64,000 nt of DNA, taken from Streptomyces sp. NBC_01264. Its GTDB lineage: Bacteria > Actinomycetota > Actinomycetes > Streptomycetales > Streptomycetaceae. Under the pieces are notes generated by a model, which was not told where the DNA came from, searched no databases, and saw only the letters and a program-made list of their open reading frames with translations. A program made the translations under genes and the position numbers. The DNA is taken from the NCBI RefSeq assembly GCF_026340675.1, contig NZ_JAPEOX010000002.1, forward strand, positions 1,054,001-1,118,000, given 5' to 3'. Below are positions 1 to 64,000 of the stretch, piece by piece; positions within the stretch are counted from its first letter, which is position 1, and every line of letters begins with the position of its first letter.

Positions 1-24
1 TCAACCGGATGTAGGATCGGGCCC

Positions 25-675
25 ATGGTCACCCGTGCGCAATCCGCCGCCCTCACCCGCCGCGCGCTGCTCGACGCGGCCGCCGAGCTCCTCGACCTCG
101 GCGGACCCGAGGCGGTCACCCTGCGCGAGGTGGGCGCGCGGGCGGGCGTGAGCCGGGGGGCGCCGTACCGCCATTTCACGGGCAAGGACAGCCTGCTGAC
201 CGTCGTCGCGACCGAGGCCTGGGAACGGATCGCCGACCGGGTCCACGCCCTGCGGACCGACCCGTCCCTGTCCGCGTCCGACAGGGTGCGCGGCGCGTTG
301 CGCACCCTCACCGGCGTCGGCCGGGAGCAGCCGCACCTGTACCAGATGCTGTTCCGGCGCCCCGGACACCGCCCGGAGGAACTGGGTGAAGGGCTCGATC
401 AGGTCCGGCGCGGGCTGTGCGCGCCGACGGACGACCCGGTGGCGGAGCGCCTGCGCGCGGCCGGGCGGTTCCAGCGCGAGTTCATGGTCGTGGTCGCCGG
501 ACTCGTCGGGGAGGCCCGCTCACGGCACTACGGCGCCCTGCTGCTCGCGGGCGCCCACGGCATCGCGGAGATGGAGCTCAGCGGCCACCTCGACGCGGGC
601 AGTCTGGACACCTCTTCCGACGGGCTCGTCGACACGCTCGTCCGCATGGTCACGGACGTCGGCGAGGCGACGTAG
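25..675 (+). CDS. TetR/AcrR family transcriptional regulator
   Basis: This is a 216-residue one-component repressor of the TetR type. The N-terminal helix-turn-helix spans about residues 12-55: a helix rich in Ala/Leu, then VTLREVGARAGVSRGAPYRHF, the usual recognition-helix pattern ending in Tyr-x-x-Phe and followed by a KDSLL motif. The rest is a helical ligand-binding domain with no recognisable ligand signature. The ATG at 25 lies near the window edge, so upstream elements are hardly visible. The gene is followed after 61 bases by a Vat-like acetyltransferase on the same strand, which suggests that it controls a small drug-response unit. That link is inferred from position only. Confidence 0.9.
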   Translation: MVTRAQSAALTRRALLDAAAELLDLGGPEAVTLREVGARAGVSRGAPYRHFTGKDSLLTVVATEAWERIADRVHALRTDPSLSASDRVRGALRTLTGVGREQPHLYQMLFRRPGHRPEELGEGLDQVRRGLCAPTDDPVAERLRAAGRFQREFMVVVAGLVGEARSRHYGALLLAGAHGIAEMELSGHLDAGSLDTSSDGLVDTLVRMVTDVGEAT

Positions 676-736
676 CACGACCCGCGCCCACTGGACGTAT
701 TGCCGAGTAGAGGCCGAGCAGAGAGCGAGCACCGCC

Positions 737-1384
737 ATGGACCGCCTTCCCCCGGACCCCAGGACGCTTCACCCGATGGCCGGCCAGCCGCGCGTGGTCC
801 TGCTGAAGCCCCTGGTGACCTCGCCGCTGATCGAGGTCGGGGAGTACTCCTACTACGACGACCCGGACGACCCGACCGCGTTCGAGACCCGCAACGTGCT
901 CTACCACTACGGGCCGGAGCGACTGGTCATCGGGAAGTTCTGCGCTCTGGGCACCGGGGTGCGCTTCATCATGAACGGCGCCAACCACCGCATGGACGGC
1001 CCCTCCACCTTCCCGTTCCCCATCATGGGAGGGTCCTGGGCAGACCGCTTCGACCTGCTCGCCGGGCTGCCGGGCCGGGGCGACACCGTCGTCGGCAACG
1101 ACGTCTGGTTCGGCTACCACACCATGGTCATGCCCGGTGTGCGCATCGGGCACGGCGCCGTCATCGCTTCCGGCGCCGTGGTCGTGGACGACGTCCCCGA
1201 CTACGCGATCGTCGGCGGCAACCCCGCCAAGCCCATCCGCACCCGGTACGAAGAGACCGATGTCGCCCGTCTGCTCGAACTCGCCTGGTGGGACTGGCCC
1301 GTGGCGCACCTCACCGAGCACATCCGGACGGTCATGACCGGCACGGTCGACGCCCTCGAGGCGATCGCCCCGAGGGCCGTCTGA
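737..1384 (+). CDS. Vat-like streptogramin A / CatB-type xenobiotic acetyltransferase
   Basis: The 215-residue product belongs to the left-handed beta-helix (hexapeptide-repeat) acetyltransferases that use acetyl-CoA to O-acetylate streptogramin A or chloramphenicol-type drugs. Visible family marks are the N-terminal EVGEYSYYDDP segment, a NGANHRMDG loop that supplies the catalytic His, GNDVWFGYHTMVMPGVRIGHGAVIASGAVVVDDV as successive hexapeptide turns, and YAIVGGNPAKPIRTRY before the C-terminal helices. The length matches Vat proteins. The frame is open upstream of 737, but only the ATG at 737 begins where family similarity starts. The neighbouring TetR gene fits inducible resistance. Substrate specificity cannot be read from sequence. 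Confidence 0.85.
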   Translation: MDRLPPDPRTLHPMAGQPRVVLLKPLVTSPLIEVGEYSYYDDPDDPTAFETRNVLYHYGPERLVIGKFCALGTGVRFIMNGANHRMDGPSTFPFPIMGGSWADRFDLLAGLPGRGDTVVGNDVWFGYHTMVMPGVRIGHGAVIASGAVVVDDVPDYAIVGGNPAKPIRTRYEETDVARLLELAWWDWPVAHLTEHIRTVMTGTVDALEAIAPRAV

Positions 1385-1390
1385 ACCGGT

Positions 1391-2368
1391 CTAGAAGTCC
1401 CCGTAGTTGACCTGCCAGGTCGCCAGCCCCATCCGGCGCCAGATGGCCACCACGCGGTCCCGGTCGTCCAGGGAGACCCGGACCGCGTACCGGTGGCGCA
1501 CGTGCGCGTTGAACAGCTCCGCCTTGACGATGTCGTCGCGGCGCGTGTCACCCGCAGCCCGCATCCACAGCTCGTCGTACGGGACTTCGTGCTCCCGCAG
1601 CCAGGCCTCGGTCGGCTCCCGGTGCTCCTCCCCGCGCCCGGACAGCAGCACGATGGTGTCGCCGTCGGACCGCCGGAAGGAGTCCAGCGCATCGCGCACC
1701 GGCGCGTTCAGCGTGTCGAGGCCGCAGCGCGTGAAGTCGTACGGGTTGCGGTCGCCGGTCATCGCGAGCGTGCCGTCGATATCGCACATCACGGCCGTGG
1801 GCAGCGCCGGGTCGGGGACGTACGGGGACACGTCCGGCTGGTCGTTGAGCCAGTCCGTGGTGAGCCGCCAGCCGCCCTTCTTCGCCTTCGCGTGCTTGTC
1901 CGCGAGTATCCGGATGATCTCCTCGCCGACCTGGCGCTCGCGCGCGGCGTCGCGCCGCAGGCACTCCTCCACGGGCACGTCGGTGTAGTCGTGCACCACG
2001 AAGGTGGCCCGTCCCGCGACGGCCGCCTTGAGCCGCTTGGGGATGTAGGAGGTCAGGTGGGTGTTGTCGACGACCACGTCGAACCCGCCCTCGACGGCCG
2101 CGCTGACGGCCGCGTCCTGGATGTCCAGCACGGTCTGCTCGTGCTTGTACGAGCGCCCGCGCTCCGGGTCCGGCACGTCGAGCATGGCCCGCAGGTCGTC
2201 GAGGTTGACGCGGCGCATCCGGCCGCCGGACTCCGCCTGGAGGGCGCGCGCGGCGGTGGTCTTCCCGGAGGCAGGCAGCCCCGTCATGATGTGGACCACC
2301 GGGAGCGCGGGAGGCTCGGCGGGCGCTGCCGGGGACACGGCGGCCTCGGTCTCGGGTGTTTCGGACAC
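1391..2368 (-). CDS. Polynucleotide 5'-kinase / 3'-phosphatase (Pnkp-like RNA end-healing enzyme)
   Basis: This 325-residue bifunctional protein combines a P-loop kinase with a haloacid-dehalogenase phosphatase, in the same order as phage T4 Pnkp. The Walker A motif GLPASGKT is at residues 30-37, and the acceptor-site helix includes NLDDLRAM. The phosphatase nucleophile motif DIDGT is at 196-200, followed by LLSGRGEEHREPTEAWL and a C-terminal LDDRDRVV acidic motif. Such enzymes turn 2',3'-cyclic phosphate and 5'-OH RNA ends into 3'-OH and 5'-phosphate ends ready for ligation. The first 22 residues are Pro/Ala-rich and probably disordered. It starts 4 bases after the stop of an Rnl1-type RNA ligase on the same strand, so the two form an end-healing and sealing unit. 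Confidence 0.9.
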   Translation of the reverse strand: MSETPETEAAVSPAAPAEPPALPVVHIMTGLPASGKTTAARALQAESGGRMRRVNLDDLRAMLDVPDPERGRSYKHEQTVLDIQDAAVSAAVEGGFDVVVDNTHLTSYIPKRLKAAVAGRATFVVHDYTDVPVEECLRRDAARERQVGEEIIRILADKHAKAKKGGWRLTTDWLNDQPDVSPYVPDPALPTAVMCDIDGTLAMTGDRNPYDFTRCGLDTLNAPVRDALDSFRRSDGDTIVLLSGRGEEHREPTEAWLREHEVPYDELWMRAAGDTRRDDIVKAELFNAHVRHRYAVRVSLDDRDRVVAIWRRMGLATWQVNYGDF

Positions 2369-2372
2369 GGGT

Positions 2373-3584
2373 TCAGTTCTCCTCGTCGTGCGTGAAGGGG
2401 TCGGAGGTCTCGGGCCGCACCTGCCGCCAGGTGATCAGCTCGGTCGACCTGCCGTCGAGGCGCTGGAAGAGCGCGCCGCGGACCCCGCCGTCGCGGACCG
2501 TCGTCTTGGCGGCGCGGGCGAACGCGCCCCGGTCGCCGGCCAGATGGGCCAGCGAGGCGTACGCCTCGTCGATGGCGCGCTCGCGGAGCACGGCCTCGGT
2601 CTCCAGGCGTTCGATCACCGAGCGCACCCAGTGGTCGAACTCGTCGGGCACCTGCTCCAGCAGGGCGTCCAGCGGCTTGCCGCCCGAGGCCTCGATGTCG
2701 GCGACGGTGCAGTTCAGGCCCTGGGCGAGCTGCTTGAGGGGCAGGCCGGCGAAGCGCTGGATGCCGTGGCCGCGCCAGATGTCCCGCTCGGTCACGCCGG
2801 TGAGCACCTTGTGGAGGCGTACGTACTCGGCGATCTTCGCCTTGGCCCGGACGCCCGAGGCGAAGCGCAGGACGAAGCCCTCCGCGTCGGTGCCGGTCGC
2901 GGGAGCGCCGCCCGGCAGGGTGCTGGAGCCGGTCAGCGCGAGCAGTTCGCCCAGCGGCATGGCGGGCCACACCTTGACCACGGAGCCGATGTCCTGCCAG
3001 TGGCCGGCGGCCTCGGCGAGCGGCACCTCGGCGCCGTCCGCTCCGTACGCGGCGAGCAGGACCAGGTCGCGGCGGTCCCCGTAGTCCACGACGATGCGGT
3101 TCTGCGGGTACACGATCTCCGCGAGGTAGGTGGTGCCGGGGACCAGCGCGGAGGTGTCGCGTCCGTCGAGGCGGCGCTGGGCCCAGACGGCCTGCGTGCT
3201 GGTGAAGGAGCCCCTGGAGGCGGCCCGCCACTTCCCGGCGTAGTGGAAGAGCACTCCGAGACTGCCGTCGACCTTGTCGTACACCTCGAACGGCTCGTCC
3301 GGCAGGGCAGGCGCGTAGGACCGGCCCGACTCGTGCTCGCCGACGTTGAAGAACTTGGGCAGCGGCAGCGCGACGACCTCGCCGGTGACGTCGTCGGCGA
3401 CGAGTCCGCGGCAGCGCGTGGTGACCTGGTTCCAGACCTGCTCGTACTGGGCGGTCCGGGTGTAGCTGTAGAGCGACAACGGCAGCTCGGGGTGTGCCTT
3501 GCGGGCCACGTGTCCGGCGTCGATGGCCTCGGTCAGCGCCTGCGCGGGCATCAGGTCGTGCAGAGTCAGGCGGTCCTGGCTCAT
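2373..3584 (-). CDS. T4 Rnl1-like ATP-dependent RNA ligase
   Basis: The 403-residue protein carries the covalent nucleotidyltransferase motifs of RNA ligases. The adenylated lysine is K104 in YDKVDGSLG (motif I). TRCRGLV lies upstream, as in Rnl1. TTYLAEIVYP is a motif-III-like stretch, EGFVLRF is motif IV, and KAKIAEYVRLHK is motif V. Length and the helical C-terminal third match T4 Rnl1, which seals tRNA broken in the anticodon loop. It is the first gene of a two-gene leftward operon with the Pnkp-like end-healing enzyme, so the pair resembles the phage T4 RNA repair system. Its physiological RNA target, and any host nuclease it counteracts, cannot be inferred. A GGGAGGA-type ribosome site precedes the ATG. 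Confidence 0.92.
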   Translation of the reverse strand: MSQDRLTLHDLMPAQALTEAIDAGHVARKAHPELPLSLYSYTRTAQYEQVWNQVTTRCRGLVADDVTGEVVALPLPKFFNVGEHESGRSYAPALPDEPFEVYDKVDGSLGVLFHYAGKWRAASRGSFTSTQAVWAQRRLDGRDTSALVPGTTYLAEIVYPQNRIVVDYGDRRDLVLLAAYGADGAEVPLAEAAGHWQDIGSVVKVWPAMPLGELLALTGSSTLPGGAPATGTDAEGFVLRFASGVRAKAKIAEYVRLHKVLTGVTERDIWRGHGIQRFAGLPLKQLAQGLNCTVADIEASGGKPLDALLEQVPDEFDHWVRSVIERLETEAVLRERAIDEAYASLAHLAGDRGAFARAAKTTVRDGGVRGALFQRLDGRSTELITWRQVRPETSDPFTHDEEN

Positions 3585-3656
3585 GGGGTTCCTCCCGGTT
3601 CGAGATGCCTCATTCTCAGGTGCGGGAGGACCTGGCCGAAACCGAATATCTGCCCG

Positions 3657-4364
3657 TTACCGCAGGTCCTTCGCCCTGTCCGGGCCTTCGCCGCCCAGCC
3701 GGTTGATGTCGCGCGGCCGCAGGACCCGCTGGGTGTCCGCGCCGCCGGGCCCGGCCGCCGCGACGGCGATCATGGCGCGGCCCAGTGCCCCGGTGGTGGT
3801 GACCAGGTGGGGTGCGAAGCGCCGCAGGACCGGGAACAGCGGCGCGGTGACGGCGTAAGCGGCGCGGTAGAGCGGGGTCTTGGAGGGGATGCCGCGGTCC
3901 GGCTGCACGATCCCCGGCCGGAACATGTACGCCTCGAAGGGGAGCTTCAGCAGGTCGTTCTCGGTCTTCCCCTTGACCCGGGCCCACATGGAGCGGCCGC
4001 TCTCGGTGCTGTCGGTGCCCTCGCCGGACACGTAGGCGAAGGTGAGCCGCGGGTTGGCGGCCGCGAGCGGGCGGGCGGCGGCGAGCGTCAGATCGTAGGT
4101 GATCCGCCGGTACTCCTCCTCCTTCATGCGGAAGGAGGAGATGCCCAGGCAGAAGAAGCACGCGTCGTACGAGGCCAGGTCCGGCCCGCCGGGCTGCGAC
4201 AGGTCGGTCGGATCGGCCCGGACGAGCTCGCGCAGCTTGGGGTGGGACACGGCAAGGGGGCTGCGGCCGATCGCGAGCACGCTGTCGACGGAGTCGTCGC
4301 GCAGGCACTCGCGCAGCACGCCCCGGCCGATCATGCCGGTCGCGCCGAAGAGGATGACGTTCAC
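3657..4364 (-). CDS. NAD(P)-binding atypical short-chain dehydrogenase
   Basis: This 235-residue Rossmann-fold protein begins with the dinucleotide-binding motif in VILFGATGMIGRGVLREC. A central ACFFCLGISS strand and TFAYVSGEG followed by an ARVKGKTEN segment replace the classic YxxxK. The pattern fits the atypical SDR group of NAD(P)H-binding epimerase-like proteins in actinobacteria, whose substrates are mostly unknown. It sits 72 bases downstream of the RNA ligase start on the same strand, and 28 bases separate its start from the VOC gene. There is no functional tie to RNA repair beyond position. Confidence 0.75.
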   Translation of the reverse strand: MNVILFGATGMIGRGVLRECLRDDSVDSVLAIGRSPLAVSHPKLRELVRADPTDLSQPGGPDLASYDACFFCLGISSFRMKEEEYRRITYDLTLAAARPLAAANPRLTFAYVSGEGTDSTESGRSMWARVKGKTENDLLKLPFEAYMFRPGIVQPDRGIPSKTPLYRAAYAVTAPLFPVLRRFAPHLVTTTGALGRAMIAVAAAGPGGADTQRVLRPRDINRLGGEGPDRAKDLR

Positions 4365-4392
4365 GGGCCCAGCCTAGAAGTCGTGGCGCGGC

Positions 4393-4827
4393 TCAGTGGG
4401 AGACGCACAGCTCGTTGCCCTCGGGATCGGCGAGGGTGGTCCAGACGGAGGGGCCCTGGTTGCCTTCGTGCAGGTGCACGGCCCCCTTGGCGAGGAGCCG
4501 CTCGACCAGGGCCCGCGGGTCGTCCTCGCCGGTGCGGACGTCGAGGTGCATGCGGTTCTTGACGGTCTTGGGCTCCTCGATGAGCTGGAAGAGGATGCGG
4601 GGCGCCCGTTCGAGGCCCTCGGGGTGGCGGATCCCCTGGCCGGCCTTCCAGACGAGGACGCCCCGGTGGGTGGTGGTGTCCTCCTCGGTCGCCCGCCCGG
4701 CGGCGATCATCTCGCGGATGAACTCCTCGTCGCTGGGCTCGACCTCCCATCCGAGGGCCTCGGCCCACCAGTCGGCGAGGGCGTGCGGTGTGGCGGAATC
4801 GACGGTCACCTGAAATGTGTAGGCCAT
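4393..4827 (-). CDS. VOC family (glyoxalase-like) protein
   Basis: A 144-residue single-chain protein of the vicinal oxygen chelate superfamily. It has two beta-alpha-beta-beta-beta modules. The first begins FQVTVDSATPHALADWWAEALGW, and the second has RMHLDVRTGEDDPRALVERLLAKGA, ending in TLADPEGNELCVSH. The His and Glu in RMHLDV and DPEGNELC sit where VOC proteins place metal ligands. Many relatives are uncharacterised, and some bind antibiotics or dioxygenase substrates. It is the last convincing gene of this leftward group before the hairpin at 4869-4904. Confidence 0.8.
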   Translation of the reverse strand: MAYTFQVTVDSATPHALADWWAEALGWEVEPSDEEFIREMIAAGRATEEDTTTHRGVLVWKAGQGIRHPEGLERAPRILFQLIEEPKTVKNRMHLDVRTGEDDPRALVERLLAKGAVHLHEGNQGPSVWTTLADPEGNELCVSH

Positions 4828-4868
4828 GCCCGGACCCTACTGATCACCTCTGACAACCCGCCACCGGA

Positions 4869-4904
4869 AGGGCCCGGTGCGCGGCATCGTGCGCACCGGG
4901 CCCT
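4869..4904. terminator. Perfect GC hairpin downstream of the antiporter gene
   Basis: The 14-base arm AGGGCCCGGTGCGC pairs exactly with GCGCACCGGGCCCT across an 8-base loop. It lies between the end of the leftward amino-acid antiporter gene and the start of the VOC gene. The likely role is to stop the gadB-glsA-antiporter transcript. There is no clear T-run, as is usual in Streptomyces. Confidence 0.75.
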
Positions 4905-4927
4905 CGGTCAGGTCGCGGGGGGCAGGG

Positions 4928-6471
4928 TCAACCGGCGCTCACCTCCTCTCCCTCCGGCGCGGCCTCCTCCGGCATCCAGGACGGCTTCTTGAAACGCTCC
5001 AGGACCAGCGGCGCCGAACTGAAGATCACGGCGCCCGCGGCGACCAGGCCCACGTACAGTCCCGTACTGCCGATGGGCAGTTGGGCCGGCGGGACGAAGG
5101 CCAGGACGAAGGCGAAGGCGACGGCGAGGAAGCCGAGGCCGCCCACCAGCCAGATGCCGGGCTTCCCGCCGGGGATGCGGAAGGCGCGCGGCAGGTCGGG
5201 CTGGGTGTGGCGGAGCCGGATGGCCGACGCGTACAGCAGCATGTACACGATGATGTACAGGCTGACGGCATCGCCGAGATCAGGAAGAAGACGGTCGAGA
5301 CGTTGTCCACGACCAGGTAAAGCGAGGACAGCAGGGCCACCACGACGACCTGGACGAGCAGGATGTTCTTCTGGACTCCGGCCTTGTTGGTCTTCTGCAT
5401 GAAGGGCGGCAGGAGCCCGTCGCGGGCGGTGGCCAGCACGCCGCGGCTGGGGCCGGTGATCCAGGCGAGCACCCCGCCGAGGGCTCCGTAGCAGATCAGT
5501 ACGGCGAGCACCCGCACCGGCCAGCCGACGTGCATCAGGCCGGTGGTGGCGTGCGTGAGGGCGTCGAAGACACCGGTGTTGATGTCGATGTCCTGGTACG
5601 GGAGGATGCCCGCCACGGCGAGCGCGCCGAGGGTGAAGATCACGAAGGACAGCCCGGCGGCGACCATGATGACGACCGGGTAGCCGCGCTTGGCGTCCTT
5701 CAGCTCGGTCGCGTGCACAGCCTGGGACTCGACGCCGGCGAAGTTCAGCAGGATCCCGGCCAGGAAGGACAGGCTGGACAGACCCGTCAGGTACGGCAGC
5801 CAGCGCGGGCTGGAGTGCCCGTGCGAGACGACGGCGACGGCGTGGTCGGTGGCGGTGGACCAGCCGGCGGCGTGGCCGGTGACCAGCCAGGCCAGGCAGA
5901 GGGCGATGAGGACGACGCCGGGGACGACGGTGCCCAGGAGGAAGCCGTACTTGGTGACCCTGCTGGCGAAGTGGGTGCTCACCAGGGCCGCCCCGGTGCA
6001 CAGGCAGAAGGCCACGACGATGAAGAGCCCGACGTAGACGTTGTTCGTGGCGAGGTCGGGGCGGCCGATGGCGAAGGCCGCGGCGGTCGCGGCGAAGGTG
6101 AGGCCGGTGGGGTACCAGACGATGTTCTGGACCCAGGTCAGGAAGATGGCGACGAATCCGGTGGGCTTGCCGAAGGCCTCGCCGACCCAGACGTAGAGTC
6201 CGCCGGCGCGGTGGCCGAAGGCGCCGCCGAGCGCGGCGGCGACCAGTCCGGCGGGAACGAGGAAGAGCAGGGTGGAGAAGCCGATGTAGGCGAACATCGT
6301 CATCTCCTCCTTGGCCATCATCGGGAGCCCGCGCAGGCTGGTGACGATGGACGCCGCGGTCATGAGGCCGAGGGTGGAGACGGTCAGGTACTTCTTCTGC
6401 GCGGGGGCTACCGCCCCGCTTTGCGGCGGGCCGAGGCGCGGGACGGGGGGTGAGGGACGTGTGAGCGGCAC
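4928..6471 (-). pseudogene. APC-family amino acid antiporter (GadC-like), interrupted by a frame break
   Basis: This is a membrane transporter of about 510 residues with roughly 12 hydrophobic helices, related to glutamate:GABA antiporters of the APC superfamily. Translation from the GTG at 6471 (GGAGG just upstream) runs through YLTVSTLGLMTAASIVTSLRGLP and VESQAVHATELKDAKRGYP, typical of this group. It then loses frame near 5275, at FFLIS. The protein continues one frame over as LGDAVSLYIIVYMLLYASAIRLRHTQPDLPRAFRIPGGKPG to the stop at 4928. The shift equals one missing base. The gene starts 10 bases after the glutaminase stop, in the order gadB-glsA-antiporter. It could be a real inactivation or a sequencing deletion. 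The product would import glutamate or glutamine and export GABA. Confidence 0.8.
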
Positions 6472-6481
6472 GGTGTCCTCC

Positions 6482-7366
6482 TCAGAAGATCGACAGGCCG
6501 CCGGTGGCCGCGAAGGTCTCCAAGGCGACGGTGGCGGAGACGGAGTTGCCCTTGACGTCGAGGCCGGGGCCCCAGGCGACGGCGGCGCACCGGTCGGGGA
6601 CCACGGCGAGGATGCCGCCTCCGACTCCGCTCTTGCAGGGCAGCCCGACGCGGTAGGCGAACTCGCCCGCCTCGTCGTAGGTGCCGCAGGTGAGCATGAG
6701 CGCGTTGATCCGCCGGGCTTCGGCACGGCGGATCAGCCGGGTCCCGTCGGCGCGCTCGCCGTGCCGGGCGAACAGCAGCCCCGCGCGGGCGAGTTCGGCT
6801 GCGGTGACCATGATGGAGCACTGCCTGAAGTAGTGGTCCAGCACCTCGGGGACGGGGCCGAGCATGTTGTCGAAGTCGGCCATCAGGTAGGCGAGGGCCC
6901 TGTTCCGGTCCCCGGTACGGGCCTCCGACCCCTCGGTGACCCCGTCCAGGTGGAGGTACGGGTTCCCGGTCTCGGCGCGCAGCAGCCCGCGTACGGCCTC
7001 GAAGGCGTCGCCCGTGTACTGGAGCAGCTGGTCGGTGACGACGATGGCTCCGGGGTTGATGAACGGGTTGCGGGGGACGCCGAGTTCCAGTTCGAGCTGG
7101 ATCAGGGAGTTGAAGGGTTCCCCCGACGGTTCGCGGTGGACCCGGTTCCAGATCATCTTGTCGTCGTGCGCGAGGACGAGGGCGAGGGAGAAGAGCTTGG
7201 AGATGCTCTCCAGCGCGAAAGGCACGTCCGCGTCACCGCCGGAGTGGAAGTCCCCCTCCACCGTGGCGATGGCGAAGCCGAACTGGCGGGGGTCGACCCT
7301 TCCCAGGTCGGGGATGTAGTCGGCCACCTTGCCCGCACCGATGTGCGGGGCCACCGCGCTCATCAC
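6482..7366 (-). CDS. glsA: Glutaminase (serine-dependent, GlsA/YbaS type)
   Basis: The enzyme hydrolyses L-glutamine to glutamate and ammonia. It is a beta-lactamase-fold glutaminase with the catalytic S-I-S-K motif (residues 54-57 of this reading), followed by RNPFINPGAIV, a DHYFRQCSIMV core, LMLTCGTYDEAG and GLPCKSGVGGGI near the end. From ATG 7366 the protein is 294 residues, slightly short. The upstream in-frame codons encode RPDYAEITRRV, which looks like a normal glutaminase N terminus but has no good start. A plausible ATG at 7413, overlapping the gadB stop by one base, is one base out of frame. One missing C in the run near 7395 would join them. Its place between gadB and the antiporter suggests that it supplies glutamate and acid-consuming ammonia. 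Confidence 0.88.
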   Translation of the reverse strand: MMSAVAPHIGAGKVADYIPDLGRVDPRQFGFAIATVEGDFHSGGDADVPFALESISKLFSLALVLAHDDKMIWNRVHREPSGEPFNSLIQLELELGVPRNPFINPGAIVVTDQLLQYTGDAFEAVRGLLRAETGNPYLHLDGVTEGSEARTGDRNRALAYLMADFDNMLGPVPEVLDHYFRQCSIMVTAAELARAGLLFARHGERADGTRLIRRAEARRINALMLTCGTYDEAGEFAYRVGLPCKSGVGGGILAVVPDRCAAVAWGPGLDVKGNSVSATVALETFAATGGLSIF

Positions 7367-7412
7367 CCGGCGGGTGATCTCCGCGTAGTCGGGGCGCTCT
7401 CGAAGGCGGCCA

Positions 7413-8783
7413 TCACGCGACCTGCTCCGCCCGGATGCCGACCGGGCTCAGCTCGGCGACCGCACGACGGATGTCGGCGAGCAGCAGGTGGGCCTTGTCG
7501 CGGCTGATCTCGCGGCGGACCAGGATCCGGTGGATCACGGTGGGGGCGCCGGCGCAGGGCAGCGGGTACGCGGCCACCTGCCAGCCCCGCTGACGCAGCC
7601 GGTCGGAGAGCTCGTACAGGGTGAAGGGGCTCCTCCCGGGATCGGCGAGGGTGTAGGAGACTCCGGGCAGGGCTCCCTTCCCGTCGTACAGGATCCGGAA
7701 CTGTCCCATCGCCGCCATCTCTTCGCCCAGGTAGCGGGCGGTGTCGGCGGCGGCCTGCTGGATCCGGCGGTATCCCTCGCGACCGAGGTGGACCAGCAGG
7801 TAGTACTGGGCGATGATCTCGCCCCCGGGCCGGGAGAAGTTCAGGGCGAAGGTGGGCATGTCCCCGCCGAGGTAGTCGACCCGGAAGATCAGCTCGGGCG
7901 GGAGCAGCTCGGCGGTGCGCCAGACGATCCAGCCGACCCCGAGGGGAGCGAGGCCGTACTTGTGGCCGGAGCTGCTGATCGAGCTGACGCGTGCGATCTC
8001 GAAGTCCCAGAGCAGGTCCGGCTGGATGAAGGGGGCGACGAAGCCGCCGCTGGCGGCGTCCACGTGGAGGGGGACGTCCAGTCCGGTGTCGCGCTGGATG
8101 GCGTCGAGTTCGGCGGCGATCTCGGCGACGGGCTCGTAGTCACAGGTGAAGGTGACGCCGAGGATCGCGACGACGCCGATCGTGTTCTCGTCCACGTGGG
8201 CGCGCAGCTGTTCGGGACGCAGCCCCGTGGCGCCGGGCAGCAGCTCCATTTGGCGCAGCTCCACGTCGAAGTAGCGGGCGAACTTCTCCCAGCAGACCTG
8301 GACGGGGCCGCAGACCAGGTTCGGCCGGTCGGTGGGCAGTCCGGCGGCCCGGCGGGCCTTGCGCCAGCGGGTCTTGAGGGCGAGACCGCCGAGCATGCAG
8401 GCCTCGCTGGAGCCGGTGGTGGAGCAGCCGATTGCGGATTCGGGCTCGGGCGCGTGCCACAGGTCGGCGAGCATCGTCACGCACCGCTCCTCGATGGCCG
8501 CGGTCTGCGGGTACTCGGCCTTGTCGATCATGTTCTTGGCGAGGTTCTCGTCCATCAGCTTGCGGACCTGGGGCTCGGCCCAGGTGCTGCAGAAGGTGGC
8601 GAGGTTCTGCTCGGCGTTGCCGTCGAGTTCGAGCTCGTCGCGGATGAGGGTGTACACGGCGTCCGGATCCGACGGTTCGTCGGGAATCCGGTGTTCGGGC
8701 AGGGCGCGCCGGGCGAATTCACCCGCATAGACGTCACTGAATCGCAGGGCGCCCTCAGGGGCACTGGTGGATGAGTCCGACAT
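7413..8783 (-). CDS. gadB: Glutamate decarboxylase
   Basis: A 456-residue PLP-dependent decarboxylase that converts glutamate to GABA while consuming a proton. The cofactor lysine is K275 in SSSGHKYGLAPLG. The aspartate contacting the pyridine ring is in HVDAASGGFVAPF (about 240-251), and GCSTTGSSEACMLGGLALK (about 119-137) binds phosphate. The length and the N-terminal FARRALPEHRIPDEPSDPD region match GadA/GadB, including the distant E. coli enzymes. It is the first gene of the leftward operon gadB-glsA-antiporter; promoter elements should lie in 8784-8999. Acid resistance is the likely role by family precedent, although GABA metabolism is an alternative. Confidence 0.93.
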   Translation of the reverse strand: MSDSSTSAPEGALRFSDVYAGEFARRALPEHRIPDEPSDPDAVYTLIRDELELDGNAEQNLATFCSTWAEPQVRKLMDENLAKNMIDKAEYPQTAAIEERCVTMLADLWHAPEPESAIGCSTTGSSEACMLGGLALKTRWRKARRAAGLPTDRPNLVCGPVQVCWEKFARYFDVELRQMELLPGATGLRPEQLRAHVDENTIGVVAILGVTFTCDYEPVAEIAAELDAIQRDTGLDVPLHVDAASGGFVAPFIQPDLLWDFEIARVSSISSSGHKYGLAPLGVGWIVWRTAELLPPELIFRVDYLGGDMPTFALNFSRPGGEIIAQYYLLVHLGREGYRRIQQAAADTARYLGEEMAAMGQFRILYDGKGALPGVSYTLADPGRSPFTLYELSDRLRQRGWQVAAYPLPCAGAPTVIHRILVRREISRDKAHLLLADIRRAVAELSPVGIRAEQVA

Positions 8784-8999
8784 GGAAGTTCCTTACCTGG
8801 AATCCCGATTCGAGGGCTGGGCCTTCTTGGACCTCTGCGGGTCGCTCCTTCGATCATGCGCCGGGGGTCGCTAGCATTTCTGCGGGACAAAGCCCCTTCC
8901 ATGCCGTTCTCTTTCGGGGTGTGCGGGTCCCCTCGCTTCCGGCGGAGTTCCCGTACCCACCTGACACGGACCGGCCCGCGCCATGACCGGAGGCACCCC
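8784..8999. promoter_or_regulatory. Divergent spacer between gadB and the DUF1275 gene
   Basis: The spacer must hold the start signals of the gadB operon (leftward) and the DUF1275 gene (rightward). I see the ribosome site GGAGG at 8989-8993 for the latter but no convincing palindrome or consensus -35/-10 pair. Confidence 0.35.
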
Positions 9000-9713
9000 T
9001 TGACCTCCAGCCCCCCAAAGCGGCGCGGGATCCTGCCGCCGCTGGCCGACCTGCTGTTCCCGCCGAGGACGGACGGCTCGGTGGCTCCGCACGGAGTGCT
9101 GCCGCCGCTGCTGATCGTCCTCACCTTCGTCAGCGGTGTGGTCGACGCGGTGAGCTACCTGGGGCTCGACCACGTCTTCGTGGCCAACATGACGGGGAAC
9201 GTGGTCTTCCTCGGCTTCGCGATCGCCGGGGACCGCTCCCTGTCCGCCCCCGATTCCCTGCTGGCCCTCGGCGCCTTCCTGGCCGGGGCGGCGGCCGCCG
9301 GGCGGCTGCGGCGGAGCACCGGGGCGGCCGTGATGTTCGCGCCGCTGGTGGCGGTGCAGACCGTGCTGGTGGGCGGGGCGCTCGCCCTCACCGCGTTCGA
9401 CGCCTGGCCGCCGGGTGTCATCGCCCTGCTCGCCCTCGGCATGGGTCTGCAGAACGCCGTCGTGCACCGGCTCGCCGTACCCGATCTCACCACCACCGTC
9501 GTCACCAGGGCCCTGACCGGACTGGCGGCCGACCCGTGGGGGCCGGGACCGCTCCGCCGCCTCGTGACGGTCGTGGCCCTGCTCCTCGGGGCCCTCACCG
9601 GCGGCGTGCTGACGCTTCACCACGGGACCGTGTGGGCGCTGGCCTTGGCCGTGGCCCTGCTGGCCTGCGTAGCCCTCTCGCCGCGATGGGACGGCACCGG
9701 GCGGCGGCCGTAG
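9000..9713 (+). CDS. DUF1275 (YoaK-like) membrane protein
   Basis: The 237-residue protein has about six hydrophobic segments. It begins the conserved domain with LTFVSGVVDAVSYLGLDHVFVANMTGNVVFLG, the hallmark of DUF1275, whose members have no settled function. The TTG at 9000 is chosen as start because GGAGG at 8989-8993 lies 6 bases upstream. An ATG at 8984 opens only a 6-codon frame, and earlier in-frame codons lack family similarity. The gene is divergent from gadB, so the 216-base spacer probably carries both promoters. An association with acid response is only positional. Confidence 0.82.
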   Translation: MTSSPPKRRGILPPLADLLFPPRTDGSVAPHGVLPPLLIVLTFVSGVVDAVSYLGLDHVFVANMTGNVVFLGFAIAGDRSLSAPDSLLALGAFLAGAAAAGRLRRSTGAAVMFAPLVAVQTVLVGGALALTAFDAWPPGVIALLALGMGLQNAVVHRLAVPDLTTTVVTRALTGLAADPWGPGPLRRLVTVVALLLGALTGGVLTLHHGTVWALALAVALLACVALSPRWDGTGRRP

Positions 9714-9724
9714 GGGTCGGCCCC

Positions 9725-9772
9725 TTACGGCGGGGGCCCGCTCACGTCTTACGGCGGGGGCCCGCTCACGTC
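9725..9772. repeat. Exact tandem duplication of 24 bp at a gene end
   Basis: Two identical 24-base units (9725-9748 and 9749-9772) sit head to tail. The second unit contains the last codons and stop (9766-9768) of the leftward SLAC1/TehA-type gene. The first lies just past the stop. It is a recent slippage-type duplication, in the gap between two converging genes. Confidence 0.85.
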
Positions 9773-10728
9773 CGCGGCCGGACCCTCCCGCGCTCCGCGA
9801 GGAACGCCGCGAAGGTCAGCGCCGACGCCCCGACCGCCACCCACAGCAGCACCGTACCGAGGGGCCTCAGCCATCCCACCCCGCTCGAGACGGCCGCCGA
9901 GAGGCAGGCGGTCGCGGTCATGCCCAGCGGAAAGACGCTCGCCCAGCGCCGGACGTCGTAGCGGGGTCGCGGCCGGACCGCTTCGGCCACGAGCAGCACG
10001 GCGTACCAGGCCAGGGAGAGGCCCAGGGTCACCAGGGTGACGGTACGCAGCCCCGCGTGCACCCATCCCGTCCACAGCGGTGACGCCGTGAGCCCGGATC
10101 CGGCCAGGGCGGTGATGGAGAGCGCCCCGCCGGCCACCCAGTGGTCACCCGCGCCCGAGACCACCTGGCGGAAGTCGAAGCGCGCGAGCGCCTCGGCGTA
10201 GAGCAGCAGTCCCAGGCAGAAGGCGGCCAGCGCGGCCCGGCCGAGCCAGTCGTGGCCGGTGGGGGCGGCCAGGGTGGACGCCAGGACGGCGAGTCCCTGG
10301 GTGGCCACGCAGACGAGGAACGCCGCGCCGGGCATCCGGTAGCCCCAGTGCCGCAGCACGGCGACGAGCAGGCCCGGCCAGAGCGCGGCGGCCAGTGCCA
10401 GCAGCCCGAGGGCCACGGGCTGCCATCCCAGGAGGGAGAGCCGGTTGCCGAGCACGGCCGTGGCGGCCACGGCGGTGAGGGCGGCCGGGGTGTCGGCCTC
10501 GGCACGGAACCGGCGGCGGTCACCCAGGAGCCGGGCGGCGAAGTCCGCGGCGAGGACCAGCCACAGCGCGGCGGAGACGGCCAGCGCGGCGATCGACAGC
10601 ACGTCGCGGCCGATCAGGTGCAGCCCGGCCGAGATGATCCCGGCCGCCATGACGGCCGCGCCCGCGGCCGGCGACAGCTCGGCCCACCACCGGGCACCCG
10701 TAAGGACTCGCACCCTGCCAAGGGACAC
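9766..10728 (-). CDS. SLAC1/TehA-family (tellurite-resistance/C4-dicarboxylate) transporter
   Basis: About 320 residues with roughly ten hydrophobic helices. The domain starts ELSPAAGAAVMAAGIISAGLHLIG and shows RFDFRQVVSGAGDHWVAGGALSI in the centre. Near the end comes DVRRWASVFPLGMTATA, the W-x-x-VFPLGM signature of the TehA/SLAC1 anion channel family. The frame is open to 10872, but the extra N terminus is low-complexity Arg-rich sequence, so a GTG around 10728 is preferred and gives the usual family length. No ribosome site is decisive. The substrate is unknown. The gene is divergent from the urea transporter. Confidence 0.75.
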   Translation of the reverse strand: MSLGRVRVLTGARWWAELSPAAGAAVMAAGIISAGLHLIGRDVLSIAALAVSAALWLVLAADFAARLLGDRRRFRAEADTPAALTAVAATAVLGNRLSLLGWQPVALGLLALAAALWPGLLVAVLRHWGYRMPGAAFLVCVATQGLAVLASTLAAPTGHDWLGRAALAAFCLGLLLYAEALARFDFRQVVSGAGDHWVAGGALSITALAGSGLTASPLWTGWVHAGLRTVTLVTLGLSLAWYAVLLVAEAVRPRPRYDVRRWASVFPLGMTATACLSAAVSSGVGWLRPLGTVLLWVAVGASALTFAAFLAERGRVRPRT

Positions 10729-11022
10729 CACCACAGCGGGCCGGGCCGCCGCGACGCGCCATCGCCGGGCCCGCGATGACCCTTCCGGGCGCGGCGAACA
10801 GCCCCTTCCCCGCCATTCGATATCCGATCTTCCGATCCTATTTCCGCGCGCGGGAAGGGGAATGACCAGCACATTTATGACAACAGGGCCGCATTCTCCG
10901 CGTTATCCCGACACGCCCATAACCAGGCGGAATTGAAACGATTCCCGAGCACTGTCGTCGTCAACGCGCCGCCGATTCACGGGCCCTTCAGGGCCCTCTC
11001 TTTTTGCACATGGGAGAATGAA
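10729..11022. promoter_or_regulatory. Divergent spacer upstream of the urea/urease operon
   Basis: About 290 bases separate the two divergent transporter genes. The half nearest 11022 is markedly more A/T-rich than its surroundings (10800-11010), as expected for promoters. GGGAG at 11012-11016 is the ribosome site of the urea transporter. I see no clear regulator palindrome. A GlnR-type site is expected by analogy, but I cannot point to one. Confidence 0.4.
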
Positions 11023-11991
11023 ATGCAGGCCTTGGCAACGGAGCCCGCACGCCAGGCTCCTCCCGCCCAACCCGCCAGCTTCATCCAGGAAGCACTGCGC
11101 GGTGTCGCCCAGGTCGATTTCATGCCGAGCGCCATCACCGGCATCTTCTTCCTGGCGGCCCTCGCCGCCGCCGGCTGGCAGTACGCCCTCTACGGCCTCC
11201 TCGGTGCGGTCGTCGGCACGGGCACCGCCTACGCGTTCGGCATCGACCGGGAGATCGTCTCGGCCGGACTGCGCGGCTTCAACGGCACTCTCGTGTCACT
11301 CGGGTTCGCCGTCTTCCTCGGGTGGGACCACCTGTCGACGCTGCTGCTCGCGATCGGGGGCAGCATCACCGTGGTGGTCGTCACCTCGGCGCTGGCCACC
11401 GTCCTCGGCACCTGGAACATCCCCACCTTCACCGTGCCGTTCTGCATCATCGCGAGCGTCATGACCATCGCGGCGCCCAGCTTCTCCCGGGTCTGGCACA
11501 CCGGCCCCGACCTGGCCGCGCTGCCCGCGGCCGCCAGCGGCACCACGGCGCTGGACTGGGGCCAGCTGTGGCGCGCCTTCTTCGCCAACGTCGGCCAGAT
11601 CTTCTTCATGCCGCAGTGGTACGTCGGCCTGATCTTCCTCGCCGGCATCTTCGTGGCCAGCCGGGTCGCCGGGGTCATGGCCTGCGTCGGCAGCGTCACG
11701 GCCATCTTCGTGGCCTGGGCGATGGGTTCGCCGTCCGACGCCGTCTCGCAGGGGCTCATGGGCTACAGCAGCGTGCTCGTCGCGATGGCCCTGTGCGGCG
11801 TCTTCCTCGTCCGCTCCGCCTGGAGCTTCGCGTTCGCCGTCCTGGGCGCCGCGGCGGCGACCGGACTCACGGCCGCGATGACCGCCTTCTTCGACCCCTT
11901 CGGCGGCCACACCTTCACCTGGCCGTTCGTCCTGACCACGGTCGTCTTCGTCGCCGCCGTCCCCCAGATCCCCCGGCTGCGACGGACCTGA
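11023..11991 (+). CDS. Urea transporter (UT family)
   Basis: A 322-residue membrane protein with two homologous halves of about five helices each. The repeats can be seen in GLRGFNGTLVSLGFAVFLG and SQGLMGYSSVLVAMALCGVFL, which correspond to the selectivity-filter loops. TWNIPTFTVPFCI and HTFTWPFVLTTVVFV are the paired exit helices. These marks fit the UT/Yut urea channel family. The ATG at 11023 has GGGAG 6 bases upstream. It directly precedes ureA (69-base gap), so it probably brings urea to the urease encoded downstream. Confidence 0.85.
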   Translation: MQALATEPARQAPPAQPASFIQEALRGVAQVDFMPSAITGIFFLAALAAAGWQYALYGLLGAVVGTGTAYAFGIDREIVSAGLRGFNGTLVSLGFAVFLGWDHLSTLLLAIGGSITVVVVTSALATVLGTWNIPTFTVPFCIIASVMTIAAPSFSRVWHTGPDLAALPAAASGTTALDWGQLWRAFFANVGQIFFMPQWYVGLIFLAGIFVASRVAGVMACVGSVTAIFVAWAMGSPSDAVSQGLMGYSSVLVAMALCGVFLVRSAWSFAFAVLGAAAATGLTAAMTAFFDPFGGHTFTWPFVLTTVVFVAAVPQIPRLRRT

Positions 11992-12060
11992 CACCGCCTC
12001 AGCCGGGGCCGCCGCACCAGGAGCACCCGAACCACCTTGAGAGCCGAAAGTGAGTGACCG

Positions 12061-12366
12061 ATGAATCTCGCTCCCCGTGAGATGGACAAGCTCTGGATCT
12101 ACGTCGTGGCCGACCTGGCCCGCAAGCGGCGGGACCGGGGCGTCAAGCTCAACTACAGCGAGGCCTGTGCCCTGATCAGCGAGGGCATCCTCGAAGGCGC
12201 CCGTGACGGCAGGACCGTCGCCGAATGCATGGAGCTCGGCAAGCAGATCGTCTCCGCCGCCGACGTCATGAAGGGCGTACGGGAGATGCTTCCGCTGCTC
12301 CAGGTCGAGGCCGCCTTCGTGGACGGCACCAAGCTCGTCTCCTGCCACGACCCCGTCGGCGCCTGA
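12061..12366 (+). CDS. ureA: Urease gamma subunit
   Basis: The 101-residue protein is the small gamma subunit of urease. It starts [11 protein letters not shown] and contains [12 protein letters not shown] and [14 protein letters not shown], which are near-invariant in Ure[34 protein letters not shown] ends the subunit. Urease splits urea into ammonia and carbamate at a di-nickel centre in UreC. Here the genes are separate (ureA, ureB, ureC), with an extra CbiX-like gene inserted between ureA and ureB. Confidence 0.95.
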
Positions 12367-12369
12367 GCG

Positions 12370-13239
12370 GTGGCGGCCATCGCACCCGAACGGCCCGGCC
12401 GGGCACCGGAGTCGGCTGCCTCGGTCGTCCTGGCCGGCGGTCACGAGGGCGGCGCCGCCGCGGGGGGTGTGCACCCCGGCCGGCCGCTGTCCGAAGCGGT
12501 GCGTGCGGCCCTCGCCGCCTCGCCCGAGCCGGTGTGCGTGGTCCCGATGACCCTGGGGCGCGACCCCGGACTGATCGCCGACTGCGCCCGCGCCCTGCGC
12601 TGGCTGAGCCGGGAGGAGGGGCCCGGGAGGCTCGTGCTGGCGCCCCCCTTCGCCACCGTCGACCACCTGACCGCATGGCTCCGTACCGCCGCCCTCAAGG
12701 CGGTGCGCGAGGCTCCCGGCACCTCCGCCGTTCTGGTCACCGCGCCCGCCGCGGGTCCCTTCGAGGACGCCGATCTGTTCCGGGTGGCCCGGCTGGTGCG
12801 CCAGTACGGGCACCACCGCTGGGTCGAGGTGGCCTTCGACGGCGGCGACCCGGACCTGGCGGAGGGCGCGGAGCGGTGCCGCCGGCTCGGCGCGGGCCAC
12901 GTCTCCCTGGTGCGGGCCGCGTTCGCCCCGCCCGCCGCACTCCCGGCCGGGGTCCTGGACACCGGTCCGCTGCTCTCCGACGCGGCGATCGCCCAGGTCG
13001 TACGGGCCCGCACGCAGGAGGCGCTGCACCGGCTGGCCCACGGGCAGGACGGCGTGAGCGAGGGCCTGGACGCCGAGCACGGGCACGGGTACGCGCATTC
13101 CCACGGCCCGGGCGGCGACCACGACCACGCGGACCCGGACGCCCACCACACGCACGCCCACGCTCACGGCCACGGCGAGGGCCACCGGCACGCGCACGGC
13201 CGGGGTCACGGCCACCCGCACGGCCATTCCCCCCACTGA
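12370..13239 (+). CDS. CbiX/sirohydrochlorin chelatase-like protein with a His-rich C-terminal tail
   Basis: This 289-residue protein begins at a GTG 3 bases after the ureA stop. Residues about 15-225 resemble the CbiX class II chelatase fold: [10 protein letters not shown] at the first strand, [21 protein letters not shown], and a second half with [36 protein letters not shown]. The final 58 residues contain 20 histidines in AH/GH/DH repeats, a typical nickel or cobalt buffer. Lying inside the urease operon, which has no ureE, it is most simply a nickel chaperone or store for UreC assembly. Nickel insertion into a tetrapyrrole is less likely. The function is inferred. Confidence 0.75.
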
Positions 13240-13262
13240 ACCGAAGGAAGGGAAGTACCACC

Positions 13263-13832
13263 ATGTCAGGTGGCGTCTCATACCTCTACGGCGAAGGCAC
13301 CGTAGAGATCAACGCCGGCCGCCGCAAGGCCAAGGTCACCGTCTCCAACACCGGTGACCGTGCCGTCCAGGTCGGCTCGCACTACCACTTCTTCGAGGTC
13401 AACCGAGCCCTCGACTTCGACCGCAACGCCGCCTACGGCATGCACCTCGACCTCCCCGCCGGCACCGGCGTCCGCTTCGAGCCGGGCGACACCCGCGAGG
13501 TCGAACTGACCGCGTACAGCGGCCACGGCCGGCTGATCGGCTTCAGCTCCCTCGTCAACGGCGGACTCGGCTCCACCGACACCCGCGTCCGCGCCATGAA
13601 CCGGGCCGTCGAGCTCGGCTTCCTGGGAGCCCGGGCGGAGTCCGCCCAGCAGGCCGCGGCCGCGCAGGCCGCCGCGTCGGCCGTGGAGGCCCCGAAGAAG
13701 CCCGCGTCGAAGACGGCCTCCAAGCCCGCCTCCAAGCCCGCTGCCAAGCCGGCCGCCAAGCCCGCCGCCAAGGCACCGGCCAAGACCGCGGCCGCCAAGA
13801 AGGCCAAGACCTCCAAGAAGGGCGACAAGTAG
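13263..13832 (+). CDS. ureB: Urease beta subunit with a Lys/Ala/Pro-rich tail
   Basis: The first ~105 residues are a standard Ure[46 protein letters not shown] is followed by a conserved [18 protein letters not shown] and the region ending near GFLGAR. Typical UreB ends there. This protein continues for about 75 more residues of Gln/Ala and then repeated Ser-Lys-Pro-Ala and Ala-Lys-Pro-Ala units, ending [11 protein letters not shown]. This resembles the basic tails of HupS- or histone H1-like proteins. The tail gives 189 residues in all. GGAAGG lies upstream of the ATG at 13263, and ureC begins 2 bases after its stop. Confidence 0.92.
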
Positions 13833-14402
13833 CGATGGCTGTCCTGAGCCGCAAGCAGTACACCGACCTGTTCGGGCCGACCGTCGGAGACCGCTTCCAC
13901 CTGGCGGACACCAACCTGGTCATCGAGGTCGAGAAGGACCACAACGAGGGCCACTACGGCGACGAGGCCGTCTACGGCGGTGGCAAGGGCATCCGCGACG
14001 GCATGGCGCAGGACCCGCAGGCCACCAACCTCCAGGGGGCGCTGGACCTGGTCATCACCAACGTGGTGGTCATGGACGCGATCCTGGGTGTGGTCAAGGG
14101 CGACCTCGGCATCAAGGACGGGTTCATCGCGGGTCTCGGCAAGTCCGGCAACCCGCACACCCAGTCGGGCGTCCACCCCAAGCTGGTCATCGGGCCCGGC
14201 ACCGAGGTCATCTCCGGCGAGCACATGATCGCCACGGCCGGCGGCATCGACAGCCACATCCACTTCATCGCCCCGCAGCAGGCCGAGCACGGCCTGTCCA
14301 ACGGCATCACCACCCTCATCGGCGGCGGCACCGGCCCCTCCGACGGCACCAACGGCACCACGTGCACCCCCGGCCCGTGGAACATCGGCCGGATGTACCA
14401 GG

Positions 14403-14429
14403 GGCGGTTTCCATCGGTGGTCGCGACTC
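14403..14429 (+). repeat. Left inverted repeat of the IS30 element
   Basis: Begins GGCGGTTTCCA and ends around GTCGCGACTC. It pairs with the right end at 15604-15630. Confidence 0.9.
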
Positions 14430-14447
14430 CTGAAAGGAGCCGGTCCT

Positions 14448-15605
14448 ATGCAGAGGCATCCGCCGAACCGTTTGCCGCTGTCTGTGCCGAAGAGGTACTT
14501 CGAACTGCGTAGAGGTGGCCTGAAAGGGGCTGCCGCTGCCCGCCAGGTGGGCGTATCCACCAGCGCTGGCTCGCTGTGGTTCATCAAGGCTGGACGCATG
14601 CTCCTGCCCGATGTGCCCATCGACGACCGCTACCTCACCCAAAACGACCGCATCGCGATCGCAGAAGGACTGCTCGCCGGCCGTACTCCCGGGCAGATCA
14701 GCCAGGAGATCGGCAAGCACCGCTCCACCGTCTACCGGGAGATCTCCCGAGGCCGCTGCCCCGGTGGTGCCTACTCCCCGTGGTGGTCGCACAACCAGGC
14801 CATCCTGCGCCGACGCCGCCCCAAAGAGGAGAAGTTCCAGACCAGCAACGAACTGCGTGCCTTCGTCAACGACAAGCTGGGGCAGCGCTGGTCACCGCAG
14901 CAGATCACCCGTCACCTCGCCCGCACCCATCCTGGCCAGACCGACATGAACGCCTGCCCGGAGACCATCTACCGCGCCCTCTACCGCGGACTCCTGGACA
15001 AGCGCACCGCCCGGCTGAGGACCCGGCGCTCCCGCCGCAAGAAGCAGCGCCGCGGCATACCGTCCAAGAACGCCATCCCGAACATGCGGCCGGTCCACAC
15101 CCGCCCCCGCGAGGCAGAGGCCAGACAACGAGCAGGGCACTGGGAGGGCGACCTCATCGTCGGAAAGGCACAGGCCTCCGCGATCGGCACCCTGGTCGAC
15201 CGTGCCACCCGCTACGTCCGGCTCATCCACCTGCCCCAAGGCTGGAAAGCTCCGCAGGTCCGCGACGCGCTCGTCGCCCAGACCGCCGCCTGGCCCGCCT
15301 CGCTGCGGCGCACGCTCACCTGGGACCAGGGCCAAGAGCTCTACCACCATGAGGAAATAGAGGACCTCACCGGATTCCGGATCTACTTCTGCGACCCCCA
15401 CTCGCCCTGGCAGCGAGGCACCAACGAGAACACAAACGGACTGCGCCGCGAGTACTTCCCGAAAGGCACGAACCTCTACCACTACACCGCCCGCGACCTC
15501 GCGCAAGTCGAACGTGAGCTCAACGAGCGCCCCCGTCTGGTCCTCGGAGACCGAACACCGGCCGAGGCCATGAGACGCTGGTCAAGAGAACTCGCCTACT
15601 GCTGA
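14448..15605 (+). CDS. IS30-family transposase
   Basis: A 385-residue DDE transposase. The N-terminal helix-turn-helix region has [24 protein letters not shown], the IS30 signature. The catalytic core shows the first Asp in [10 protein letters not shown], the second in LTWDQGQEL, and the Glu in [23 protein letters not shown]. All three catalytic residues are present, and the frame is complete from ATG 14448 to a stop just inside the right inverted repeat. The element is therefore potentially active. Confidence 0.95.
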
Positions 15606-15630
15606 GTCGCAACGATCAGTGGAAACCGCC
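15604..15630 (-). repeat. Right inverted repeat of the IS30 element
   Basis: Read on the minus strand it begins GGCGGTTTCCA and ends TTGCGACTC, matching the left end with a few central differences. Its outer base abuts the second AGG target copy. Confidence 0.9.
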
Positions 15631-16785
15631 AGGCGTCCGAGGACCTGCCGGTCAACGTCGGCCTGCTCGGCAAGGGCAACGGCTCGCTGCCGGAAGCCCT
15701 GATCGAGCAGGTCGAGGCGGGCGTCTGCGGACTGAAGGTGCACGAGGACTGGGGCACCACCCCGGCCGCGCTGAGCAAGGCCCTGGACGTGGCCGACGCC
15801 TACGACGTACAGGTCGCGGTGCACACGGACACCCTGAACGAGTCCGGCTTCTTCGAGGACACCCGCTCGGCCATCGACGGGCGCACCATCCACACCTTCC
15901 ACACCGAGGGCGCGGGCGGCGGCCACGCCCCCGACATCATGCGGGTGGCCGGCGAGCCCAACGTCCTGCCGTCCTCGACCAACCCGACGCTCCCGTACAC
16001 GGTGAACTCGGTCGACGAGCTCCTCGACATGGTGATGGTCTGTCACCACCTGTCGCACGACATCCCGGAGGACGTCTCCTTCGCCGACTCGCGCGTGCGC
16101 GCCGAGACGATCGCCGCCGAGACCGTGCTGCACGACGGGGGGGCATCTCGATCTTCTCCTCCGACTCCCAGGCCATGGGCCGCATCGGCGAGTCCTGGAC
16201 CCGCGCCTTCCAGACCGCGCACCACTGCAAGGACCAGCGCGGCAAGCTCGACGGCGACACCGAGCGCAACGACAACTTCCGCGCGCTGCGCTACCTCGCG
16301 AAGATCACGATCAACCCGGCGATCGCCACGGGCACCGCCGAGCACATCGGCTCCCTGGAGACGGGCAAGCTCGCCGACGTCGTGCTGTGGCCGATCGGCT
16401 CCTTCGCCGCCAAGCCGAAGATGGTCATCAAGGGCGGACTGATCAACTGGGCGCTCATGGGCGACCCGAACGCCTCGCTGCCGACCCCGCAACCGGTCTA
16501 CTACCGCCCTATGTTCGGCGCGTACGGCAAGGCCAAACAGGCCACCCGGGTCTCCTTCATGTCGCAGGCCGCGATCGAGCTCGGCGTGCCGCAGAAGCTG
16601 GGCCTGGACAGCAAGGTCCTGCCGGTGAGGCACTGCCGCGCCGTCGGCAAGCAGCACATGGTCCGCAACGACGCCCTCCCGGTCATCACCGTCGACCCGG
16701 AGACCTACAAGGTCACCCTCGACGGGGTACCGGCCACCATCGAGCCGGCCCGCGAACTGCCCCTGAACCACCTGTTCTACCTGGC

Positions 16786-17517
16786 ATGAGCACTGCCGCC
16801 AACTCCGCCGTGGCCGGCCCCGCGGCCGTGAACCCGGTACAGGCCCTGCGGGTGAGCCTCCAGCTCACCGACTCGGCCTTCCCCAGCGGCTTCTACACCC
16901 TCTCCCACGGCCTGGAGGGCTACGCCCAGGCCAAGGCCGTGACCCCGGAGGGCGTACCGGTACTCCTGGCCGACCTGCTGCGGTACGCGGTGGGGCCCTC
17001 CGACGCCACCGCGCTGGCGCTGGCCCACCGGGCCGCGCTGGCCGGTGACTGGGAGGCCCTGGCCGAGACGGACCGGCGGCTGAACGCGGCCAAGCTGAAC
17101 GGGGGGCTGCGCCGCGCCGCCACCCGTACCGGCCGCCAGCTGCTGGACATGGCCCGCGAATGCGTGGGCGGGGAGCCCCTGGAGCGGTACGCGGAACTCG
17201 TGGCCGACAGGCGGGCTCCCGGCTCGCAGGCCGTGGCCGCCGGGGTCGCGTACGCGGCCGCGGGAGTCCCGGCCGAACAGGCCGTGGTCAGCGACCTGTT
17301 CGCCTACTCGGCCAGTTTCACCGGGGCCGCACTGCGGCTGCGGCTCACGGATCACCGCAAGGCCCAGGTGATCCTGCGCGGGATCGCACCCGTCATCGAG
17401 GAGGTGGCGGGGGCGGCCCTGCGCCGCGAACTCGCCGATCTCGGCGGGTGCGTTCCGATGGCCGACGTGATGTCGGGCCGTCACGAGCGGGCGGAGGCCC
17501 GGCTGTTCGCGACCTAG
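16786..17517 (+). CDS. ureF: Urease accessory protein UreF
   Basis: The 243-residue helical protein is the UreF component of the UreD-UreF-UreG assembly complex that delivers nickel and carbon dioxide to UreC. Diagnostic stretches are RVSLQLTDSAFPSGFYTLSHGLEGYAQA near residue 20 and VVSDLFAYSASFTGAALRLRLTDHRKAQ later. The ATG overlaps the ureC stop (ATGA), which implies translational coupling. It should still be translated even if ureC is broken, provided that transcription crosses the IS element, though coupling from ureC would be lost. Confidence 0.92.
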   Translation: MSTAANSAVAGPAAVNPVQALRVSLQLTDSAFPSGFYTLSHGLEGYAQAKAVTPEGVPVLLADLLRYAVGPSDATALALAHRAALAGDWEALAETDRRLNAAKLNGGLRRAATRTGRQLLDMARECVGGEPLERYAELVADRRAPGSQAVAAGVAYAAAGVPAEQAVVSDLFAYSASFTGAALRLRLTDHRKAQVILRGIAPVIEEVAGAALRRELADLGGCVPMADVMSGRHERAEARLFAT

Positions 17518-17572
17518 GCCTCCCGCCTCTCCCTCTTATCAAGCCGTCTTCTACTTGAGGTGTGTGATTTTG

Positions 17573-18196
17573 ATGACCGAGGACCACGTCCTGCGCGTCG
17601 GCATCGGCGGCCCCGTCGGTTCCGGCAAGACGGCACTGATCGAGGCCCTGGTGCCCGTGCTCATCGCGCGCGGCCACCGGCCCGCCGTGATCACGAACGA
17701 CATCTACACCCAGGAGGACGCCCGCCAGGTCCGCCGCACCCTGGCCGGCGTGCTCGATCCCGAGCGCGTCGTGGGCGTGGAGACCGGCGCCTGCCCGCAC
17801 ACCGCCGTGCGCGACGACCCGACGATGAACCTGGCCGCGGGCGCGGAGATGCTGGAGCGGTTCCCCGATGTCGACACCCTGCTCTACGAGTCGGGCGGCG
17901 ACAACCTCACCCTCACCTTCAGCCCGGTCCTGGTCGACCTCTTCCTCTTCGTCCTGGACACCGCCGAGGGCGAGAAGATGCCCCGCAAGCGCGGTCCGGG
18001 CATCACCGAGTCCGACATGCTCGTGATCAACAAGATCGACATCGCCCAGTACGTCCGCTGCGACATCGGCGTCATGGAGTCCGACGCGCACCGCGTGCGC
18101 GAGGGCCGCCCCGTGGTCCTGACCAACTGCCTGACCGGGCAGGGCCTGGAGGACGTGGCCAACTTCATCGACACCTTCCGCCGGGTCCCGGCGTGA
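17573..18196 (+). CDS. ureG: Urease accessory GTPase UreG
   Basis: A 207-residue SIMIBI-class GTPase. The P-loop is GIGGPVGSGKT near the N terminus. ITNDIYTQEDA, the metal-site pair GACPHT (Cys-Pro-His), ESGGDNLTLTFSP and VINKIDIA follow in family order. It drives nickel transfer from the chaperone to apo-urease using GTP. The ATG at 17573 is preferred, with GAGG about 12 bases upstream; TTG at 17555 and GTG at 17564 are also in frame. It is followed by ureD with a GTGA overlap. Confidence 0.93.
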   Translation: MTEDHVLRVGIGGPVGSGKTALIEALVPVLIARGHRPAVITNDIYTQEDARQVRRTLAGVLDPERVVGVETGACPHTAVRDDPTMNLAAGAEMLERFPDVDTLLYESGGDNLTLTFSPVLVDLFLFVLDTAEGEKMPRKRGPGITESDMLVINKIDIAQYVRCDIGVMESDAHRVREGRPVVLTNCLTGQGLEDVANFIDTFRRVPA

Positions 18197-19263
18197 CCCT
18201 CGTGGCGGCCGCCCCCCTCCCGACGGGCCCCGTCCCGACGGGCCCCGTCCCGGCAGGCCCCGTTCCGGCAGGCCGCCTGCCGGCCGCCCCCCGGCCGGCC
18301 GCTCCCTCGCCGCCCCGCGTCCGGCTGGATCCCGCGCACTACGAACCCCCGCGCATCCCGCACGAAGTGCTCCGGCACTCCTCGGTGCCCGACACCCTCG
18401 CTGTCGGGCGCCCCGGCAAGGTCGGCCTGCTGGAACTGGCCTTCGAGCGGGTCGGCGGCCGGACGGAGCTGGTGCGGCACTACCAGAAGTCCCCGCTCCA
18501 GATCATGCGGCCGCTCTACTTCGACCCGTACCGCCCCGACCTGCCCGTCACCTTCCTGATGTCCACGGGCGGCGGGGTCATCCAGGCCGACCGGCTGCGC
18601 ACCGATCTGTCCTTCGGCCCCGGCACCGCGGCGCACGTCACCACGCAGGCGGCCACCAAGGTCTACCGGATGGAGCACGACTACGCCGTCGCCCAGACCT
18701 TCCTGACCGCCGGCCCGGACGCGTACGTCGAATACCTGCCGGACCCGGTCATCCCCTACGTCGACTCCCGCTTCTACCAGCGCACGGTGATCACCGCCGA
18801 CCCCACGGCCACCGTCCTGGCGAGCGAGACCGTCCTGTCCGGCCGGCTCGCGCGCGGGGAGCGCAACGCCTACCAGGTCTTCGCCTCCGACTTCGAACTG
18901 CGCCGACCGGACGGCGAGTTGGTGGCACTGGACACCGTACGGCTGGAGCCGGGCGGGACCGGCGGCCGCTCCGGCTCCGGCTCCGTTGACGGGCCTGCCG
19001 TACTGGCCGGTCATTCGGTGATGGCCTGCTTCTTCGCGGTCAGCCCGCTCGCCCCCGCCCGCGAGCTCGCCGACCTGCTGGACGCGATCCTGGCCGGGCG
19101 CGGGCTCGCGTACGGGGTCAGCGTGCTGCCGCAGGACTGCGGGGCCTGGGTGCGGGTGCTCGGGGAGCACACCGAGGCCGTGACCCGGGCGCTCGGGGCC
19201 GCCTGGGACGCGGTGCGGCGCAGGCTGATCGGCGTACCCGCCCCGGACCTGCGCAAGACCTGA
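18193..19263 (+). CDS. ureD: Urease accessory protein UreD (UreH)
   Basis: A 356-residue scaffold of the urease activation complex. Core marks are GLLELAFERVGGRTELVRHYQKSPLQIMRPLYFDP, STGGGVIQADRLRTDLSFGPG, TTQAATKVYRMEHDYA and VEYLPDPVIPYVDSRFYQ. The first ~40 residues are a low-complexity Pro/Gly stretch encoded by 15-bp tandem repeats (18220-18279), absent from most relatives. The GTG at 18193 overlaps the ureG stop. An ammonium transporter gene follows after 48 bases, so ureA-D and amt are probably one transcription unit. Confidence 0.9.
   Translation: MTLVAAAPLPTGPVPTGPVPAGPVPAGRLPAAPRPAAPSPPRVRLDPAHYEPPRIPHEVLRHSSVPDTLAVGRPGKVGLLELAFERVGGRTELVRHYQKSPLQIMRPLYFDPYRPDLPVTFLMSTGGGVIQADRLRTDLSFGPGTAAHVTTQAATKVYRMEHDYAVAQTFLTAGPDAYVEYLPDPVIPYVDSRFYQRTVITADPTATVLASETVLSGRLARGERNAYQVFASDFELRRPDGELVALDTVRLEPGGTGGRSGSGSVDGPAVLAGHSVMACFFAVSPLAPARELADLLDAILAGRGLAYGVSVLPQDCGAWVRVLGEHTEAVTRALGAAWDAVRRRLIGVPAPDLRKT
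18220..18279 (+). repeat. Four 15-bp tandem repeats in the 5' end of ureD
   Basis: Units begin CCGACGGGCC or CCGGCAGGCC and encode PTGPV/PAGPV-type pentapeptides. The repeat keeps the reading frame, so copy-number change would only lengthen or shorten the disordered N terminus. Confidence 0.8.
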
Positions 19264-19311
19264 ACTCCTCACTCCCTCAAGCCTGTTCACGACCAGAGAG
19301 AGCTCCACCAG

Positions 19312-20685
19312 ATGCCCAGTGGCTACGATACGGGTAATACCGCCTGGATGATGGCGAGCACCGCCATGGTGCTGCTGATGACCCCCGGCCTCGCCTTCTT
19401 CTACGGGGGCATGGTCCAAACCAAGCACGTGCTCGTGATGCTCAAGATGAGCTTCGCCTGCCTGTCGCTGGTGACCATCCTGTGGGTCGCGGTCGGTTAC
19501 TCCCTCGCCTTCGGCAAGGACTCCGGCGGCGGCATGATCGGCAATCTCGACCACGCCTTCTTCCGCGGCATCGGAATGGACTCCCTGCACGGATCCATCC
19601 CGACCGTGATCTTCGCCTGTTTCCAGATGTCCTTCGCGATCATCACGGTGGCGCTGATCAGCGGCTCGATCGCGGGCCGCGCCACCATGAAGGGGTGGCT
19701 GGTCTTCGTCGTCGCCTGGACCATGCTGGTCTACGTGCCCACCGCGCACTGGGTGTTCGCCCCCGACGGCTGGATCAACAAGTCCCTGGGCGCGCTCGAC
19801 TACGCCGGCGGCCTGCCGGTCGAGCTCAGCTCGGGCGCCTCGGGGCTCGCGGTGGCCATCGTGCTGCGCAAGCGCAAGGACTTCGAGCGCGAGACGATCC
19901 GCCCCCACAACCTGCCCCTGGTCGTCATCGGTCTGGCGCTGCTGTGGTTCGGCTGGTTCGGTTTCAACGCGGGCTCCGCGCTCCAGGTCGAGGGCAGCGC
20001 CCCGACCACCTTCTTCAACACCCAACTGGCCGCCGCGGGCGCGATGATCGGCTGGCCGATCATCGAGAAGTGGCGCCTGGGTCACGTGGAGATGCTGGGC
20101 GTGGCCTCGGCGGCGGTCGCCGGCATGGTGGCCATCACCCCGGCCTGCGGCGAGGTCTCCCCGGTCGGCGCGCTGATCATCGGGTTCACCGCCGGTGTGG
20201 TCTGCTGCTTCGCCATCAACATGAAGTTCAAGATCGGCGTCGACGACACCCTCGACGTGGTCGGCGTGCACGGCTGGGGCGGCATCGTCGGCGTCCTCTC
20301 CATCGGCTTCTTCGCGACGGCCGCGATGAGCGGCAAGAAGGGCCTCTTCTACGGGGGCGGCCTGGACCAGCTCTGGCGTCAGGCCGTCGGCGTCCTGGCG
20401 GTGGGGTGCTTCACCTTCGCGATGACCTGGCTCATCGCCAAGGTGATCGACAAGGCCGTCGGCTTCCGCACCTCGGAGGAGTACGAGAACGTACCCGGCC
20501 GGGAGGAGGAGGTCGCCTACGACAACGCGACCCTGGACGAGATCCGCGACCGGATCGGCGGAGCCGGGGCCGCGCCCCGCGAACCCGCCGCGGTGGGCGC
20601 CTCCAAGGCCGCGGCGGAGCAGCAGGACGCCGCGCTGCTCGCCGAGATCGTATCCGTACTGGACCGACGAGAGCGTGACAAGTGA
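19312..20685 (+). CDS. amt: Ammonium transporter (first of two)
   Basis: The 457-residue protein is an Amt/MEP channel with 11 predicted membrane helices. FYGGMVQTKHVLVMLKMS follows the first helix, the pore histidine is in PTAHWVF, and its partner is in VVGVHGWGGIVG. The Amt signature region DTLDVVGVHG is intact. The C-terminal ~95 residues form a cytosolic tail longer than in E. coli AmtB. It sits 48 bases after ureD and overlaps the second amt gene, tying ammonia transport to urea breakdown. No glnK gene is next to it. Confidence 0.92.
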   Translation: MPSGYDTGNTAWMMASTAMVLLMTPGLAFFYGGMVQTKHVLVMLKMSFACLSLVTILWVAVGYSLAFGKDSGGGMIGNLDHAFFRGIGMDSLHGSIPTVIFACFQMSFAIITVALISGSIAGRATMKGWLVFVVAWTMLVYVPTAHWVFAPDGWINKSLGALDYAGGLPVELSSGASGLAVAIVLRKRKDFERETIRPHNLPLVVIGLALLWFGWFGFNAGSALQVEGSAPTTFFNTQLAAAGAMIGWPIIEKWRLGHVEMLGVASAAVAGMVAITPACGEVSPVGALIIGFTAGVVCCFAINMKFKIGVDDTLDVVGVHGWGGIVGVLSIGFFATAAMSGKKGLFYGGGLDQLWRQAVGVLAVGCFTFAMTWLIAKVIDKAVGFRTSEEYENVPGREEEVAYDNATLDEIRDRIGGAGAAPREPAAVGASKAAAEQQDAALLAEIVSVLDRRERDK

Positions 20686-22094
20686 CCGCGCACACGATTG
20701 CCGCAACCCTCTCGGCGGTCTCCGCCGCACCCGCCGTCGCCGACTCCGGCAACGCGTCCTGGCTGATGATGGCCACGGCCCTGGTGCTGCTGATGGCTCA
20801 CGGGGTGGCCTTCTTCTACGGCGGCATGGTCCGCACGGGCCAGATCGTCGCCATGCTGAAGATGATCTTCTTCTGCATGGTGATCGTCACCGTCCTCTGG
20901 TTCGCGATCGGATACTCCCTGGCCTTCGGCCCGGACGCCGGCGGGCTCGGGGTCATCGGCACGCTCGACCACGCCTTCCTGCGCGGGATCGCCAACCGCT
21001 CGCTGACCGGCTCCGTGCCCACGGTCACCTTCGTGGTGTTCCACCTGTCCTTCGCGGTCGTCACCGTGGCGCTGATCGCCGGTTCCATCGCGGGCCGCGC
21101 GAAGATGGGCGGCTGGATCGCCTTCGTCATCGCGTGGACCCTGCTGGTCTACATCCCCATGGCCCACTGGGTGTTCGACCCGGCCGGCTGGGTCGCCAAG
21201 CAGCTCGGCGCCGTCGACTTCTCCGGCGGCACGGTCGTGGAGATCGGATCGGGGGCCGCCGGACTCGCCCTCGCGATCGTCGCGGGCAAGCGGGCGGACT
21301 TCGACCGCCAGGGCATCCGGCCGCACAACCTGCCGCTCGTGGTCATCGGCCTCTCGCTCATGTGGTTCGGCTGGTTCGGCTTCAACACCGGCTCCTCCCT
21401 GGAGACTCCGGGCGGCGCGGCGATGGCCTTCCTCAACAGCCAGCTCGCGGCGGGCGCCGCGATGGCCGGCTGGGCGGTGACCAGTTGGTGGCGCACCCGG
21501 CAGGTCGGCCTGCTCGACATGTGCATGGGCGCCGTCACGGGACTGGTCGCCATGACCCTGCTGGCCGGCGGGGTGAGCCCGGTATGGGCCACCGTCATCG
21601 GCTTCCTCGCCGGGCTGACCTGCGCGTTCGCGATCAGCTGGAAGTACCGGCTGGGCGTGGACGACACCCTGGACGTGGTGGGCATCCACGGCTGGGGCGG
21701 CATCGTCGGGATGGTCATGGCCGGCCTCTGCGCGACCGGGACCCTGACGGGCCACAAGGGCCTCTTCTACGGCGGCTCCTGGGACCTGCTGAGCAAGCAG
21801 CTCACCGCCACGGTGGTGCTCGGCCTGTTCTCGTTCGTGATGACCGCACTGATCGGCAAGGCCATCGAGGTCACCATCGGGTTGCGCCAGCCCGGCGGAA
21901 TGGTGGAGAAGGAGCAGGCCTACGCCGACGCCCTCTCCGACAACCTCGAGGAACTGTCGATCGGCGACTCCCGCGCCGAGGGGATCGGCGAGGAGCCGGA
22001 GAGCGCCTCCGCCCTGGTCGCCCGGCTGCGCGAGGTCCTGCTGACCGCCCCGACGGGCGGCGGAGACCGGCAGGGCGGCGACGACCGCGGCTGA
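20682..22094 (+). CDS. amt: Ammonium transporter (second of two)
   Basis: A 470-residue paralogue of the preceding gene, with FYGGMVRTGQIVAMLKMIFF, MAHWVFDPAGW and DDTLDVVGIHGWGGIVGM showing the twin pore histidines. It begins at a GTG overlapping the upstream stop by 4 bases (GTGA). The first ~20 residues are Ala-rich and could be an extra hydrophobic segment before helix 1. Two adjacent, clearly diverged copies suggest an old duplication, perhaps forming heterotrimers. The C-terminal tail differs from that of copy one. A GC hairpin follows directly. Confidence 0.92.
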   Translation: MTAHTIAATLSAVSAAPAVADSGNASWLMMATALVLLMAHGVAFFYGGMVRTGQIVAMLKMIFFCMVIVTVLWFAIGYSLAFGPDAGGLGVIGTLDHAFLRGIANRSLTGSVPTVTFVVFHLSFAVVTVALIAGSIAGRAKMGGWIAFVIAWTLLVYIPMAHWVFDPAGWVAKQLGAVDFSGGTVVEIGSGAAGLALAIVAGKRADFDRQGIRPHNLPLVVIGLSLMWFGWFGFNTGSSLETPGGAAMAFLNSQLAAGAAMAGWAVTSWWRTRQVGLLDMCMGAVTGLVAMTLLAGGVSPVWATVIGFLAGLTCAFAISWKYRLGVDDTLDVVGIHGWGGIVGMVMAGLCATGTLTGHKGLFYGGSWDLLSKQLTATVVLGLFSFVMTALIGKAIEVTIGLRQPGGMVEKEQAYADALSDNLEELSIGDSRAEGIGEEPESASALVARLREVLLTAPTGGGDRQGGDDRG

Positions 22095-22104
22095 ACCCGG
22101 CCGC

Positions 22105-22160
22105 ACCCGGGCCCCGGCCCCGGACCCCGCCTGGCGACACGGCCGGGGCCGGGGCCGGGT
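22105..22160. terminator. GC hairpin between converging amt and universal stress genes
   Basis: An ACCCGGGCCCCGGCCCCGG arm pairs with CCGGGGCCGGGGCCGGGT with a single bulged G and a loop of about 19 bases. It ends at the stop of the leftward stress gene, so it probably serves both directions. Confidence 0.65.
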
Positions 22161-22747
22161 CATGCCGCCCGCCGGACCAGCTCCCCCGCGTCCAGGGGCC
22201 GCCGCCACACGATGCGGCGGCGAACGGCGTTCAGGTCGGCCCGCAAGGGGCCGGGCGGCACCGCCAGTACGGGACAGGGTGCGTGCCTCAGGCAGTACCG
22301 GGACACCGAGGGCCGCAGCGCGCGCAGCAGCGGGCCGCGCGGTCCCGTACCGACCACGAGCAGGTCGCCGGGGCCGCGGTCGCCGGAGGCGCGGTCGTCG
22401 GAGCCGCGGTCGTTGGAGGCGCGGTCGTTGGAGGCGCGGACGGCGCCCACCAGGGCCGCGCCCGGGGTGCCCCGTACCGCCAGCCCGACCAGGGTCACGC
22501 CCGCCGGAGAGCCGCCGAAGGCGGTGTCGAGCACCTCCCGCAACCGCTCGACCGCCGCGTCCCGCGAGGCGGTGAGCAGCGGGGGCCCTCCCCCGCCGCG
22601 CCGGGCACCCGGTCCGCCGAGCGGCGGCTGCCAGGCCAGTACGGCCCACAGTTCCGCCTCCCGCGCCCGCGCCTCGGCGTGCGCCGCGTGCAATGCCGTC
22701 AGGCTCCCGAGGGATCCGTACACCCCCACCACGACCCGTCCCCGCAC
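22160..22747 (-). CDS. Universal stress protein (UspA family)
   Basis: A 195-residue Usp domain. It starts RVVVGVYGSLGSLTALHAAHAEA, where the usual V-G-x-D/Y-G-S start is seen, and ends LLVVGTGPRGPLLRALRPSVSRYCLRHAPCPVLAVPPG, the ATP-binding G-x-x-G-x9-G-S-V-S region. Between these, around residues 105-125, lies an Asn/Asp-Arg-Gly/Ala-Ser repeat encoded by 15-bp tandem units on the DNA. This probably lengthens a surface loop. Function within stress adaptation is unknown. Confidence 0.85.
   Translation of the reverse strand: MRGRVVVGVYGSLGSLTALHAAHAEARAREAELWAVLAWQPPLGGPGARRGGGGPPLLTASRDAAVERLREVLDTAFGGSPAGVTLVGLAVRGTPGAALVGAVRASNDRASNDRGSDDRASGDRGPGDLLVVGTGPRGPLLRALRPSVSRYCLRHAPCPVLAVPPGPLRADLNAVRRRIVWRRPLDAGELVRRAA
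22361..22440. repeat. 15-bp tandem repeats within the universal stress gene
   Basis: Four clear units (22376-22435) of the form GCGGTCGTTGGAGGC with few changes, flanked by degenerate partial units. Two adjacent units are identical. They keep the reading frame. Confidence 0.85.
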
Positions 22748-22900
22748 TGTGCCGTCCTCCCCGTCCGCCGATCCGTCCGCTCCATGGAACGGCGGCGAAG
22801 GGGCCTTCGGCCCTCCCCCTCACGGACTCCTGACGGACCCCTGACGCGGGGCGCGAAAGCCCTGACGGGTCCCTGACGCGGGGGCCCGGCGCCCGTGCGG

Positions 22901-23515
22901 TCAGCCGGTGAAGCCGAGGCCGCGGAGCGCCTCCTCGATGCGCGCGCGGTGCTGCTCCTCCCAGGCGTCCAGGGACTCCCCCGCCTCCTTGGCCAGCTTG
23001 GCCAGGGCGGCCCGCAGGATCTCGTCCTGCCGGGCGGCCGGGGTGACCACGACGCCCTCCTCGTCGGCGACCACGATGTCACCGGGGTGCACCGTCACTC
23101 CGCCGACCCGGACCGGCCCGCCGAGCGAGCCGAGCTTCTTCTTGGCCCCCGGGACGGGGACGACCCCGCGGGCGAAGACGGGGAAGCCCGCTTCGCGCAC
23201 CTCCCCGAGATCCCGCAGGAGTCCGTCGAGCACGAACGCGGCGATGCCCCGGCGTTGGGCGACGGCGCACACGTTGCCGCCGGCGAGCGCGTGGTCCAGG
23301 TCACCCGATTCCACGACGATGACCGAACCGGGCTCGGCGCGGTAGATGGCCGCGTGCAGCATCAGGTTGTCCCCGGGCTCGCACCGCACCGTGTACGCGG
23401 GTCCCGCGACGCGCGGCGCGTCCCACAGCGGGCGGATGCCGATGTCCATGACCTGCTCGCGGCCCAGGAGGTCGGCGAGGGTGGTGGGCGGGACGCCCTT
23501 GAAACCGTTGTCCAT
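22901..23515 (-). CDS. RraA-like protein / 4-carboxy-4-hydroxy-2-oxoadipate aldolase family
   Basis: A 204-residue protein of the RraA/HMG-aldolase family. GPAYTVRCEPGDNLMLHAAIYRAEPGSVIVVESGD, a VCAVAQRRGIAAFVLDGLLRDL segment and GDIVVADEEGVVVTP are typical. The G-x-x-D-G-x-x-R/D-like loop and the Asp of VLDG... are positions used for divalent metal and 2-oxoacid binding in aldolase or oxaloacetate decarboxylase members. Members that inhibit RNase E look similar, so the role is unresolved. The ATG at 23515 fits the domain; the frame is open further upstream without similarity. Confidence 0.8.
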   Translation of the reverse strand: MDNGFKGVPPTTLADLLGREQVMDIGIRPLWDAPRVAGPAYTVRCEPGDNLMLHAAIYRAEPGSVIVVESGDLDHALAGGNVCAVAQRRGIAAFVLDGLLRDLGEVREAGFPVFARGVVPVPGAKKKLGSLGGPVRVGGVTVHPGDIVVADEEGVVVTPAARQDEILRAALAKLAKEAGESLDAWEEQHRARIEEALRGLGFTG

Positions 23516-23640
23516 GTCAGTCCTTGCTCTCGGTGCCGGCACCGAGATCGTAGGACGGGCGCCTCCGCTGTCGGCGAACCGGCCTCCGCTGTGGGCGAAG
23601 CCGCCTCGGCATCCGGCGCGAGGGGTGGTTGGCTGGCGCG

Positions 23641-24639
23641 ATGGAAATTCTTGTTCTGGGCGGAACGGCATGGCTGGGCCGGGAGTTGTCGCGGCAGGCG
23701 ATCGAGCGGGGCCACCGGGTGACGTGCCTGGCGCGCGGCGAGAGCGGCGGCGTCACGGACGGGGCGAGACTGGTGTCGGCCGACCGGCGCGCTCCTTCGG
23801 CGTACGGACCCCTCCTGGACCGTACATGGGATGCGGTCTTCGAGGTGTCCTGGCAGCCGGGGTTCGTACGCGGGGCACTGACCGCGCTCGCCGGCCGGAC
23901 CGGGCACTGGACCTACATATCCTCCGTCAGCGCCTACGCCTCCCACGCCGAGGTCGATGCCGACGAGTCCGCGGCCCTCCTGGCCCCTGTCGACGCGGAC
24001 GAGGCCGACCGTTCGGTGTACGGCGAGGCCAAGGTCGCCTGCGAGCAGGCCTCCACGGCCGCCGTCGGCGACCGGCTCCTGATCGCCCGGGCCGGCCTGA
24101 TCGGCGGCCCGGGCGATCACAGCGACCGCACCGGCTACTGGGCTGCCCGCGCCGCGGCCGATCCGGTGGGGCCGATGCTGGTCCCCGACGAACCGGACCT
24201 CGCCACCCAGGCCGTCGACGTACGGGACCTCGCCCACTGGCTCCTCGACTGCGCGGCGAACGGCACCACCGGCACCTACAACGCGGTCGGCCCGGTGCTT
24301 CCGCTCGCGCGGTGGATCGAACTGTCCCGCGCGGCGGGGGGCCACACCGGTCCGGTGGTCCCCGCCGACTCCGCATGGCTGCTCGCCCACGGCGTGGCCG
24401 AGTACATGGGGCCCGGTTCGCTGCCGATGTGGGTGGTGGAGAAGGGCTGGGAGGGCTGGGCGTCGCGGAGCGGTGCGGCGGCCCGCGCGGCGGGCCTGCG
24501 CCACCGTCCCCGGGCCGAGCTGCTGGCCGACACCCTGGGCTGGGAGCGCGCGCAGGGCCTGGACCGGACCAGGCGCGCGGGCCTCGGCCGCGAACGCGAA
24601 CGCGAACTGCTCGCGCTGCTCGCGTCCGAGGCCGGCTGA
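23641..24639 (+). CDS. NAD-dependent epimerase/dehydratase-like protein
   Basis: The 332-residue extended SDR has the Rossmann motif [19 protein letters not shown] at the start. Tyr-Gly-Glu-Ala-Lys occurs near residue 128, the catalytic Yxxx[20 protein letters not shown] follows, and a substrate domain ends in [16 protein letters not shown]. Related actinobacterial proteins are annotated as reductases of unknown substrate. It diverges from the RraA-like gene with a 125-base spacer. Confidence 0.82.
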
Positions 24640-24680
24640 GACCCGGAGCCCTGAGCCCGATGCCCTGGGCCCGCAGGCCC

Positions 24681-24714
24681 GGGCCGGGGCCCGGACGGGC
24701 CCGGGCCCCGGCCC
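24681..24714. terminator. GC hairpin between converging SDR and HMA genes
   Basis: GGGCCGGGGCCCG pairs perfectly with CGGGCCCCGGCCC around an 8-base loop. Probably a bidirectional stop. Confidence 0.6.
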
Positions 24715-24721
24715 GTCCGGG

Positions 24722-24937
24722 CTACCGCGTGTGCTCCGCCGGGTATCCCGCGGAGGCGATCGCCGCGATGACGGCGGCCGGGTCGACGGGCCGGTCCGTA
24801 TCGACCACGGTCCGGCCCGTCCGCAGGCTCGTCGCGCTGGCGACCACTCCCGCCAGCTCCTCCACCTCGTCGTCGATCAGCAGGCCGCAGCTGTTGCAGT
24901 GCATGCCGGTCACGGTGAACTCCATGCGCTCCTTCAC
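24722..24937 (-). CDS. Heavy-metal-associated (HMA) copper chaperone-like protein
   Basis: A 71-residue ferredoxin-fold metal carrier with the motif GMHCNSCG, in which the two cysteines bind Cu(I). The GTG at 24937 overlaps the stop of the upstream SafE-cupredoxin gene (GTGA) and has GGAGG about 7 bases before it. An ATG at 24925 with AAGGAG is a possible alternative. It probably hands copper to or from the membrane protein encoded just upstream. Confidence 0.85.
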   Translation of the reverse strand: MKERMEFTVTGMHCNSCGLLIDDEVEELAGVVASATSLRTGRTVVDTDRPVDPAAVIAAIASAGYPAEHTR

Positions 24938-25971
24938 GAGGCGCCCTCCTGGCTCTCGAAGGTGATCCGGCCGCCGTACATGCCCATGCCGCAGCTGTAC
25001 TCCAGCGTGCCCGGCTGCCGGGCGCCCAGGTCGATGCCGGTGGTCCCGGTCGTGGGGAGGATCTTCTGGACGCCGAGGTCGGGGATGACGAAGGCGCGGA
25101 CGCAGCCCCCCGTCCCCCGCGTGGCGACGACCAGGGTGGTGGGGACACCGGCCTTCGCCGTGACGGCGGCCGGGGCGTACGCGTTCGTAAGGGCCCGGAT
25201 GGTCACCGTCTGCGTGCCGTCCGGGTGGAGCACCACCGTCTCGGCCGCCACCTCGGCGGCGACCGCCGCCGGGGCCCCGGCGGGCCACCAGCCGCCGAGC
25301 CGCAGCCCGCTGCCGAGCGTCCACACCGCGACGAGCAGCACGACGACGGCGGTCGCCAGGGTCAGCCGCCCCTGCCACAGCCGGGCGGCGGAGCGCAGGA
25401 AGAAGCCGAGGGCGGCGAAGAGCGGGCCGGTCCCCAGGACGAAGCCGGCCATGACGGCCGCTCCCGCGAGCGGGCCGCCGGACGTGACGGCGAGGAGCTC
25501 GACGCTCAGGGTCACCCCGCAGGGGATCAGCACGGTCAGGAAGCCGAGTACGGCCGGTGTGGTGACGGCCGTGCGACGGGCCGACCGGCGGACCCGCCGG
25601 CCCCAGGAGGCGGGCGTGCGCGGCACGAAGCGGCGTACCGCACGCACTCCGAACATGTCGAGGGCGAACAGGACCATCAGTACGCCCGCGCACAGCATCA
25701 GCACGGCCCGGGTGCGCGGACCGGGCTGGACCGCGGCTCCGATCAGGCCGAGGGCGGCGCCGAGGAGGGTGTGGGACAGGAGCTTGGCGCCGAGGAAGGC
25801 CCCGACGGGGGCGAAGAGGCCGCTGCGCCGCCACCTCTCCTCGGGCCACTCGGTGGACCGGCGGCCGACGGCCCCGGCGAGCAGACCTCCCTGGACGGCG
25901 GCGCAGGAGGCGCCGCCGGCGAACAGACCGGTGGAGAGACCGGTGACGAACAACGCGGTGGATGAAGCCAT
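24934..25971 (-). CDS. SafE/TauE-like membrane protein fused to a cupredoxin domain
   Basis: A 345-residue fusion. The N-terminal ~225 residues hold six or so helices with LFVTGLSTGLFAGGASCAAVQGGLLAG and a FLTVLIPCGVTLSVELLAVTSG motif, typical of the SafE/CcdA-like family related to cytochrome oxidase assembly. The C-terminal ~110 residues are a cupredoxin-like domain: TVTIRALTNAYAPAAVTAKAGVPTTLV, then GCVRAFVIP and LEYSCGMGMYGG, giving Cys and Met ligands for copper. The ATG at 25971 is preferred over longer starts without similarity. A copper-handling role is inferred from both domains and from the HMA gene that overlaps its end. Confidence 0.8.
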   Translation of the reverse strand: MASSTALFVTGLSTGLFAGGASCAAVQGGLLAGAVGRRSTEWPEERWRRSGLFAPVGAFLGAKLLSHTLLGAALGLIGAAVQPGPRTRAVLMLCAGVLMVLFALDMFGVRAVRRFVPRTPASWGRRVRRSARRTAVTTPAVLGFLTVLIPCGVTLSVELLAVTSGGPLAGAAVMAGFVLGTGPLFAALGFFLRSAARLWQGRLTLATAVVVLLVAVWTLGSGLRLGGWWPAGAPAAVAAEVAAETVVLHPDGTQTVTIRALTNAYAPAAVTAKAGVPTTLVVATRGTGGCVRAFVIPDLGVQKILPTTGTTGIDLGARQPGTLEYSCGMGMYGGRITFESQEGAS

Positions 25972-26072
25972 GGGGAAGGGACTCCCTGTACGTCGCAGGT
26001 GCGGCAGTGGATCAGGACACGGCGAAGCACCCCGGCCGTCCGGCGTGCGGGCGGGTACGGGTGCGGGACCGG

Positions 26073-26504
26073 TCAGGTCCGTTCGACGCAGAGGGAGTCG
26101 AGGTCGGGCGCTCTCGGACGGGAGCACTCCGGGGGCGGCGCGGGGCCCGTGCGGCCGTGAGCCACCGACGCGGTCCCCCATATGGCGGAACCGGCGAGAT
26201 CTCCTGCCGGACCGGCCTGCACCGTGGGCGCGTACGCCGAGGCCAGCGGGCAGTCCTGCCCCGAGGCGGAGCAGCCCCCGTCGGTACCCGTGCCCGTGAC
26301 CGCGCCCGCGTGGGCGGCGTGCTCCGGGGTCCCGCCGATCCCGGTCATCCCGGGCATGCCTGCCATCCCGGCCATGGCGGGCGCTCCGGCCGGGTGCCGC
26401 GCGCCATCGGGATGCGTGAACAGCCCGCCGCACACGAGCAGCACCACCGCCACCACGCCCGCGGCGGCGGCCGAGGCGCGGCGAAGGGCGGGTATGGGCT
26501 GCAT
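26073..26504 (-). CDS. Secreted or anchored Met-rich small protein (possible DUF6153)
   Basis: A 143-residue protein with one N-terminal hydrophobic segment (about residues 10-30). It is followed by a Met/Gly/Ala stretch of the type AMAGMAGMPGMTGIGG and a Cys-containing tail (GGCSASGQDCPLASAYAP). The Met-rich region could bind Cu(I) outside the membrane. It lies 101 bases upstream of the SafE-cupredoxin gene on the same strand, making a three-gene metal unit. The similarity to small actinobacterial proteins of unknown function is only suggestive. Confidence 0.65.
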   Translation of the reverse strand: MQPIPALRRASAAAAGVVAVVLLVCGGLFTHPDGARHPAGAPAMAGMAGMPGMTGIGGTPEHAAHAGAVTGTGTDGGCSASGQDCPLASAYAPTVQAGPAGDLAGSAIWGTASVAHGRTGPAPPPECSRPRAPDLDSLCVERT

Positions 26505-26606
26505 GTCCGCGATGCTACGACAGCCGCCCGGGGCCCTCCCGGACCGGGGCGGTGCATTCCCGTCCGACACCCGTCACGCCGACCGCTCCGCCGTTAATGT
26601 GTGGCC

Positions 26607-26666
26607 ATGGAGACCCCCACCACCGCACGGGTGACGTCCACCGGCGCCCCCGGCGACAGGGCCTGA
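26607..26666 (+). CDS. Possible 19-codon leader ORF
   Basis: ATG at 26607 opens 19 codons rich in Thr/Pro and ends 9 bases before the ATG of the next gene. The ribosome site is poor. It is listed only because of its position; it may be chance. Confidence 0.2.
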   Translation: METPTTARVTSTGAPGDRA

Positions 26667-26675
26667 GGCCCCGCC

Positions 26676-27167
26676 ATGGACGCACCCCCCCACGGCGCCT
26701 GGCTGCGGACCGGGATCAGCCGGGACGGCGGCCCGCTCCGGGAAACCGAACACGTCGTGTGGCTCCAGACCGACACCCTGTACGCGGACAGCCGCGGGTT
26801 CGCCGGAACCACCTCGTACGACGGCGTCCGGGTCACCTTCCACCACCACGTGGGCGCCCCCGGCCACGACGTCGGAGTGCTGCGTCCCGACGGCAACCGC
26901 CTGGTCGAGATGGGCACCAACCCCGACGGCAGCACCTTCCTGGAGGTGTGGTCCCCGCTGCCGTTCGCCCAGGGCCCCACCGGCTGCTGGTTCGCCGCGG
27001 GGACCCAGACCGTGCGGGTGGGCAGCCACGTGGTGCACGTCGACGCCGCCGGGCACGGCACGCACCACGTCCTCCTGCGCACCGACCCCGTCCCGTCCGG
27101 GCCGCCGCCCGCGCCGCAGGACCAGGCCGACCAGGCCGACTGGACGGACGGGGCTCAGCCGGACTAG
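26676..27167 (+). CDS. Hypothetical beta-rich protein
   Basis: I do not recognise this 163-residue protein with confidence. It has the look of a small beta-barrel: GAWLRTGISRDGGPLRETEHVVWLQTDTLYADSRGFAG, VRVTFHHHVGAP, GTNPDGSTFLEVWSPLPF and VRVGSHVVHVDAAGHG. There is weak resemblance to lipocalin-like or HRI1-like proteins. The Trp-rich strands and a His-x-His-x centre may bind a small ligand. There is no signal peptide. The acidic Gln/Asp tail overlaps the end of the converging RCK gene by 4 bases. Confidence 0.6.
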   Translation: MDAPPHGAWLRTGISRDGGPLRETEHVVWLQTDTLYADSRGFAGTTSYDGVRVTFHHHVGAPGHDVGVLRPDGNRLVEMGTNPDGSTFLEVWSPLPFAQGPTGCWFAAGTQTVRVGSHVVHVDAAGHGTHHVLLRTDPVPSGPPPAPQDQADQADWTDGAQPD

Positions 27168-29170
27168 CCCGCCTGGCCCCCTCCGGTGTCCGCGGCGCCG
27201 GCCGTACGGGCCTGCGCGCGGCCGAGCAGTTCCGCCAGGCCCCGCCGGGTGGCGGCCACGACCACGCGGTCCTGCGGCCGCAGGACGTGGCCCGGGCGCA
27301 GGTCCCAGACCAGGGCGGGCTTCCGGGCGTCGTCGTGGCCCGGCCGCGTCGCGAGGTCGGGGCGGCGGTTGCCCGGGGCGGTGGTGTCCAGGGCGATCAC
27401 CCGCCAGGCACCGGGCCTGAACGATTCCTCGATGGTGCGGCCCTCCAGCAGGGGATGGCCGGCCACCTCCAGCACCGCGAACACGAGCACCCTGCGCTCC
27501 ACCGGGATGGCGCCGAGCACGCGGCGGCCCATCATCGCCCCGGCGAACGCGGGCGCGGCCAGATGGGAGACGCTGCGGCTCCGGGTGAGGGCCGCCGGGT
27601 GGGCCTCGCGCAGGGTGCGGTAGACCGCGGTGGCGAACTCGTTGTCGTACAGCCGCATCACCACCCGTACGTCGGGCTTCACCGAGCGGGCGTAGAGCGC
27701 GGCCTCCAGGTTGGTGGTGTCCGAGCTGGTCACCGCCAGCAGGGCGTGGGCGCGGTGGATCCGGGCCGCCTCCAGGACCCCTTCGTCGGTGACGTCGCCG
27801 ACCACGACGGGCACGTGCAGGCGGCGCGCGAGGGCGATCCCGCGGGCCAGGGGGTCGGACTCCACGCACACCACGGGAATCCCCAGCTCCCGCAGCCGCG
27901 CGAGCACCCGGGCACCGATCTTGCCGAGGCCGAGCAGCACGACGTGGCCGGAGAGCCCGCGCGGCGGCCTGCGCAGAGCCGTCGCGGTGCGGAAGGCGCC
28001 CAGTGCTTCGAGGGCCGCCGCGACCAGGATGGGCAGCAGGAGCAGTCCGACGAACCCGGCCAGGATCTGCAGGAGTTGGCGCTCGGGCGGCTGGTCGAGC
28101 GCGGGGTCGTTGATCGCGAAGACGTCGAGCAGGGTCAGGTAGACGGCGTGCAGCGGGGTGTCCCCCGTGACCAGGGAGGAGGCCACGGCAAGGGCGCCGA
28201 CGGCTGCCGCGATCCCGGCGAGCGACCAGCGCAGCCTGCGGGAGAACAGTGAACCGACCGGCAGGGAGACCTGGTTGAGCCGGCGGCCGTCCGGCGCGGG
28301 CGTGGCGTGGGAGACCGCCTCGAGCGCGACGATCCCGCGCCCGGTCGCGGCCGCCACGGACCGGTCGTCCGGGAGCAGTTGCGGACCGCGGTCCCCGCCG
28401 ATCTCCGATCCGTCCTCGCCGGCCGGATCGACGGAGGTGGCGGACAGCAGGGCCAGGGTGCACAGGCCCGGGTCGGCGACCTGCCCCCGGCCTGGGGGCG
28501 TGCGTTCCACCGCCCGCAGGAGCAGACCGTCGGCCTGGATCACCTTGCTGGTGCCCGCGACGGCGGAGGCGGCGAGCGCGGGGGCGGCCGTGTCCGCGTC
28601 GGAGAGCACGGTCGTGGCGGAGTCCAGCGCGCTCAGGTCGATGCCGGGTTCCGCGACGAGCGCGGACTGGTCGAGCAACTCCTCGAGGTGCTGGCCGAGT
28701 TTGCGGTTGTAGAGGCGGATGACGAGCCGCAGTCTGGGGTTCAGCCGCCGGGCCACGAGGGCGGCCCGTACGTTCGTCTCGTCGTCCTCGTAGACGAGCG
28801 CCAGCGCCGCGGCCCGGGCGACCCCGACGGCGGTCAGGGCCACTTCGTCGGGGGCGGGAGCCTCCAGCACCCGCAGTTCCGGTACGAGCTCCTCCCCCGC
28901 GGCGGCCCGGTCCCCGGCGGCCGTACGGATCCGCGCGGCCGGGAACCGCCCCAGCAGAGCGCGACCGGCCCCGGCCCGGACACGGTTCCGGTCCTGCACG
29001 GGGCCCGTCCCGGGGCGCACCTCGCGGGCGGCGGGCACGACCAGCGTCACCCGCTCCTCGTACACGTCGCGGAGCTCCGCGGCCAGTCGGTGGGCGAGGC
29101 CGTCGTCCCCGCACACGACCATCAGGTCGGCGGATTCGGTCTGTTGAGGATGCGCGGAAGGAGAGGACAC
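27164..29170 (-). CDS. Two-RCK NAD-binding membrane protein (K+ channel/CASTOR-like)
   Basis: A 668-residue protein. Residues about 15-175 form a first Rossmann/RCK domain (DLMVVCGDDGLAHRLA). A central region near residues 315-400 has two hydrophobic helices (WSLAGIAAAVGALAVASSLV and LLQILAGFVGLLLLPILVAAALEAL) flanking a pore-like loop, but no TVGYG selectivity filter. Then a second RCK domain begins GHVVLLGLGKIGARVLARLRELGIPVVCVESD. The architecture fits the CASTOR/POLLUX-like group of ion conductance regulators. Its ion is unclear because the filter is not canonical. It overlaps the preceding gene's end and stands alone. Confidence 0.8.
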   Translation of the reverse strand: MSSPSAHPQQTESADLMVVCGDDGLAHRLAAELRDVYEERVTLVVPAAREVRPGTGPVQDRNRVRAGAGRALLGRFPAARIRTAAGDRAAAGEELVPELRVLEAPAPDEVALTAVGVARAAALALVYEDDETNVRAALVARRLNPRLRLVIRLYNRKLGQHLEELLDQSALVAEPGIDLSALDSATTVLSDADTAAPALAASAVAGTSKVIQADGLLLRAVERTPPGRGQVADPGLCTLALLSATSVDPAGEDGSEIGGDRGPQLLPDDRSVAAATGRGIVALEAVSHATPAPDGRRLNQVSLPVGSLFSRRLRWSLAGIAAAVGALAVASSLVTGDTPLHAVYLTLLDVFAINDPALDQPPERQLLQILAGFVGLLLLPILVAAALEALGAFRTATALRRPPRGLSGHVVLLGLGKIGARVLARLRELGIPVVCVESDPLARGIALARRLHVPVVVGDVTDEGVLEAARIHRAHALLAVTSSDTTNLEAALYARSVKPDVRVVMRLYDNEFATAVYRTLREAHPAALTRSRSVSHLAAPAFAGAMMGRRVLGAIPVERRVLVFAVLEVAGHPLLEGRTIEESFRPGAWRVIALDTTAPGNRRPDLATRPGHDDARKPALVWDLRPGHVLRPQDRVVVAATRRGLAELLGRAQARTAGAADTGGGQAG

Positions 29171-29218
29171 CTCCCCAGCATGCCGTGCCGGCCGCTCCGG
29201 CCCGTCGGCGCCCGTACG

Positions 29219-29569
29219 TCAGTGGATGACGGTGAAGCTGCGCCAGGGCAGGGCTTCGGGGGCGGTGACGTTCGAGAGGGTCGTGGCCACGTAGGTGCCG
29301 TCGCCCCGGTCGAGCTTGCGGCAGTCCTCCGTCTGGTACAGGACCACGTCCACGAGGGTGTTGTTCTCCACGTGCGTCGCCCCCTCGGGCAGGGCGATCC
29401 TGTGGCAGCCCTTGACCGAGGTGTTGCTGTAGCTCACCTCGACCGGCGAGTCGTGGCCGCGGAACTCGAGCATCCCGACGGTGCTCCGGCCCAGGCCCGA
29501 GCAGGCGGTGGCCGTCAGCAGCAGCGCTGCCGTTCCCGCGATGATGCTGATACGCCTGCTGTGGGACAT
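29219..29569 (-). CDS. Small secreted/lipoprotein-like hypothetical
   Basis: A 116-residue protein with an N-terminal signal (residues about 6-23) ending LLLTATACSG, similar to Streptomyces lipoprotein signals though with Ala at -3. The mature part has two Cys residues (KGCHRIALPEG and TEDCRKL) and a beta-rich pattern ending PWRSFTVIH. Family unknown. It lies 48 bases upstream of the RCK gene start on the same strand. Confidence 0.7.
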   Translation of the reverse strand: MSHSRRISIIAGTAALLLTATACSGLGRSTVGMLEFRGHDSPVEVSYSNTSVKGCHRIALPEGATHVENNTLVDVVLYQTEDCRKLDRGDGTYVATTLSNVTAPEALPWRSFTVIH

Positions 29570-29666
29570 GGCGCGGTCCTCGTCTGTGCGGTGATGGCGT
29601 CCTAGGCACAGACTGCCCCGGCACGGCGCGAGCGGCTCCCGCTGCTCCGCCGTCCGGGTGAACGGC

Positions 29667-30566
29667 TCAGGCCCGGGCCAGCGCGTCGGTGACGAAACGC
29701 GCGGCGCGGTCCAGGGCCGCGTCGGCCTCGTCCAGCATGCCCTCGAAGACCTGGAAGACGTGGGGGACGTCGGCGGTGACGTCGAGCTGGACGCCGACCC
29801 CGGCCGCGGCCGCCCGGACGGCGAACCGGGTGGAGTCGTCCAGCAGGACCTCGTTGGATCCGGCCTGGAGGAGCAGCGGGGGCAGCCCGGTCAGGTCGGC
29901 GTGCAGGGCCGGGCTCAGCAGCGGCTGCGCGGGGTCCTGCCCGGCCAGGTAGTGGCCGAAGACGACGGCCAGTTCCGCGCGGGTGAAGAGCGGGTCGGCG
30001 TCGTGCTTCGTGGTCATGGACTCGCCCGAGAGGGTGGCGTCCAGGCCCGGCGAGAAGGCGACCGCGGCGGCCGGCATCGGCAGGCCGGCCTCGCGGGCGG
30101 CCAGCAGGGTGGTGACGGCGATTCCGCCGCCGGCGGAGTCCCCGGCCAGGACGATCCCCTCGGCCGCGGCGCCCTGCTCCAGCAGGTCGCGGTAGGCGGC
30201 GAGCCCGTCCTCGACGGCCGCGGGGAAGGGGTGCTCCGGGGCGAGCCGGTAGTCCACCGAGACGGCGCGGACCCCGGTCCGGCGCACCAGTGCGGCGGTG
30301 AGCCGCAGGGCGGTGTCGGGCGAGCCGGCGACCCAGGCCCCGCCGTGGAAGTAGAGGATCGTCCCGGTGGCGGCGTCACCCTCGGGCTCGACGGTCAGGG
30401 CGGGGAGCCCGCCGAGGACGGAGGGGGTGACGGCCACCCCGGCCGGAGCCGGGCCCGCGGTCATCTGGGCCTCGAAGTCCTTGCGCAGCCGCTCCGGCGG
30501 GAGGCTGCCGTCGAAGGGGGCCTGCCGCATCAGGGTGTCGACGGCCGTGCGCTGTGCCGTGCTCAT
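29667..30566 (-). CDS. Alpha/beta hydrolase, hormone-sensitive-lipase family esterase
   Basis: A 299-residue esterase. LYFHGGAWVAGSPDT is the oxyanion-hole HGGAW motif, VSVDYRLAPEHPFPAAVED is the conserved YRLAPEHP, GDSAGGG carries the nucleophilic Ser, and DADPLFT and DVPHVFQ carry the acid and catalytic His. There is no signal peptide, so it is cytosolic. It is divergent from a MarR regulator across 80 bases that hold two operator-like palindromes, so expression is likely under that regulator. Confidence 0.92.
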   Translation of the reverse strand: MSTAQRTAVDTLMRQAPFDGSLPPERLRKDFEAQMTAGPAPAGVAVTPSVLGGLPALTVEPEGDAATGTILYFHGGAWVAGSPDTALRLTAALVRRTGVRAVSVDYRLAPEHPFPAAVEDGLAAYRDLLEQGAAAEGIVLAGDSAGGGIAVTTLLAAREAGLPMPAAAVAFSPGLDATLSGESMTTKHDADPLFTRAELAVVFGHYLAGQDPAQPLLSPALHADLTGLPPLLLQAGSNEVLLDDSTRFAVRAAAAGVGVQLDVTADVPHVFQVFEGMLDEADAALDRAARFVTDALARA

Positions 30567-30607
30567 GGGATCCTCCAGTGGAAGCGATGTTCTTCACCAG
30601 GAACTAC

Positions 30608-30634
30608 ATTCCTAGGAATATCATTCCCGAGAAT
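30608..30634. promoter_or_regulatory. Paired 12-bp palindromic operators (MarR type)
   Basis: ATTCCTAGGAAT (30608-30619, perfect palindrome) and ATTCCCGAGAAT (30623-30634) are separated by 3 bp. They lie between the esterase gene and the marR gene and close to the marR start at 30647, so a dimer bound here could control both. Confidence 0.7.
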
Positions 30635-30646
30635 CTGGAGCACGGC

Positions 30647-31099
30647 ATGACCGACCCGGCGCAGGTGTTCATGGACCTCGTCCGCTACGAGACCAGGCTC
30701 TACAACGCGCTGGGCGAACGGCTGCGCGCGGAGCACGGCGTGACGATGGGCCAGTTCGAGTTCCTGCGCATCATCGACGGCCGGGAGGGCTGCCGGGTCA
30801 ACGACCTGGCCGAGGAGGCAGCCATCACCGTCGGGGCGACCAGCAAGGGGGTGGACCGGCTGGAGGCCCTCGGCTGGGTGGTCCGGCGACCCCATCCCGC
30901 CAACCGCCGCTCGTCCCTGCTGGAGCTGACCCCCGAAGGCCGCGAACGGCTGGCCGCCGCCACGCCCACGTTCGAGGACGGCCTGCGTTCCTGGCTCACC
31001 GGGCCGCTGACGGCCGGCTCGCTGGAGGGGTTCGCCGCCACCCTCGCCCTGCTGCGCGGCACGCTGCAGGACGCCTCGGCGGGCACGCCCGCCGGCTAG
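30647..31099 (+). CDS. MarR family transcriptional regulator
   Basis: A 150-residue winged-helix regulator. [70 protein letters not shown] covers the helix-turn-helix and wing. The ATG at 30647 has GGAG 6 bases upstream; an open frame further up has no similarity. It lies next to the paired palindromes and is divergent from the HSL-type esterase, so it is probably autoregulated and represses that esterase. Confidence 0.9.
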
Positions 31100-31112
31100 C
31101 CGGCAAGGGAAA

Positions 31113-31153
31113 CGGCCCGGGCCGGCCGCGGGGAGCGCGGCCGGCCCGGGCCG
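31113..31153. terminator. Perfect 18-bp GC hairpin between marR and katG
   Basis: CGGCCCGGGCCGGCCGCG pairs exactly with CGCGGCCGGCCCGGGCCG over a 5-base loop (GGGAG). The two flanking genes converge, so it likely stops both. Confidence 0.8.
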
Positions 31154-31163
31154 GATGCCGGGA

Positions 31164-33749
<2,586 letters not shown>

Positions 33750-34160
33750 ATGAGTGACCTGCTGGAGCGGCTGCGCGAGCGCGGCTGGCGGATGACCTCC
33801 CAGCGGCGTGTCGTCGCGGAGGTGCTCGACGGTGACCACGTGCACCTCACGGCCGACGAGGTGCACGCCCGCGCCGTGGAGCGGCTGCCCGAGATCTCCC
33901 GGGCCACCGTGTACAACGCCCTGGGCGAGCTGGTCTCCCTCGGCGAGGTCATGGAGGTCACCACCGACGGCCGGGCCAAACGCTACGACCCCAACGCGCA
34001 CCACCCGCACCAGCACCTGGTGTGCTCCGGCTGCGGCCTGATCCGCGACGTCCACCCCACCGGCGACCCGCTGGCCGGCCTCCCGACCGAGGACCGGTTC
34101 GGTTTCACGGTGTCCGGGGTCGAGGTCACCTACCGGGGGCTCTGCGCCTCCTGCGCGTGA
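33750..34160 (+). CDS. Fur family regulator (FurA/CatR/PerR-like)
   Basis: A 136-residue metalloregulator. The winged helix has RERGWRMTSQRRVVAEVL and LPEISRATVYNALGELVSLGEV. The metal region has NAHHPHQHLVCSGCGLI and ends GLCASCA, the two CxxC pairs of a structural zinc site. The ATG at 33750 is preferred over GTG 33738. By family and divergence from katG it probably represses katG and itself and is inactivated by peroxide. Confidence 0.9.
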   Translation: MSDLLERLRERGWRMTSQRRVVAEVLDGDHVHLTADEVHARAVERLPEISRATVYNALGELVSLGEVMEVTTDGRAKRYDPNAHHPHQHLVCSGCGLIRDVHPTGDPLAGLPTEDRFGFTVSGVEVTYRGLCASCA

Positions 34161-34166
34161 GACGGC

Positions 34167-34197
34167 CCGGGCCCGCCGCACGGAGCGGCGGGCCCGG
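34167..34197. terminator. GC hairpin after the fur gene
   Basis: CCGGGCCCGCCGC pairs with GCGGCGGGCCCGG over a 5-base loop, 7 bases after the stop. Confidence 0.7.
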
Positions 34198-34304
34198 CCC
34201 GAATTCGCCCGTACGGGACCTCGCCCGCGGTGCCCGAGGTGGACGCGGGTCCGGCCCGGAGGCCCACCCGGACACCCTCCGGCCGGACACCGTCCGGCCC
34301 GGCG

Positions 34305-34760
34305 TCAGCCCAATTGGATGTCGGAATCCGGCTGGGCGACCTTGAACAGCGCGCGGGCGATCACCGCGGCGTCCTCGTCCGTGAGGTGCGCGGAGAAGTG
34401 CTTCTGGATGCTGCGCATGTAGACCGGGGCCGTCGCCCGGTGGGCCTCGGCCCCCGCCGGGGTGATCACGGCCCAGGAGGCCCGTTTGTCGTGCGGGTCG
34501 GGCAGCTTGTCCACGAGGCCGGCGCGCACCATCTCGTCGATCAGGCGGCTGACCCGGGTGCGGCTGAGCACCACCCGGTTGGCCACCTCCTGCATGCGTA
34601 GCCCGTGCTCCCCGGCCGCCTTGAGTTCGAGCAGTACGTCGTACCACGTCAAGGGGATCCGGCCGTCGCGCTGCACGTCGCTCTCGATGGCGCGTACGGC
34701 GGCGTTGTGCGCGAGGAGCATCGCCCGCCACGCCTCGAGTCGATCATCCCGTTCGGTCAC
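34305..34760 (-). CDS. MarR family regulator of a rhodanese-YceI pair
   Basis: A 151-residue winged-helix protein. TWYDVLLELKAAGEHGLRMQEVANRVVLSRTRVSRLIDEMVRAGLVDKLPDPHDKRASWAVITPAG is the standard MarR core. It is divergent from a rhodanese gene, and the spacer contains two GTGCGNNCGCAC palindromes 28 bp apart, which are probable operators. There are no Cys residues in this protein, so if it senses sulfur or redox species it does not do so through its own thiols. Confidence 0.88.
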   Translation of the reverse strand: MTERDDRLEAWRAMLLAHNAAVRAIESDVQRDGRIPLTWYDVLLELKAAGEHGLRMQEVANRVVLSRTRVSRLIDEMVRAGLVDKLPDPHDKRASWAVITPAGAEAHRATAPVYMRSIQKHFSAHLTDEDAAVIARALFKVAQPDSDIQLG

Positions 34761-34782
34761 GTCGCGATCCTACTCCCATTGC

Positions 34783-34822
34783 GTGCGCCCGCACACACTT
34801 GCTAAGGTGCGTGCGTACGCAC
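34783..34822. promoter_or_regulatory. Two GTGCGNNCGCAC operators
   Basis: GTGCGCCCGCAC at 34783-34794 and GTGCGTACGCAC at 34811-34822. They have identical arms, and their centres are 28 bp apart. They lie between the divergent marR and rhodanese genes. Confidence 0.75.
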
Positions 34823-34853
34823 TTATTGCTCCTTGATTTTCGGAGGCTGGCAC

Positions 34854-35186
34854 ATGGCGGTTCAGAACCTCTCCCGCGACGAGGTCAAGCAGAAGCTCGA
34901 CAGCGGCAAGGCCGCGGTCGTCGAGGCCCTGCCCGAGCAGTACTACAAGGAGGCGCACCTGCCGGGAGCGCTGCTCCTGCCCGTCGACGACGTCGACACG
35001 CTGGCCCCCGGCCTGCTGCCCGACAAGGACGCCGAGGTCATCGTCTACTGCACCGGTACGACCTGCTCCAACTCGGGAATCGCGGCCGAGCGGCTCGCGG
35101 AGCTCGGCTACTCGAAGGTCTTCACCTACAAGGACGGCAAGGAGGACTGGATCGGGGGCGGGCTCCCGACCGAGTCCGGCGTCTGA
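34854..35186 (+). CDS. Rhodanese-like sulfurtransferase
   Basis: A 110-residue single rhodanese domain. It has AAVVEALPEQYYKEAHLPGALLLPVDDV and the active loop YCTGTTCSNS, in which the first Cys aligns with the catalytic, persulfide-forming residue. CGGAGG precedes the ATG at 34854. It is co-directional with a YceI gene 35 bases on. The role could be sulfur transfer or detoxification. Confidence 0.9.
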   Translation: MAVQNLSRDEVKQKLDSGKAAVVEALPEQYYKEAHLPGALLLPVDDVDTLAPGLLPDKDAEVIVYCTGTTCSNSGIAAERLAELGYSKVFTYKDGKEDWIGGGLPTESGV

Positions 35187-35221
35187 GCGGTACACCCCCA
35201 CACGAGCAGGAGGAACGGGCG

Positions 35222-35800
35222 ATGACCAGGAGCGCGACATCCCCGACCCGCACCGTGGACGGGGTCGAACTCCCGGCCGTGGGTGACTGGAAGGTCGACC
35301 CGGGACACGCCGAGGTCGGATTCCTCGGCCGGCACTTCATGCTCACGAAGGTGCGCGGCCGGTTCACCGGCGTCGACGCCACCGTCTACATCGGCGAGCG
35401 GCCCGAGGACAGCAAGGTCACCGCGGTGATCGACATGGCCAGTGTCAACAGCGGGGACACGGCCCGGGACGACCACCTGCGGTCCGCCGAGTTCTTCGAC
35501 GTGGCCGAGCACCCCCGGGCGACGTTCACCTCGACGTCGGTGAGCTGGAACGGTACGAGCGGCACGCTCGCCAGCGATCTCACGATCAAGGGGTTCACCC
35601 GTCGCGTCGAGCTCGACGTCGACTACCTGGGCCACGCCAAGGACCCGTGGGGCAACGACCGCACGGTGTTCTCGGCCCGCGGCAGGATCAACCGCGAGGA
35701 CTGGGGCCTGACCTGGAACATGGCCCTGGAGACCGGCGGGTTCCTGGTCTCCAAGGAGATCGAGCTCTCGCTGGAGATCGAGGCGGTCAGGGAGGTCTGA
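35222..35800 (+). CDS. YceI family polyisoprenoid-binding protein
   Basis: A 192-residue lipocalin-like barrel. DWKVDPGHAEVGFLGRHFMLTKVRGRF starts the domain. VNSGDTARDDHLRSAEFFDVAEHPRATFTSTSV and INREDWGLTWNMALETGGFLVSKEIELSLEIEAVR follow in family order. YceI proteins bind isoprenoid or amide ligands. No signal peptide is present, so it is cytosolic. It is probably in one operon with the rhodanese. Confidence 0.92.
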   Translation: MTRSATSPTRTVDGVELPAVGDWKVDPGHAEVGFLGRHFMLTKVRGRFTGVDATVYIGERPEDSKVTAVIDMASVNSGDTARDDHLRSAEFFDVAEHPRATFTSTSVSWNGTSGTLASDLTIKGFTRRVELDVDYLGHAKDPWGNDRTVFSARGRINREDWGLTWNMALETGGFLVSKEIELSLEIEAVREV

Positions 35801-35821
35801 CGTCCCGCACGTCGACCCGAT

Positions 35822-35853
35822 GGTCCCGGTACGGCCACCGCCGTACCGGGACC
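35822..35853. terminator. Perfect 14-bp hairpin between yceI and tetR
   Basis: GGTCCCGGTACGGC pairs with GCCGTACCGGGACC over CACC. The flanking genes converge. Confidence 0.75.
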
Positions 35854-35904
35854 GCCCCTGCCCGCGGCGGCGTCCCGGCCAGGGCTCCCGGTCAGGGCTC
35901 CCGG

Positions 35905-36492
35905 TCAGGCCTCCAGGACCCGCCGCACTACCTCGCCGAGCGCCCCCCGGATCCGCCCGGGGGTGAACTCGGCTCTGCGCAAAGCCTGCTGGAGGTCCGC
36001 GTCGACCATGGCGAGCAGCAGGTGCGAGGTGCCCTGGGCGTCCAGCTCCGGGCGCGCCTCGGCCAGCAGGACGGACAGGTGGCGCTGCCACAGGCAGTAG
36101 GAGGCGATCCGGTACCGGACGCCGGGCGCGGTGGTCTCGGAGAGCCGCACCAGCTCCAGGTTCGCGTCGAGCAGGTCCAGGTACGTGTCGAAGAAGGCGG
36201 TGATCCGCGTGCTCGCGTCGGCTCCGGGCCCCAGGGGCGGCGGCCCGAACAGCATCCTGCTCTGGAGCTCGCTCTCCTGGGTGTCGAGCAGGGCCACGGC
36301 GAGCCCGGACTTGCTTCCGAACCGGCGGAACAGCGTTCCCTTGCCCACGCCCGCGCGTGACGCGATGGCGTCGAGGGACACGTTCGCGACGCCGTGCTCC
36401 CCGAAGAGTTCGGCGGCGACCGCCAGGATGCGGTCACGGTTCCGTGCCGCGTCCGCCCGCTCGCGGACCGGCTTCCGGATGAGCTCGGTCAC
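35905..36492 (-). CDS. TetR family regulator next to the roh-like cluster
   Basis: A 195-residue TetR protein. RNRDRILAVAAELFGEHGVANVSLDAIASRAGVGKGTLFRRFGSKSGLAVALL is the DNA-binding domain, and the rest is helical. It is divergent from the biosynthetic operon starting at 36766. A CGGAC-4-GTCCG inverted repeat at 36569-36582 lies close to the operon side and could be its operator. It is therefore the obvious candidate pathway regulator. Confidence 0.88.
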   Translation of the reverse strand: MTELIRKPVRERADAARNRDRILAVAAELFGEHGVANVSLDAIASRAGVGKGTLFRRFGSKSGLAVALLDTQESELQSRMLFGPPPLGPGADASTRITAFFDTYLDLLDANLELVRLSETTAPGVRYRIASYCLWQRHLSVLLAEARPELDAQGTSHLLLAMVDADLQQALRRAEFTPGRIRGALGEVVRRVLEA

Positions 36493-36568
36493 CTAACCCC
36501 CAACTGCCCTTCTTCGCCGTTCGTTTGCTTGCCCGCGTGAACACGATGTGTCAGGGTCGTCGCCGAAA

Positions 36569-36582
36569 CGGACCGCAGTCCG
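36569..36582. promoter_or_regulatory. Candidate TetR operator
   Basis: CGGACCGCAGTCCG has 5-bp arms and a 4-bp centre, located between the tetR gene and the biosynthetic operon. Short and unproven. Confidence 0.35.
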
Positions 36583-36598
36583 CTTACGGGGGACCACC

Positions 36599-36685
36599 AT
36601 GACACAGCTCAAGGGCCGCCGCACTGCGTTCCCTTCAGGAGCCGGCCGCCCACGGCAGATTTCGGCCGGCCCGACCGCCGGCTGA
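36599..36685 (+). CDS. Small 28-codon ORF upstream of the biosynthetic operon
   Basis: ATG at 36599 with GGGGG 6-7 bases upstream, a stronger ribosome site than chance would give, opens 28 codons and ends 80 bases before the next gene. The peptide begins [11 protein letters not shown] and is rich in Arg and Gly. It could be a leader peptide or simply part of the 5' leader. Confidence 0.35.
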
Positions 36686-36765
36686 TCCCGCCCACCGCGA
36701 GCACAGTGAGTGCGCCCGAGCGCGCACCACTCCCCCTGGCACGCACGCCCTCGACCGGAGGAAGC

Positions 36766-37950
36766 ATGACCACGCACCCCAGCCCGACCAGCCCGGACCA
36801 CCAGCTCCTCGACCTGACCCAGCACGAGATCCAGGCGCTGCGCACCAGGTTCAACCTCGCCGACGCCCACACCCACCAGCAGCAGTCGGACAGCCAGCGT
36901 CAGATCGTCGCCCGGCTGCCCGAGCTCTGGTACGAGGCGGAGCGCGGACTGCAGGCGACGGCCGAGGAGCGCTTCGTCGAGGCCTTCTTCACCCTGCACC
37001 GCCAGGACACCGCCCTGGCCAAGAACAAGACCCTGCTGTCGTACGCCGCCTCGATCTCGACGATGGTCGCCGGCATGTACCTCAAGCAGCAGCGCAAGTC
37101 GGTCACGCTGGTGGAGCCCTGCTTCGACAACCTCTACGACGTCCTGAACAACATGGGCGTACCGATGTACCCGATCGAGGAGTCGGCGCTCCACGACCCG
37201 GACCGGATCTACTCCGAGCTCAAGCGCCTGGTCCGCACCGACGCCCTGTTCCTCGTCGACCCGAGCAACCCCACCGGCTTCACGCTGCTCCAGCACGGCC
37301 GCAAGGGCTTCGAAGAGGTGATCCGCTTCTGCAAGGACCACAACAAGCTGCTGGTCATCGACTTCTGCTTCGCCTCGTTCACGCTCTACGACGAGAAGCT
37401 CGCCCGCTTCGACATCTACGAGCTGCTCGAAGGCTCCGGCATCTCCTACCTGGCCATCGAGGACACGGGCAAGACCTGGCCCGTCCAGGACGCCAAGGCA
37501 GCCATGATCACGGCCAGCGACGACATCCGCGAGGACGTCTACAACCTGCACACCAGCGTGCTGCTCAACGTCTCGCCCTTCGTGCTCACCATGCTGACCC
37601 AGTACGTCCAGGACTCCACCCGCGATCAGCTCGGCTCCGTCCGCGAGGTGCTCACCACCAACCGCGAGGCGATACGCAAGGCGATCGACGGCACGATCCT
37701 GGAGTACCAGGAGCCCGTCGCCGGAGTGAGCGTCGCCTGGGCGCGCATCGCCCACCCGGAGCTGACCGCGACCGAACTGCAGCGGCTCCTGGCCGAGGCC
37801 GAGGTGTACGTCCTGCCCGGCCGGTTCTTCTACTGGAGCCAGCCGGACCGCGGCGAGGCCTTCGTCCGGTTCGCCCTCGCCCGCGATCCGCAGGTGTTCT
37901 CCGACGCCATGGCCCGGATGCGCGAGGTGCTCGACCGCCATGCCGTCTGA
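36766..37950 (+). CDS. rohP: PLP-dependent arginine oxidase/hydroxylase (RohP/MppP-like)
   Basis: A 394-residue fold-type I PLP enzyme from ATG 36766 (GGAGGA upstream). The cofactor lysine is K236 in IEDTGKTWP, the motif I remember from MppP-type L-arginine oxidases. [10 protein letters not shown] and [11 protein letters not shown] also match that group, as does [12 protein letters not shown]. These enzymes use only PLP and dioxygen to turn L-arginine into 4-hydroxy-2-ketoarginine. In azomycin assembly RohP does this first step. The next genes encode an aldolase and a di-iron N-oxygenase in the order expected for that pathway. An ordinary aminotransferase is the main alternative. Confidence 0.8.
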
Positions 37951-38464
37951 CACGACCGCCCCCTACGAGTACTCCGACGAGTACGCCGATGCCGCGCTCT
38001 TCCTCGGCATGAACAGCGAGGACGAGGACGTACGCCGTGCTTGCAAGGCCTTCTTCGTGGAACGGCTCGACGGCCGGATCGTCATGAGCCTGGAGCAGGT
38101 GGGCCGCTGCGACGACATCATCTGGGGCTTCTCCCGCGAACTCCAGGACACCTACTACCCGTTCATGGACAACCTGCACACCGTGATGGACATCCACCGG
38201 CTCGGCTACGAGGAGGCCGACGTCCTGCGCGCCTCCGACCCGGAGCTGCCCCGGTCCCTGCCGGTGCACGAGCGGCTGCTCCTCGGCATGGTCGAGGGCC
38301 GCAAGGGGCTGCTGCACACGGCAAGTCCGCGCCTCACGGCCACGACCGGCCTCGCGCTGCGCGCCGTGGCCGGCGCCGACGGGCCGGAAGCCGTCTTCCC
38401 CGAGCCGCTGGAAGGCCTCTACCAGCAGTCCCTCGCCCTGCGCGTGCCGGCCGAAGCCCTGTGA
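37940..38464 (+). CDS. rohQ: Small unknown protein of the roh-like cluster (RohQ position)
   Basis: A 174-residue protein overlapping the end of the previous gene by 11 bases. [81 protein letters not shown] is conserved-looking and resembles a PIN-like or DUF6190-type fold with clustered acidic residues. By position it corresponds to the cyclase/dehydratase that closes guanidinoacetaldehyde to 2-aminoimidazole in azomycin biosynthesis. Sequence alone does not show that activity. Confidence 0.6.
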
Positions 38465-38474
38465 CGGAGGACCG

Positions 38475-39254
38475 ATGATCACCGGAACGACCACCGCGCT
38501 CGTCACCCCGGTCGACGCGGCGGGAGAGATCGACGAGAAGAGCATGGCCCGCCTGATCGCCTCCGTACGGCCCTACGCGGACGCCCTGTTGCCGGCGCTG
38601 AGCACCGGCGAGGGGGGCTCCCTGTCGGACCGGCAGTGGCGGGACACGCTGACCGCCGCCGTCCGGTACGCCGACGGCTTACCGGTCCTCGCCGGCATCC
38701 TGCGGCCCACCACGGCCGGGGCCCTCGCCCTCGCCCATAGCGCGGGCGGACTCGGCGCCGCCGCGGTCGTGGTCACCACCCCGTACGGGGCGGACGTGAC
38801 CCAGGAGGAGATGTACCGCCACTTCGAGACCGTGGCCGGGGCCGGACTGCCCGTGATCGTCTACCACGAGTCGGCCGTGTCCGGGAACGGCCTCGCACTC
38901 GACACCCTGCTCCGCGTCTGCGCGCTGCCGGGGGTGGCCGGGGTCAAGGACTCCGCCGGGGAGCCCGGGTTCACCCGCGCGCTGATCGCCGCCGGCCCGG
39001 GCGTGCCCGTGGTCCAGGGGCTCGAACACCTGCTGCTGGACTCCGGACCCGTCGACGGCTGGATCGTCGCCCTGGGCAACGTCGAACCGGAGCTCTGCCA
39101 GGCCCTGTTGACCGACCGCGGCGAGGAGCGGGCGGCGCAGTTGCGCTCCGCGTACGCACGGTACGGCCTGGACCGCGACGACTGGTACCGCTCCCTGAAG
39201 ACCGAACTGCTGCGGCGCGCCGTGATCGAGACCGACCGGGAGGTCCCGTGCTGA
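38475..39254 (+). CDS. rohR: DHDPS-family aldolase (RohR-like)
   Basis: A 259-residue TIM-barrel aldolase. The Schiff-base lysine is in GVAGVKDSAG, and the catalytic tyrosine is in PVIVYHES. ALVTPVDAAGEIDEKSM and ALSTGEGGSLSDRQW are the DapA-type start. In the azomycin pathway this family member splits 4-hydroxy-2-ketoarginine into pyruvate and guanidinoacetaldehyde. Its place just after the arginine-oxidase gene supports that role over lysine biosynthesis. The start is 10 bases after the previous stop. Confidence 0.8.
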   Translation: MITGTTTALVTPVDAAGEIDEKSMARLIASVRPYADALLPALSTGEGGSLSDRQWRDTLTAAVRYADGLPVLAGILRPTTAGALALAHSAGGLGAAAVVVTTPYGADVTQEEMYRHFETVAGAGLPVIVYHESAVSGNGLALDTLLRVCALPGVAGVKDSAGEPGFTRALIAAGPGVPVVQGLEHLLLDSGPVDGWIVALGNVEPELCQALLTDRGEERAAQLRSAYARYGLDRDDWYRSLKTELLRRAVIETDREVPC

Positions 39255-40087
39255 ACGTGACACCGAAGCCCGAAGACAGCGCACAAAGGCGGCTGTTCCT
39301 CCACAACCGCACCCTGCAGAGCTCCGCGGTCCTCACCCGGATCGAGGAGCTGGAGGCGGACTGGATCGAGCCCCTCGTCGGGGACCTGGCCGACCGCACC
39401 TCCCCGCTCGCCGGCCGCGCCGAATGGAAGGAACGCCTCGACGGACTACTGGTCCTGGAACGCGAGGGCAGCCCGGCCGGCAGCTATCTCGCCGAGAAGG
39501 CCACCCGGGAGCAGTTCGCCCACATGGTAAGGGAGTTCGCGCTCGACGGACTGACCGAGGCGCAGAACTTCTTCCCGGCGGTGCCCCGGCTGCCGATCCG
39601 CGCGCAGATGGCCGTGATGCGGGTGCTCATCGACGAGTTCGGCTGCGGCAACCTCCAGCAGACCCACTCCAAGCTCTACCTCGACCTGCTCGCCGAACTG
39701 GGTCTCCCCCAGGAGCTGGAGAGCTTCCTCGACACCACCGCCGACGAGACGTACGCGTTCCTCAACGTCTTCTACTGGCTCACCCAGCGCGCCGCGGACG
39801 TCGAGTACTTCCTCGGCGCCCTCGCCTACCTGGAGGCGAGCATCCCCGACGCCTTCACGGTGCAGGCCCGCGCCTGCGCCCGGCTCGGGATCGAGCAGGG
39901 CAGGTACTACACCGAGCACCTGCACATCGACACCTTCCACCTGCGGGAGATGCAGACCGCGATCAAGGAGTACGAAGCGGCGCGCGGACTCGACGCGACG
40001 AAGCTCTGGATCGGGGCGCAGCTGCTGTCCGGGCTGATCGGGGCCGCCTTCGACGCCGCCGTCGAGCGCGCGCGGGAGGTGGCATGA
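39248..40087 (+). CDS. rohS: Haem-oxygenase-like di-iron N-oxygenase (RohS-like)
   Basis: A 279-residue all-helical protein of the HDO superfamily. Glu/His ligands are plausible in ATREQFAHMVREFALDGLTEAQNF, NLQQTHSKLYLDLLAELG and YYTEHLHIDTFHLREM, the final helix carrying the E-x-x-x-D-x-x-x-H pattern. RohS uses such a site to oxidise 2-aminoimidazole to 2-nitroimidazole. It overlaps rohR by 7 bases and is followed by a Rieske-containing protein that could supply electrons. Other HDOs desaturate or fragment substrates, so product identity is inferred from context. Confidence 0.8.
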   Translation: MLNVTPKPEDSAQRRLFLHNRTLQSSAVLTRIEELEADWIEPLVGDLADRTSPLAGRAEWKERLDGLLVLEREGSPAGSYLAEKATREQFAHMVREFALDGLTEAQNFFPAVPRLPIRAQMAVMRVLIDEFGCGNLQQTHSKLYLDLLAELGLPQELESFLDTTADETYAFLNVFYWLTQRAADVEYFLGALAYLEASIPDAFTVQARACARLGIEQGRYYTEHLHIDTFHLREMQTAIKEYEAARGLDATKLWIGAQLLSGLIGAAFDAAVERAREVA

Positions 40088-41388
40088 GCGACGCCGTGCT
40101 GGAAGAGCTGCCGGGCGACCGGGTACGGGTCCGCGTCGCGGGCCGGGAGTTCGTGATCGACGCCGCCTGTACGCACCGGCTCGGCCGGCTCGTGCACGGT
40201 CAGGTCAATCCGCGCACCCTGCGCATCACGTGCCCGCTGCACGGCACCGGCTTCGACCTCGCCACCGGCTGCCCGGCCGCCGGCCCGGCCGCGGAGCCGC
40301 TGAAGGTCCACCACACGGGCGTGCTCGGCCAGGTGTACGAGCAGCAGGACCTCTGGCTGCCGGCCTCCGCGCGGCTCCTCGAATGGGACGACGGCTTCCA
40401 CGACCTGATGCTGGGCGACCGGCTGCGCATGGCCGCGTACAAGGCGGCGATCACCGAGGCCGTGCGGCCCGGCGCCACCGTACTGGACCTGGGCACCAGT
40501 ACGGGCATCCTGGCCCAGTGGGCACTGGAGGCGGGGGCGGCCCGGGTCTACGGCATCGACCTCAACGAGAAGATCCTGCGGACCGCGACGCGCAGGCTCA
40601 CCGAAGCCGGGTTCGGGAGCCGTTTCCATCCGTTGCGCGGGTTCTCCTTCGACATCGAGCTGCCCGAGCGGGTGGACCTGATCATCTCCGAGATCATGGG
40701 CAACCTCGCCGACAACGAGAACTGCGTCGCGATCCTCGACGACGCCCGCAGCCGCTTCCTGCGGCCGGGCGGCGCGATGCTTCCGGTGGCCGTGGAGAGC
40801 TATCTCGTACCGGTCACCGCGGAGGCGGCGCACGGCGCGGTGCGCGACGGGAGGCCGCAGGACGCCGGGAGCCCGGCCGAGTTCGCCGAGCTGCTGAAGG
40901 GGCGCGGGGCACGGGACGCCTTCGACCTCTACTACGACGCGATCATCCCGGTGGGCGGCCAGCTCTCGGCGCCGCGGCTCCTGCGCCGGTACGCCTTCGA
41001 GGGGACGCACGGCGCTCAGGAGACCTCGTTCGAGGTTCCGCTCGTGTACACCGTCCAGCGGGCGGGGCTGTTCACCGGCTTCAAGGGCTACTTCGTGGCG
41101 ACCCTCTCGGACACGGTGGCCCTGGACATCTCCGGTGACGACGTCGCGGCGCACGATCCGCGGGCCCGTACGACCTCGGACAGCTGGAAGCACGCCTACC
41201 TGCCGGTCCGCGACGCCGTGCCGGTGCGGCCGGGCGACCGGATCGCGCTCACCTTCTCCAGACGGCACCCGGCCGGCATCGGATCCGGATCCTTCGGACA
41301 GGTCTACGGCTGGGAGGGCTCGGTCGTCTCCGGGGACGTCACCGTGGCCCGGTTCTCGCACAGCACCCGGCCCGACCAGGAAGGCTGA
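40084..41388 (+). CDS. Fusion of Rieske [2Fe-2S] domain and PRMT-like methyltransferase
   Basis: A 434-residue fusion. Residues about 1-95 are Rieske-like with ligands C29, H31, C50 and H53 (CTH...CPLH), so the full CxH-18-CxxH motif is present. From about residue 110 a class I SAM methyltransferase follows: motif I in VLDLGTSTGILAQWALEAGA, acidic YGIDLNEKIL, and a double-Glu-like loop ISEIMGNLADNE similar to protein arginine methyltransferases. A C-terminal beta-barrel region is consistent with PRMTs. It overlaps rohS (ATGA). The Rieske centre may feed the N-oxygenase, and the methyltransferase may act on a guanidine or imidazole. Confidence 0.82.
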   Translation: MSDAVLEELPGDRVRVRVAGREFVIDAACTHRLGRLVHGQVNPRTLRITCPLHGTGFDLATGCPAAGPAAEPLKVHHTGVLGQVYEQQDLWLPASARLLEWDDGFHDLMLGDRLRMAAYKAAITEAVRPGATVLDLGTSTGILAQWALEAGAARVYGIDLNEKILRTATRRLTEAGFGSRFHPLRGFSFDIELPERVDLIISEIMGNLADNENCVAILDDARSRFLRPGGAMLPVAVESYLVPVTAEAAHGAVRDGRPQDAGSPAEFAELLKGRGARDAFDLYYDAIIPVGGQLSAPRLLRRYAFEGTHGAQETSFEVPLVYTVQRAGLFTGFKGYFVATLSDTVALDISGDDVAAHDPRARTTSDSWKHAYLPVRDAVPVRPGDRIALTFSRRHPAGIGSGSFGQVYGWEGSVVSGDVTVARFSHSTRPDQEG

Positions 41389-41393
41389 AGCCC

Positions 41394-42149
41394 GTGACCA
41401 CGACGACCCCGGCGAACGCAGCGGCCACGACCGGCACGACGGGCAGCCCGCTCACGGACCCGCGGCTGCCCGCGACGCCCGGCACGATCAGCGTCTACAC
41501 CGATCTGAACTGCTCCTTCGCCCACGTGGCTGTGCACCGGCTGCACGAGACCCGGCGCGAGCTGGGTCTGGAGGGACGGATCCGGTTCGACTTCCGGGCC
41601 TTCCCCCTGGAGCTGTTCAACCGGGAGGTCAACGCCCGCCCCGGAGTCGACTCCGAGATCTCGGTGCTCGGCGCGCTCGAACCGGAGGCCGGCTGGCGCC
41701 TGTGGCAGGGGCCCGACTGGACCTACCCGGTCACCACCCTGCCCGCGCTCGAAGCGGTGCACGCGGCCAAGTCCCAGTCCATGGAGGCCAGTGAGCGGCT
41801 CGACCGCGCCCTGCGCCGGGCCTTCTGGGCGGAGGGCCGCTGCATCTCGATGCGCCACGTCATCCTGGACGTGGCCGCCGCGACGGGCGCCGTGCAGGTG
41901 GACGAGCTCGCGCACGCCCTCGACACGGGCTCGGCGCGAGCGGCCGTGACGGCCCAGTACGAGTCGGCGCGCGAGGGCCGGGTCAACTGCAGCCCGCACG
42001 TGTTCCTCCACGACGGCACCGACATGGCCAACCCCGGCATCGAGGCGCGCTGGGTGAACAGCGACTTCGGGGAGGGGTTCCCCGTGATCGACCGGGACCG
42101 CCCGGAGGTGTACGCGGAACTCCTCGCGCACGCAGCCCGGTTGCTCTGA
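41394..42149 (+). CDS. DsbA/GST-kappa-like thioredoxin-fold protein
   Basis: A 251-residue thioredoxin-fold protein of the FrnE/2-hydroxychromene isomerase type. ISVYTDLNCSFAHVAVHRLHETRREL holds the active-site region with one Cys, and RVNCSPHVFLHDGTDMANPGIEARW is the second half with the cis-Pro loop. It has only a single Cys at the active site, which suggests glutathione- or mycothiol-type isomerase chemistry rather than a disulfide shuffle. It begins at GTG 41394, 5 bases after the fusion gene, so it is the last gene of the cluster. Confidence 0.8.
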   Translation: MTTTTPANAAATTGTTGSPLTDPRLPATPGTISVYTDLNCSFAHVAVHRLHETRRELGLEGRIRFDFRAFPLELFNREVNARPGVDSEISVLGALEPEAGWRLWQGPDWTYPVTTLPALEAVHAAKSQSMEASERLDRALRRAFWAEGRCISMRHVILDVAAATGAVQVDELAHALDTGSARAAVTAQYESAREGRVNCSPHVFLHDGTDMANPGIEARWVNSDFGEGFPVIDRDRPEVYAELLAHAARLL

Positions 42150-42162
42150 GCCTCGCCCCGGG

Positions 42163-42191
42163 GCCGGGCCCGTCCGTACGACGGGCCCGGC
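42163..42191. terminator. Perfect 12-bp hairpin between converging operons
   Basis: GCCGGGCCCGTC pairs with GACGGGCCCGGC over CGTAC. It separates the roh-like operon from the 2-methylisoborneol operon. Confidence 0.75.
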
Positions 42192-42214
42192 TGTTCTTCA
42201 GACGTGGCCCTTCA

Positions 42215-43111
42215 TCAGACGCGGTCGGCCGCGATCAGGACGTACTGGAAGGAGCCGTCCTTGTAGGACTCGATGAACGCCTCCTCGATGCCGGTGACCA
42301 GCGAGGACGTGGCCCTCAGCTCCCAGTAGGGCAGGGTCGCGGGGGTCAGGTCGATGACGGCCTGCGGTACGAGGCGGTTGTCCGCCATGGCCTTCAGGTA
42401 CTCCCGGCGGGAGTGGATGTTGCACTCGAAGTGGGCGTTGATCTGGGAGACCCACTTCGAGGGCTGGCCGTACCGCGGGTTCCAGCAGCCGGTGATGGTC
42501 ACGTACCGGCCGCCGACCTTCAGGACGCGGGAGTGCTCGGCGAACAGGTCGTCCAGGTCGACGTACATGCTCGACTCGTTGTTCCAGGACGCCGTGGCCT
42601 GGCCGGTCTCGAAGGGCGTGCCGAGCATGTTGCAGACACGGGCCCGGACGTGGTCGTCGATCCCGAGGTCGCGGGCGCGCTGGTTGGCGAAGTCGGCCTG
42701 CTTCGCCGAGAGGGTGACGCCCTCGACCTTGGAGCCGAAGCGCTGGTGGGCCATCACCATCGAGCCGCCGCGGCCGCAGCCGGCGTCCACGAGCGTGTCC
42801 TCGCGGCCGATGGGACCGAGGTGGTCCAGGAGGAGTTCGGCCTGCGCCGACTCCAGCCGGTGCAGTTCGGCGACCAGCCTCTTCTCGTACGCGCTGTCGG
42901 CCGTGTCGCCGAGGGCGGCGTGGTCGACGTCCCCGATGCCGTAGTGGTGGTGGTAGAGGCCGTCCACGTCGCCGAGGCGCAGGTTCACGGGCCTGGCCTC
43001 GTTGTTCCAGTAGCGGGCGATGTCCCCCTGGTAGGGGGTCGCCGGCCCGGGAATGATCACGGTGCCGGGGGTGGTGCCGTTGGCGCCGGTGGTCACGTCA
43101 ATGCTGGTCAC
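42215..43111 (-). CDS. Geranyl diphosphate 2-C-methyltransferase
   Basis: A 298-residue SAM methyltransferase that makes 2-methyl-GPP, the precursor of 2-methylisoborneol. IARYWNNEARPVNLRLGDVDGLYHHHYGIGDVD at the start, LVDAGCGRGGSMVMAHQRFGSKVEGVTLSAKQ as motif I, and SWNNESSMYVDLDDLFAEHSRVLKVGGRYVTITG match this family. The GTG at 43111 gives the expected length; longer frames run into the neighbouring gene. It is 14 bases after the synthase stop, in the same order as the S. coelicolor SCO7699-7701 operon. Confidence 0.93.
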   Translation of the reverse strand: MTSIDVTTGANGTTPGTVIIPGPATPYQGDIARYWNNEARPVNLRLGDVDGLYHHHYGIGDVDHAALGDTADSAYEKRLVAELHRLESAQAELLLDHLGPIGREDTLVDAGCGRGGSMVMAHQRFGSKVEGVTLSAKQADFANQRARDLGIDDHVRARVCNMLGTPFETGQATASWNNESSMYVDLDDLFAEHSRVLKVGGRYVTITGCWNPRYGQPSKWVSQINAHFECNIHSRREYLKAMADNRLVPQAVIDLTPATLPYWELRATSSLVTGIEEAFIESYKDGSFQYVLIAADRV

Positions 43112-43125
43112 GAATAGGTCCGTCC

Positions 43126-44373
43126 TTACCAGAAGTCGGGCAGGCTGTAGCGATAGGTATTGGTCTGGTGCCAGTAGTGGTTGCCGTCGACCCATACGGC
43201 GACTCCCCGCAGGAAGCGCAGCACGCTCGGGACGGGGCAGGCCGCGGCCAGGGCGGCGGCCTCCGCTTCGAAGGCGTGCATGAGGTCGTTGTGGACCTCG
43301 ACCGCCTTCAGATAGCCCTCCTTGTCGGAGGCCCCCTCCCGGTCGGCGATCACCACGGGAAGGTTCATGTGCCGCCCCGGGGCGGCCAGTTCCTTGGTGT
43401 AGGAGTAGAGGTCGTTGACGATGGTGGTGGCGTTGCCGGCGAGTGCGATGACCCGCTGCATGGCCGCCTGGGCATGTAGATCGGCCGGGAGCTCGTACCC
43501 CCCGACGGTGTCGGTGATGGTGGGGCAGGGGCGGAAGTTGTTGAACTGCCGCATGGCCAGGTACTCCCACACCTCGGGGACGTACTCCGTCTGGCTCCAG
43601 GCCGCCTCGGCGAGGTACCCCAGGTGCAGCCGGGCCATGTCGTGCCGGTAGCGGTCCGCCTGCGAGGGGCTGGCCTGGCGGAGGAAGTACTCCATGGCTG
43701 AGCGGTAGGCGCGTCGGGGCGCGTCCGACCCGAGCGACTCCGCCCACGCGGGCTCGTACTCCTTCGTCGTGTGGAGGGGGTCGATCGCGGTGTGCGCCAG
43801 CAGGAGCCGTCCGCCGAGGCCGATGGGCGAGCCGCCGTGGTCCTCGCAGTAGCAGTCGTCCACCGCGTTCTCGGCGACCATCAGCCGGGTGGCGACCATC
43901 AGGTGCTCGATGGTGGGGGCGTCGGGGTGGCAGGCCACCATGTAGCGCCCGACGTGGAAGCCGTCGAACTGGTTCTCCCAGGCGTCGGGGAACAGATCGA
44001 CCTCCTCCACCGCCCAGGCCTTGATCCGGCGGCTGGCCTCCTCCACCCGCACCGGGTCGGGCTCGGGCACGGGGTGGAAGTAGAGGCCCGGGATCGGGTT
44101 TCCGGCCGCGGGGGCCGCCGGCTCCGGAGCCGGCGCGGGGGGTGCTTCCCGGCGGGCCGGGTGCAGGCCCTCCGTGCCCAGTCCGCTGGGTCCGCCCAGG
44201 AGCCGTCGCAGGGCGGCGCTCGGGGCGGGCGGAGCGGGCGGCTGCGACGGGACGGGCAGGGTGGGCAGGCCTCCCGATGCGGGGACCTTGACGCTGCCGA
44301 GGACGTGGGCCCCGAACTGGGCAGCGGCGCCGGGCAGGCTCGACTGCAGAGGGGAAGGCCCGGGCTCGGGCAT
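43126..44373 (-). CDS. 2-Methylisoborneol synthase
   Basis: A 415-residue class I terpene synthase that cyclises 2-methyl-GPP to the earthy odorant 2-methylisoborneol. The metal-binding Asp-rich motif is in ENAVDDCYCEDHGG, the NSE-type motif is in ATTIVNDLYSYTKELAAPGRHMNLP, and the C-terminal HYWHQTNTYRYSLPDF is typical. The first ~105 residues are Pro/Ala-rich and disordered, longer than catalysis requires. In related species this N terminus acts as the targeting peptide for encapsulin loading, which matches the encapsulin gene just upstream. Confidence 0.94.
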   Translation of the reverse strand: MPEPGPSPLQSSLPGAAAQFGAHVLGSVKVPASGGLPTLPVPSQPPAPPAPSAALRRLLGGPSGLGTEGLHPARREAPPAPAPEPAAPAAGNPIPGLYFHPVPEPDPVRVEEASRRIKAWAVEEVDLFPDAWENQFDGFHVGRYMVACHPDAPTIEHLMVATRLMVAENAVDDCYCEDHGGSPIGLGGRLLLAHTAIDPLHTTKEYEPAWAESLGSDAPRRAYRSAMEYFLRQASPSQADRYRHDMARLHLGYLAEAAWSQTEYVPEVWEYLAMRQFNNFRPCPTITDTVGGYELPADLHAQAAMQRVIALAGNATTIVNDLYSYTKELAAPGRHMNLPVVIADREGASDKEGYLKAVEVHNDLMHAFEAEAAALAAACPVPSVLRFLRGVAVWVDGNHYWHQTNTYRYSLPDFW

Positions 44374-44473
44374 CCGTGACTCCTTGGTGAGGTGGGTGTT
44401 CTGTCCCGGATCCCGGGCGCGCTCGGCCGGCCCGGGAGGGTCCGGGCTGTCGTCGTACGGGTCCGCCGGCCGG

Positions 44474-45886
44474 TCAGTCGCTGCGGCGGGCGATCTGGAC
44501 GTTCTCCAGGACGCCGAGGGCGTCGGGCACCAGGATCGCGGCGGAGTAGTAGGTGGTGACCAGGTAGGAGATGATCGACTTCTCGTCGATGCCCATGAAA
44601 CGGACCGACAGGCCCGGCTCGTACTCCTCCGGCAGGCCGGTCTGGCGCAGTCCGATGACGCCCTGGTTGTCCTCGCCGGTACGCATGGCGAGGATGGAGC
44701 TGGTGTTCTCCTTGGTGATGGGGATCTTGTTGCAGGGCAGGATCGGGACCCCGCGCCAGGCCGGGACCTGCTGTCCGCCCACGTCCACGTGGTCCGGGTA
44801 GAGGCCGCGGGCGTTCATCTCACGGCCGATCGCCGCGATCGTGCGGGGGTGGGCGAGGAAGAGCTTGGTGCCGCGGCGGCGGCAGAGCAGCTCGTCCATG
44901 TCGTCCGGGGTGGGCGGGCCGGAGTGGGTCTGGATCCGCTGCTTGAAGGCGGCGTTGTGGAGCAGGCCGAACTCCCGGTTGTTCACCAGCTCGTGTTCCT
45001 GGCGTTCGCGCAACGCCTCGATGGTGAGCCGGAGTTGCTCCTCGGTCTGGTTCATCGGCCCGTTGTAGAGGTCGGCGACCCTCGTGTGCACCCGCAGGAC
45101 GGTCTGGGCGATGGAGAGTTCGTACTCGCGCGGCTTCGATTCGTAGTCGACGAAGGTGCCGGGCAGTTCAGCCTCACCGATGTGGCCGGCCGACATCGCG
45201 ATCTCGGCCTCGCCGTGCTTGTTCTGCCGCTGCAGGGGCAGCGAGCTGAACCGCTGGATGTGCTCCTGGAGGTGCGGCGCCCCGGACACGATGCCGCCGA
45301 AGTCGGCGCGGGAGAGCGTGAGCAGGGTGCCGGGGGTCTCGGCGGTGGCCGTGTAGTCCCACCGGGCGTCGGAGTCCAGCAGGGCGTTCTCGCCGAACCG
45401 GTCGCCGTCGGCGAGCACCGCGACGGAGATCTCGTCGCCGTACTTGCCCGCGGAGGTCTGGCTGATCCGGCCGTGGGCGATCAAGTGGATCTGCTCGGCG
45501 GGGGCGCCCCGCTCGACCAGCACCTCGCCGGCCCGGAAATCGCGCTGGACGCACCGGCCGGCGATCGCCGTCAGCACTTCCTCGTCGTCGAAGCCGCGCA
45601 GCAGGGCGAGTTCGCCGAGTTCGCGCGGGATCACCTGGACACGGGCACCGTCCTGGACGAACTCGATGCTCCCGTCGCCGACGGTGTAGCTCAGCCGGCG
45701 GTTCACCCGGTAGGCGCCGCCCTTGGTCTCCACCCAGGGCAGCATCCTCAGCAGCCAGCGGGAGGTGATCTCCTGCATCTGCGGGGCGGACTTGGTCGTG
45801 GTGGCAAGGTTGCGGGCGGCCGACGTGCCCAGGCTGGACTGCTTGGGCGGATCCAGCTGTGCTTCCGGGCTGGTGTCAACGGTCAT
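44474..45886 (-). CDS. Family 2B encapsulin shell protein with cyclic-nucleotide-binding domain
   Basis: A 470-residue HK97-fold shell protein of encapsulin family 2B. The N-terminal arm is followed by an inserted CNB domain (about residues 90-215) with [25 protein letters not shown] and [33 protein letters not shown]. The HK97 part resumes, with [39 protein letters not shown] and, near the end, [35 protein letters not shown]. It is the first gene of the leftward operon with the terpene synthase and GPP methyltransferase, so it probably encloses the synthase. Confidence 0.9.
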
Positions 45887-46103
45887 CGGTCGGGCTCTCC
45901 TTTATCAGCGGGGAAAGAAGGGCGAACGTCTGCGCGTCCGTCCAGATCCCGGGGAACCGTAACGGCGGAGATCCCGGGCCCACCGTGAAAAAACGTTGCC
46001 GTTGCTTCGTTCCAGTGATCCTTCACCTCGGAGGGTTTGATCGGCGGACCAACGATTTCCAGCCGGGCCGCGCGGCCCCGCCGACCGCGGGTGATCCGTC
46101 GGG

Positions 46104-46742
46104 TCAGGCGTACATGTCCTTCTCGTCGTACGAGGGCCCGTAGTAGCGCTCCAGCTCCTCCAGGGACTCGTGCGTGCGCTCCAGGCTCTTGGAGATCCGC
46201 GCCCGGGACGGGGCGGCTTCCGGGTTCCAGGTCTCCGGCTTCCACAGGGCGGAGCGCACGAAGGCCCTGGAGCAATGGAAATAGGCCTGCTCGACCTCCA
46301 CGAGGAGGGCCAGGGCCGGGCGGTGCCCCTTGACGGTCAGGTCGTCGAAGAAGGGAGCGTCGCGCAGCAGCCGGGCCCGGCCGTTGATGCGCAGGGAGTC
46401 TCCGCGGCCCGGAATGAGGAAGAGCAGACCGACGTGGGGGTTGGTGAGGATGTTGCGGTAGCTGTCCGCACGGCGGTTTCCGGGGCGGTCCGGGATCACG
46501 AGGGTGGTGTCGTCCAGGACCTTGGCGAAGCCGGCCGGGTCGCCCTTGGGCGAGACGTCGCAGCTGCCGTCGGCGGCGGAGGTGGAGATCAGGCAGAGCG
46601 GGGAACGTGCGAGCCACTCCACGTGGTGCTCGTGGAGGGTCCGCCGCTCCTTGCCCAGGGCAACCGCGGTCGGCTCGCCGAGGAGCTCGCGCAGTTCCCC
46701 CTCGGTGGTGATCTCCTCGTACGCCCCTGTGTCCGCAGCCAT
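46104..46742 (-). CDS. PPOX-type FMN/F420 flavoprotein (MSMEG_1061-like)
   Basis: A 212-residue split-barrel protein. RTLHEHHVEWLARSPLCLISTSAADGSCDVSPKGDPAGF begins the domain. PDRPGNRRADSYRNILTNPHVGLLFLIPGRGDSLRINGRARLL is the PNPOx core. Such proteins bind FMN or F420 and reduce small substrates. It is divergent from the xdh operon with a long spacer, and no partner gene is visible. Substrate unknown. Confidence 0.83.
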   Translation of the reverse strand: MAADTGAYEEITTEGELRELLGEPTAVALGKERRTLHEHHVEWLARSPLCLISTSAADGSCDVSPKGDPAGFAKVLDDTTLVIPDRPGNRRADSYRNILTNPHVGLLFLIPGRGDSLRINGRARLLRDAPFFDDLTVKGHRPALALLVEVEQAYFHCSRAFVRSALWKPETWNPEAAPSRARISKSLERTHESLEELERYYGPSYDEKDMYA

Positions 46743-47228
46743 TGCCCCGCCCCCGCATCCGTGTCCGCGGCCATACCCGCCGCCCCACCGCGACTATGCC
46801 ACTGGTTTCGCGTACGAAGGAGGACCCCTCCCGAGCGGCGGTCTTCATTGAATCGTCCTAATGGGTGCTTGACCGATCAACCTTCGGCACGTAACTTCGA
46901 CCGCACCAACTCGTGAGCCACTGGAAGGGGGCGAAGCCGGATGTCCACCATCTCCGCACCGCTTCGCCTCACCCACCAGACCGCTTGGGCTCCGGGTCGA
47001 GTCGCACACGGCTGCTGAAGCGGCCCTTCCCCGGCGTGCCCTTCGCGCGGCCCCGGGGGTTTTTCGTTCCACCGTCTCCTCACCACCCCTGTCATCTCTC
47101 ACGGCACTTCGTTGCGTGCCGAATCGTCGCGCTCCCGGTTTGTCGAGCTGCGACCACTGAACGAGAAAGCTCCTGCACATGGCGACTAGGACAGCCCGAT
47201 CGACCGCGCCCCGAAACGAGGACGCACC
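46743..47228. promoter_or_regulatory. Long spacer between the PPOX gene and xdhABC
   Basis: Nearly 490 bases without a believable gene. The palindrome TTGACCGATCAA at 46869-46880 could be an operator. A GC-rich stem-like stretch followed by TTTTT lies near 47045-47065 and might be an attenuator-type element. No protein-like frame with Streptomyces codon bias is evident. Confidence 0.4.
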
Positions 47229-48706
47229 GTGGTAGCGGCGCGCATCACCGTCAACGGCAAGGAAACACCGATCGCTCCGGCCGCGGCCCACACCACGGTG
47301 CTGGACTTCCTGCGCGACCGCGGCCTCACCGGCACCAAGGAGGGCTGCGCCGAGGGTGAATGCGGCGCCTGTTCGGTGCTCGTGGCCCGGCCCGGGGTGA
47401 ACAAGCCCACCGACTGGGTGGCGGTCAACGCCTGCCTGGTTCCGGCCCTGGCGCTCGACGGCCAGGAGGTCATCACCTCCGAGGGCCTCGCCACCGTCGA
47501 CGAATCCGGCGCGGCCACGGCGCTGCACCCCGTACAGGAGGAGATGGCCGTCCGCGGCGGCTCCCAATGCGGTTACTGCACACCGGGGTTCATCTGCAGC
47601 ATGGCCTCCGAGTACTACCGGCCGGACCGCTGCGCCCACGGGGACACGGCTCACGACGCCGCATCCGACGCCGACGCCGACGCCGAGGACGGTCCGAACG
47701 GCTTCGATCTGCACGCGCTGAGCGGGAACCTCTGCCGCTGCACCGGCTACCGCCCCATCCGCGACGCGGCGTTCGCCGTCGGCTCGCCCGCCGAGGACGA
47801 CGTCCTGGCGCAGCGTCGCGAGCAGGCCCCGCCCGAGGCCGCCGCCACCGAATACACCCGGGACGACAGCGCGTTCCTGCGCCCCGGCACCCTCGCGGAG
47901 ACGGTGCGGCTGCTGCGCGAGCGGCCCGGGGCCGTGGTGGTGGCCGGCAGCACCGACTGGGGCGTGGAAGTGAACATCCGCTCCCGCCGGGCGGATTGCG
48001 TGATCGCCGTCGACCGGCTGCCCGAACTGCGGGAGCTGCGCGTCGAATCGGATCACATCGAGATCGGCGCGGCGCAGACGCTCACCGAGATCGAACGCCG
48101 CCTCGACGGCAGCGTCCCGCTCCTGGCGGAGCTGTTCCCGCAGTTCGCGTCCCGGCTCATCCGCAACAGTGCGACCCTCGGCGGCAACCTCGGTACCGGC
48201 TCCCCCATCGGTGACAGTCCGCCGGTGCTGCTCGCGCTGGAGGCCTCGCTGCTGCTGGCCGGCCCCGACGGAGAGCGCGAGGTCCCCCTGGCCGAGTACT
48301 TCACCGGCTACCGGCAGAGCGTGCGCCGTCCCGGGGAACTGATCCGCGCGGTGCGCGTCCCGCTGCCGCTGTCGCCCGTCACGGCCTTCCACAAGATCGC
48401 CAAGCGGCGCTTCGACGACATCTCCAGCGTGGCGGTCGCCTTCGCCCTCGACATCGAGGACGGGATCGTCCGCAAGGCGCGCATCGGCCTGGGCGGCGTG
48501 GCCGCCACCCCGATCCGCGCCCTCACCACCGAGGCCGCCCTGGAGGGCAGGGCCTGGACGGCGGAGACCGTCGAGGCCGCGGCCCGGATCCTGCGGGCCG
48601 AGGGCACCCCGATGGACGACCACCGTGCCAGCGCCCTCTACCGCTCCGCGATGCTCGGCCAGAGCCTGAACAAGCTGTACGCGCAAACCACCGAGGCGGT
48701 GTCGTC

Positions 48707-48710
<4 letters not shown>
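47229..48710 (+). CDS. xdhA: Xanthine dehydrogenase small subunit (2Fe-2S and FAD domains)
   Basis: A 493-residue protein. The first ~75 residues carry the plant-type cluster motif GTKEGCAEGECGACSV, and the second cluster is in SQCGYCTPGF...NLCRCTGYRPI. An acidic Asp/Ala insertion sits between them. The FAD domain (from about residue 215) has FLRPGTLAETVRLLRERPGAVVVAGSTDWGV and ATLGGNLGTGSPIGDSPP. It oxidises hypoxanthine and xanthine to urate with the large subunit. GTG at 47229. The stop overlaps the xdhB start (ATGA). Confidence 0.93.
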
Positions 48711-51119
<2,409 letters not shown>

Positions 51120-51127
<8 letters not shown>

Positions 51128-51995
51128 CATGAGCTGGGTCGCCGCGGTCGCGCGGTTGCGGGCACGCCGGGAACCCGGCGTGCTCGTCACCGTCGCGACC
51201 GTGCGCGGCCACGCGCCCCGGCGGGCCGGTGCCAAGCTCGTCGTGGGACGGACCGAGACCTGGGGGTCGATCGGCGGCGGCAACATCGAGGCCGTCGCCA
51301 TCGACCGGGCGCGCGAGCTGAGCGGCGCGGCCGATCCGGAGCCGGAGCTGATGGAGTTCGCCCTGAACGACAAGGTCACCGGCCCGCACGGCGTGCAGTG
51401 CTGCGGCGGAGCCGTCACCGTGCTGCTCGAACCGCTGCCGGTGGTCCAGGCGGTGGCCGTCTTCGGTGTCGGGCACGTCGGGCTGGAGCTGGCGCGCATC
51501 CTGGCCCGCCAGGACCTGGACCTGCACCTGGTCGACAGCCGCCCCGACATGCTCACCGGGGAACGGCTCGGTGTGCTCGGCGACGCGGTGGCGCAGGTCC
51601 ACGTGCACCACACCCCGCTGCTACCGGAGACGGTGCTCGGGGAGCTGCCGCCCGGCACCCACGTCCTGATCATGACGCACGATCACGCCGAGGACGCCGC
51701 ACTGTGCGACGCCGCCCTGCGCACCGACGGTCTCGGCTCGATCGGTCTGATCGGCTCCTCCGCGAAGTGGGCGCGGTTCCGCCATCGCCTGGCCACCGAG
51801 GGCGGTCATGACGCCGGCACCATCGACCGGATCACTACCCCGATCGGGCTGACCGAGATCACGGGCAAGGAGCCCGCCACGATCGCGGTGAGCGTCGCGG
51901 CGGACCTGCTCCGCACCTTCGAACGGGACCGCCACTGGGCGGTCCCGAACACCATCGCCGAAGTGGCGTACCCGACGGTCGCCGGCGGCGCGTGA
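51120..51995 (+). CDS. xdhC: Xanthine dehydrogenase maturation protein XdhC
   Basis: A 291-residue chaperone that sulfurates and inserts the molybdenum cofactor. TVRGHAPRRAGAKLVVGRTETWGSIGGGNIEAVAIDRAREL and PHGVQCCGGAVTVLLEPL are the XdhC N-terminal marks. AVFGVGHVGLELARILARQD is the Rossmann part. It starts 8 bases before the xdhB stop and closes the operon. Confidence 0.93.
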
Positions 51996-52047
51996 GTCCT
52001 CGCGGGCGCACGCGCCGGCGGCGGCCGGGCCGGGCGGCTCCGTACGC

Positions 52048-53241
52048 TCAGTTCGCGGCGGCCCGCACCGGGCGCCTGAGCAGGTAGCCGGCCGCGCCCA
52101 CGACGAGTACCGCCATGCAGGCGATGAACACCAGTCCCGCGCCCTCCAGCCCGAGGGGGCCCTCCAGGAGGCCCACCCCGATCACGGGCACCGAGATGCC
52201 GGTGTACGCCACCAGGAACAGCGTGGAGATCACGGCTGCCCGCTGGCCGGCGGGGGACGCACCGGCCACCGCGGACAGGGCCCCGCGGAAGGCCAGCCCC
52301 TGCCCGACTCCGCCGACGAGGGCGCTCAGCACCACCAGCGCCAGCTGGTCCCGGAACAGTGCGCCGGCGAGCAGCGCCAGCCCGGCGAGGAGCACGGCGC
52401 AGCCCAGCGGCAGCGAGCGCTCCACCCCGACGCGGCCGACGGCCAGTTGCCCGGCGATCGAGGCGAAGAAGGCGAGGGCGACCACCAGCCCGCTGACGGC
52501 CCGGTTGTGCACGTCCAGGGACTCCGCGAGGAGGGCCGGGCTGACGGAGGTGAACACCCCGAAGAGGGCGAAGCCCACGAACGCGGCGGTCGCGGCCGGT
52601 CCGAACACCGCCCGCACCTGCGGGGGCAGAGCGGGCCGCTGCGGTCGTACGGTGCTCAGCGGGCGCCGCTCGCGCACCGTCTCCGGGAGCACCAGCAGGA
52701 CGACGGCCGCGCCCGCCACGAGCGCGAGGTGCACGACGAACGGCAGGTACAGCGGCCAGGAGGCGTACTGCGCGAGGATTCCGGCGAGCAGCGGGCCGCA
52801 GCCCAGTCCGCCCATGTTGGCGGCCGTCGCGACGAACGTGGCCCGTGAGGCGCCGCCGGGTGGTGCCAGCTCCATCACGTACGCCGTGGCGGCCCCGGTG
52901 AACAGGCCGGCGGACAGACCCGACAGCAGCCGTCCCGCGTAGAGCCAGGGCATTCCGTCGGCGCACAGGAAGCAGACGGCGCTCGCCGCGGCGAAGCCCA
53001 GCCCCGCCAGCAGCACCGGCCGCCGGCCCACGGCGTCGGAGGCGTTGCCCGCCAGCAACAGGACGCCGATCACCCCGAAGGCGTACACGGCGTACACCAC
53101 GGTCACCATCAGGGCGGAGAAGCCGAATTTCTCCTGGTAGAGCCCGTAGAGGGGGGTCGGCAGCGTGGTGCCCGCCATGCACACGGCGAACACCGCCCCG
53201 CTCAGCAGGGTCGGGCGCCACCCTTTTCGATCACCGTCCAT
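52048..53241 (-). CDS. MFS transporter
   Basis: A 397-residue, 12-helix major facilitator with GNASDAVGRRPVLLAGLG (the loop 2-3 motif), TAYVMELAPPGGASRATFVATAANMGGLGCGPLLAGIL and a matching second half. Related proteins export drugs or sugars. No regulator is adjacent. The C terminus faces xdhC, with 52 bases between the converging genes. Confidence 0.88.
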   Translation of the reverse strand: MDGDRKGWRPTLLSGAVFAVCMAGTTLPTPLYGLYQEKFGFSALMVTVVYAVYAFGVIGVLLLAGNASDAVGRRPVLLAGLGFAAASAVCFLCADGMPWLYAGRLLSGLSAGLFTGAATAYVMELAPPGGASRATFVATAANMGGLGCGPLLAGILAQYASWPLYLPFVVHLALVAGAAVVLLVLPETVRERRPLSTVRPQRPALPPQVRAVFGPAATAAFVGFALFGVFTSVSPALLAESLDVHNRAVSGLVVALAFFASIAGQLAVGRVGVERSLPLGCAVLLAGLALLAGALFRDQLALVVLSALVGGVGQGLAFRGALSAVAGASPAGQRAAVISTLFLVAYTGISVPVIGVGLLEGPLGLEGAGLVFIACMAVLVVGAAGYLLRRPVRAAAN

Positions 53242-53296
53242 GGCGCGACCGTATCCCGCGGGGGTACGGGGTTCCTGTCGGGGGCTCGTGCAGGTG

Positions 53297-53791
53297 TCAG
53301 TACACCAGCTTGTAGGTCACGTCTTTGGGGACGGGGGCCGGCGCCGTGTCGGTGTAGAGGAGCCGGATCGTGGTGAAGCGCCGGAGGTCGGGATGGTCGG
53401 GCCAGGCCTGCGGATTCCCCAGGGTCACCCTGACCGGGTAGCGGCGGAAGTGGCCGGCCGCGCAGTACGGGCGGCAGTCGTTCACCATGTCGGTGCCGGT
53501 GGCCGTGGCGCTGCTCGGCCCCCAGGTCTTCCAGCGGAGCCGGACGAGCCGGTTGTTCCCGTCGCCGCAGGCGAGGAGGTACTCCGCGGGGCGCACCTGC
53601 GCCTGCTCGAAGCAGTCGACCACCACGACCGGATCCTGTGGGTCCACCGACCGGGCCGATGGTGCGCCGCCGGAGTGCGCGGATGCCGGGAGCACGGCGG
53701 CCGTCATCGCGGCCACCGCGCACAGCAGGGTGGCCGTCCGCACCCTGCGCAGGGATGCCCGTGTGCGGCGGCCACCTGCGGAAACGTTCAC
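53297..53791 (-). CDS. Secreted protein of unknown function
   Basis: From GTG 53791 (AAGGAAGG upstream) the product is 164 residues with a signal of about 40 residues ending PASAHSGG. The mature part has four Cys residues, consistent with two disulfides, in CFEQAQ, LLACGDG and DCRPYCAAG, and a beta-rich end TIRLLYTDTAP. I do not recognise the family, although similar small secreted proteins are frequent in Streptomyces. Confidence 0.7.
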   Translation of the reverse strand: MNVSAGGRRTRASLRRVRTATLLCAVAAMTAAVLPASAHSGGAPSARSVDPQDPVVVVDCFEQAQVRPAEYLLACGDGNNRLVRLRWKTWGPSSATATGTDMVNDCRPYCAAGHFRRYPVRVTLGNPQAWPDHPDLRRFTTIRLLYTDTAPAPVPKDVTYKLVY

Positions 53792-53869
53792 GGAAGACCT
53801 TCCTTGCCCTGCCACTGTGCCCGCCGGCGGCAGCGCCGGGGTGTTTCCAGCTTCCCCCACGGGGGTGGA

Positions 53870-53900
53870 GCCCGCACCCGCGAAGCGCGCGGGTGCGGGC
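53870..53900. terminator. Hairpin after the serine hydrolase gene
   Basis: GCCCGCACCCGCG pairs with CGCGGGTGCGGGC over AAGCG. Confidence 0.75.
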
Positions 53901-53906
53901 AGCGGG

Positions 53907-55100
53907 TCACTTGCGGAGCAGCGCGCAGACGAAGTCCTCCTGGACCGCCCGGACCTGTTCGAGCAGGTCCGGGTTGATGGTGAGGGAGGTCTGCGTGGTG
54001 ATCGAGAAGGTCAGCGAGCGCCGGCCGTCCGCCGTGGCCGCGACGAGCTGCGTGTAGCCGGCCGTGTTGCCGGTGTGGCCGTAGACCGTTCCGCAGCGGG
54101 TGGTGTAGCGGAAGATCCCCAGGCCCGCCTCGGTGCGGCCGGGACCGGGGGGCTGGGACAGGGCGCCCGGGATGAACCGGAACTGCTGGCGCCGGGTGCG
54201 CTCCGAGACGAGGGCGCCGCCCGCGTAGCCCCGGATGAACGCGGTCAGGTCCTTCGGCGTCGAGACGATCCCTCCGGAGGCCCAGGCTCCCGAGGCGCCC
54301 ACGGCCTCGCTGACGTCGACGGGGCCTTCCTGCGGATCGATCTGGTAGCCGTGCAGGAAGGGGGTGGGCAGCCGGTAGCCCTGGGGCAGGCTGGTGGCCC
54401 GCAGGCCCAGCGGCTCGTAGACGAGCTCGCGCAGCAGCGTCTCGTACCGGCGTCCGGTGGCGGCCTCGGCCATGAGGGCGACGGCGATGTTGTCAGAGTT
54501 GGAGTACGCGTAGCGGCTGCCCGGTTCGAAGGCCAGGTCCTCGTCGGCGACGAACTCCAGCAGACGGCGGGAGTCGAAGCGGTGGCGGGGGTCCTCAGAG
54601 ATGATGTCGATGAACCCCTGGGAGGACGAGTAGTCGGGCAACCCGCTGGTGTGATCGAGGAGTTGACGCAACGTCACCGCGTGCCACTGCTCCGGCTGCC
54701 CGGGCAGCACCTCGCCGATCGTGTCGTCGAGGTGCAGCCGTCCGCGGTCGACGAGGGTGAGGGCCACCGCTCCGCTGAAGGCCTTGGCGACGCTGGCGAT
54801 CCGCATGTGGTCCGTGGCCCGCGGCGGCAGGCCGCTCTCCACGTCGGCCACGCCCGCCCGGTAGACCTCCGTGCGGTCGCCGTCGCGCAGGACGGCGATG
54901 ACCCCGGGGGGCCCGTCGGGCCGCTCCACCAGATCTCGCAGTTCCTGGTGGAGCGCGGCTCCTGGGGGCGGATTGCGGTCCGCTCCGGCCTGCGCGGGCT
55001 GCACGGTGACGGCGAGCAGGGCGCCGCACACGGCGGTGGCGGCGGCCAGGCGCAGGGACGGGCGGATCCGACCGGAGTGGCCGTGCGGGCGTGGGGACAC
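53907..55100 (-). CDS. Secreted serine beta-lactamase-family hydrolase (DD-peptidase type)
   Basis: From GTG 55100 (GGGAGG 7 bases upstream) the protein is 397 residues with a signal around RLAAATAVCGALLAVTVQPAQA. The SxxK motif is in RIASVAKAFSG, YxN in RYAYSNSDN, and H-T-G in YGHTGNTAGY. It resembles D-Ala-D-Ala carboxypeptidases and esterases of class C fold. Exact substrate unknown. It lies upstream of the secreted protein gene on the same strand. Confidence 0.88.
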   Translation of the reverse strand: MSPRPHGHSGRIRPSLRLAAATAVCGALLAVTVQPAQAGADRNPPPGAALHQELRDLVERPDGPPGVIAVLRDGDRTEVYRAGVADVESGLPPRATDHMRIASVAKAFSGAVALTLVDRGRLHLDDTIGEVLPGQPEQWHAVTLRQLLDHTSGLPDYSSSQGFIDIISEDPRHRFDSRRLLEFVADEDLAFEPGSRYAYSNSDNIAVALMAEAATGRRYETLLRELVYEPLGLRATSLPQGYRLPTPFLHGYQIDPQEGPVDVSEAVGASGAWASGGIVSTPKDLTAFIRGYAGGALVSERTRRQQFRFIPGALSQPPGPGRTEAGLGIFRYTTRCGTVYGHTGNTAGYTQLVAATADGRRSLTFSITTQTSLTINPDLLEQVRAVQEDFVCALLRK

Positions 55101-55261
55101 GGAGGTACCTCCCGGGGAGACGGACGCGGTGGCCCACGATGACAGGGGCCCCACCACCTCCGGCGGCGACACGGCCGCAGGCTGGTGAGCCGTGGCCCAT
55201 CCGGCCCTGCCGGGCCCGGCCACCGGCCGCCCGCTATCGGCTGCCTCCTCCCGGCTGCCTG

Positions 55262-57103
55262 CTACCAGACGGGAATGGGCGCGGGCGCCTCCGTGCCGAG
55301 GTCCGGTGCGTCACGCAGTTCCACGGTGGTCCCGGGCCGGTGGAGTTCGAGGATCACCAGGGTGTTCTCGCCGGAGCGCCACAGGGGACCCGGTGCGTAC
55401 AGCGTCTTCTGCGGGCCGCGCTCCCAGAACCTGCCCAGGGCGAAGCCGTTCAGCCAGACCATGCCCTTGGTCCACCCGGGGAGGGCGATGAACGCGTCGG
55501 CCGGGGAGTCCAGTTCGACGGTGACATGGTGGAAGGACGCGCCCGCCGCGAACTCGCCGTCGCCGAAGGCGAGTCCGGTCAGGTCGTCGAGGGGCAGCGG
55601 CCTGATCTCCCAGCCGAACTGGTACTGGTTGTCCAGCCTCACCCCGTCGCGGATGCCCTTGCGATCGGCCAGCAGGGGCCCGTAGTTGATCCGGCCCTGG
55701 TTCTCGACCAGGATGTCGAGCTCCGCTCCCCCGTCGGGCACGGAGACGGTCAGGGCCGCGAGCGGCTCGTCCCGCTCCAGGAGCCCGATCTCCCTTCCGT
55801 CCAGGAAGACCTGGGCCCGGTCGGCCAGCCCGTCGATGCGCAGCGCCGCCTCGGGCAGGGGTCCCCGTAGACGGGTGCGGTAGTGGATCAGGCCCAGGGA
55901 CTGGCCGGCTTCCTCCATGGTCAGGGGTTCGACGTGGTGCACGGGCTTGGAGAGCACGTCCAGGGAGTCGGCCAGCGAGACGCGTCCGTCCACCGGGAGC
56001 AGCTGCGGAACCACGCGCGGGGGCAGTGCGGGGGGTTCATGGGTGACGGGGGTGGTGTGACGGCCGATGACCTCGCGGAAGAGGTGGAACTTCCGGGTGA
56101 GTTCGCCGGCCTCGCCGACGGGGGCGTCGTAGTCGTAGCTGGTCACGTCGGGCTGGTAGGTGGTGCCGTCGTGGTTGGCGCCGTTCCACCAGCCGAAGTT
56201 GGTGCCTCCGTGTCCCATGTAGATGTTCACCGAGGCGCCCGCGGCGAGCAGGCTGTCCAGGGTGGCGGCGGCGTCCTGCGGGTCACGCGTGTGGTGGGGC
56301 TCGCCCCAGTGGTCGAACCAGCCGTGCCAGTACTCCACACAGACCAGCGGCCCTTCCGGCTGGTACGTGCGCAGGGTGGCGAGGGAGCTCTCGGGGCGCG
56401 AGCCGAAGGTCCCGGTGGTCAGGACACCGGGGATGCGGCCGCCGAGCTGGAACCCGTGGTCGGCGCCGTCCGTGGTGAACAGCAGGCAGTCCAGGCCCCG
56501 TCGGACCAGGCCGTCGCGGAGGTGCTCCAGATAGCCGGTGTCGTTGCCGAAGCTGCCGTACTCGTTCTCCACGCCCACCGCCACCACCGGTCCGCCACGG
56601 CTGCCGAGGAGGGGGACCAGTACGGGTGCCAGGGTGTCGAACCACGCGTCCACCGCGGCCAGGTACGCGGGGTCGCGGCGGCGGAGCCGCATCGTGCGGT
56701 CGGCCAGCAGCCATCCGGGCAGTCCGCCGAAGTCCCATTCGGCGCAGATGTAGGGGCCCGGCCGGACGATGACGTCGAGGCCGAGGTCTCCGGCGGTGCG
56801 GATGAAGGCCGCGACGTCGTTCGGCCCGTCGAAGGTGAACGTGCCGGGGCTGGGCTCGTGGACGTTCCAGGCCACGTAGGTCTCGATGGTGTTCACGCCC
56901 ATCGCGCGCAGGCGCAGCAGGCGGTCGGCCCAGAGGCCGGGGTGCACCCGGAAGTAGTGGATGGCCGCGGAGACGATGCGGTGCGGGCGGCCGTTGCGCA
57001 GGAAGCCCGTCGCGTCCGTGGTCAGCGTCGTGATCGGATCCGCGGTCTGGTGCGCGATCGGGCTCGCGGCCTGGCTCGCGATCGGCGGGTGCGGTGGCTT
57101 CAC
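55262..57103 (-). CDS. GH35 beta-galactosidase
   Basis: A 613-residue glycoside hydrolase. IETYVAWNVHEP, the acid/base Glu in VAVGVENEYGSFGND and the nucleophile Glu in LVCVEYWHGWFDHWG follow GH35 order. MGHGGTNFGWWNGAN and a C-terminal jelly-roll region (LNGFALGRFWERGPQKTLYAPGPLW) are also typical. There is no signal peptide; the N terminus is a low-complexity Ala/Thr/Pro stretch. It is divergent from the hybrid regulator at 57254, with the perfect palindrome between them. Confidence 0.92.
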   Translation of the reverse strand: MKPPHPPIASQAASPIAHQTADPITTLTTDATGFLRNGRPHRIVSAAIHYFRVHPGLWADRLLRLRAMGVNTIETYVAWNVHEPSPGTFTFDGPNDVAAFIRTAGDLGLDVIVRPGPYICAEWDFGGLPGWLLADRTMRLRRRDPAYLAAVDAWFDTLAPVLVPLLGSRGGPVVAVGVENEYGSFGNDTGYLEHLRDGLVRRGLDCLLFTTDGADHGFQLGGRIPGVLTTGTFGSRPESSLATLRTYQPEGPLVCVEYWHGWFDHWGEPHHTRDPQDAAATLDSLLAAGASVNIYMGHGGTNFGWWNGANHDGTTYQPDVTSYDYDAPVGEAGELTRKFHLFREVIGRHTTPVTHEPPALPPRVVPQLLPVDGRVSLADSLDVLSKPVHHVEPLTMEEAGQSLGLIHYRTRLRGPLPEAALRIDGLADRAQVFLDGREIGLLERDEPLAALTVSVPDGGAELDILVENQGRINYGPLLADRKGIRDGVRLDNQYQFGWEIRPLPLDDLTGLAFGDGEFAAGASFHHVTVELDSPADAFIALPGWTKGMVWLNGFALGRFWERGPQKTLYAPGPLWRSGENTLVILELHRPGTTVELRDAPDLGTEAPAPIPVW

Positions 57104-57182
57104 GTGTGCGCTCTCTTTCGGTGACTTCCGGTGGTGCTCGACCCGTCGGCCGACAGGGGCTCCGAGGAAGGAAGACCTTACA

Positions 57183-57198
57183 TAGAAAGCGCTTTCTA
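57183..57198. promoter_or_regulatory. 16-bp perfect palindrome, LacI-type operator
   Basis: TAGAAAGCGCTTTCTA has the central AGCGCT core of LacI/GalR-family operators. It lies between the GH35 and regulator starts, within 80 bases of both. Confidence 0.8.
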
Positions 57199-57253
57199 CG
57201 GGCCCCTGATCACGCTAGGCTGAAGCAGCCCGAGGGGTCAAGGGAGATCGCGC

Positions 57254-58351
57254 ATGCGGGAGCGGGTGGAGGAGCGGCACAAGAGGGCGCTGCGGCTCGT
57301 CCGGGAGCACGGAAGCGTGCGGATCCGCGACCTCGCCACCTCCCTCGGCATCTCCGTGGAAACCGCCCGGCGGGACGTCGCGGCGCTCTCCGACGCGGGG
57401 CTCGTCCGGCGACTGCACGGGTCGGCCCTGTGGCCGACGGCGCGCCTGAGCCCCCGCGAAGCACGCCTGGCCCGCACCGCGCCTCCGCTCGCGCCCGGCG
57501 GGCTCGTGCTCGGGATGGTGGTCCCGGCGGTCGGGTACTTCTATCCGTCGGTCATTCGCGGCGCCCGCGACGCGGCTGCCGATGTCGGCGCCCGGCTGCT
57601 CGTCGCGACCACCGAGTACGACCGGGATCAGGACAGGGCGCACATCGAGACGCTCCTCGACGCGGGCGCCATCGGCCTTCTCCTCACCCCCAGCTGGGGC
57701 ATGAACGGTCCGGACTCCGGGGACCTCCAGGAGCTCGCGGACCTGCCGGTCCCCGCCGTGCTGGTGGAGCGGCAGGTGCCGGCGGGCTCGCCCGGGGCGG
57801 AGATCGACCGGGTCGGCTCGGCCCATGCCGACGGCGCCGCCGCCGGCGTCCGCCATCTGGCGGCCCTCGGCCATCGCCGCGTGGCCCTGCTCTCACGCGC
57901 CACGCACACCGCGCCCGCCCTGCGGCAGGGGTACCGCGCGGCGGTCGGCTCCCTCGGCCTGCCCGAGGACGACCTGTCCCCGGCCGAAGGGCCCGGACCG
58001 GGCGGGACCGATCGCCACTTCGAGCGGGACCTCGACCGGCTGCTCCGCCTCGCCGCCGCGGGCGAGGTGCGCGCCGCGCTCGTACACCCCGACTCCGCGG
58101 CGATCGGCCTGCTCCGGCGGCTGACCGCGCGCGGCCTGCGCGTACCGGAGGACTTCTCGATCGTCTGCTACGACGACGAGTTGGCCACACTGGCGGACGT
58201 GCCGCTGACCTCGGTCGGGCCCGTGAAGCATGCGGTCGGGGAAGCGGCGCTGAATCTGCTGGTGCGCCGGATGGAGAACCCCGGGGCCGAGAGTTCGCAC
58301 GTCGCCCTGCTGCCGCGGCTGAGGGTGCGGGAGTCCTGCGGCGCCCCCTGA
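57254..58351 (+). CDS. Hybrid regulator: DeoR-type HTH with a LacI-like sugar-binding domain
   Basis: The 365-residue protein joins a DeoR/GntR-like winged helix at the start (RHKRALRLVREHGSVRIRDLATSLGISVETARRDVAALSDAGLVRRLHG) to a periplasmic-binding-protein-type effector domain (LGMVVPAVGYFYPSVIRGARDAAADVGARLLVATTEY). It has the LacI ends VAALSHRRVALLSR-like and IVCYDDELATLADVPLTSV. LacI proteins normally have a different HTH. The adjoining operator is LacI-like. It is likely to respond to a galactoside or oligosaccharide and control the GH35 gene and perhaps the PL8 gene downstream. Confidence 0.85.
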   Translation: MRERVEERHKRALRLVREHGSVRIRDLATSLGISVETARRDVAALSDAGLVRRLHGSALWPTARLSPREARLARTAPPLAPGGLVLGMVVPAVGYFYPSVIRGARDAAADVGARLLVATTEYDRDQDRAHIETLLDAGAIGLLLTPSWGMNGPDSGDLQELADLPVPAVLVERQVPAGSPGAEIDRVGSAHADGAAAGVRHLAALGHRRVALLSRATHTAPALRQGYRAAVGSLGLPEDDLSPAEGPGPGGTDRHFERDLDRLLRLAAAGEVRAALVHPDSAAIGLLRRLTARGLRVPEDFSIVCYDDELATLADVPLTSVGPVKHAVGEAALNLLVRRMENPGAESSHVALLPRLRVRESCGAP

Positions 58352-58531
58352 CCACAGTGGTACCGGCTCGCCTCCGGGGCCGGCCGACCCCGACGGCGGC
58401 TCGATGGCGGCTCGGCGGCGGCTCAACGACTGCTCGACGACTGCTTGGTGACCGCTTCTTGACCGAATGGGAGCGGAGCATTGACTTCCGGTCACCGGAA
58501 TCGAAGTCTGGCCAACCAGCGGGACCGACCG

Positions 58532-58621
58532 CCGCACGAGATCCAGCCGCACCAGATGTGAGCCGCACCAGATCCGCCGCGTGAGATTCCACCGCGCGGG
58601 ATTCCACCGCACCAGATTGGG
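58532..58621 (+). repeat. Six ~15-bp degenerate repeats before the PL8 gene
   Basis: Units begin CCGCACCAGAT or CCGCGTGAGATT, with lengths of 14-16. They fill the 90 bases just ahead of the PL8 ATG and probably arose by slippage. Confidence 0.65.
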
Positions 58622-58627
58622 TCCTCC

Positions 58628-61048
58628 ATGACTGCTTCCGCCTGGCCCCGTCGTACCTTCCTGCACGCAGCGGGAGGCAGCGCCCTCGCGCTGGGGCTCA
58701 CGGGGTGGACGTCCCTCCCGGCCACGGCTGCCGAAACCGCCGCCACCGCGGAGGAGTTCGCCGGACTGCGAGCGAAATGGCGGGACCTGATCCTGGGCAC
58801 CGGGTTCAGCCCGACGGCCGAACCCTTCAGGACGCTGCTCGCCAACCTCGGTACCACAGCACGCGGTTACCTCTCCACGATGTCCCCCGCCGCCGGCTCC
58901 CTGTGGCCCGGCCTGATCTGGACCGACCCGGACCCGGACCTCGACGCGGAGTCGTACGCCTTCTCCGCCCGGGTGAACGACAGTTACACCAGGCTGAGCG
59001 TCATGGCCCAGGCCTTCTGCCAGCCCGGGACCGGCCTCACCGGCGACACCGCCCTGCTCGAAGCGGTCGTCACCGGACTCGAACACCTCCATGCCGAGGT
59101 GTACCACCCGGCCACCGTCCCGTACGGCAACTGGTGGAACTGGCAGATCGGCTCCCCGCAGGCCCTCATGGACACCTGCGTACTGATCCACGACCACCTG
59201 ACGCAGAACCAGAAGGACAGGTTCTGCGCGGCCGTGGACCACTTCCTGCCCGATTCGGCCGTGGCCGCGTACACCGGAACCAGTACCGGCGCGAACCGGG
59301 TCGACCTGTGCCGCGGCATCATCCTGCGCGGGGTCATCGGCGAGAACCCCGACAAGATCGCCCTGGCCGCCCGGGCCCTGACCCCCGTCTTCCCGTACGT
59401 CACCACCGGCGACGGCTTCTACGCCGACGGCTCGTTCATCCAGCACACCTCCGTCCCGTACATCGGCGGCTACGGCTCGGTGCTGCACGACGGCGTGGGC
59501 CGGATCCTCGCGCTGCTGCGCGGATCCACCTGGGAGCTGAACGACCCCAACACCCAGCTCTTCCTCGACACCGTCGAAACGGCCGTCGCACCGTTCATCT
59601 ACAACGGCCTGATGATGGACAACGTCTCCTCCCGGGGCATCAGCCGGCAGGGCACCAACGACCACCTGCGCGCCCACGGGCTCCTCGCCACCCTCGTCCT
59701 CCTCGGCCAGGGAGCCTCCCCGGAGGAGAACGCGCGGTGGCGCGCCATGGTCAAGGGCTGGCTCCGGCGCGACTACCACTACCCCGCCCTCGCGAACCCG
59801 GGCCTCAGCCTGATCCGCGCGTCCTTGCTGCAGGGCCTGCAGGACGACACCTCGGTCACCGCGGCTCCCGAGCCCGTCGGGCACCGACTGTTCCACCACA
59901 TGGACCGGGTCACCCACCGGCGCCGCGACTGGGCGGCCTCGGTCAGCATGGCGTCGCGGCGCATCGCGCACTACGAGTTCGGCAACGGCGAGCACGCCCG
60001 CGGCTACCACACCGGCGCCGGGTGGCTGTCCTGGTGGGGCAGCGACTTCGGCCTGGAGCAGTACTCCGACGCGTACTGGCCCACGGTGGACCCGTACCGG
60101 CTGCCCGGCATCACCGCCTCCCGCAAGCCCCTCGCCGACGGGCAGGGCGGCAACTGGGGCGGTCCCCGTCCGGACGCGGCCTGGGTCGGCGGCACCACCG
60201 ACGGCGAGTTCGGCGCCACGGGCCAGCACCTCAAGGGCCTCGCGAGCACGATGAGCGCCAGGAAGTCCTGGTTCTGGCTGGACGACTCCATCGTCTGCCT
60301 CGGCGCCGGCATCGGCTCCACCGACGGCCTCCCCGTCGAGACCACCGTCGACAACCGGCACCTCGGAACCACCGGCGCCCCCGCCCTGACCGTCGACGGC
60401 AGGCGACAGCCCGCGGCGCAGGGCTGGTCGGCCACCTTCGAGGACGCGGGGTGGGCCCACATCGAGGGCCAGGCCGGCTACGTCTTCCCCGGCGGCGCCA
60501 AGGTCTGCGCCGTACGCGAGGAACGCACCGGCGCCTGGAAGGACATCAACACCGGCGGGTCCGCCGACCCGGTCACCCGCCGCTACCTGACCCTGTTCAC
60601 CGACCACGGCACCGACCCCACCGACGCCGGTTACGCCTACGTGCTCCTGCCGGGCGCGAGCGCCCGGACCACCGAGCACCGCTCCTGCGACCGGGGCTGG
60701 CTGAAGATCCTCGCCAACACCGCGGACCAGCAGGGCGTACGCGTACCGAAGCTCGGCTTCACCGCCGTCAACTTCTGGACGCCGGGCACCGTGGACAAGA
60801 TCACCACGAACGCCCCCGCCTCCGTCCTGATCCGCGAGAACCGGAACGGAACCGCGACCGTCGTCGTCTCGGACCCCGCCCGGCAGGCGACCTCGCTGGA
60901 GGTCAGGTGGAACCGCCGCGTCTCCCGGATCCTCTCCAAGGCGCCCACCGTCACCGCGGCCACCACCGGCCACGCCCTGACCCTCGCCTTCGGCGACCTC
61001 ACGGCCCAGGCCGGGGCGCCGCAGACCGTCACCGTCCGACTCGGCTGA
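58628..61048 (+). CDS. Polysaccharide lyase family 8 (hyaluronate/chondroitin/xanthan-type)
   Basis: An 806-residue exported lyase. The N terminus is a Tat-type signal (PRRTFLHAAGGSALALGLTGW). The alpha-toroid has NWWNWQIGSPQALMDTCVLI, and HTSVPYIGGYG and RGISRQGTND supply the Asn, His, Tyr and Arg of the active site. The beta-domains follow, up to the C-terminal barrel. It cleaves uronic-acid polysaccharides by beta-elimination. It sits 276 bases after the hybrid regulator on the same strand and belongs functionally with the GH35 gene. Confidence 0.9.
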   Translation: MTASAWPRRTFLHAAGGSALALGLTGWTSLPATAAETAATAEEFAGLRAKWRDLILGTGFSPTAEPFRTLLANLGTTARGYLSTMSPAAGSLWPGLIWTDPDPDLDAESYAFSARVNDSYTRLSVMAQAFCQPGTGLTGDTALLEAVVTGLEHLHAEVYHPATVPYGNWWNWQIGSPQALMDTCVLIHDHLTQNQKDRFCAAVDHFLPDSAVAAYTGTSTGANRVDLCRGIILRGVIGENPDKIALAARALTPVFPYVTTGDGFYADGSFIQHTSVPYIGGYGSVLHDGVGRILALLRGSTWELNDPNTQLFLDTVETAVAPFIYNGLMMDNVSSRGISRQGTNDHLRAHGLLATLVLLGQGASPEENARWRAMVKGWLRRDYHYPALANPGLSLIRASLLQGLQDDTSVTAAPEPVGHRLFHHMDRVTHRRRDWAASVSMASRRIAHYEFGNGEHARGYHTGAGWLSWWGSDFGLEQYSDAYWPTVDPYRLPGITASRKPLADGQGGNWGGPRPDAAWVGGTTDGEFGATGQHLKGLASTMSARKSWFWLDDSIVCLGAGIGSTDGLPVETTVDNRHLGTTGAPALTVDGRRQPAAQGWSATFEDAGWAHIEGQAGYVFPGGAKVCAVREERTGAWKDINTGGSADPVTRRYLTLFTDHGTDPTDAGYAYVLLPGASARTTEHRSCDRGWLKILANTADQQGVRVPKLGFTAVNFWTPGTVDKITTNAPASVLIRENRNGTATVVVSDPARQATSLEVRWNRRVSRILSKAPTVTAATTGHALTLAFGDLTAQAGAPQTVTVRLG

Positions 61049-61057
61049 ACCGCCGGC

Positions 61058-61089
61058 GAGGGGCCCGGCCCGCCGCGGGTGGGCCCCTC
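61058..61089. terminator. Hairpin after the PL8 gene
   Basis: GAGGGGCCC pairs with GGGCCCCTC around a GC-rich loop, 10 bases past the stop. Confidence 0.6.
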
Positions 61090-61160
61090 AGACGGGTTGA
61101 CAACGTTGCCAGCCCCCTACTTCCCGCATCCCCCCACTCCCCACTCCCCAGGAGGACTCC

Positions 61161-61868
61161 ATGCAGCCAAGCAACGTCCGACTCCTCGCCCCCACCGCCA
61201 TGGCCGCCGCGCTCACCTTCGCGACGACCTCACCCGCGCACACCTCGGTCGAATGGAACGGCGACGCGGACAACGGAGGGACCGCCGTCTTCGCCACGGT
61301 CGTCTGCGACGACCCCTCGTACGTCTACCAGCCCGACTGGAACGACGGCCGCGGCAAGATCTTCGCGTTCACCAAAGCGGTGGGTTCCGAACGCTGCGAG
61401 GGACTCGGCATCGCCGGCCGGACCCTCACGGACGGCAGAACGTACTGGTTCGGCTGGGAGTCCATGACCAAGACGGGGAACGCGCAGACCGTGTTCCAGT
61501 GGAAGTCGTGGGGCACCGATGCGGAGCAGGACCAGAACTACCCCGTGCTGATGAAGGTGGAGGACAGCCTGCTGAAGATCTGGTACGTCGCACCGGGCGA
61601 GCAATGGATCGCCGCCGGGAGCGTCCCCTGGACCCCCGGCACCTGGAACAAGATCGAGCTGGGCATCGACGCCCGGTCGTCCACCAGCGGTTCCTTCGCC
61701 CTCTACGTCAACGGCCGACTGGTGGTCGACCGGCACGACGTGCGGACCTGGGACCTCAAGGGCAACGTACCGCGCTGGGGGACGTACGGCTCGACCATCA
61801 CCGGTGCCGAGTCGGTCAACTGGGTCGACGGCCTCACGATGGGCACCACGCGCGACGACGTCGACTAG
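61161..61868 (+). CDS. Secreted concanavalin-fold polysaccharide lyase-like protein (PL13/PL20-like)
   Basis: A 235-residue protein with a signal ending about residue 28 (TSPAHTS). SVEWNGDADNGGTAVFATVVC starts the sandwich, and RTYWFGWESMTK, TVFQWKSWGTD, GTWNKIELGIDA and FALYVNGRLVVDRHDVRTWD match the heparin lyase I / glucuronan-lyase-like fold. It adds a second carbohydrate-active function next to PL8. Its stop overlaps the converging membrane gene by 4 bases. Confidence 0.8.
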   Translation: MQPSNVRLLAPTAMAAALTFATTSPAHTSVEWNGDADNGGTAVFATVVCDDPSYVYQPDWNDGRGKIFAFTKAVGSERCEGLGIAGRTLTDGRTYWFGWESMTKTGNAQTVFQWKSWGTDAEQDQNYPVLMKVEDSLLKIWYVAPGEQWIAAGSVPWTPGTWNKIELGIDARSSTSGSFALYVNGRLVVDRHDVRTWDLKGNVPRWGTYGSTITGAESVNWVDGLTMGTTRDDVD

Positions 61869-62770
61869 GTCGTCAAGAAGCCGGTCTTGCGCACCGTGAG
61901 GGACCCGGCCAGGACCACGATGACGCCCTGGCGTCGCGCGACGTACCGGAAGGAGTCGTACGTGGTCGCGCGCCAGGTGTCGGGGGCCACTTGTTCGCAG
62001 GGGCCCGAGTCGCGCTGCGTGCTCCCGGACACCACCTCGCACGCGTTCGGAGGTGCGAAGCCGGGCAGTTGAGGTGCGACGGTCACCCGGATGCCGAGCC
62101 GCTCACGGTCGGCGGCGCCGACCGGAACCGAGGACGGCAGGATCAGGTACCCGAACGTACCGCTGTACTGGTCGGCCTCGGCGAAGTACAACCGGTAGCC
62201 GTCCAGCTCGGTGGCCAGCAACGGCACCTGTGCGAAAGCGAGTTGCCGCTCCCGGTACCCCGATACCTGCCGCTCGCCGAGCACGCCCGCCAGCGCCCAC
62301 AGCAGTACGAGGACCCCCGCGAGCACCCCCCAGCGCCGGAGGGAGCCGACACCGGGAAGCGCGACGGCGGCCGCGACCGCGTACGCCGCCGCCAGCACGG
62401 GCGGAGCGGCGAACAGAACCCAGGGGCCCCAGCTACCCGCCCGCGCGGACAGGACCGCCGCCAGCACGCCCAGCAACGCGCCCACACCGGCCACCCGCCA
62501 GGCAGGACGGACGCCGACCAGACGCAACACCACCCACCCGACCAGAGCAGCGACGACGGGTACGGCCGCCATCAGCATGAAGAAGACCCACAGGCACCCC
62601 CAGCCCTCGCTCCGGCAGAAGTCATCGAGGTCCCAGGGCAGTACCACCACCAGGACCAACAGACCACCCAGCAGCGCGCCCACGCCGGCGGACCGGATCA
62701 ACAGCCCACGCAATGCAGGGCCGTTGATCCGACCCGCCCCGCCGCCCCGTTCCTCCACCGTCACGCCCAC
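61865..62770 (-). CDS. Hypothetical membrane protein
   Basis: A 301-residue protein with about five hydrophobic segments in its N-terminal half (LIRSAGVGALLGGLLVLVVVLPW, WVFFMLMAAVPVVAALVGWVVLRLV and others). An extracellular-looking C terminus contains a Cys pair (NACEVVSG and GPCEQVAPD). Family unknown. It ends over the converging lyase-like gene. Confidence 0.7.
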   Translation of the reverse strand: MGVTVEERGGGAGRINGPALRGLLIRSAGVGALLGGLLVLVVVLPWDLDDFCRSEGWGCLWVFFMLMAAVPVVAALVGWVVLRLVGVRPAWRVAGVGALLGVLAAVLSARAGSWGPWVLFAAPPVLAAAYAVAAAVALPGVGSLRRWGVLAGVLVLLWALAGVLGERQVSGYRERQLAFAQVPLLATELDGYRLYFAEADQYSGTFGYLILPSSVPVGAADRERLGIRVTVAPQLPGFAPPNACEVVSGSTQRDSGPCEQVAPDTWRATTYDSFRYVARRQGVIVVLAGSLTVRKTGFLTT

Positions 62771-62837
62771 ACCCGCGTCCCCCTCGATGAAGGTCCGTCC
62801 AGATCACCCATCGTGGAGCCGCCGCCGTGCACACGCC

Positions 62838-63098
62838 ATGAGTACGGATACTCATCCGCCCGCCCCGGGTATCCGCCGGCGAGGACGGGAGGAGCGGGCA
62901 CCGGCATCGCCGTTCGGCACCAACCAGGCCGCCTCCGAGGACTTCCGTGTCGGTGAGGCGGGCCGCGCCGAAGCGATCGCCGCCGAAGGCGGTCTGGAGC
63001 CGGACATAGCCAGACTGGAAGGCTTCTGCACGGACACCGAGCAGAACGGGCTAGGTATAAAACTGCCGGACGTTGGTTACACATGGGTCTCCGAGTAG
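62838..63098 (+). CDS. Small hypothetical, possibly a remnant cut by an IS element
   Basis: An 86-codon frame with no clear ribosome site. The middle has Streptomyces-like codon use (FGTNQAASEDFRVGEAGRAEAIAAEGG), but the end from about 63045 looks like a different sequence and leads straight into the IS481 transposase. Either the 5' remnant of an older gene or chance. Confidence 0.35.
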   Translation: MSTDTHPPAPGIRRRGREERAPASPFGTNQAASEDFRVGEAGRAEAIAAEGGLEPDIARLEGFCTDTEQNGLGIKLPDVGYTWVSE

Positions 63099-63111
63099 AC
63101 GGAGGTCCGCC

Positions 63112-64000
63112 ATGCCCCCTTCACCGCAACAGCGGCAAGACCGTCAGGCCCAGCACCGCCTGGGGGTCCTGCGATACGCCGAAGAAGTCACGGGGAACGT
63201 TGCGCTGACCTGCCGGTACTACGGCATCAGCCGGACTTGCTTCTACAAGTGGCAGCGCCGATACGAGGACGACGGCCTCGACGGCCTGCGCGACCGGTCC
63301 AGCAAGCCGCATCACTGTCCTCACGCCACCGAGGACGACGTGGTGAACAAGATCGTCTACCTGCGGCAGCGCTACCACTTCGGTCCCATGAAGATCAAGA
63401 TGTACCTCAAGCGGTACCACGACATCGACATCGCCTGTTCAGCCGTCTACCGCATCCTCAAGAAGCTCGGGCTGAACCGCCTGCCGGCCTCCCAGCGCTA
63501 CCAGCGGCACGACAAGCGCTACACCCGCTACGAGAAGCAGCTGCCCGGCAACCGCGTGCAGATCGACGTCAAGTTCATCGAACCAATCGGTCTCCCCGAG
63601 CAGGCTCCAGCGACAGTGCCGGTGACCGGGCCACCTCCCAAACGGCGACGCCGGGCGAAGTACTACCAGTTCACCGCCATCGATGACTGCACCCGGCTGC
63701 GGGTCCTGCGGATCTACCCGCGGTGCGACCAAAAGACCGCCGTCCAGTTCCTCGACTACGTCCTCGAGCGCCTGCCGTTCCGCATCGAAGTCATCCAGAC
63801 CGACAACGGCGCGGAGTTCCAGTCCGCCTTCCACTGGCACGTCCTCGACAAGGGCATCGCCCACACCTACATCAAACCCGCATCACCGCACCTCAACGGC
63901 AAAGTCGAACGCTCCCACCGCATCGACGCCGAGGAGTTCTACCGCATGCTCGATGGCATCGTCATCGACGACACAGGCGTCTTCAACGACAAGCTGCGAG
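63112..64000 (+). mobile_element. IS481-family transposase (partial, runs off the window)
   Basis: The ATG at 63112 has GGAGG 6 bases upstream. The N-terminal HTH has LGVLRYAEEVTGNVALTCRYYGISRTCFYKWQRRYEDDGLDGLRDRSSKP, typical of IS481/IS3-related transposases. The rve core shows RVQIDVKFIEP, VIQTDNGAEFQ and KPASPHLNGKVERSHRID, covering DDE. Translation continues past 64000, so the 3' end and right inverted repeat are outside. The left end may lie near 63050. Confidence 0.88.

Follow-up and report, generated by a model that had tools for sequence, protein, structure and literature searches.

The closest described systems are the five-gene rohPQRST clusters of Streptomyces eurocidicus and Pseudomonas; the Pseudomonas strains bearing them produce azomycin, the activity being lost in a deletion mutant (PMC12713392, accessible part). 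In streptozotocin biosynthesis, SznE/StzE methylates the guanidine of arginine for the di-iron enzyme SznF/StzF (PMC11705231, accessible part). The 64,000-nucleotide stretch of Streptomyces sp. NBC_01264 analysed here (the window) shares the five core functions of the rohPQRST clusters in the same order. In comparison with the clusters as given in that part of PMC12713392, the Rieske protein of the window is fused to a PRMT-like methyltransferase, and a conserved DsbA-fold gene, a TetR gene with its predicted site, and YceI, rhodanese and MarR genes are added. Similarly to the SznE/SznF pair, a putative guanidine methyltransferase is combined with a haem-oxygenase-like di-iron N-oxygenase, but SznE acts on free arginine, whereas the Roh route closes the ring before N-oxygenation. 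While the core is a known one, the accessory set is a variant that the open-licence papers examined do not describe. Among the matches listed from that literature, no title or abstract opening linked a methyltransferase to azomycin or to roh genes; the founding pathway papers, reportedly those of Hedges and Ryan (2019) and Hedges (2018), lie outside it and may show neighbour genes. With a probability of about 80%, the window carries a roh operon for a nitroimidazole, of the type seen in Streptomyces clade A, with a Rieske-methyltransferase fusion and putatively protective genes.

The azomycin-type core

The conserved cluster was determined to span positions 34305–42149 (Table 1). The first-pass annotation had placed an azomycin-type cluster, with four overlapping or nearly overlapping roh-like genes, at 36599–42149. 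This range holds the core and omits four conserved upstream genes. It begins at the start codon (ATG) of a frame of 28 codons that precedes rohP, itself starting at 36766, and it stops where the sixth gene, encoding the DsbA-fold protein, ends. A conserved leader peptide at 36599 is not claimed because the short frames of the relatives vary in length and sequence. No tRNA was detected in the whole window and no Rfam match in 34000–43000. The genes of the Rieske-methyltransferase fusion and the DsbA-fold protein, previously left unnamed, also lie within 36599–42149.

Table 1. Features of the conserved cluster, in window positions.
Feature	Position	Strand	Evidence
MarR-type regulator, outer border of the conserved block	34305..34760	-	weak NCBIfam MarR matches, below cut-off
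Rhodanese-like protein, 110 aa	34854..35186	+	in 20/21 clade-A clusters
YceI-like protein	35222..35800	+	NCBIfam YceI E 2.9e-34, below its curated cut-off; in 19/21 clade-A clusters
TetR-type cluster regulator, divergent from rohP	35905..36492	-	PF00440 E 6.2e-17
Predicted TetR operator, upstream of rohP	36569..36592	+	inverted repeat CGGAC-CGCA-GTCCG then CTTACGGGGG
RohP, O2- and PLP-dependent L-arginine oxidase/hydroxylase	36766..37950	+	394 aa; K236; 6c3a E 2.6e-200; MppP 5dj1 E 1.2e-58
RohQ, cyclodehydratase (DUF6190)	37940..38464	+	174 aa; PF19689 E 1.8e-64; PDB RohQ 9c5w/9oq8 E about 2e-25
RohR, DHDPS-type retro-aldolase	38475..39254	+	259 aa; PF00701 E 7.3e-30; Lys158 in GVKDS
RohS, haem-oxygenase-like di-iron N-oxygenase	39248..40087	+	279 aa; PDB 9pfx 'PbrRohS' E 2.7e-60
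RohT-type Rieske [2Fe-2S] domain, N-terminal part of fusion	40084..40356	+	PF00355 E 1.9e-8; C29-x-H31 + C50-x-x-H53
PRMT-like methyltransferase domain, C-terminal part of fusion	40357..41388	+	PRMT6 E 1.2e-21 over 146 residues; double-Glu loop E203, E212
DsbA-fold thiol protein	41394..42149	+	PF01323 E 3.5e-11; one-cysteine site C40-S-F-A + C199 in CSPH

All four roh-like genes were found in 36766–40087, tightly packed on the plus strand in the published order; the overlaps of rohP/rohQ and rohR/rohS were 11 and 7 nt, respectively. The MppP-like PLP enzyme noticed earlier, with its PLP lysine K236, was assigned as RohP. It shares 75% identity with PDB 6c3a, an entry titled 'Uncharacterized protein' which we take to be the RohP of S. 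cattleya and the enzyme studied in the in vitro work on azomycin. An ordinary aminotransferase was rejected, the best PDB chain named as a specific aminotransferase giving an E value of 1e-8 versus 2.6e-200 for 6c3a. The 174-residue protein exists as annotated but is not of unknown kind, as PF19689, 9c5w and 9oq8 assign it to RohQ. The identification of a DHDPS-type aldolase agrees with RohR, in which the position of the Schiff-base lysine characteristic of the DHDPS family is kept, and the haem-oxygenase-like di-iron protein corresponds to RohS. In a sequence alignment to SznF, 6/6 di-iron ligand positions of RohS (E104, E130, H140, H224, D228, H231) were kept opposite E189, E215, H225, H311, D315 and H318, presumably the SznF ligands. 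Of the two outcomes that would have refuted the first-pass annotation, an ordinary aminotransferase and the loss of iron ligands, neither was observed, the ligands being judged by sequence alignment. The E values exclude chance as the source of the Roh matches at the sequence level, and the homology of each protein to a named Roh protein supports the azomycin-type reading of 36766–40087. The order P-Q-R-S-Rieske was also found in 10/10 fetched Pseudomonas clusters (348 genomes searched, 16 RohQ-positive), and the Rieske protein present in each of them is presumably RohT.

Genes flanking the core

The MarR family was present in 19/21 clade-A clusters and adjoined the rhodanese gene in 18/18 among those listed. 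Rhodanese orthologs (75% identity or more) were detected in 2 of 41 Streptomyces genomes, the window's and G372, both of which have a clade-A cluster; the runner-up, at 40%, came from a genome without RohQ. MarR, rhodanese and YceI as generic chromosomal neighbours were rejected on this restriction of the rhodanese orthologs to cluster-bearing genomes. In the genome surveys, scoring covered the leading few candidates of each genome (9, 5 and 6 in three of them), so absence there means not found. Outside the conserved block, every gene family (>30% identity, simple gene finder, few genes called in L053) was limited to at most 3 of the 22 compared loci.

The TetR family was found in 12/21 clade-A loci, in 10 of them upstream of rohP. 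The predicted operator pattern was present in all 10 of these clusters versus 0/9 without a TetR gene, and no exact site was detected in L025 and L053, where TetR lies downstream. Searched at up to 2 mismatches, the full pattern occurred once in the 10.7 Mb genome; the 14-base repeat by itself, likewise with 2 mismatches, was no rarer than chance. From this co-occurrence we infer that TetR acts at the conserved site before rohP.

The DsbA-fold protein was found in 19/21 clade-A clusters, the remaining two being cut by contig ends. The CxxC active site is absent, and C40-S-F-A43 was conserved in 26/26 aligned proteins. A sequence search of the PDB gave no match. The structural model (mean pLDDT 84.8) has a thioredoxin fold with a helical insertion and matches FrnE (best E 4e-7), GST kappa and HCCA isomerase. 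The overall fold resembles the FrnE, GST kappa and Rv2466c/Mrx2 family (Rv2466c E 6e-3), but a single cysteine stands at the CxxC position and the identity was 14–18% in the first twelve matches. Reduction of nitro compounds with mycothiol is described for Rv2466c (PMC11841060, accessible part). Of 14 fetched regions lacking roh, 6 had the TetR, transporter and DsbA-fold genes together; these regions are not a random sample because they were the 14 best matches among 28 DsbA-positive, RohQ-negative genomes. The DsbA-fold protein, rhodanese and YceI probably represent the protection or stress side of the cluster. The earlier suggestion of extra genes altering or protecting the product is thereby made more specific, with their functions still putative.

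The Rieske-methyltransferase fusion

The fifth gene, 40084–41388, encodes a single 434-residue protein. The two parts are fused in 12/21 clade-A clusters, and the Rieske domain is a separate gene, as judged by frame, in 9/21. The AlphaFold model of the methyltransferase (mean pLDDT 81.5) has the whole PRMT fold, a Rossmann domain and a beta-barrel; the best PDB matches were PRMT5 (E about 1e-25), with PRMT6, 2, 8 and 1 among the first 50. The double-Glu loop of PRMTs grips guanidines. Its two glutamates are nine residues apart as in PRMT6, and the loop was invariant at the PRMT spacing in 23/23 aligned methyltransferases plus a 24th. YFxxY and THW are motifs of protein-arginine methyltransferases; here, DSW replaces the THW of most PRMTs, YFxxY was not seen and LLEWDDGFH precedes the HxxM helix. 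SAM motif I reads DLGTSTG (GTSTG) in the window's protein versus DLGTGTG (GTGTG) in the other 22 aligned, and may make the enzyme of this strain a weaker methyltransferase.

The methyltransferase was detected in 24 of the 81 loci compared (the window, L009–L078 and L102–L111), including all 21 of clade A, two Burkholderiales clusters and 1/10 fetched Pseudomonas clusters; clade A was counted without L024, in which P, Q and R but not S were detected. A tree of 51 loci built on PQRS requires only 2 changes to explain the presence of the methyltransferase. Entry to this tree called for P, Q, R and S each at half length or more and an S stretch free of stops; among the loci excluded were the methyltransferase-bearing L019 and L021. 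Close orthologs (66–100%) were found in 13/392 Streptomyces genomes, 13/13 of them rohQ-positive with a methyltransferase-rohQ gap of about 1.9 to 2.3 kb; in one, G464, the matches fell in two pieces in different frames. None were found in the 361 rohQ-negative genomes among the candidates scored. As judged from these loci, the methyltransferase is co-inherited with one small-molecule pathway across phyla.

The scan of RohP, RohQ, RohR and RohS for residues switching with the methyltransferase gave 1 position in RohR and 0 elsewhere, and two control splits gave 0 to 4 positions per protein. Since the scan stays within the controls, the core enzymes bear no sign of methylated-substrate handling.

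Proposed pathway and product

By homology to relatives for which the steps are reported, RohP would convert L-arginine to 4-hydroxy-2-ketoarginine, RohR would cleave this to guanidinoacetaldehyde and pyruvate, and RohQ would close the ring to 2-aminoimidazole. RohS, likewise by homology, would turn the amine into the nitro group with electrons presumably supplied by the Rieske domain. The most probable role of the PRMT-fold enzyme is the N-methylation of a small guanidine at a late step, with 2-aminoimidazole, a cyclic guanidine, as the most likely substrate. The known azomycin core together with the methyltransferase and protective-looking genes suggests a methylated azomycin relative as the possible product. 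An N-methylated 2-nitroimidazole, formed alongside or instead of azomycin, is proposed tentatively, at somewhat less than even odds.

S. eurocidicus carries two clusters, the clade-A L018 with the methyltransferase and the clade-B L029 without it. The window shares with L018 the order MarR-rhodanese-YceI-P-Q-R-S-Rieske-methyltransferase-(oxidase)-DsbA. In L018, the Rieske and methyltransferase genes are separate, TetR is missing, and a gene of 1262 residues, by its motifs presumably multicopper-oxidase-like, is added, which is absent from the window's cluster and was not found in a search of the window's whole genome. The same query matched in 4/8 other genomes; the four without a match carry L009, L010, L038 and L025, of which the L025 genome is an incomplete MAG.

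A broader and more doubtful proposal is that two chemical types exist: five-gene clusters making azomycin, and methyltransferase-bearing ones making N-methylated 2-nitroimidazoles through a PRMT-fold enzyme turned from protein to a small cyclic guanidine and fused to the electron carrier of the N-oxygenase, with species such as S. eurocidicus carrying both. Nitroimidazole drugs descend from azomycin and most of them are N-substituted. Should a widespread branch have its own dedicated N-methyltransferase, N-substituted nitroimidazoles may already be natural products, for whose synthesis this enzyme would serve as a biocatalyst. Defining the pathway by five genes also becomes questionable, as clade A keeps the methyltransferase, the thiol protein and the stress block almost as faithfully as the core.

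The strongest alternative, possible though held by us as a minority view, is a plain azomycin cluster with 2-nitroimidazole as the end product and the methyltransferase off the main line, for example in self-protection by N-methylating surplus azomycin or 2-aminoimidazole. It agrees with the negative residue scan and with the closeness of RohP to 6c3a, the presumed in vitro azomycin enzyme. Azomycin itself may be the clade-A end product because the azomycin producer S. eurocidicus carries L018. In the accessible part of PMC12713392, the S. eurocidicus reference shares with a Pseudomonas operon 54.6% (RohP), 40.6% (RohS), 38.8% (RohT) and 36.1% (RohR) identity. The corresponding ranges were 51–55, 38–43, 40–47 and 36.3–42.9 for L018, and 45–54, 33–41 and 44–57 (RohP, RohS, RohT) for L029. 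The reference values of RohP, RohS and RohT are in or nearest the L018 range, RohQ fits both loci, and RohR is just below the L018 range and inside that of L029; the reference fits L018 better overall. However, the Rieske fusion in 12/21 clusters and the orthologs found solely in the cluster among 392 genomes exceed the needs of an optional protection gene, and the DsbA-fold module already resembles the protection part. The methyltransferase-less L029 is the other possible source of azomycin in S. eurocidicus. As both cluster types occur in this species, which of them makes azomycin is directly testable by gene removal.

The proposed late methylation was also weighed against methylation of free L-arginine as the first step, as with SznE, after which the core would carry the methylated guanidine to a ring-methylated aminoimidazole. 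This is unlikely: RohP uses unmethylated arginine, the fusion to the presumed RohS partner suggests late action of the methyltransferase, and the co-varying residues, 0 in RohP, RohQ and RohS and 1 in RohR, are within the controls. Arguing for it are the PRMT fold with its double-Glu loop, the streptozotocin precedent, and the saskemycin cluster found with SznE as the query (preprint, accessible part). Still less probable is a true protein arginine methyltransferase modifying RohS, the Rieske domain or a regulator; the nearest solved relatives in sequence and fold are protein methyltransferases, but the co-inheritance with a small-molecule pathway and the YFxxY substrate motif, which was not seen, stand against it. 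A non-nitroimidazole product of the whole cluster is highly improbable: enduracididine and related pathways likewise begin with MppP-like enzymes, and RohP is related to MppP and, more weakly, to GntC, but the enduracididine route was rejected because RohQ, RohS and the Rieske protein are present, with RohR and in order, and RohP is far closer to 6c3a (668 bits versus 202 to MppP). Matches to RohP in plasmid records were restricted to 3 records, each below 32% identity.

Core enzymes of the roh operon

The six head-to-tail genes of the operon, which overlap or are separated by gaps of at most 11 nt, encode RohP, RohQ, RohR, RohS, a 434-residue fusion protein (N-terminal Rieske and C-terminal PRMT-like methyltransferase domain) and a 251-residue DsbA-fold protein. 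Their positions and those of the other features are collected in the table. Each of the four proteins on which the first-pass annotation had based an azomycin-type pathway was matched by its Roh counterpart; the 174-residue protein was indeed present, but it is RohQ and not an unknown protein. The window RohP was 75% identical to PDB 6c3a, named 'Uncharacterized protein' in the PDB, which we take to be RohP of S. cattleya. In the aligned RohS, all six di-iron ligand positions of SznF were matched (E104, E130, H140, H224, D228, H231). The finding is real and the proposed interpretation of the core holds as far as can be judged at the sequence level; the core of the cluster is already known. The closest clusters to that of the window, which belongs to a genome of 10.67 Mb, were from Streptomyces, RohP being 97% identical in the L009 locus.

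Positions of features in the window and in the compared loci
Stretch	Positions	Feature
Window	12082-19263	urease genes
Window	13835-14512	ureC-like frame, ends early
Window	14598-15605	IS30-type transposase-like frame
Window	16175-16789	frame in which UreC-like residues start again
Window	36599-36685	28-codon frame
Window	36766-42149	roh operon, six genes
Window	40084-41388	Rieske-methyltransferase fusion
Window	40357-41388	methyltransferase part of the fusion
Window	42215-45886	2-methylisoborneol-type cluster
L011	14800-18513	multicopper-oxidase-like gene
L018	14840-18628	multicopper-oxidase-like gene
L019	11140; 11193	end of rohP; start of rohR
L046	7449-8036	distant RohQ-like protein
L057	10512-11069	distant RohQ-like protein

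Clades of roh clusters and their accessory genes

The compared set comprised 81 loci: 70 from a RohP scan of named genomes, ten Pseudomonas regions and the window. Both the gene content and a quick tree of RohP, RohQ, RohR and RohS, which covered 51 of these loci including the window and in which two long branches meet, divided the actinobacterial clusters in two. RohP, RohR, RohS, the Rieske protein and the methyltransferase were present in all 21 loci of clade A, to which the window belongs. The DsbA-fold gene was detected in 19 of them, the remaining two contigs stopping short of its place, and a multicopper-oxidase-like gene in 16. The latter, presumptively named from its motifs, encodes about 1250 residues and lies between the methyltransferase and DsbA-fold genes. 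In the lineage of the window, L009, L010 and L038, the Rieske and methyltransferase genes are fused and the oxidase gene is absent; a search elsewhere in these genomes did not find it. Among the 21 loci listed for clade B, the methyltransferase was in none and the DsbA-fold gene in 16. S. eurocidicus, S. olivoreticuli and S. albireticuli carry one cluster of each clade.

RohQ was present in 19 of the 21 clade-A loci. L019 and L021 have none between rohP and rohR and keep the remaining clade-A genes; in these two loci, either the ring closes spontaneously or rohQ is located elsewhere. In the Kitasatospora locus L024, RohP, RohQ and RohR were found and neither RohS nor the methyltransferase within 21 kb, and its pathway may end at 2-aminoimidazole. 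Distant RohQ-like proteins (27-28%) adjoin RohP- and RohR-like genes in two stretches of candidate-phylum genomes, L057 and L046; RohS was not found in either stretch, the second of which stops shortly after rohR.

Clade-A loci carried MarR (19/21), rhodanese (20/21) and YceI (19/21) genes, which lie upstream in the order MarR-rhodanese-YceI in all 18 loci listed with all three; in L025 the rhodanese gene lies downstream. Each gene family outside the conserved block occurred in at most three of the 22 compared loci. The rhodanese ortholog was detected in two of 41 genomes, both having clade-A clusters, and was not found in the two clade-B genomes among the 41. The TetR gene is divergent from rohP and the intergenic gap contains CGGACCGCAGTCCGCTTACGGGGG. 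This putative operator pattern occurred in 10/10 clusters with TetR at that place, in 0/9 without TetR, and at a single position genome-wide. By itself, and with two mismatches allowed, the 14-base repeat was no rarer than chance within the window; it is the conservation of the putative TetR site that counts as evidence. The 28-codon frame between TetR and rohP, from which the first-pass annotation had started the cluster, lies where relatives have short frames of differing length.

The DsbA-fold protein has a single cysteine at the CxxC position and a second one in CSPH, both invariant in 26/26 sequences. Its PDB sequence search gave no match at E 0.1; its model matched FrnE, kappa-class glutathione transferase and HCCA isomerase. 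Rv2466c, a mycothiol-dependent nitroreductase (PMC11841060, excerpt), ranked 41st among the matches of the model. Thiol-dependent handling of the nitro compound would be our guess at its function. All 31 genomes with rohQ had a member of the family (E 1e-20 or better), as did 28 of the 361 without rohQ; among the best 14 of these 28, six had it with DMT-type transporter-like and TetR-like genes and without roh. Such adjoining genes, with roh genes absent, are seen in the regions L173-L178. The set has the look of a protection module taken up by roh clusters.

Identity, distribution and possible role of the methyltransferase

In the fusion protein, residues 92-434 matched PRMT6 with an E value of 1.2e-21 across 146 residues. 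The methyltransferase model (mean pLDDT 81.5) had PRMT5 as the top match and PRMT6, 2, 8 and 1 within the first 50, with structural alignments to PRMTs spanning 331-361 columns. The double-Glu loop was invariant in 23/23 aligned proteins and also present in Pseudomonas L102. In motif I, the window protein has serine in place of the second glycine, as does none of its 22 relatives.

Of 392 genomes of the genus, 31 had rohQ and 13, all rohQ-positive, had close methyltransferase orthologs (66-100%), in every case on the same contig as rohQ and separated from it by about 1.9 to 2.3 kb; in one (G464) the match was split over two frames. No close ortholog was found in the remaining 18 genomes with rohQ or in the 361 without it, and eight further genomes had distant PRMT-like proteins only (32-44%). 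Beyond clade A, the domain was found upstream of rohP in Paraburkholderia L051 and Janthinobacterium L049. One of the ten Pseudomonas clusters has it too, there downstream of the Rieske gene. The presence of the domain requires two changes on the 51-locus tree, and therefore the methyltransferase would be either one old gene lost twice or a gene gained more than once. Among the matches listed in the open-licence literature, we found neither a conserved methyltransferase of roh clusters nor a Rieske-methyltransferase fusion or the full cluster extent.

The double-Glu loop of PRMTs binds guanidinium, and a guanidine would be present in every intermediate up to 2-aminoimidazole. The closest precedent is SznE, which methylates the guanidine of arginine for the di-iron enzyme SznF (PMC11705231, excerpt). 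Passage of a methylated substrate through the core enzymes is disfavoured, because hardly any residues switch with the methyltransferase: none in RohP, RohQ and RohS and one in RohR, compared with 0 to 4 per protein in two control splits. As the Rieske domain presumably passes electrons to RohS, its fusion with the methyltransferase points to a late methylation step. Owing to this fusion and to the lack of switching residues above the controls, a late substrate, 2-aminoimidazole first, is tentatively favoured, with a probability of roughly 0.4.

The published S. eurocidicus cluster and neighbouring loci

According to an excerpt of PMC12713392, RohPQRST of S. eurocidicus are WP_102919045 down to WP_102919041, with identities to a Pseudomonas operon of 54.6, 38.2, 36.1, 40.6 and 38.8%, respectively. 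Against ten Pseudomonas clusters, the clade-A cluster of this species (L018) gave 51-55, 35-40, 36-43, 38-43 and 40-47%, and its clade-B cluster (L029) 45-54, 34-43, 34-38, 33-41 and 44-57%. RohT is taken as the Rieske protein because all ten Pseudomonas clusters have the order P-Q-R-S-Rieske. The published RohP and RohT values favour L018, RohS leans to it and RohQ suits both, whereas the RohR value is slightly under the L018 range and within that of L029. L018 is reversed on its contig, in agreement with the descending accession order. We infer that the published cluster is probably L018. A Streptomyces producing 94 µg/mL azomycin is described in PMC12511057, whose main text does not contain the word 'genome'.

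Two other loci were noted in the window. The urease locus looks as if it had an insertion within ureC; the urease and IS30 assignments are presumptive and follow from the frames and motifs. The 2-methylisoborneol-type cluster is convergent to the roh operon and comprises genes which we take, from their sequences, to encode a methyltransferase, a terpene synthase and a cyclic-nucleotide-binding protein.
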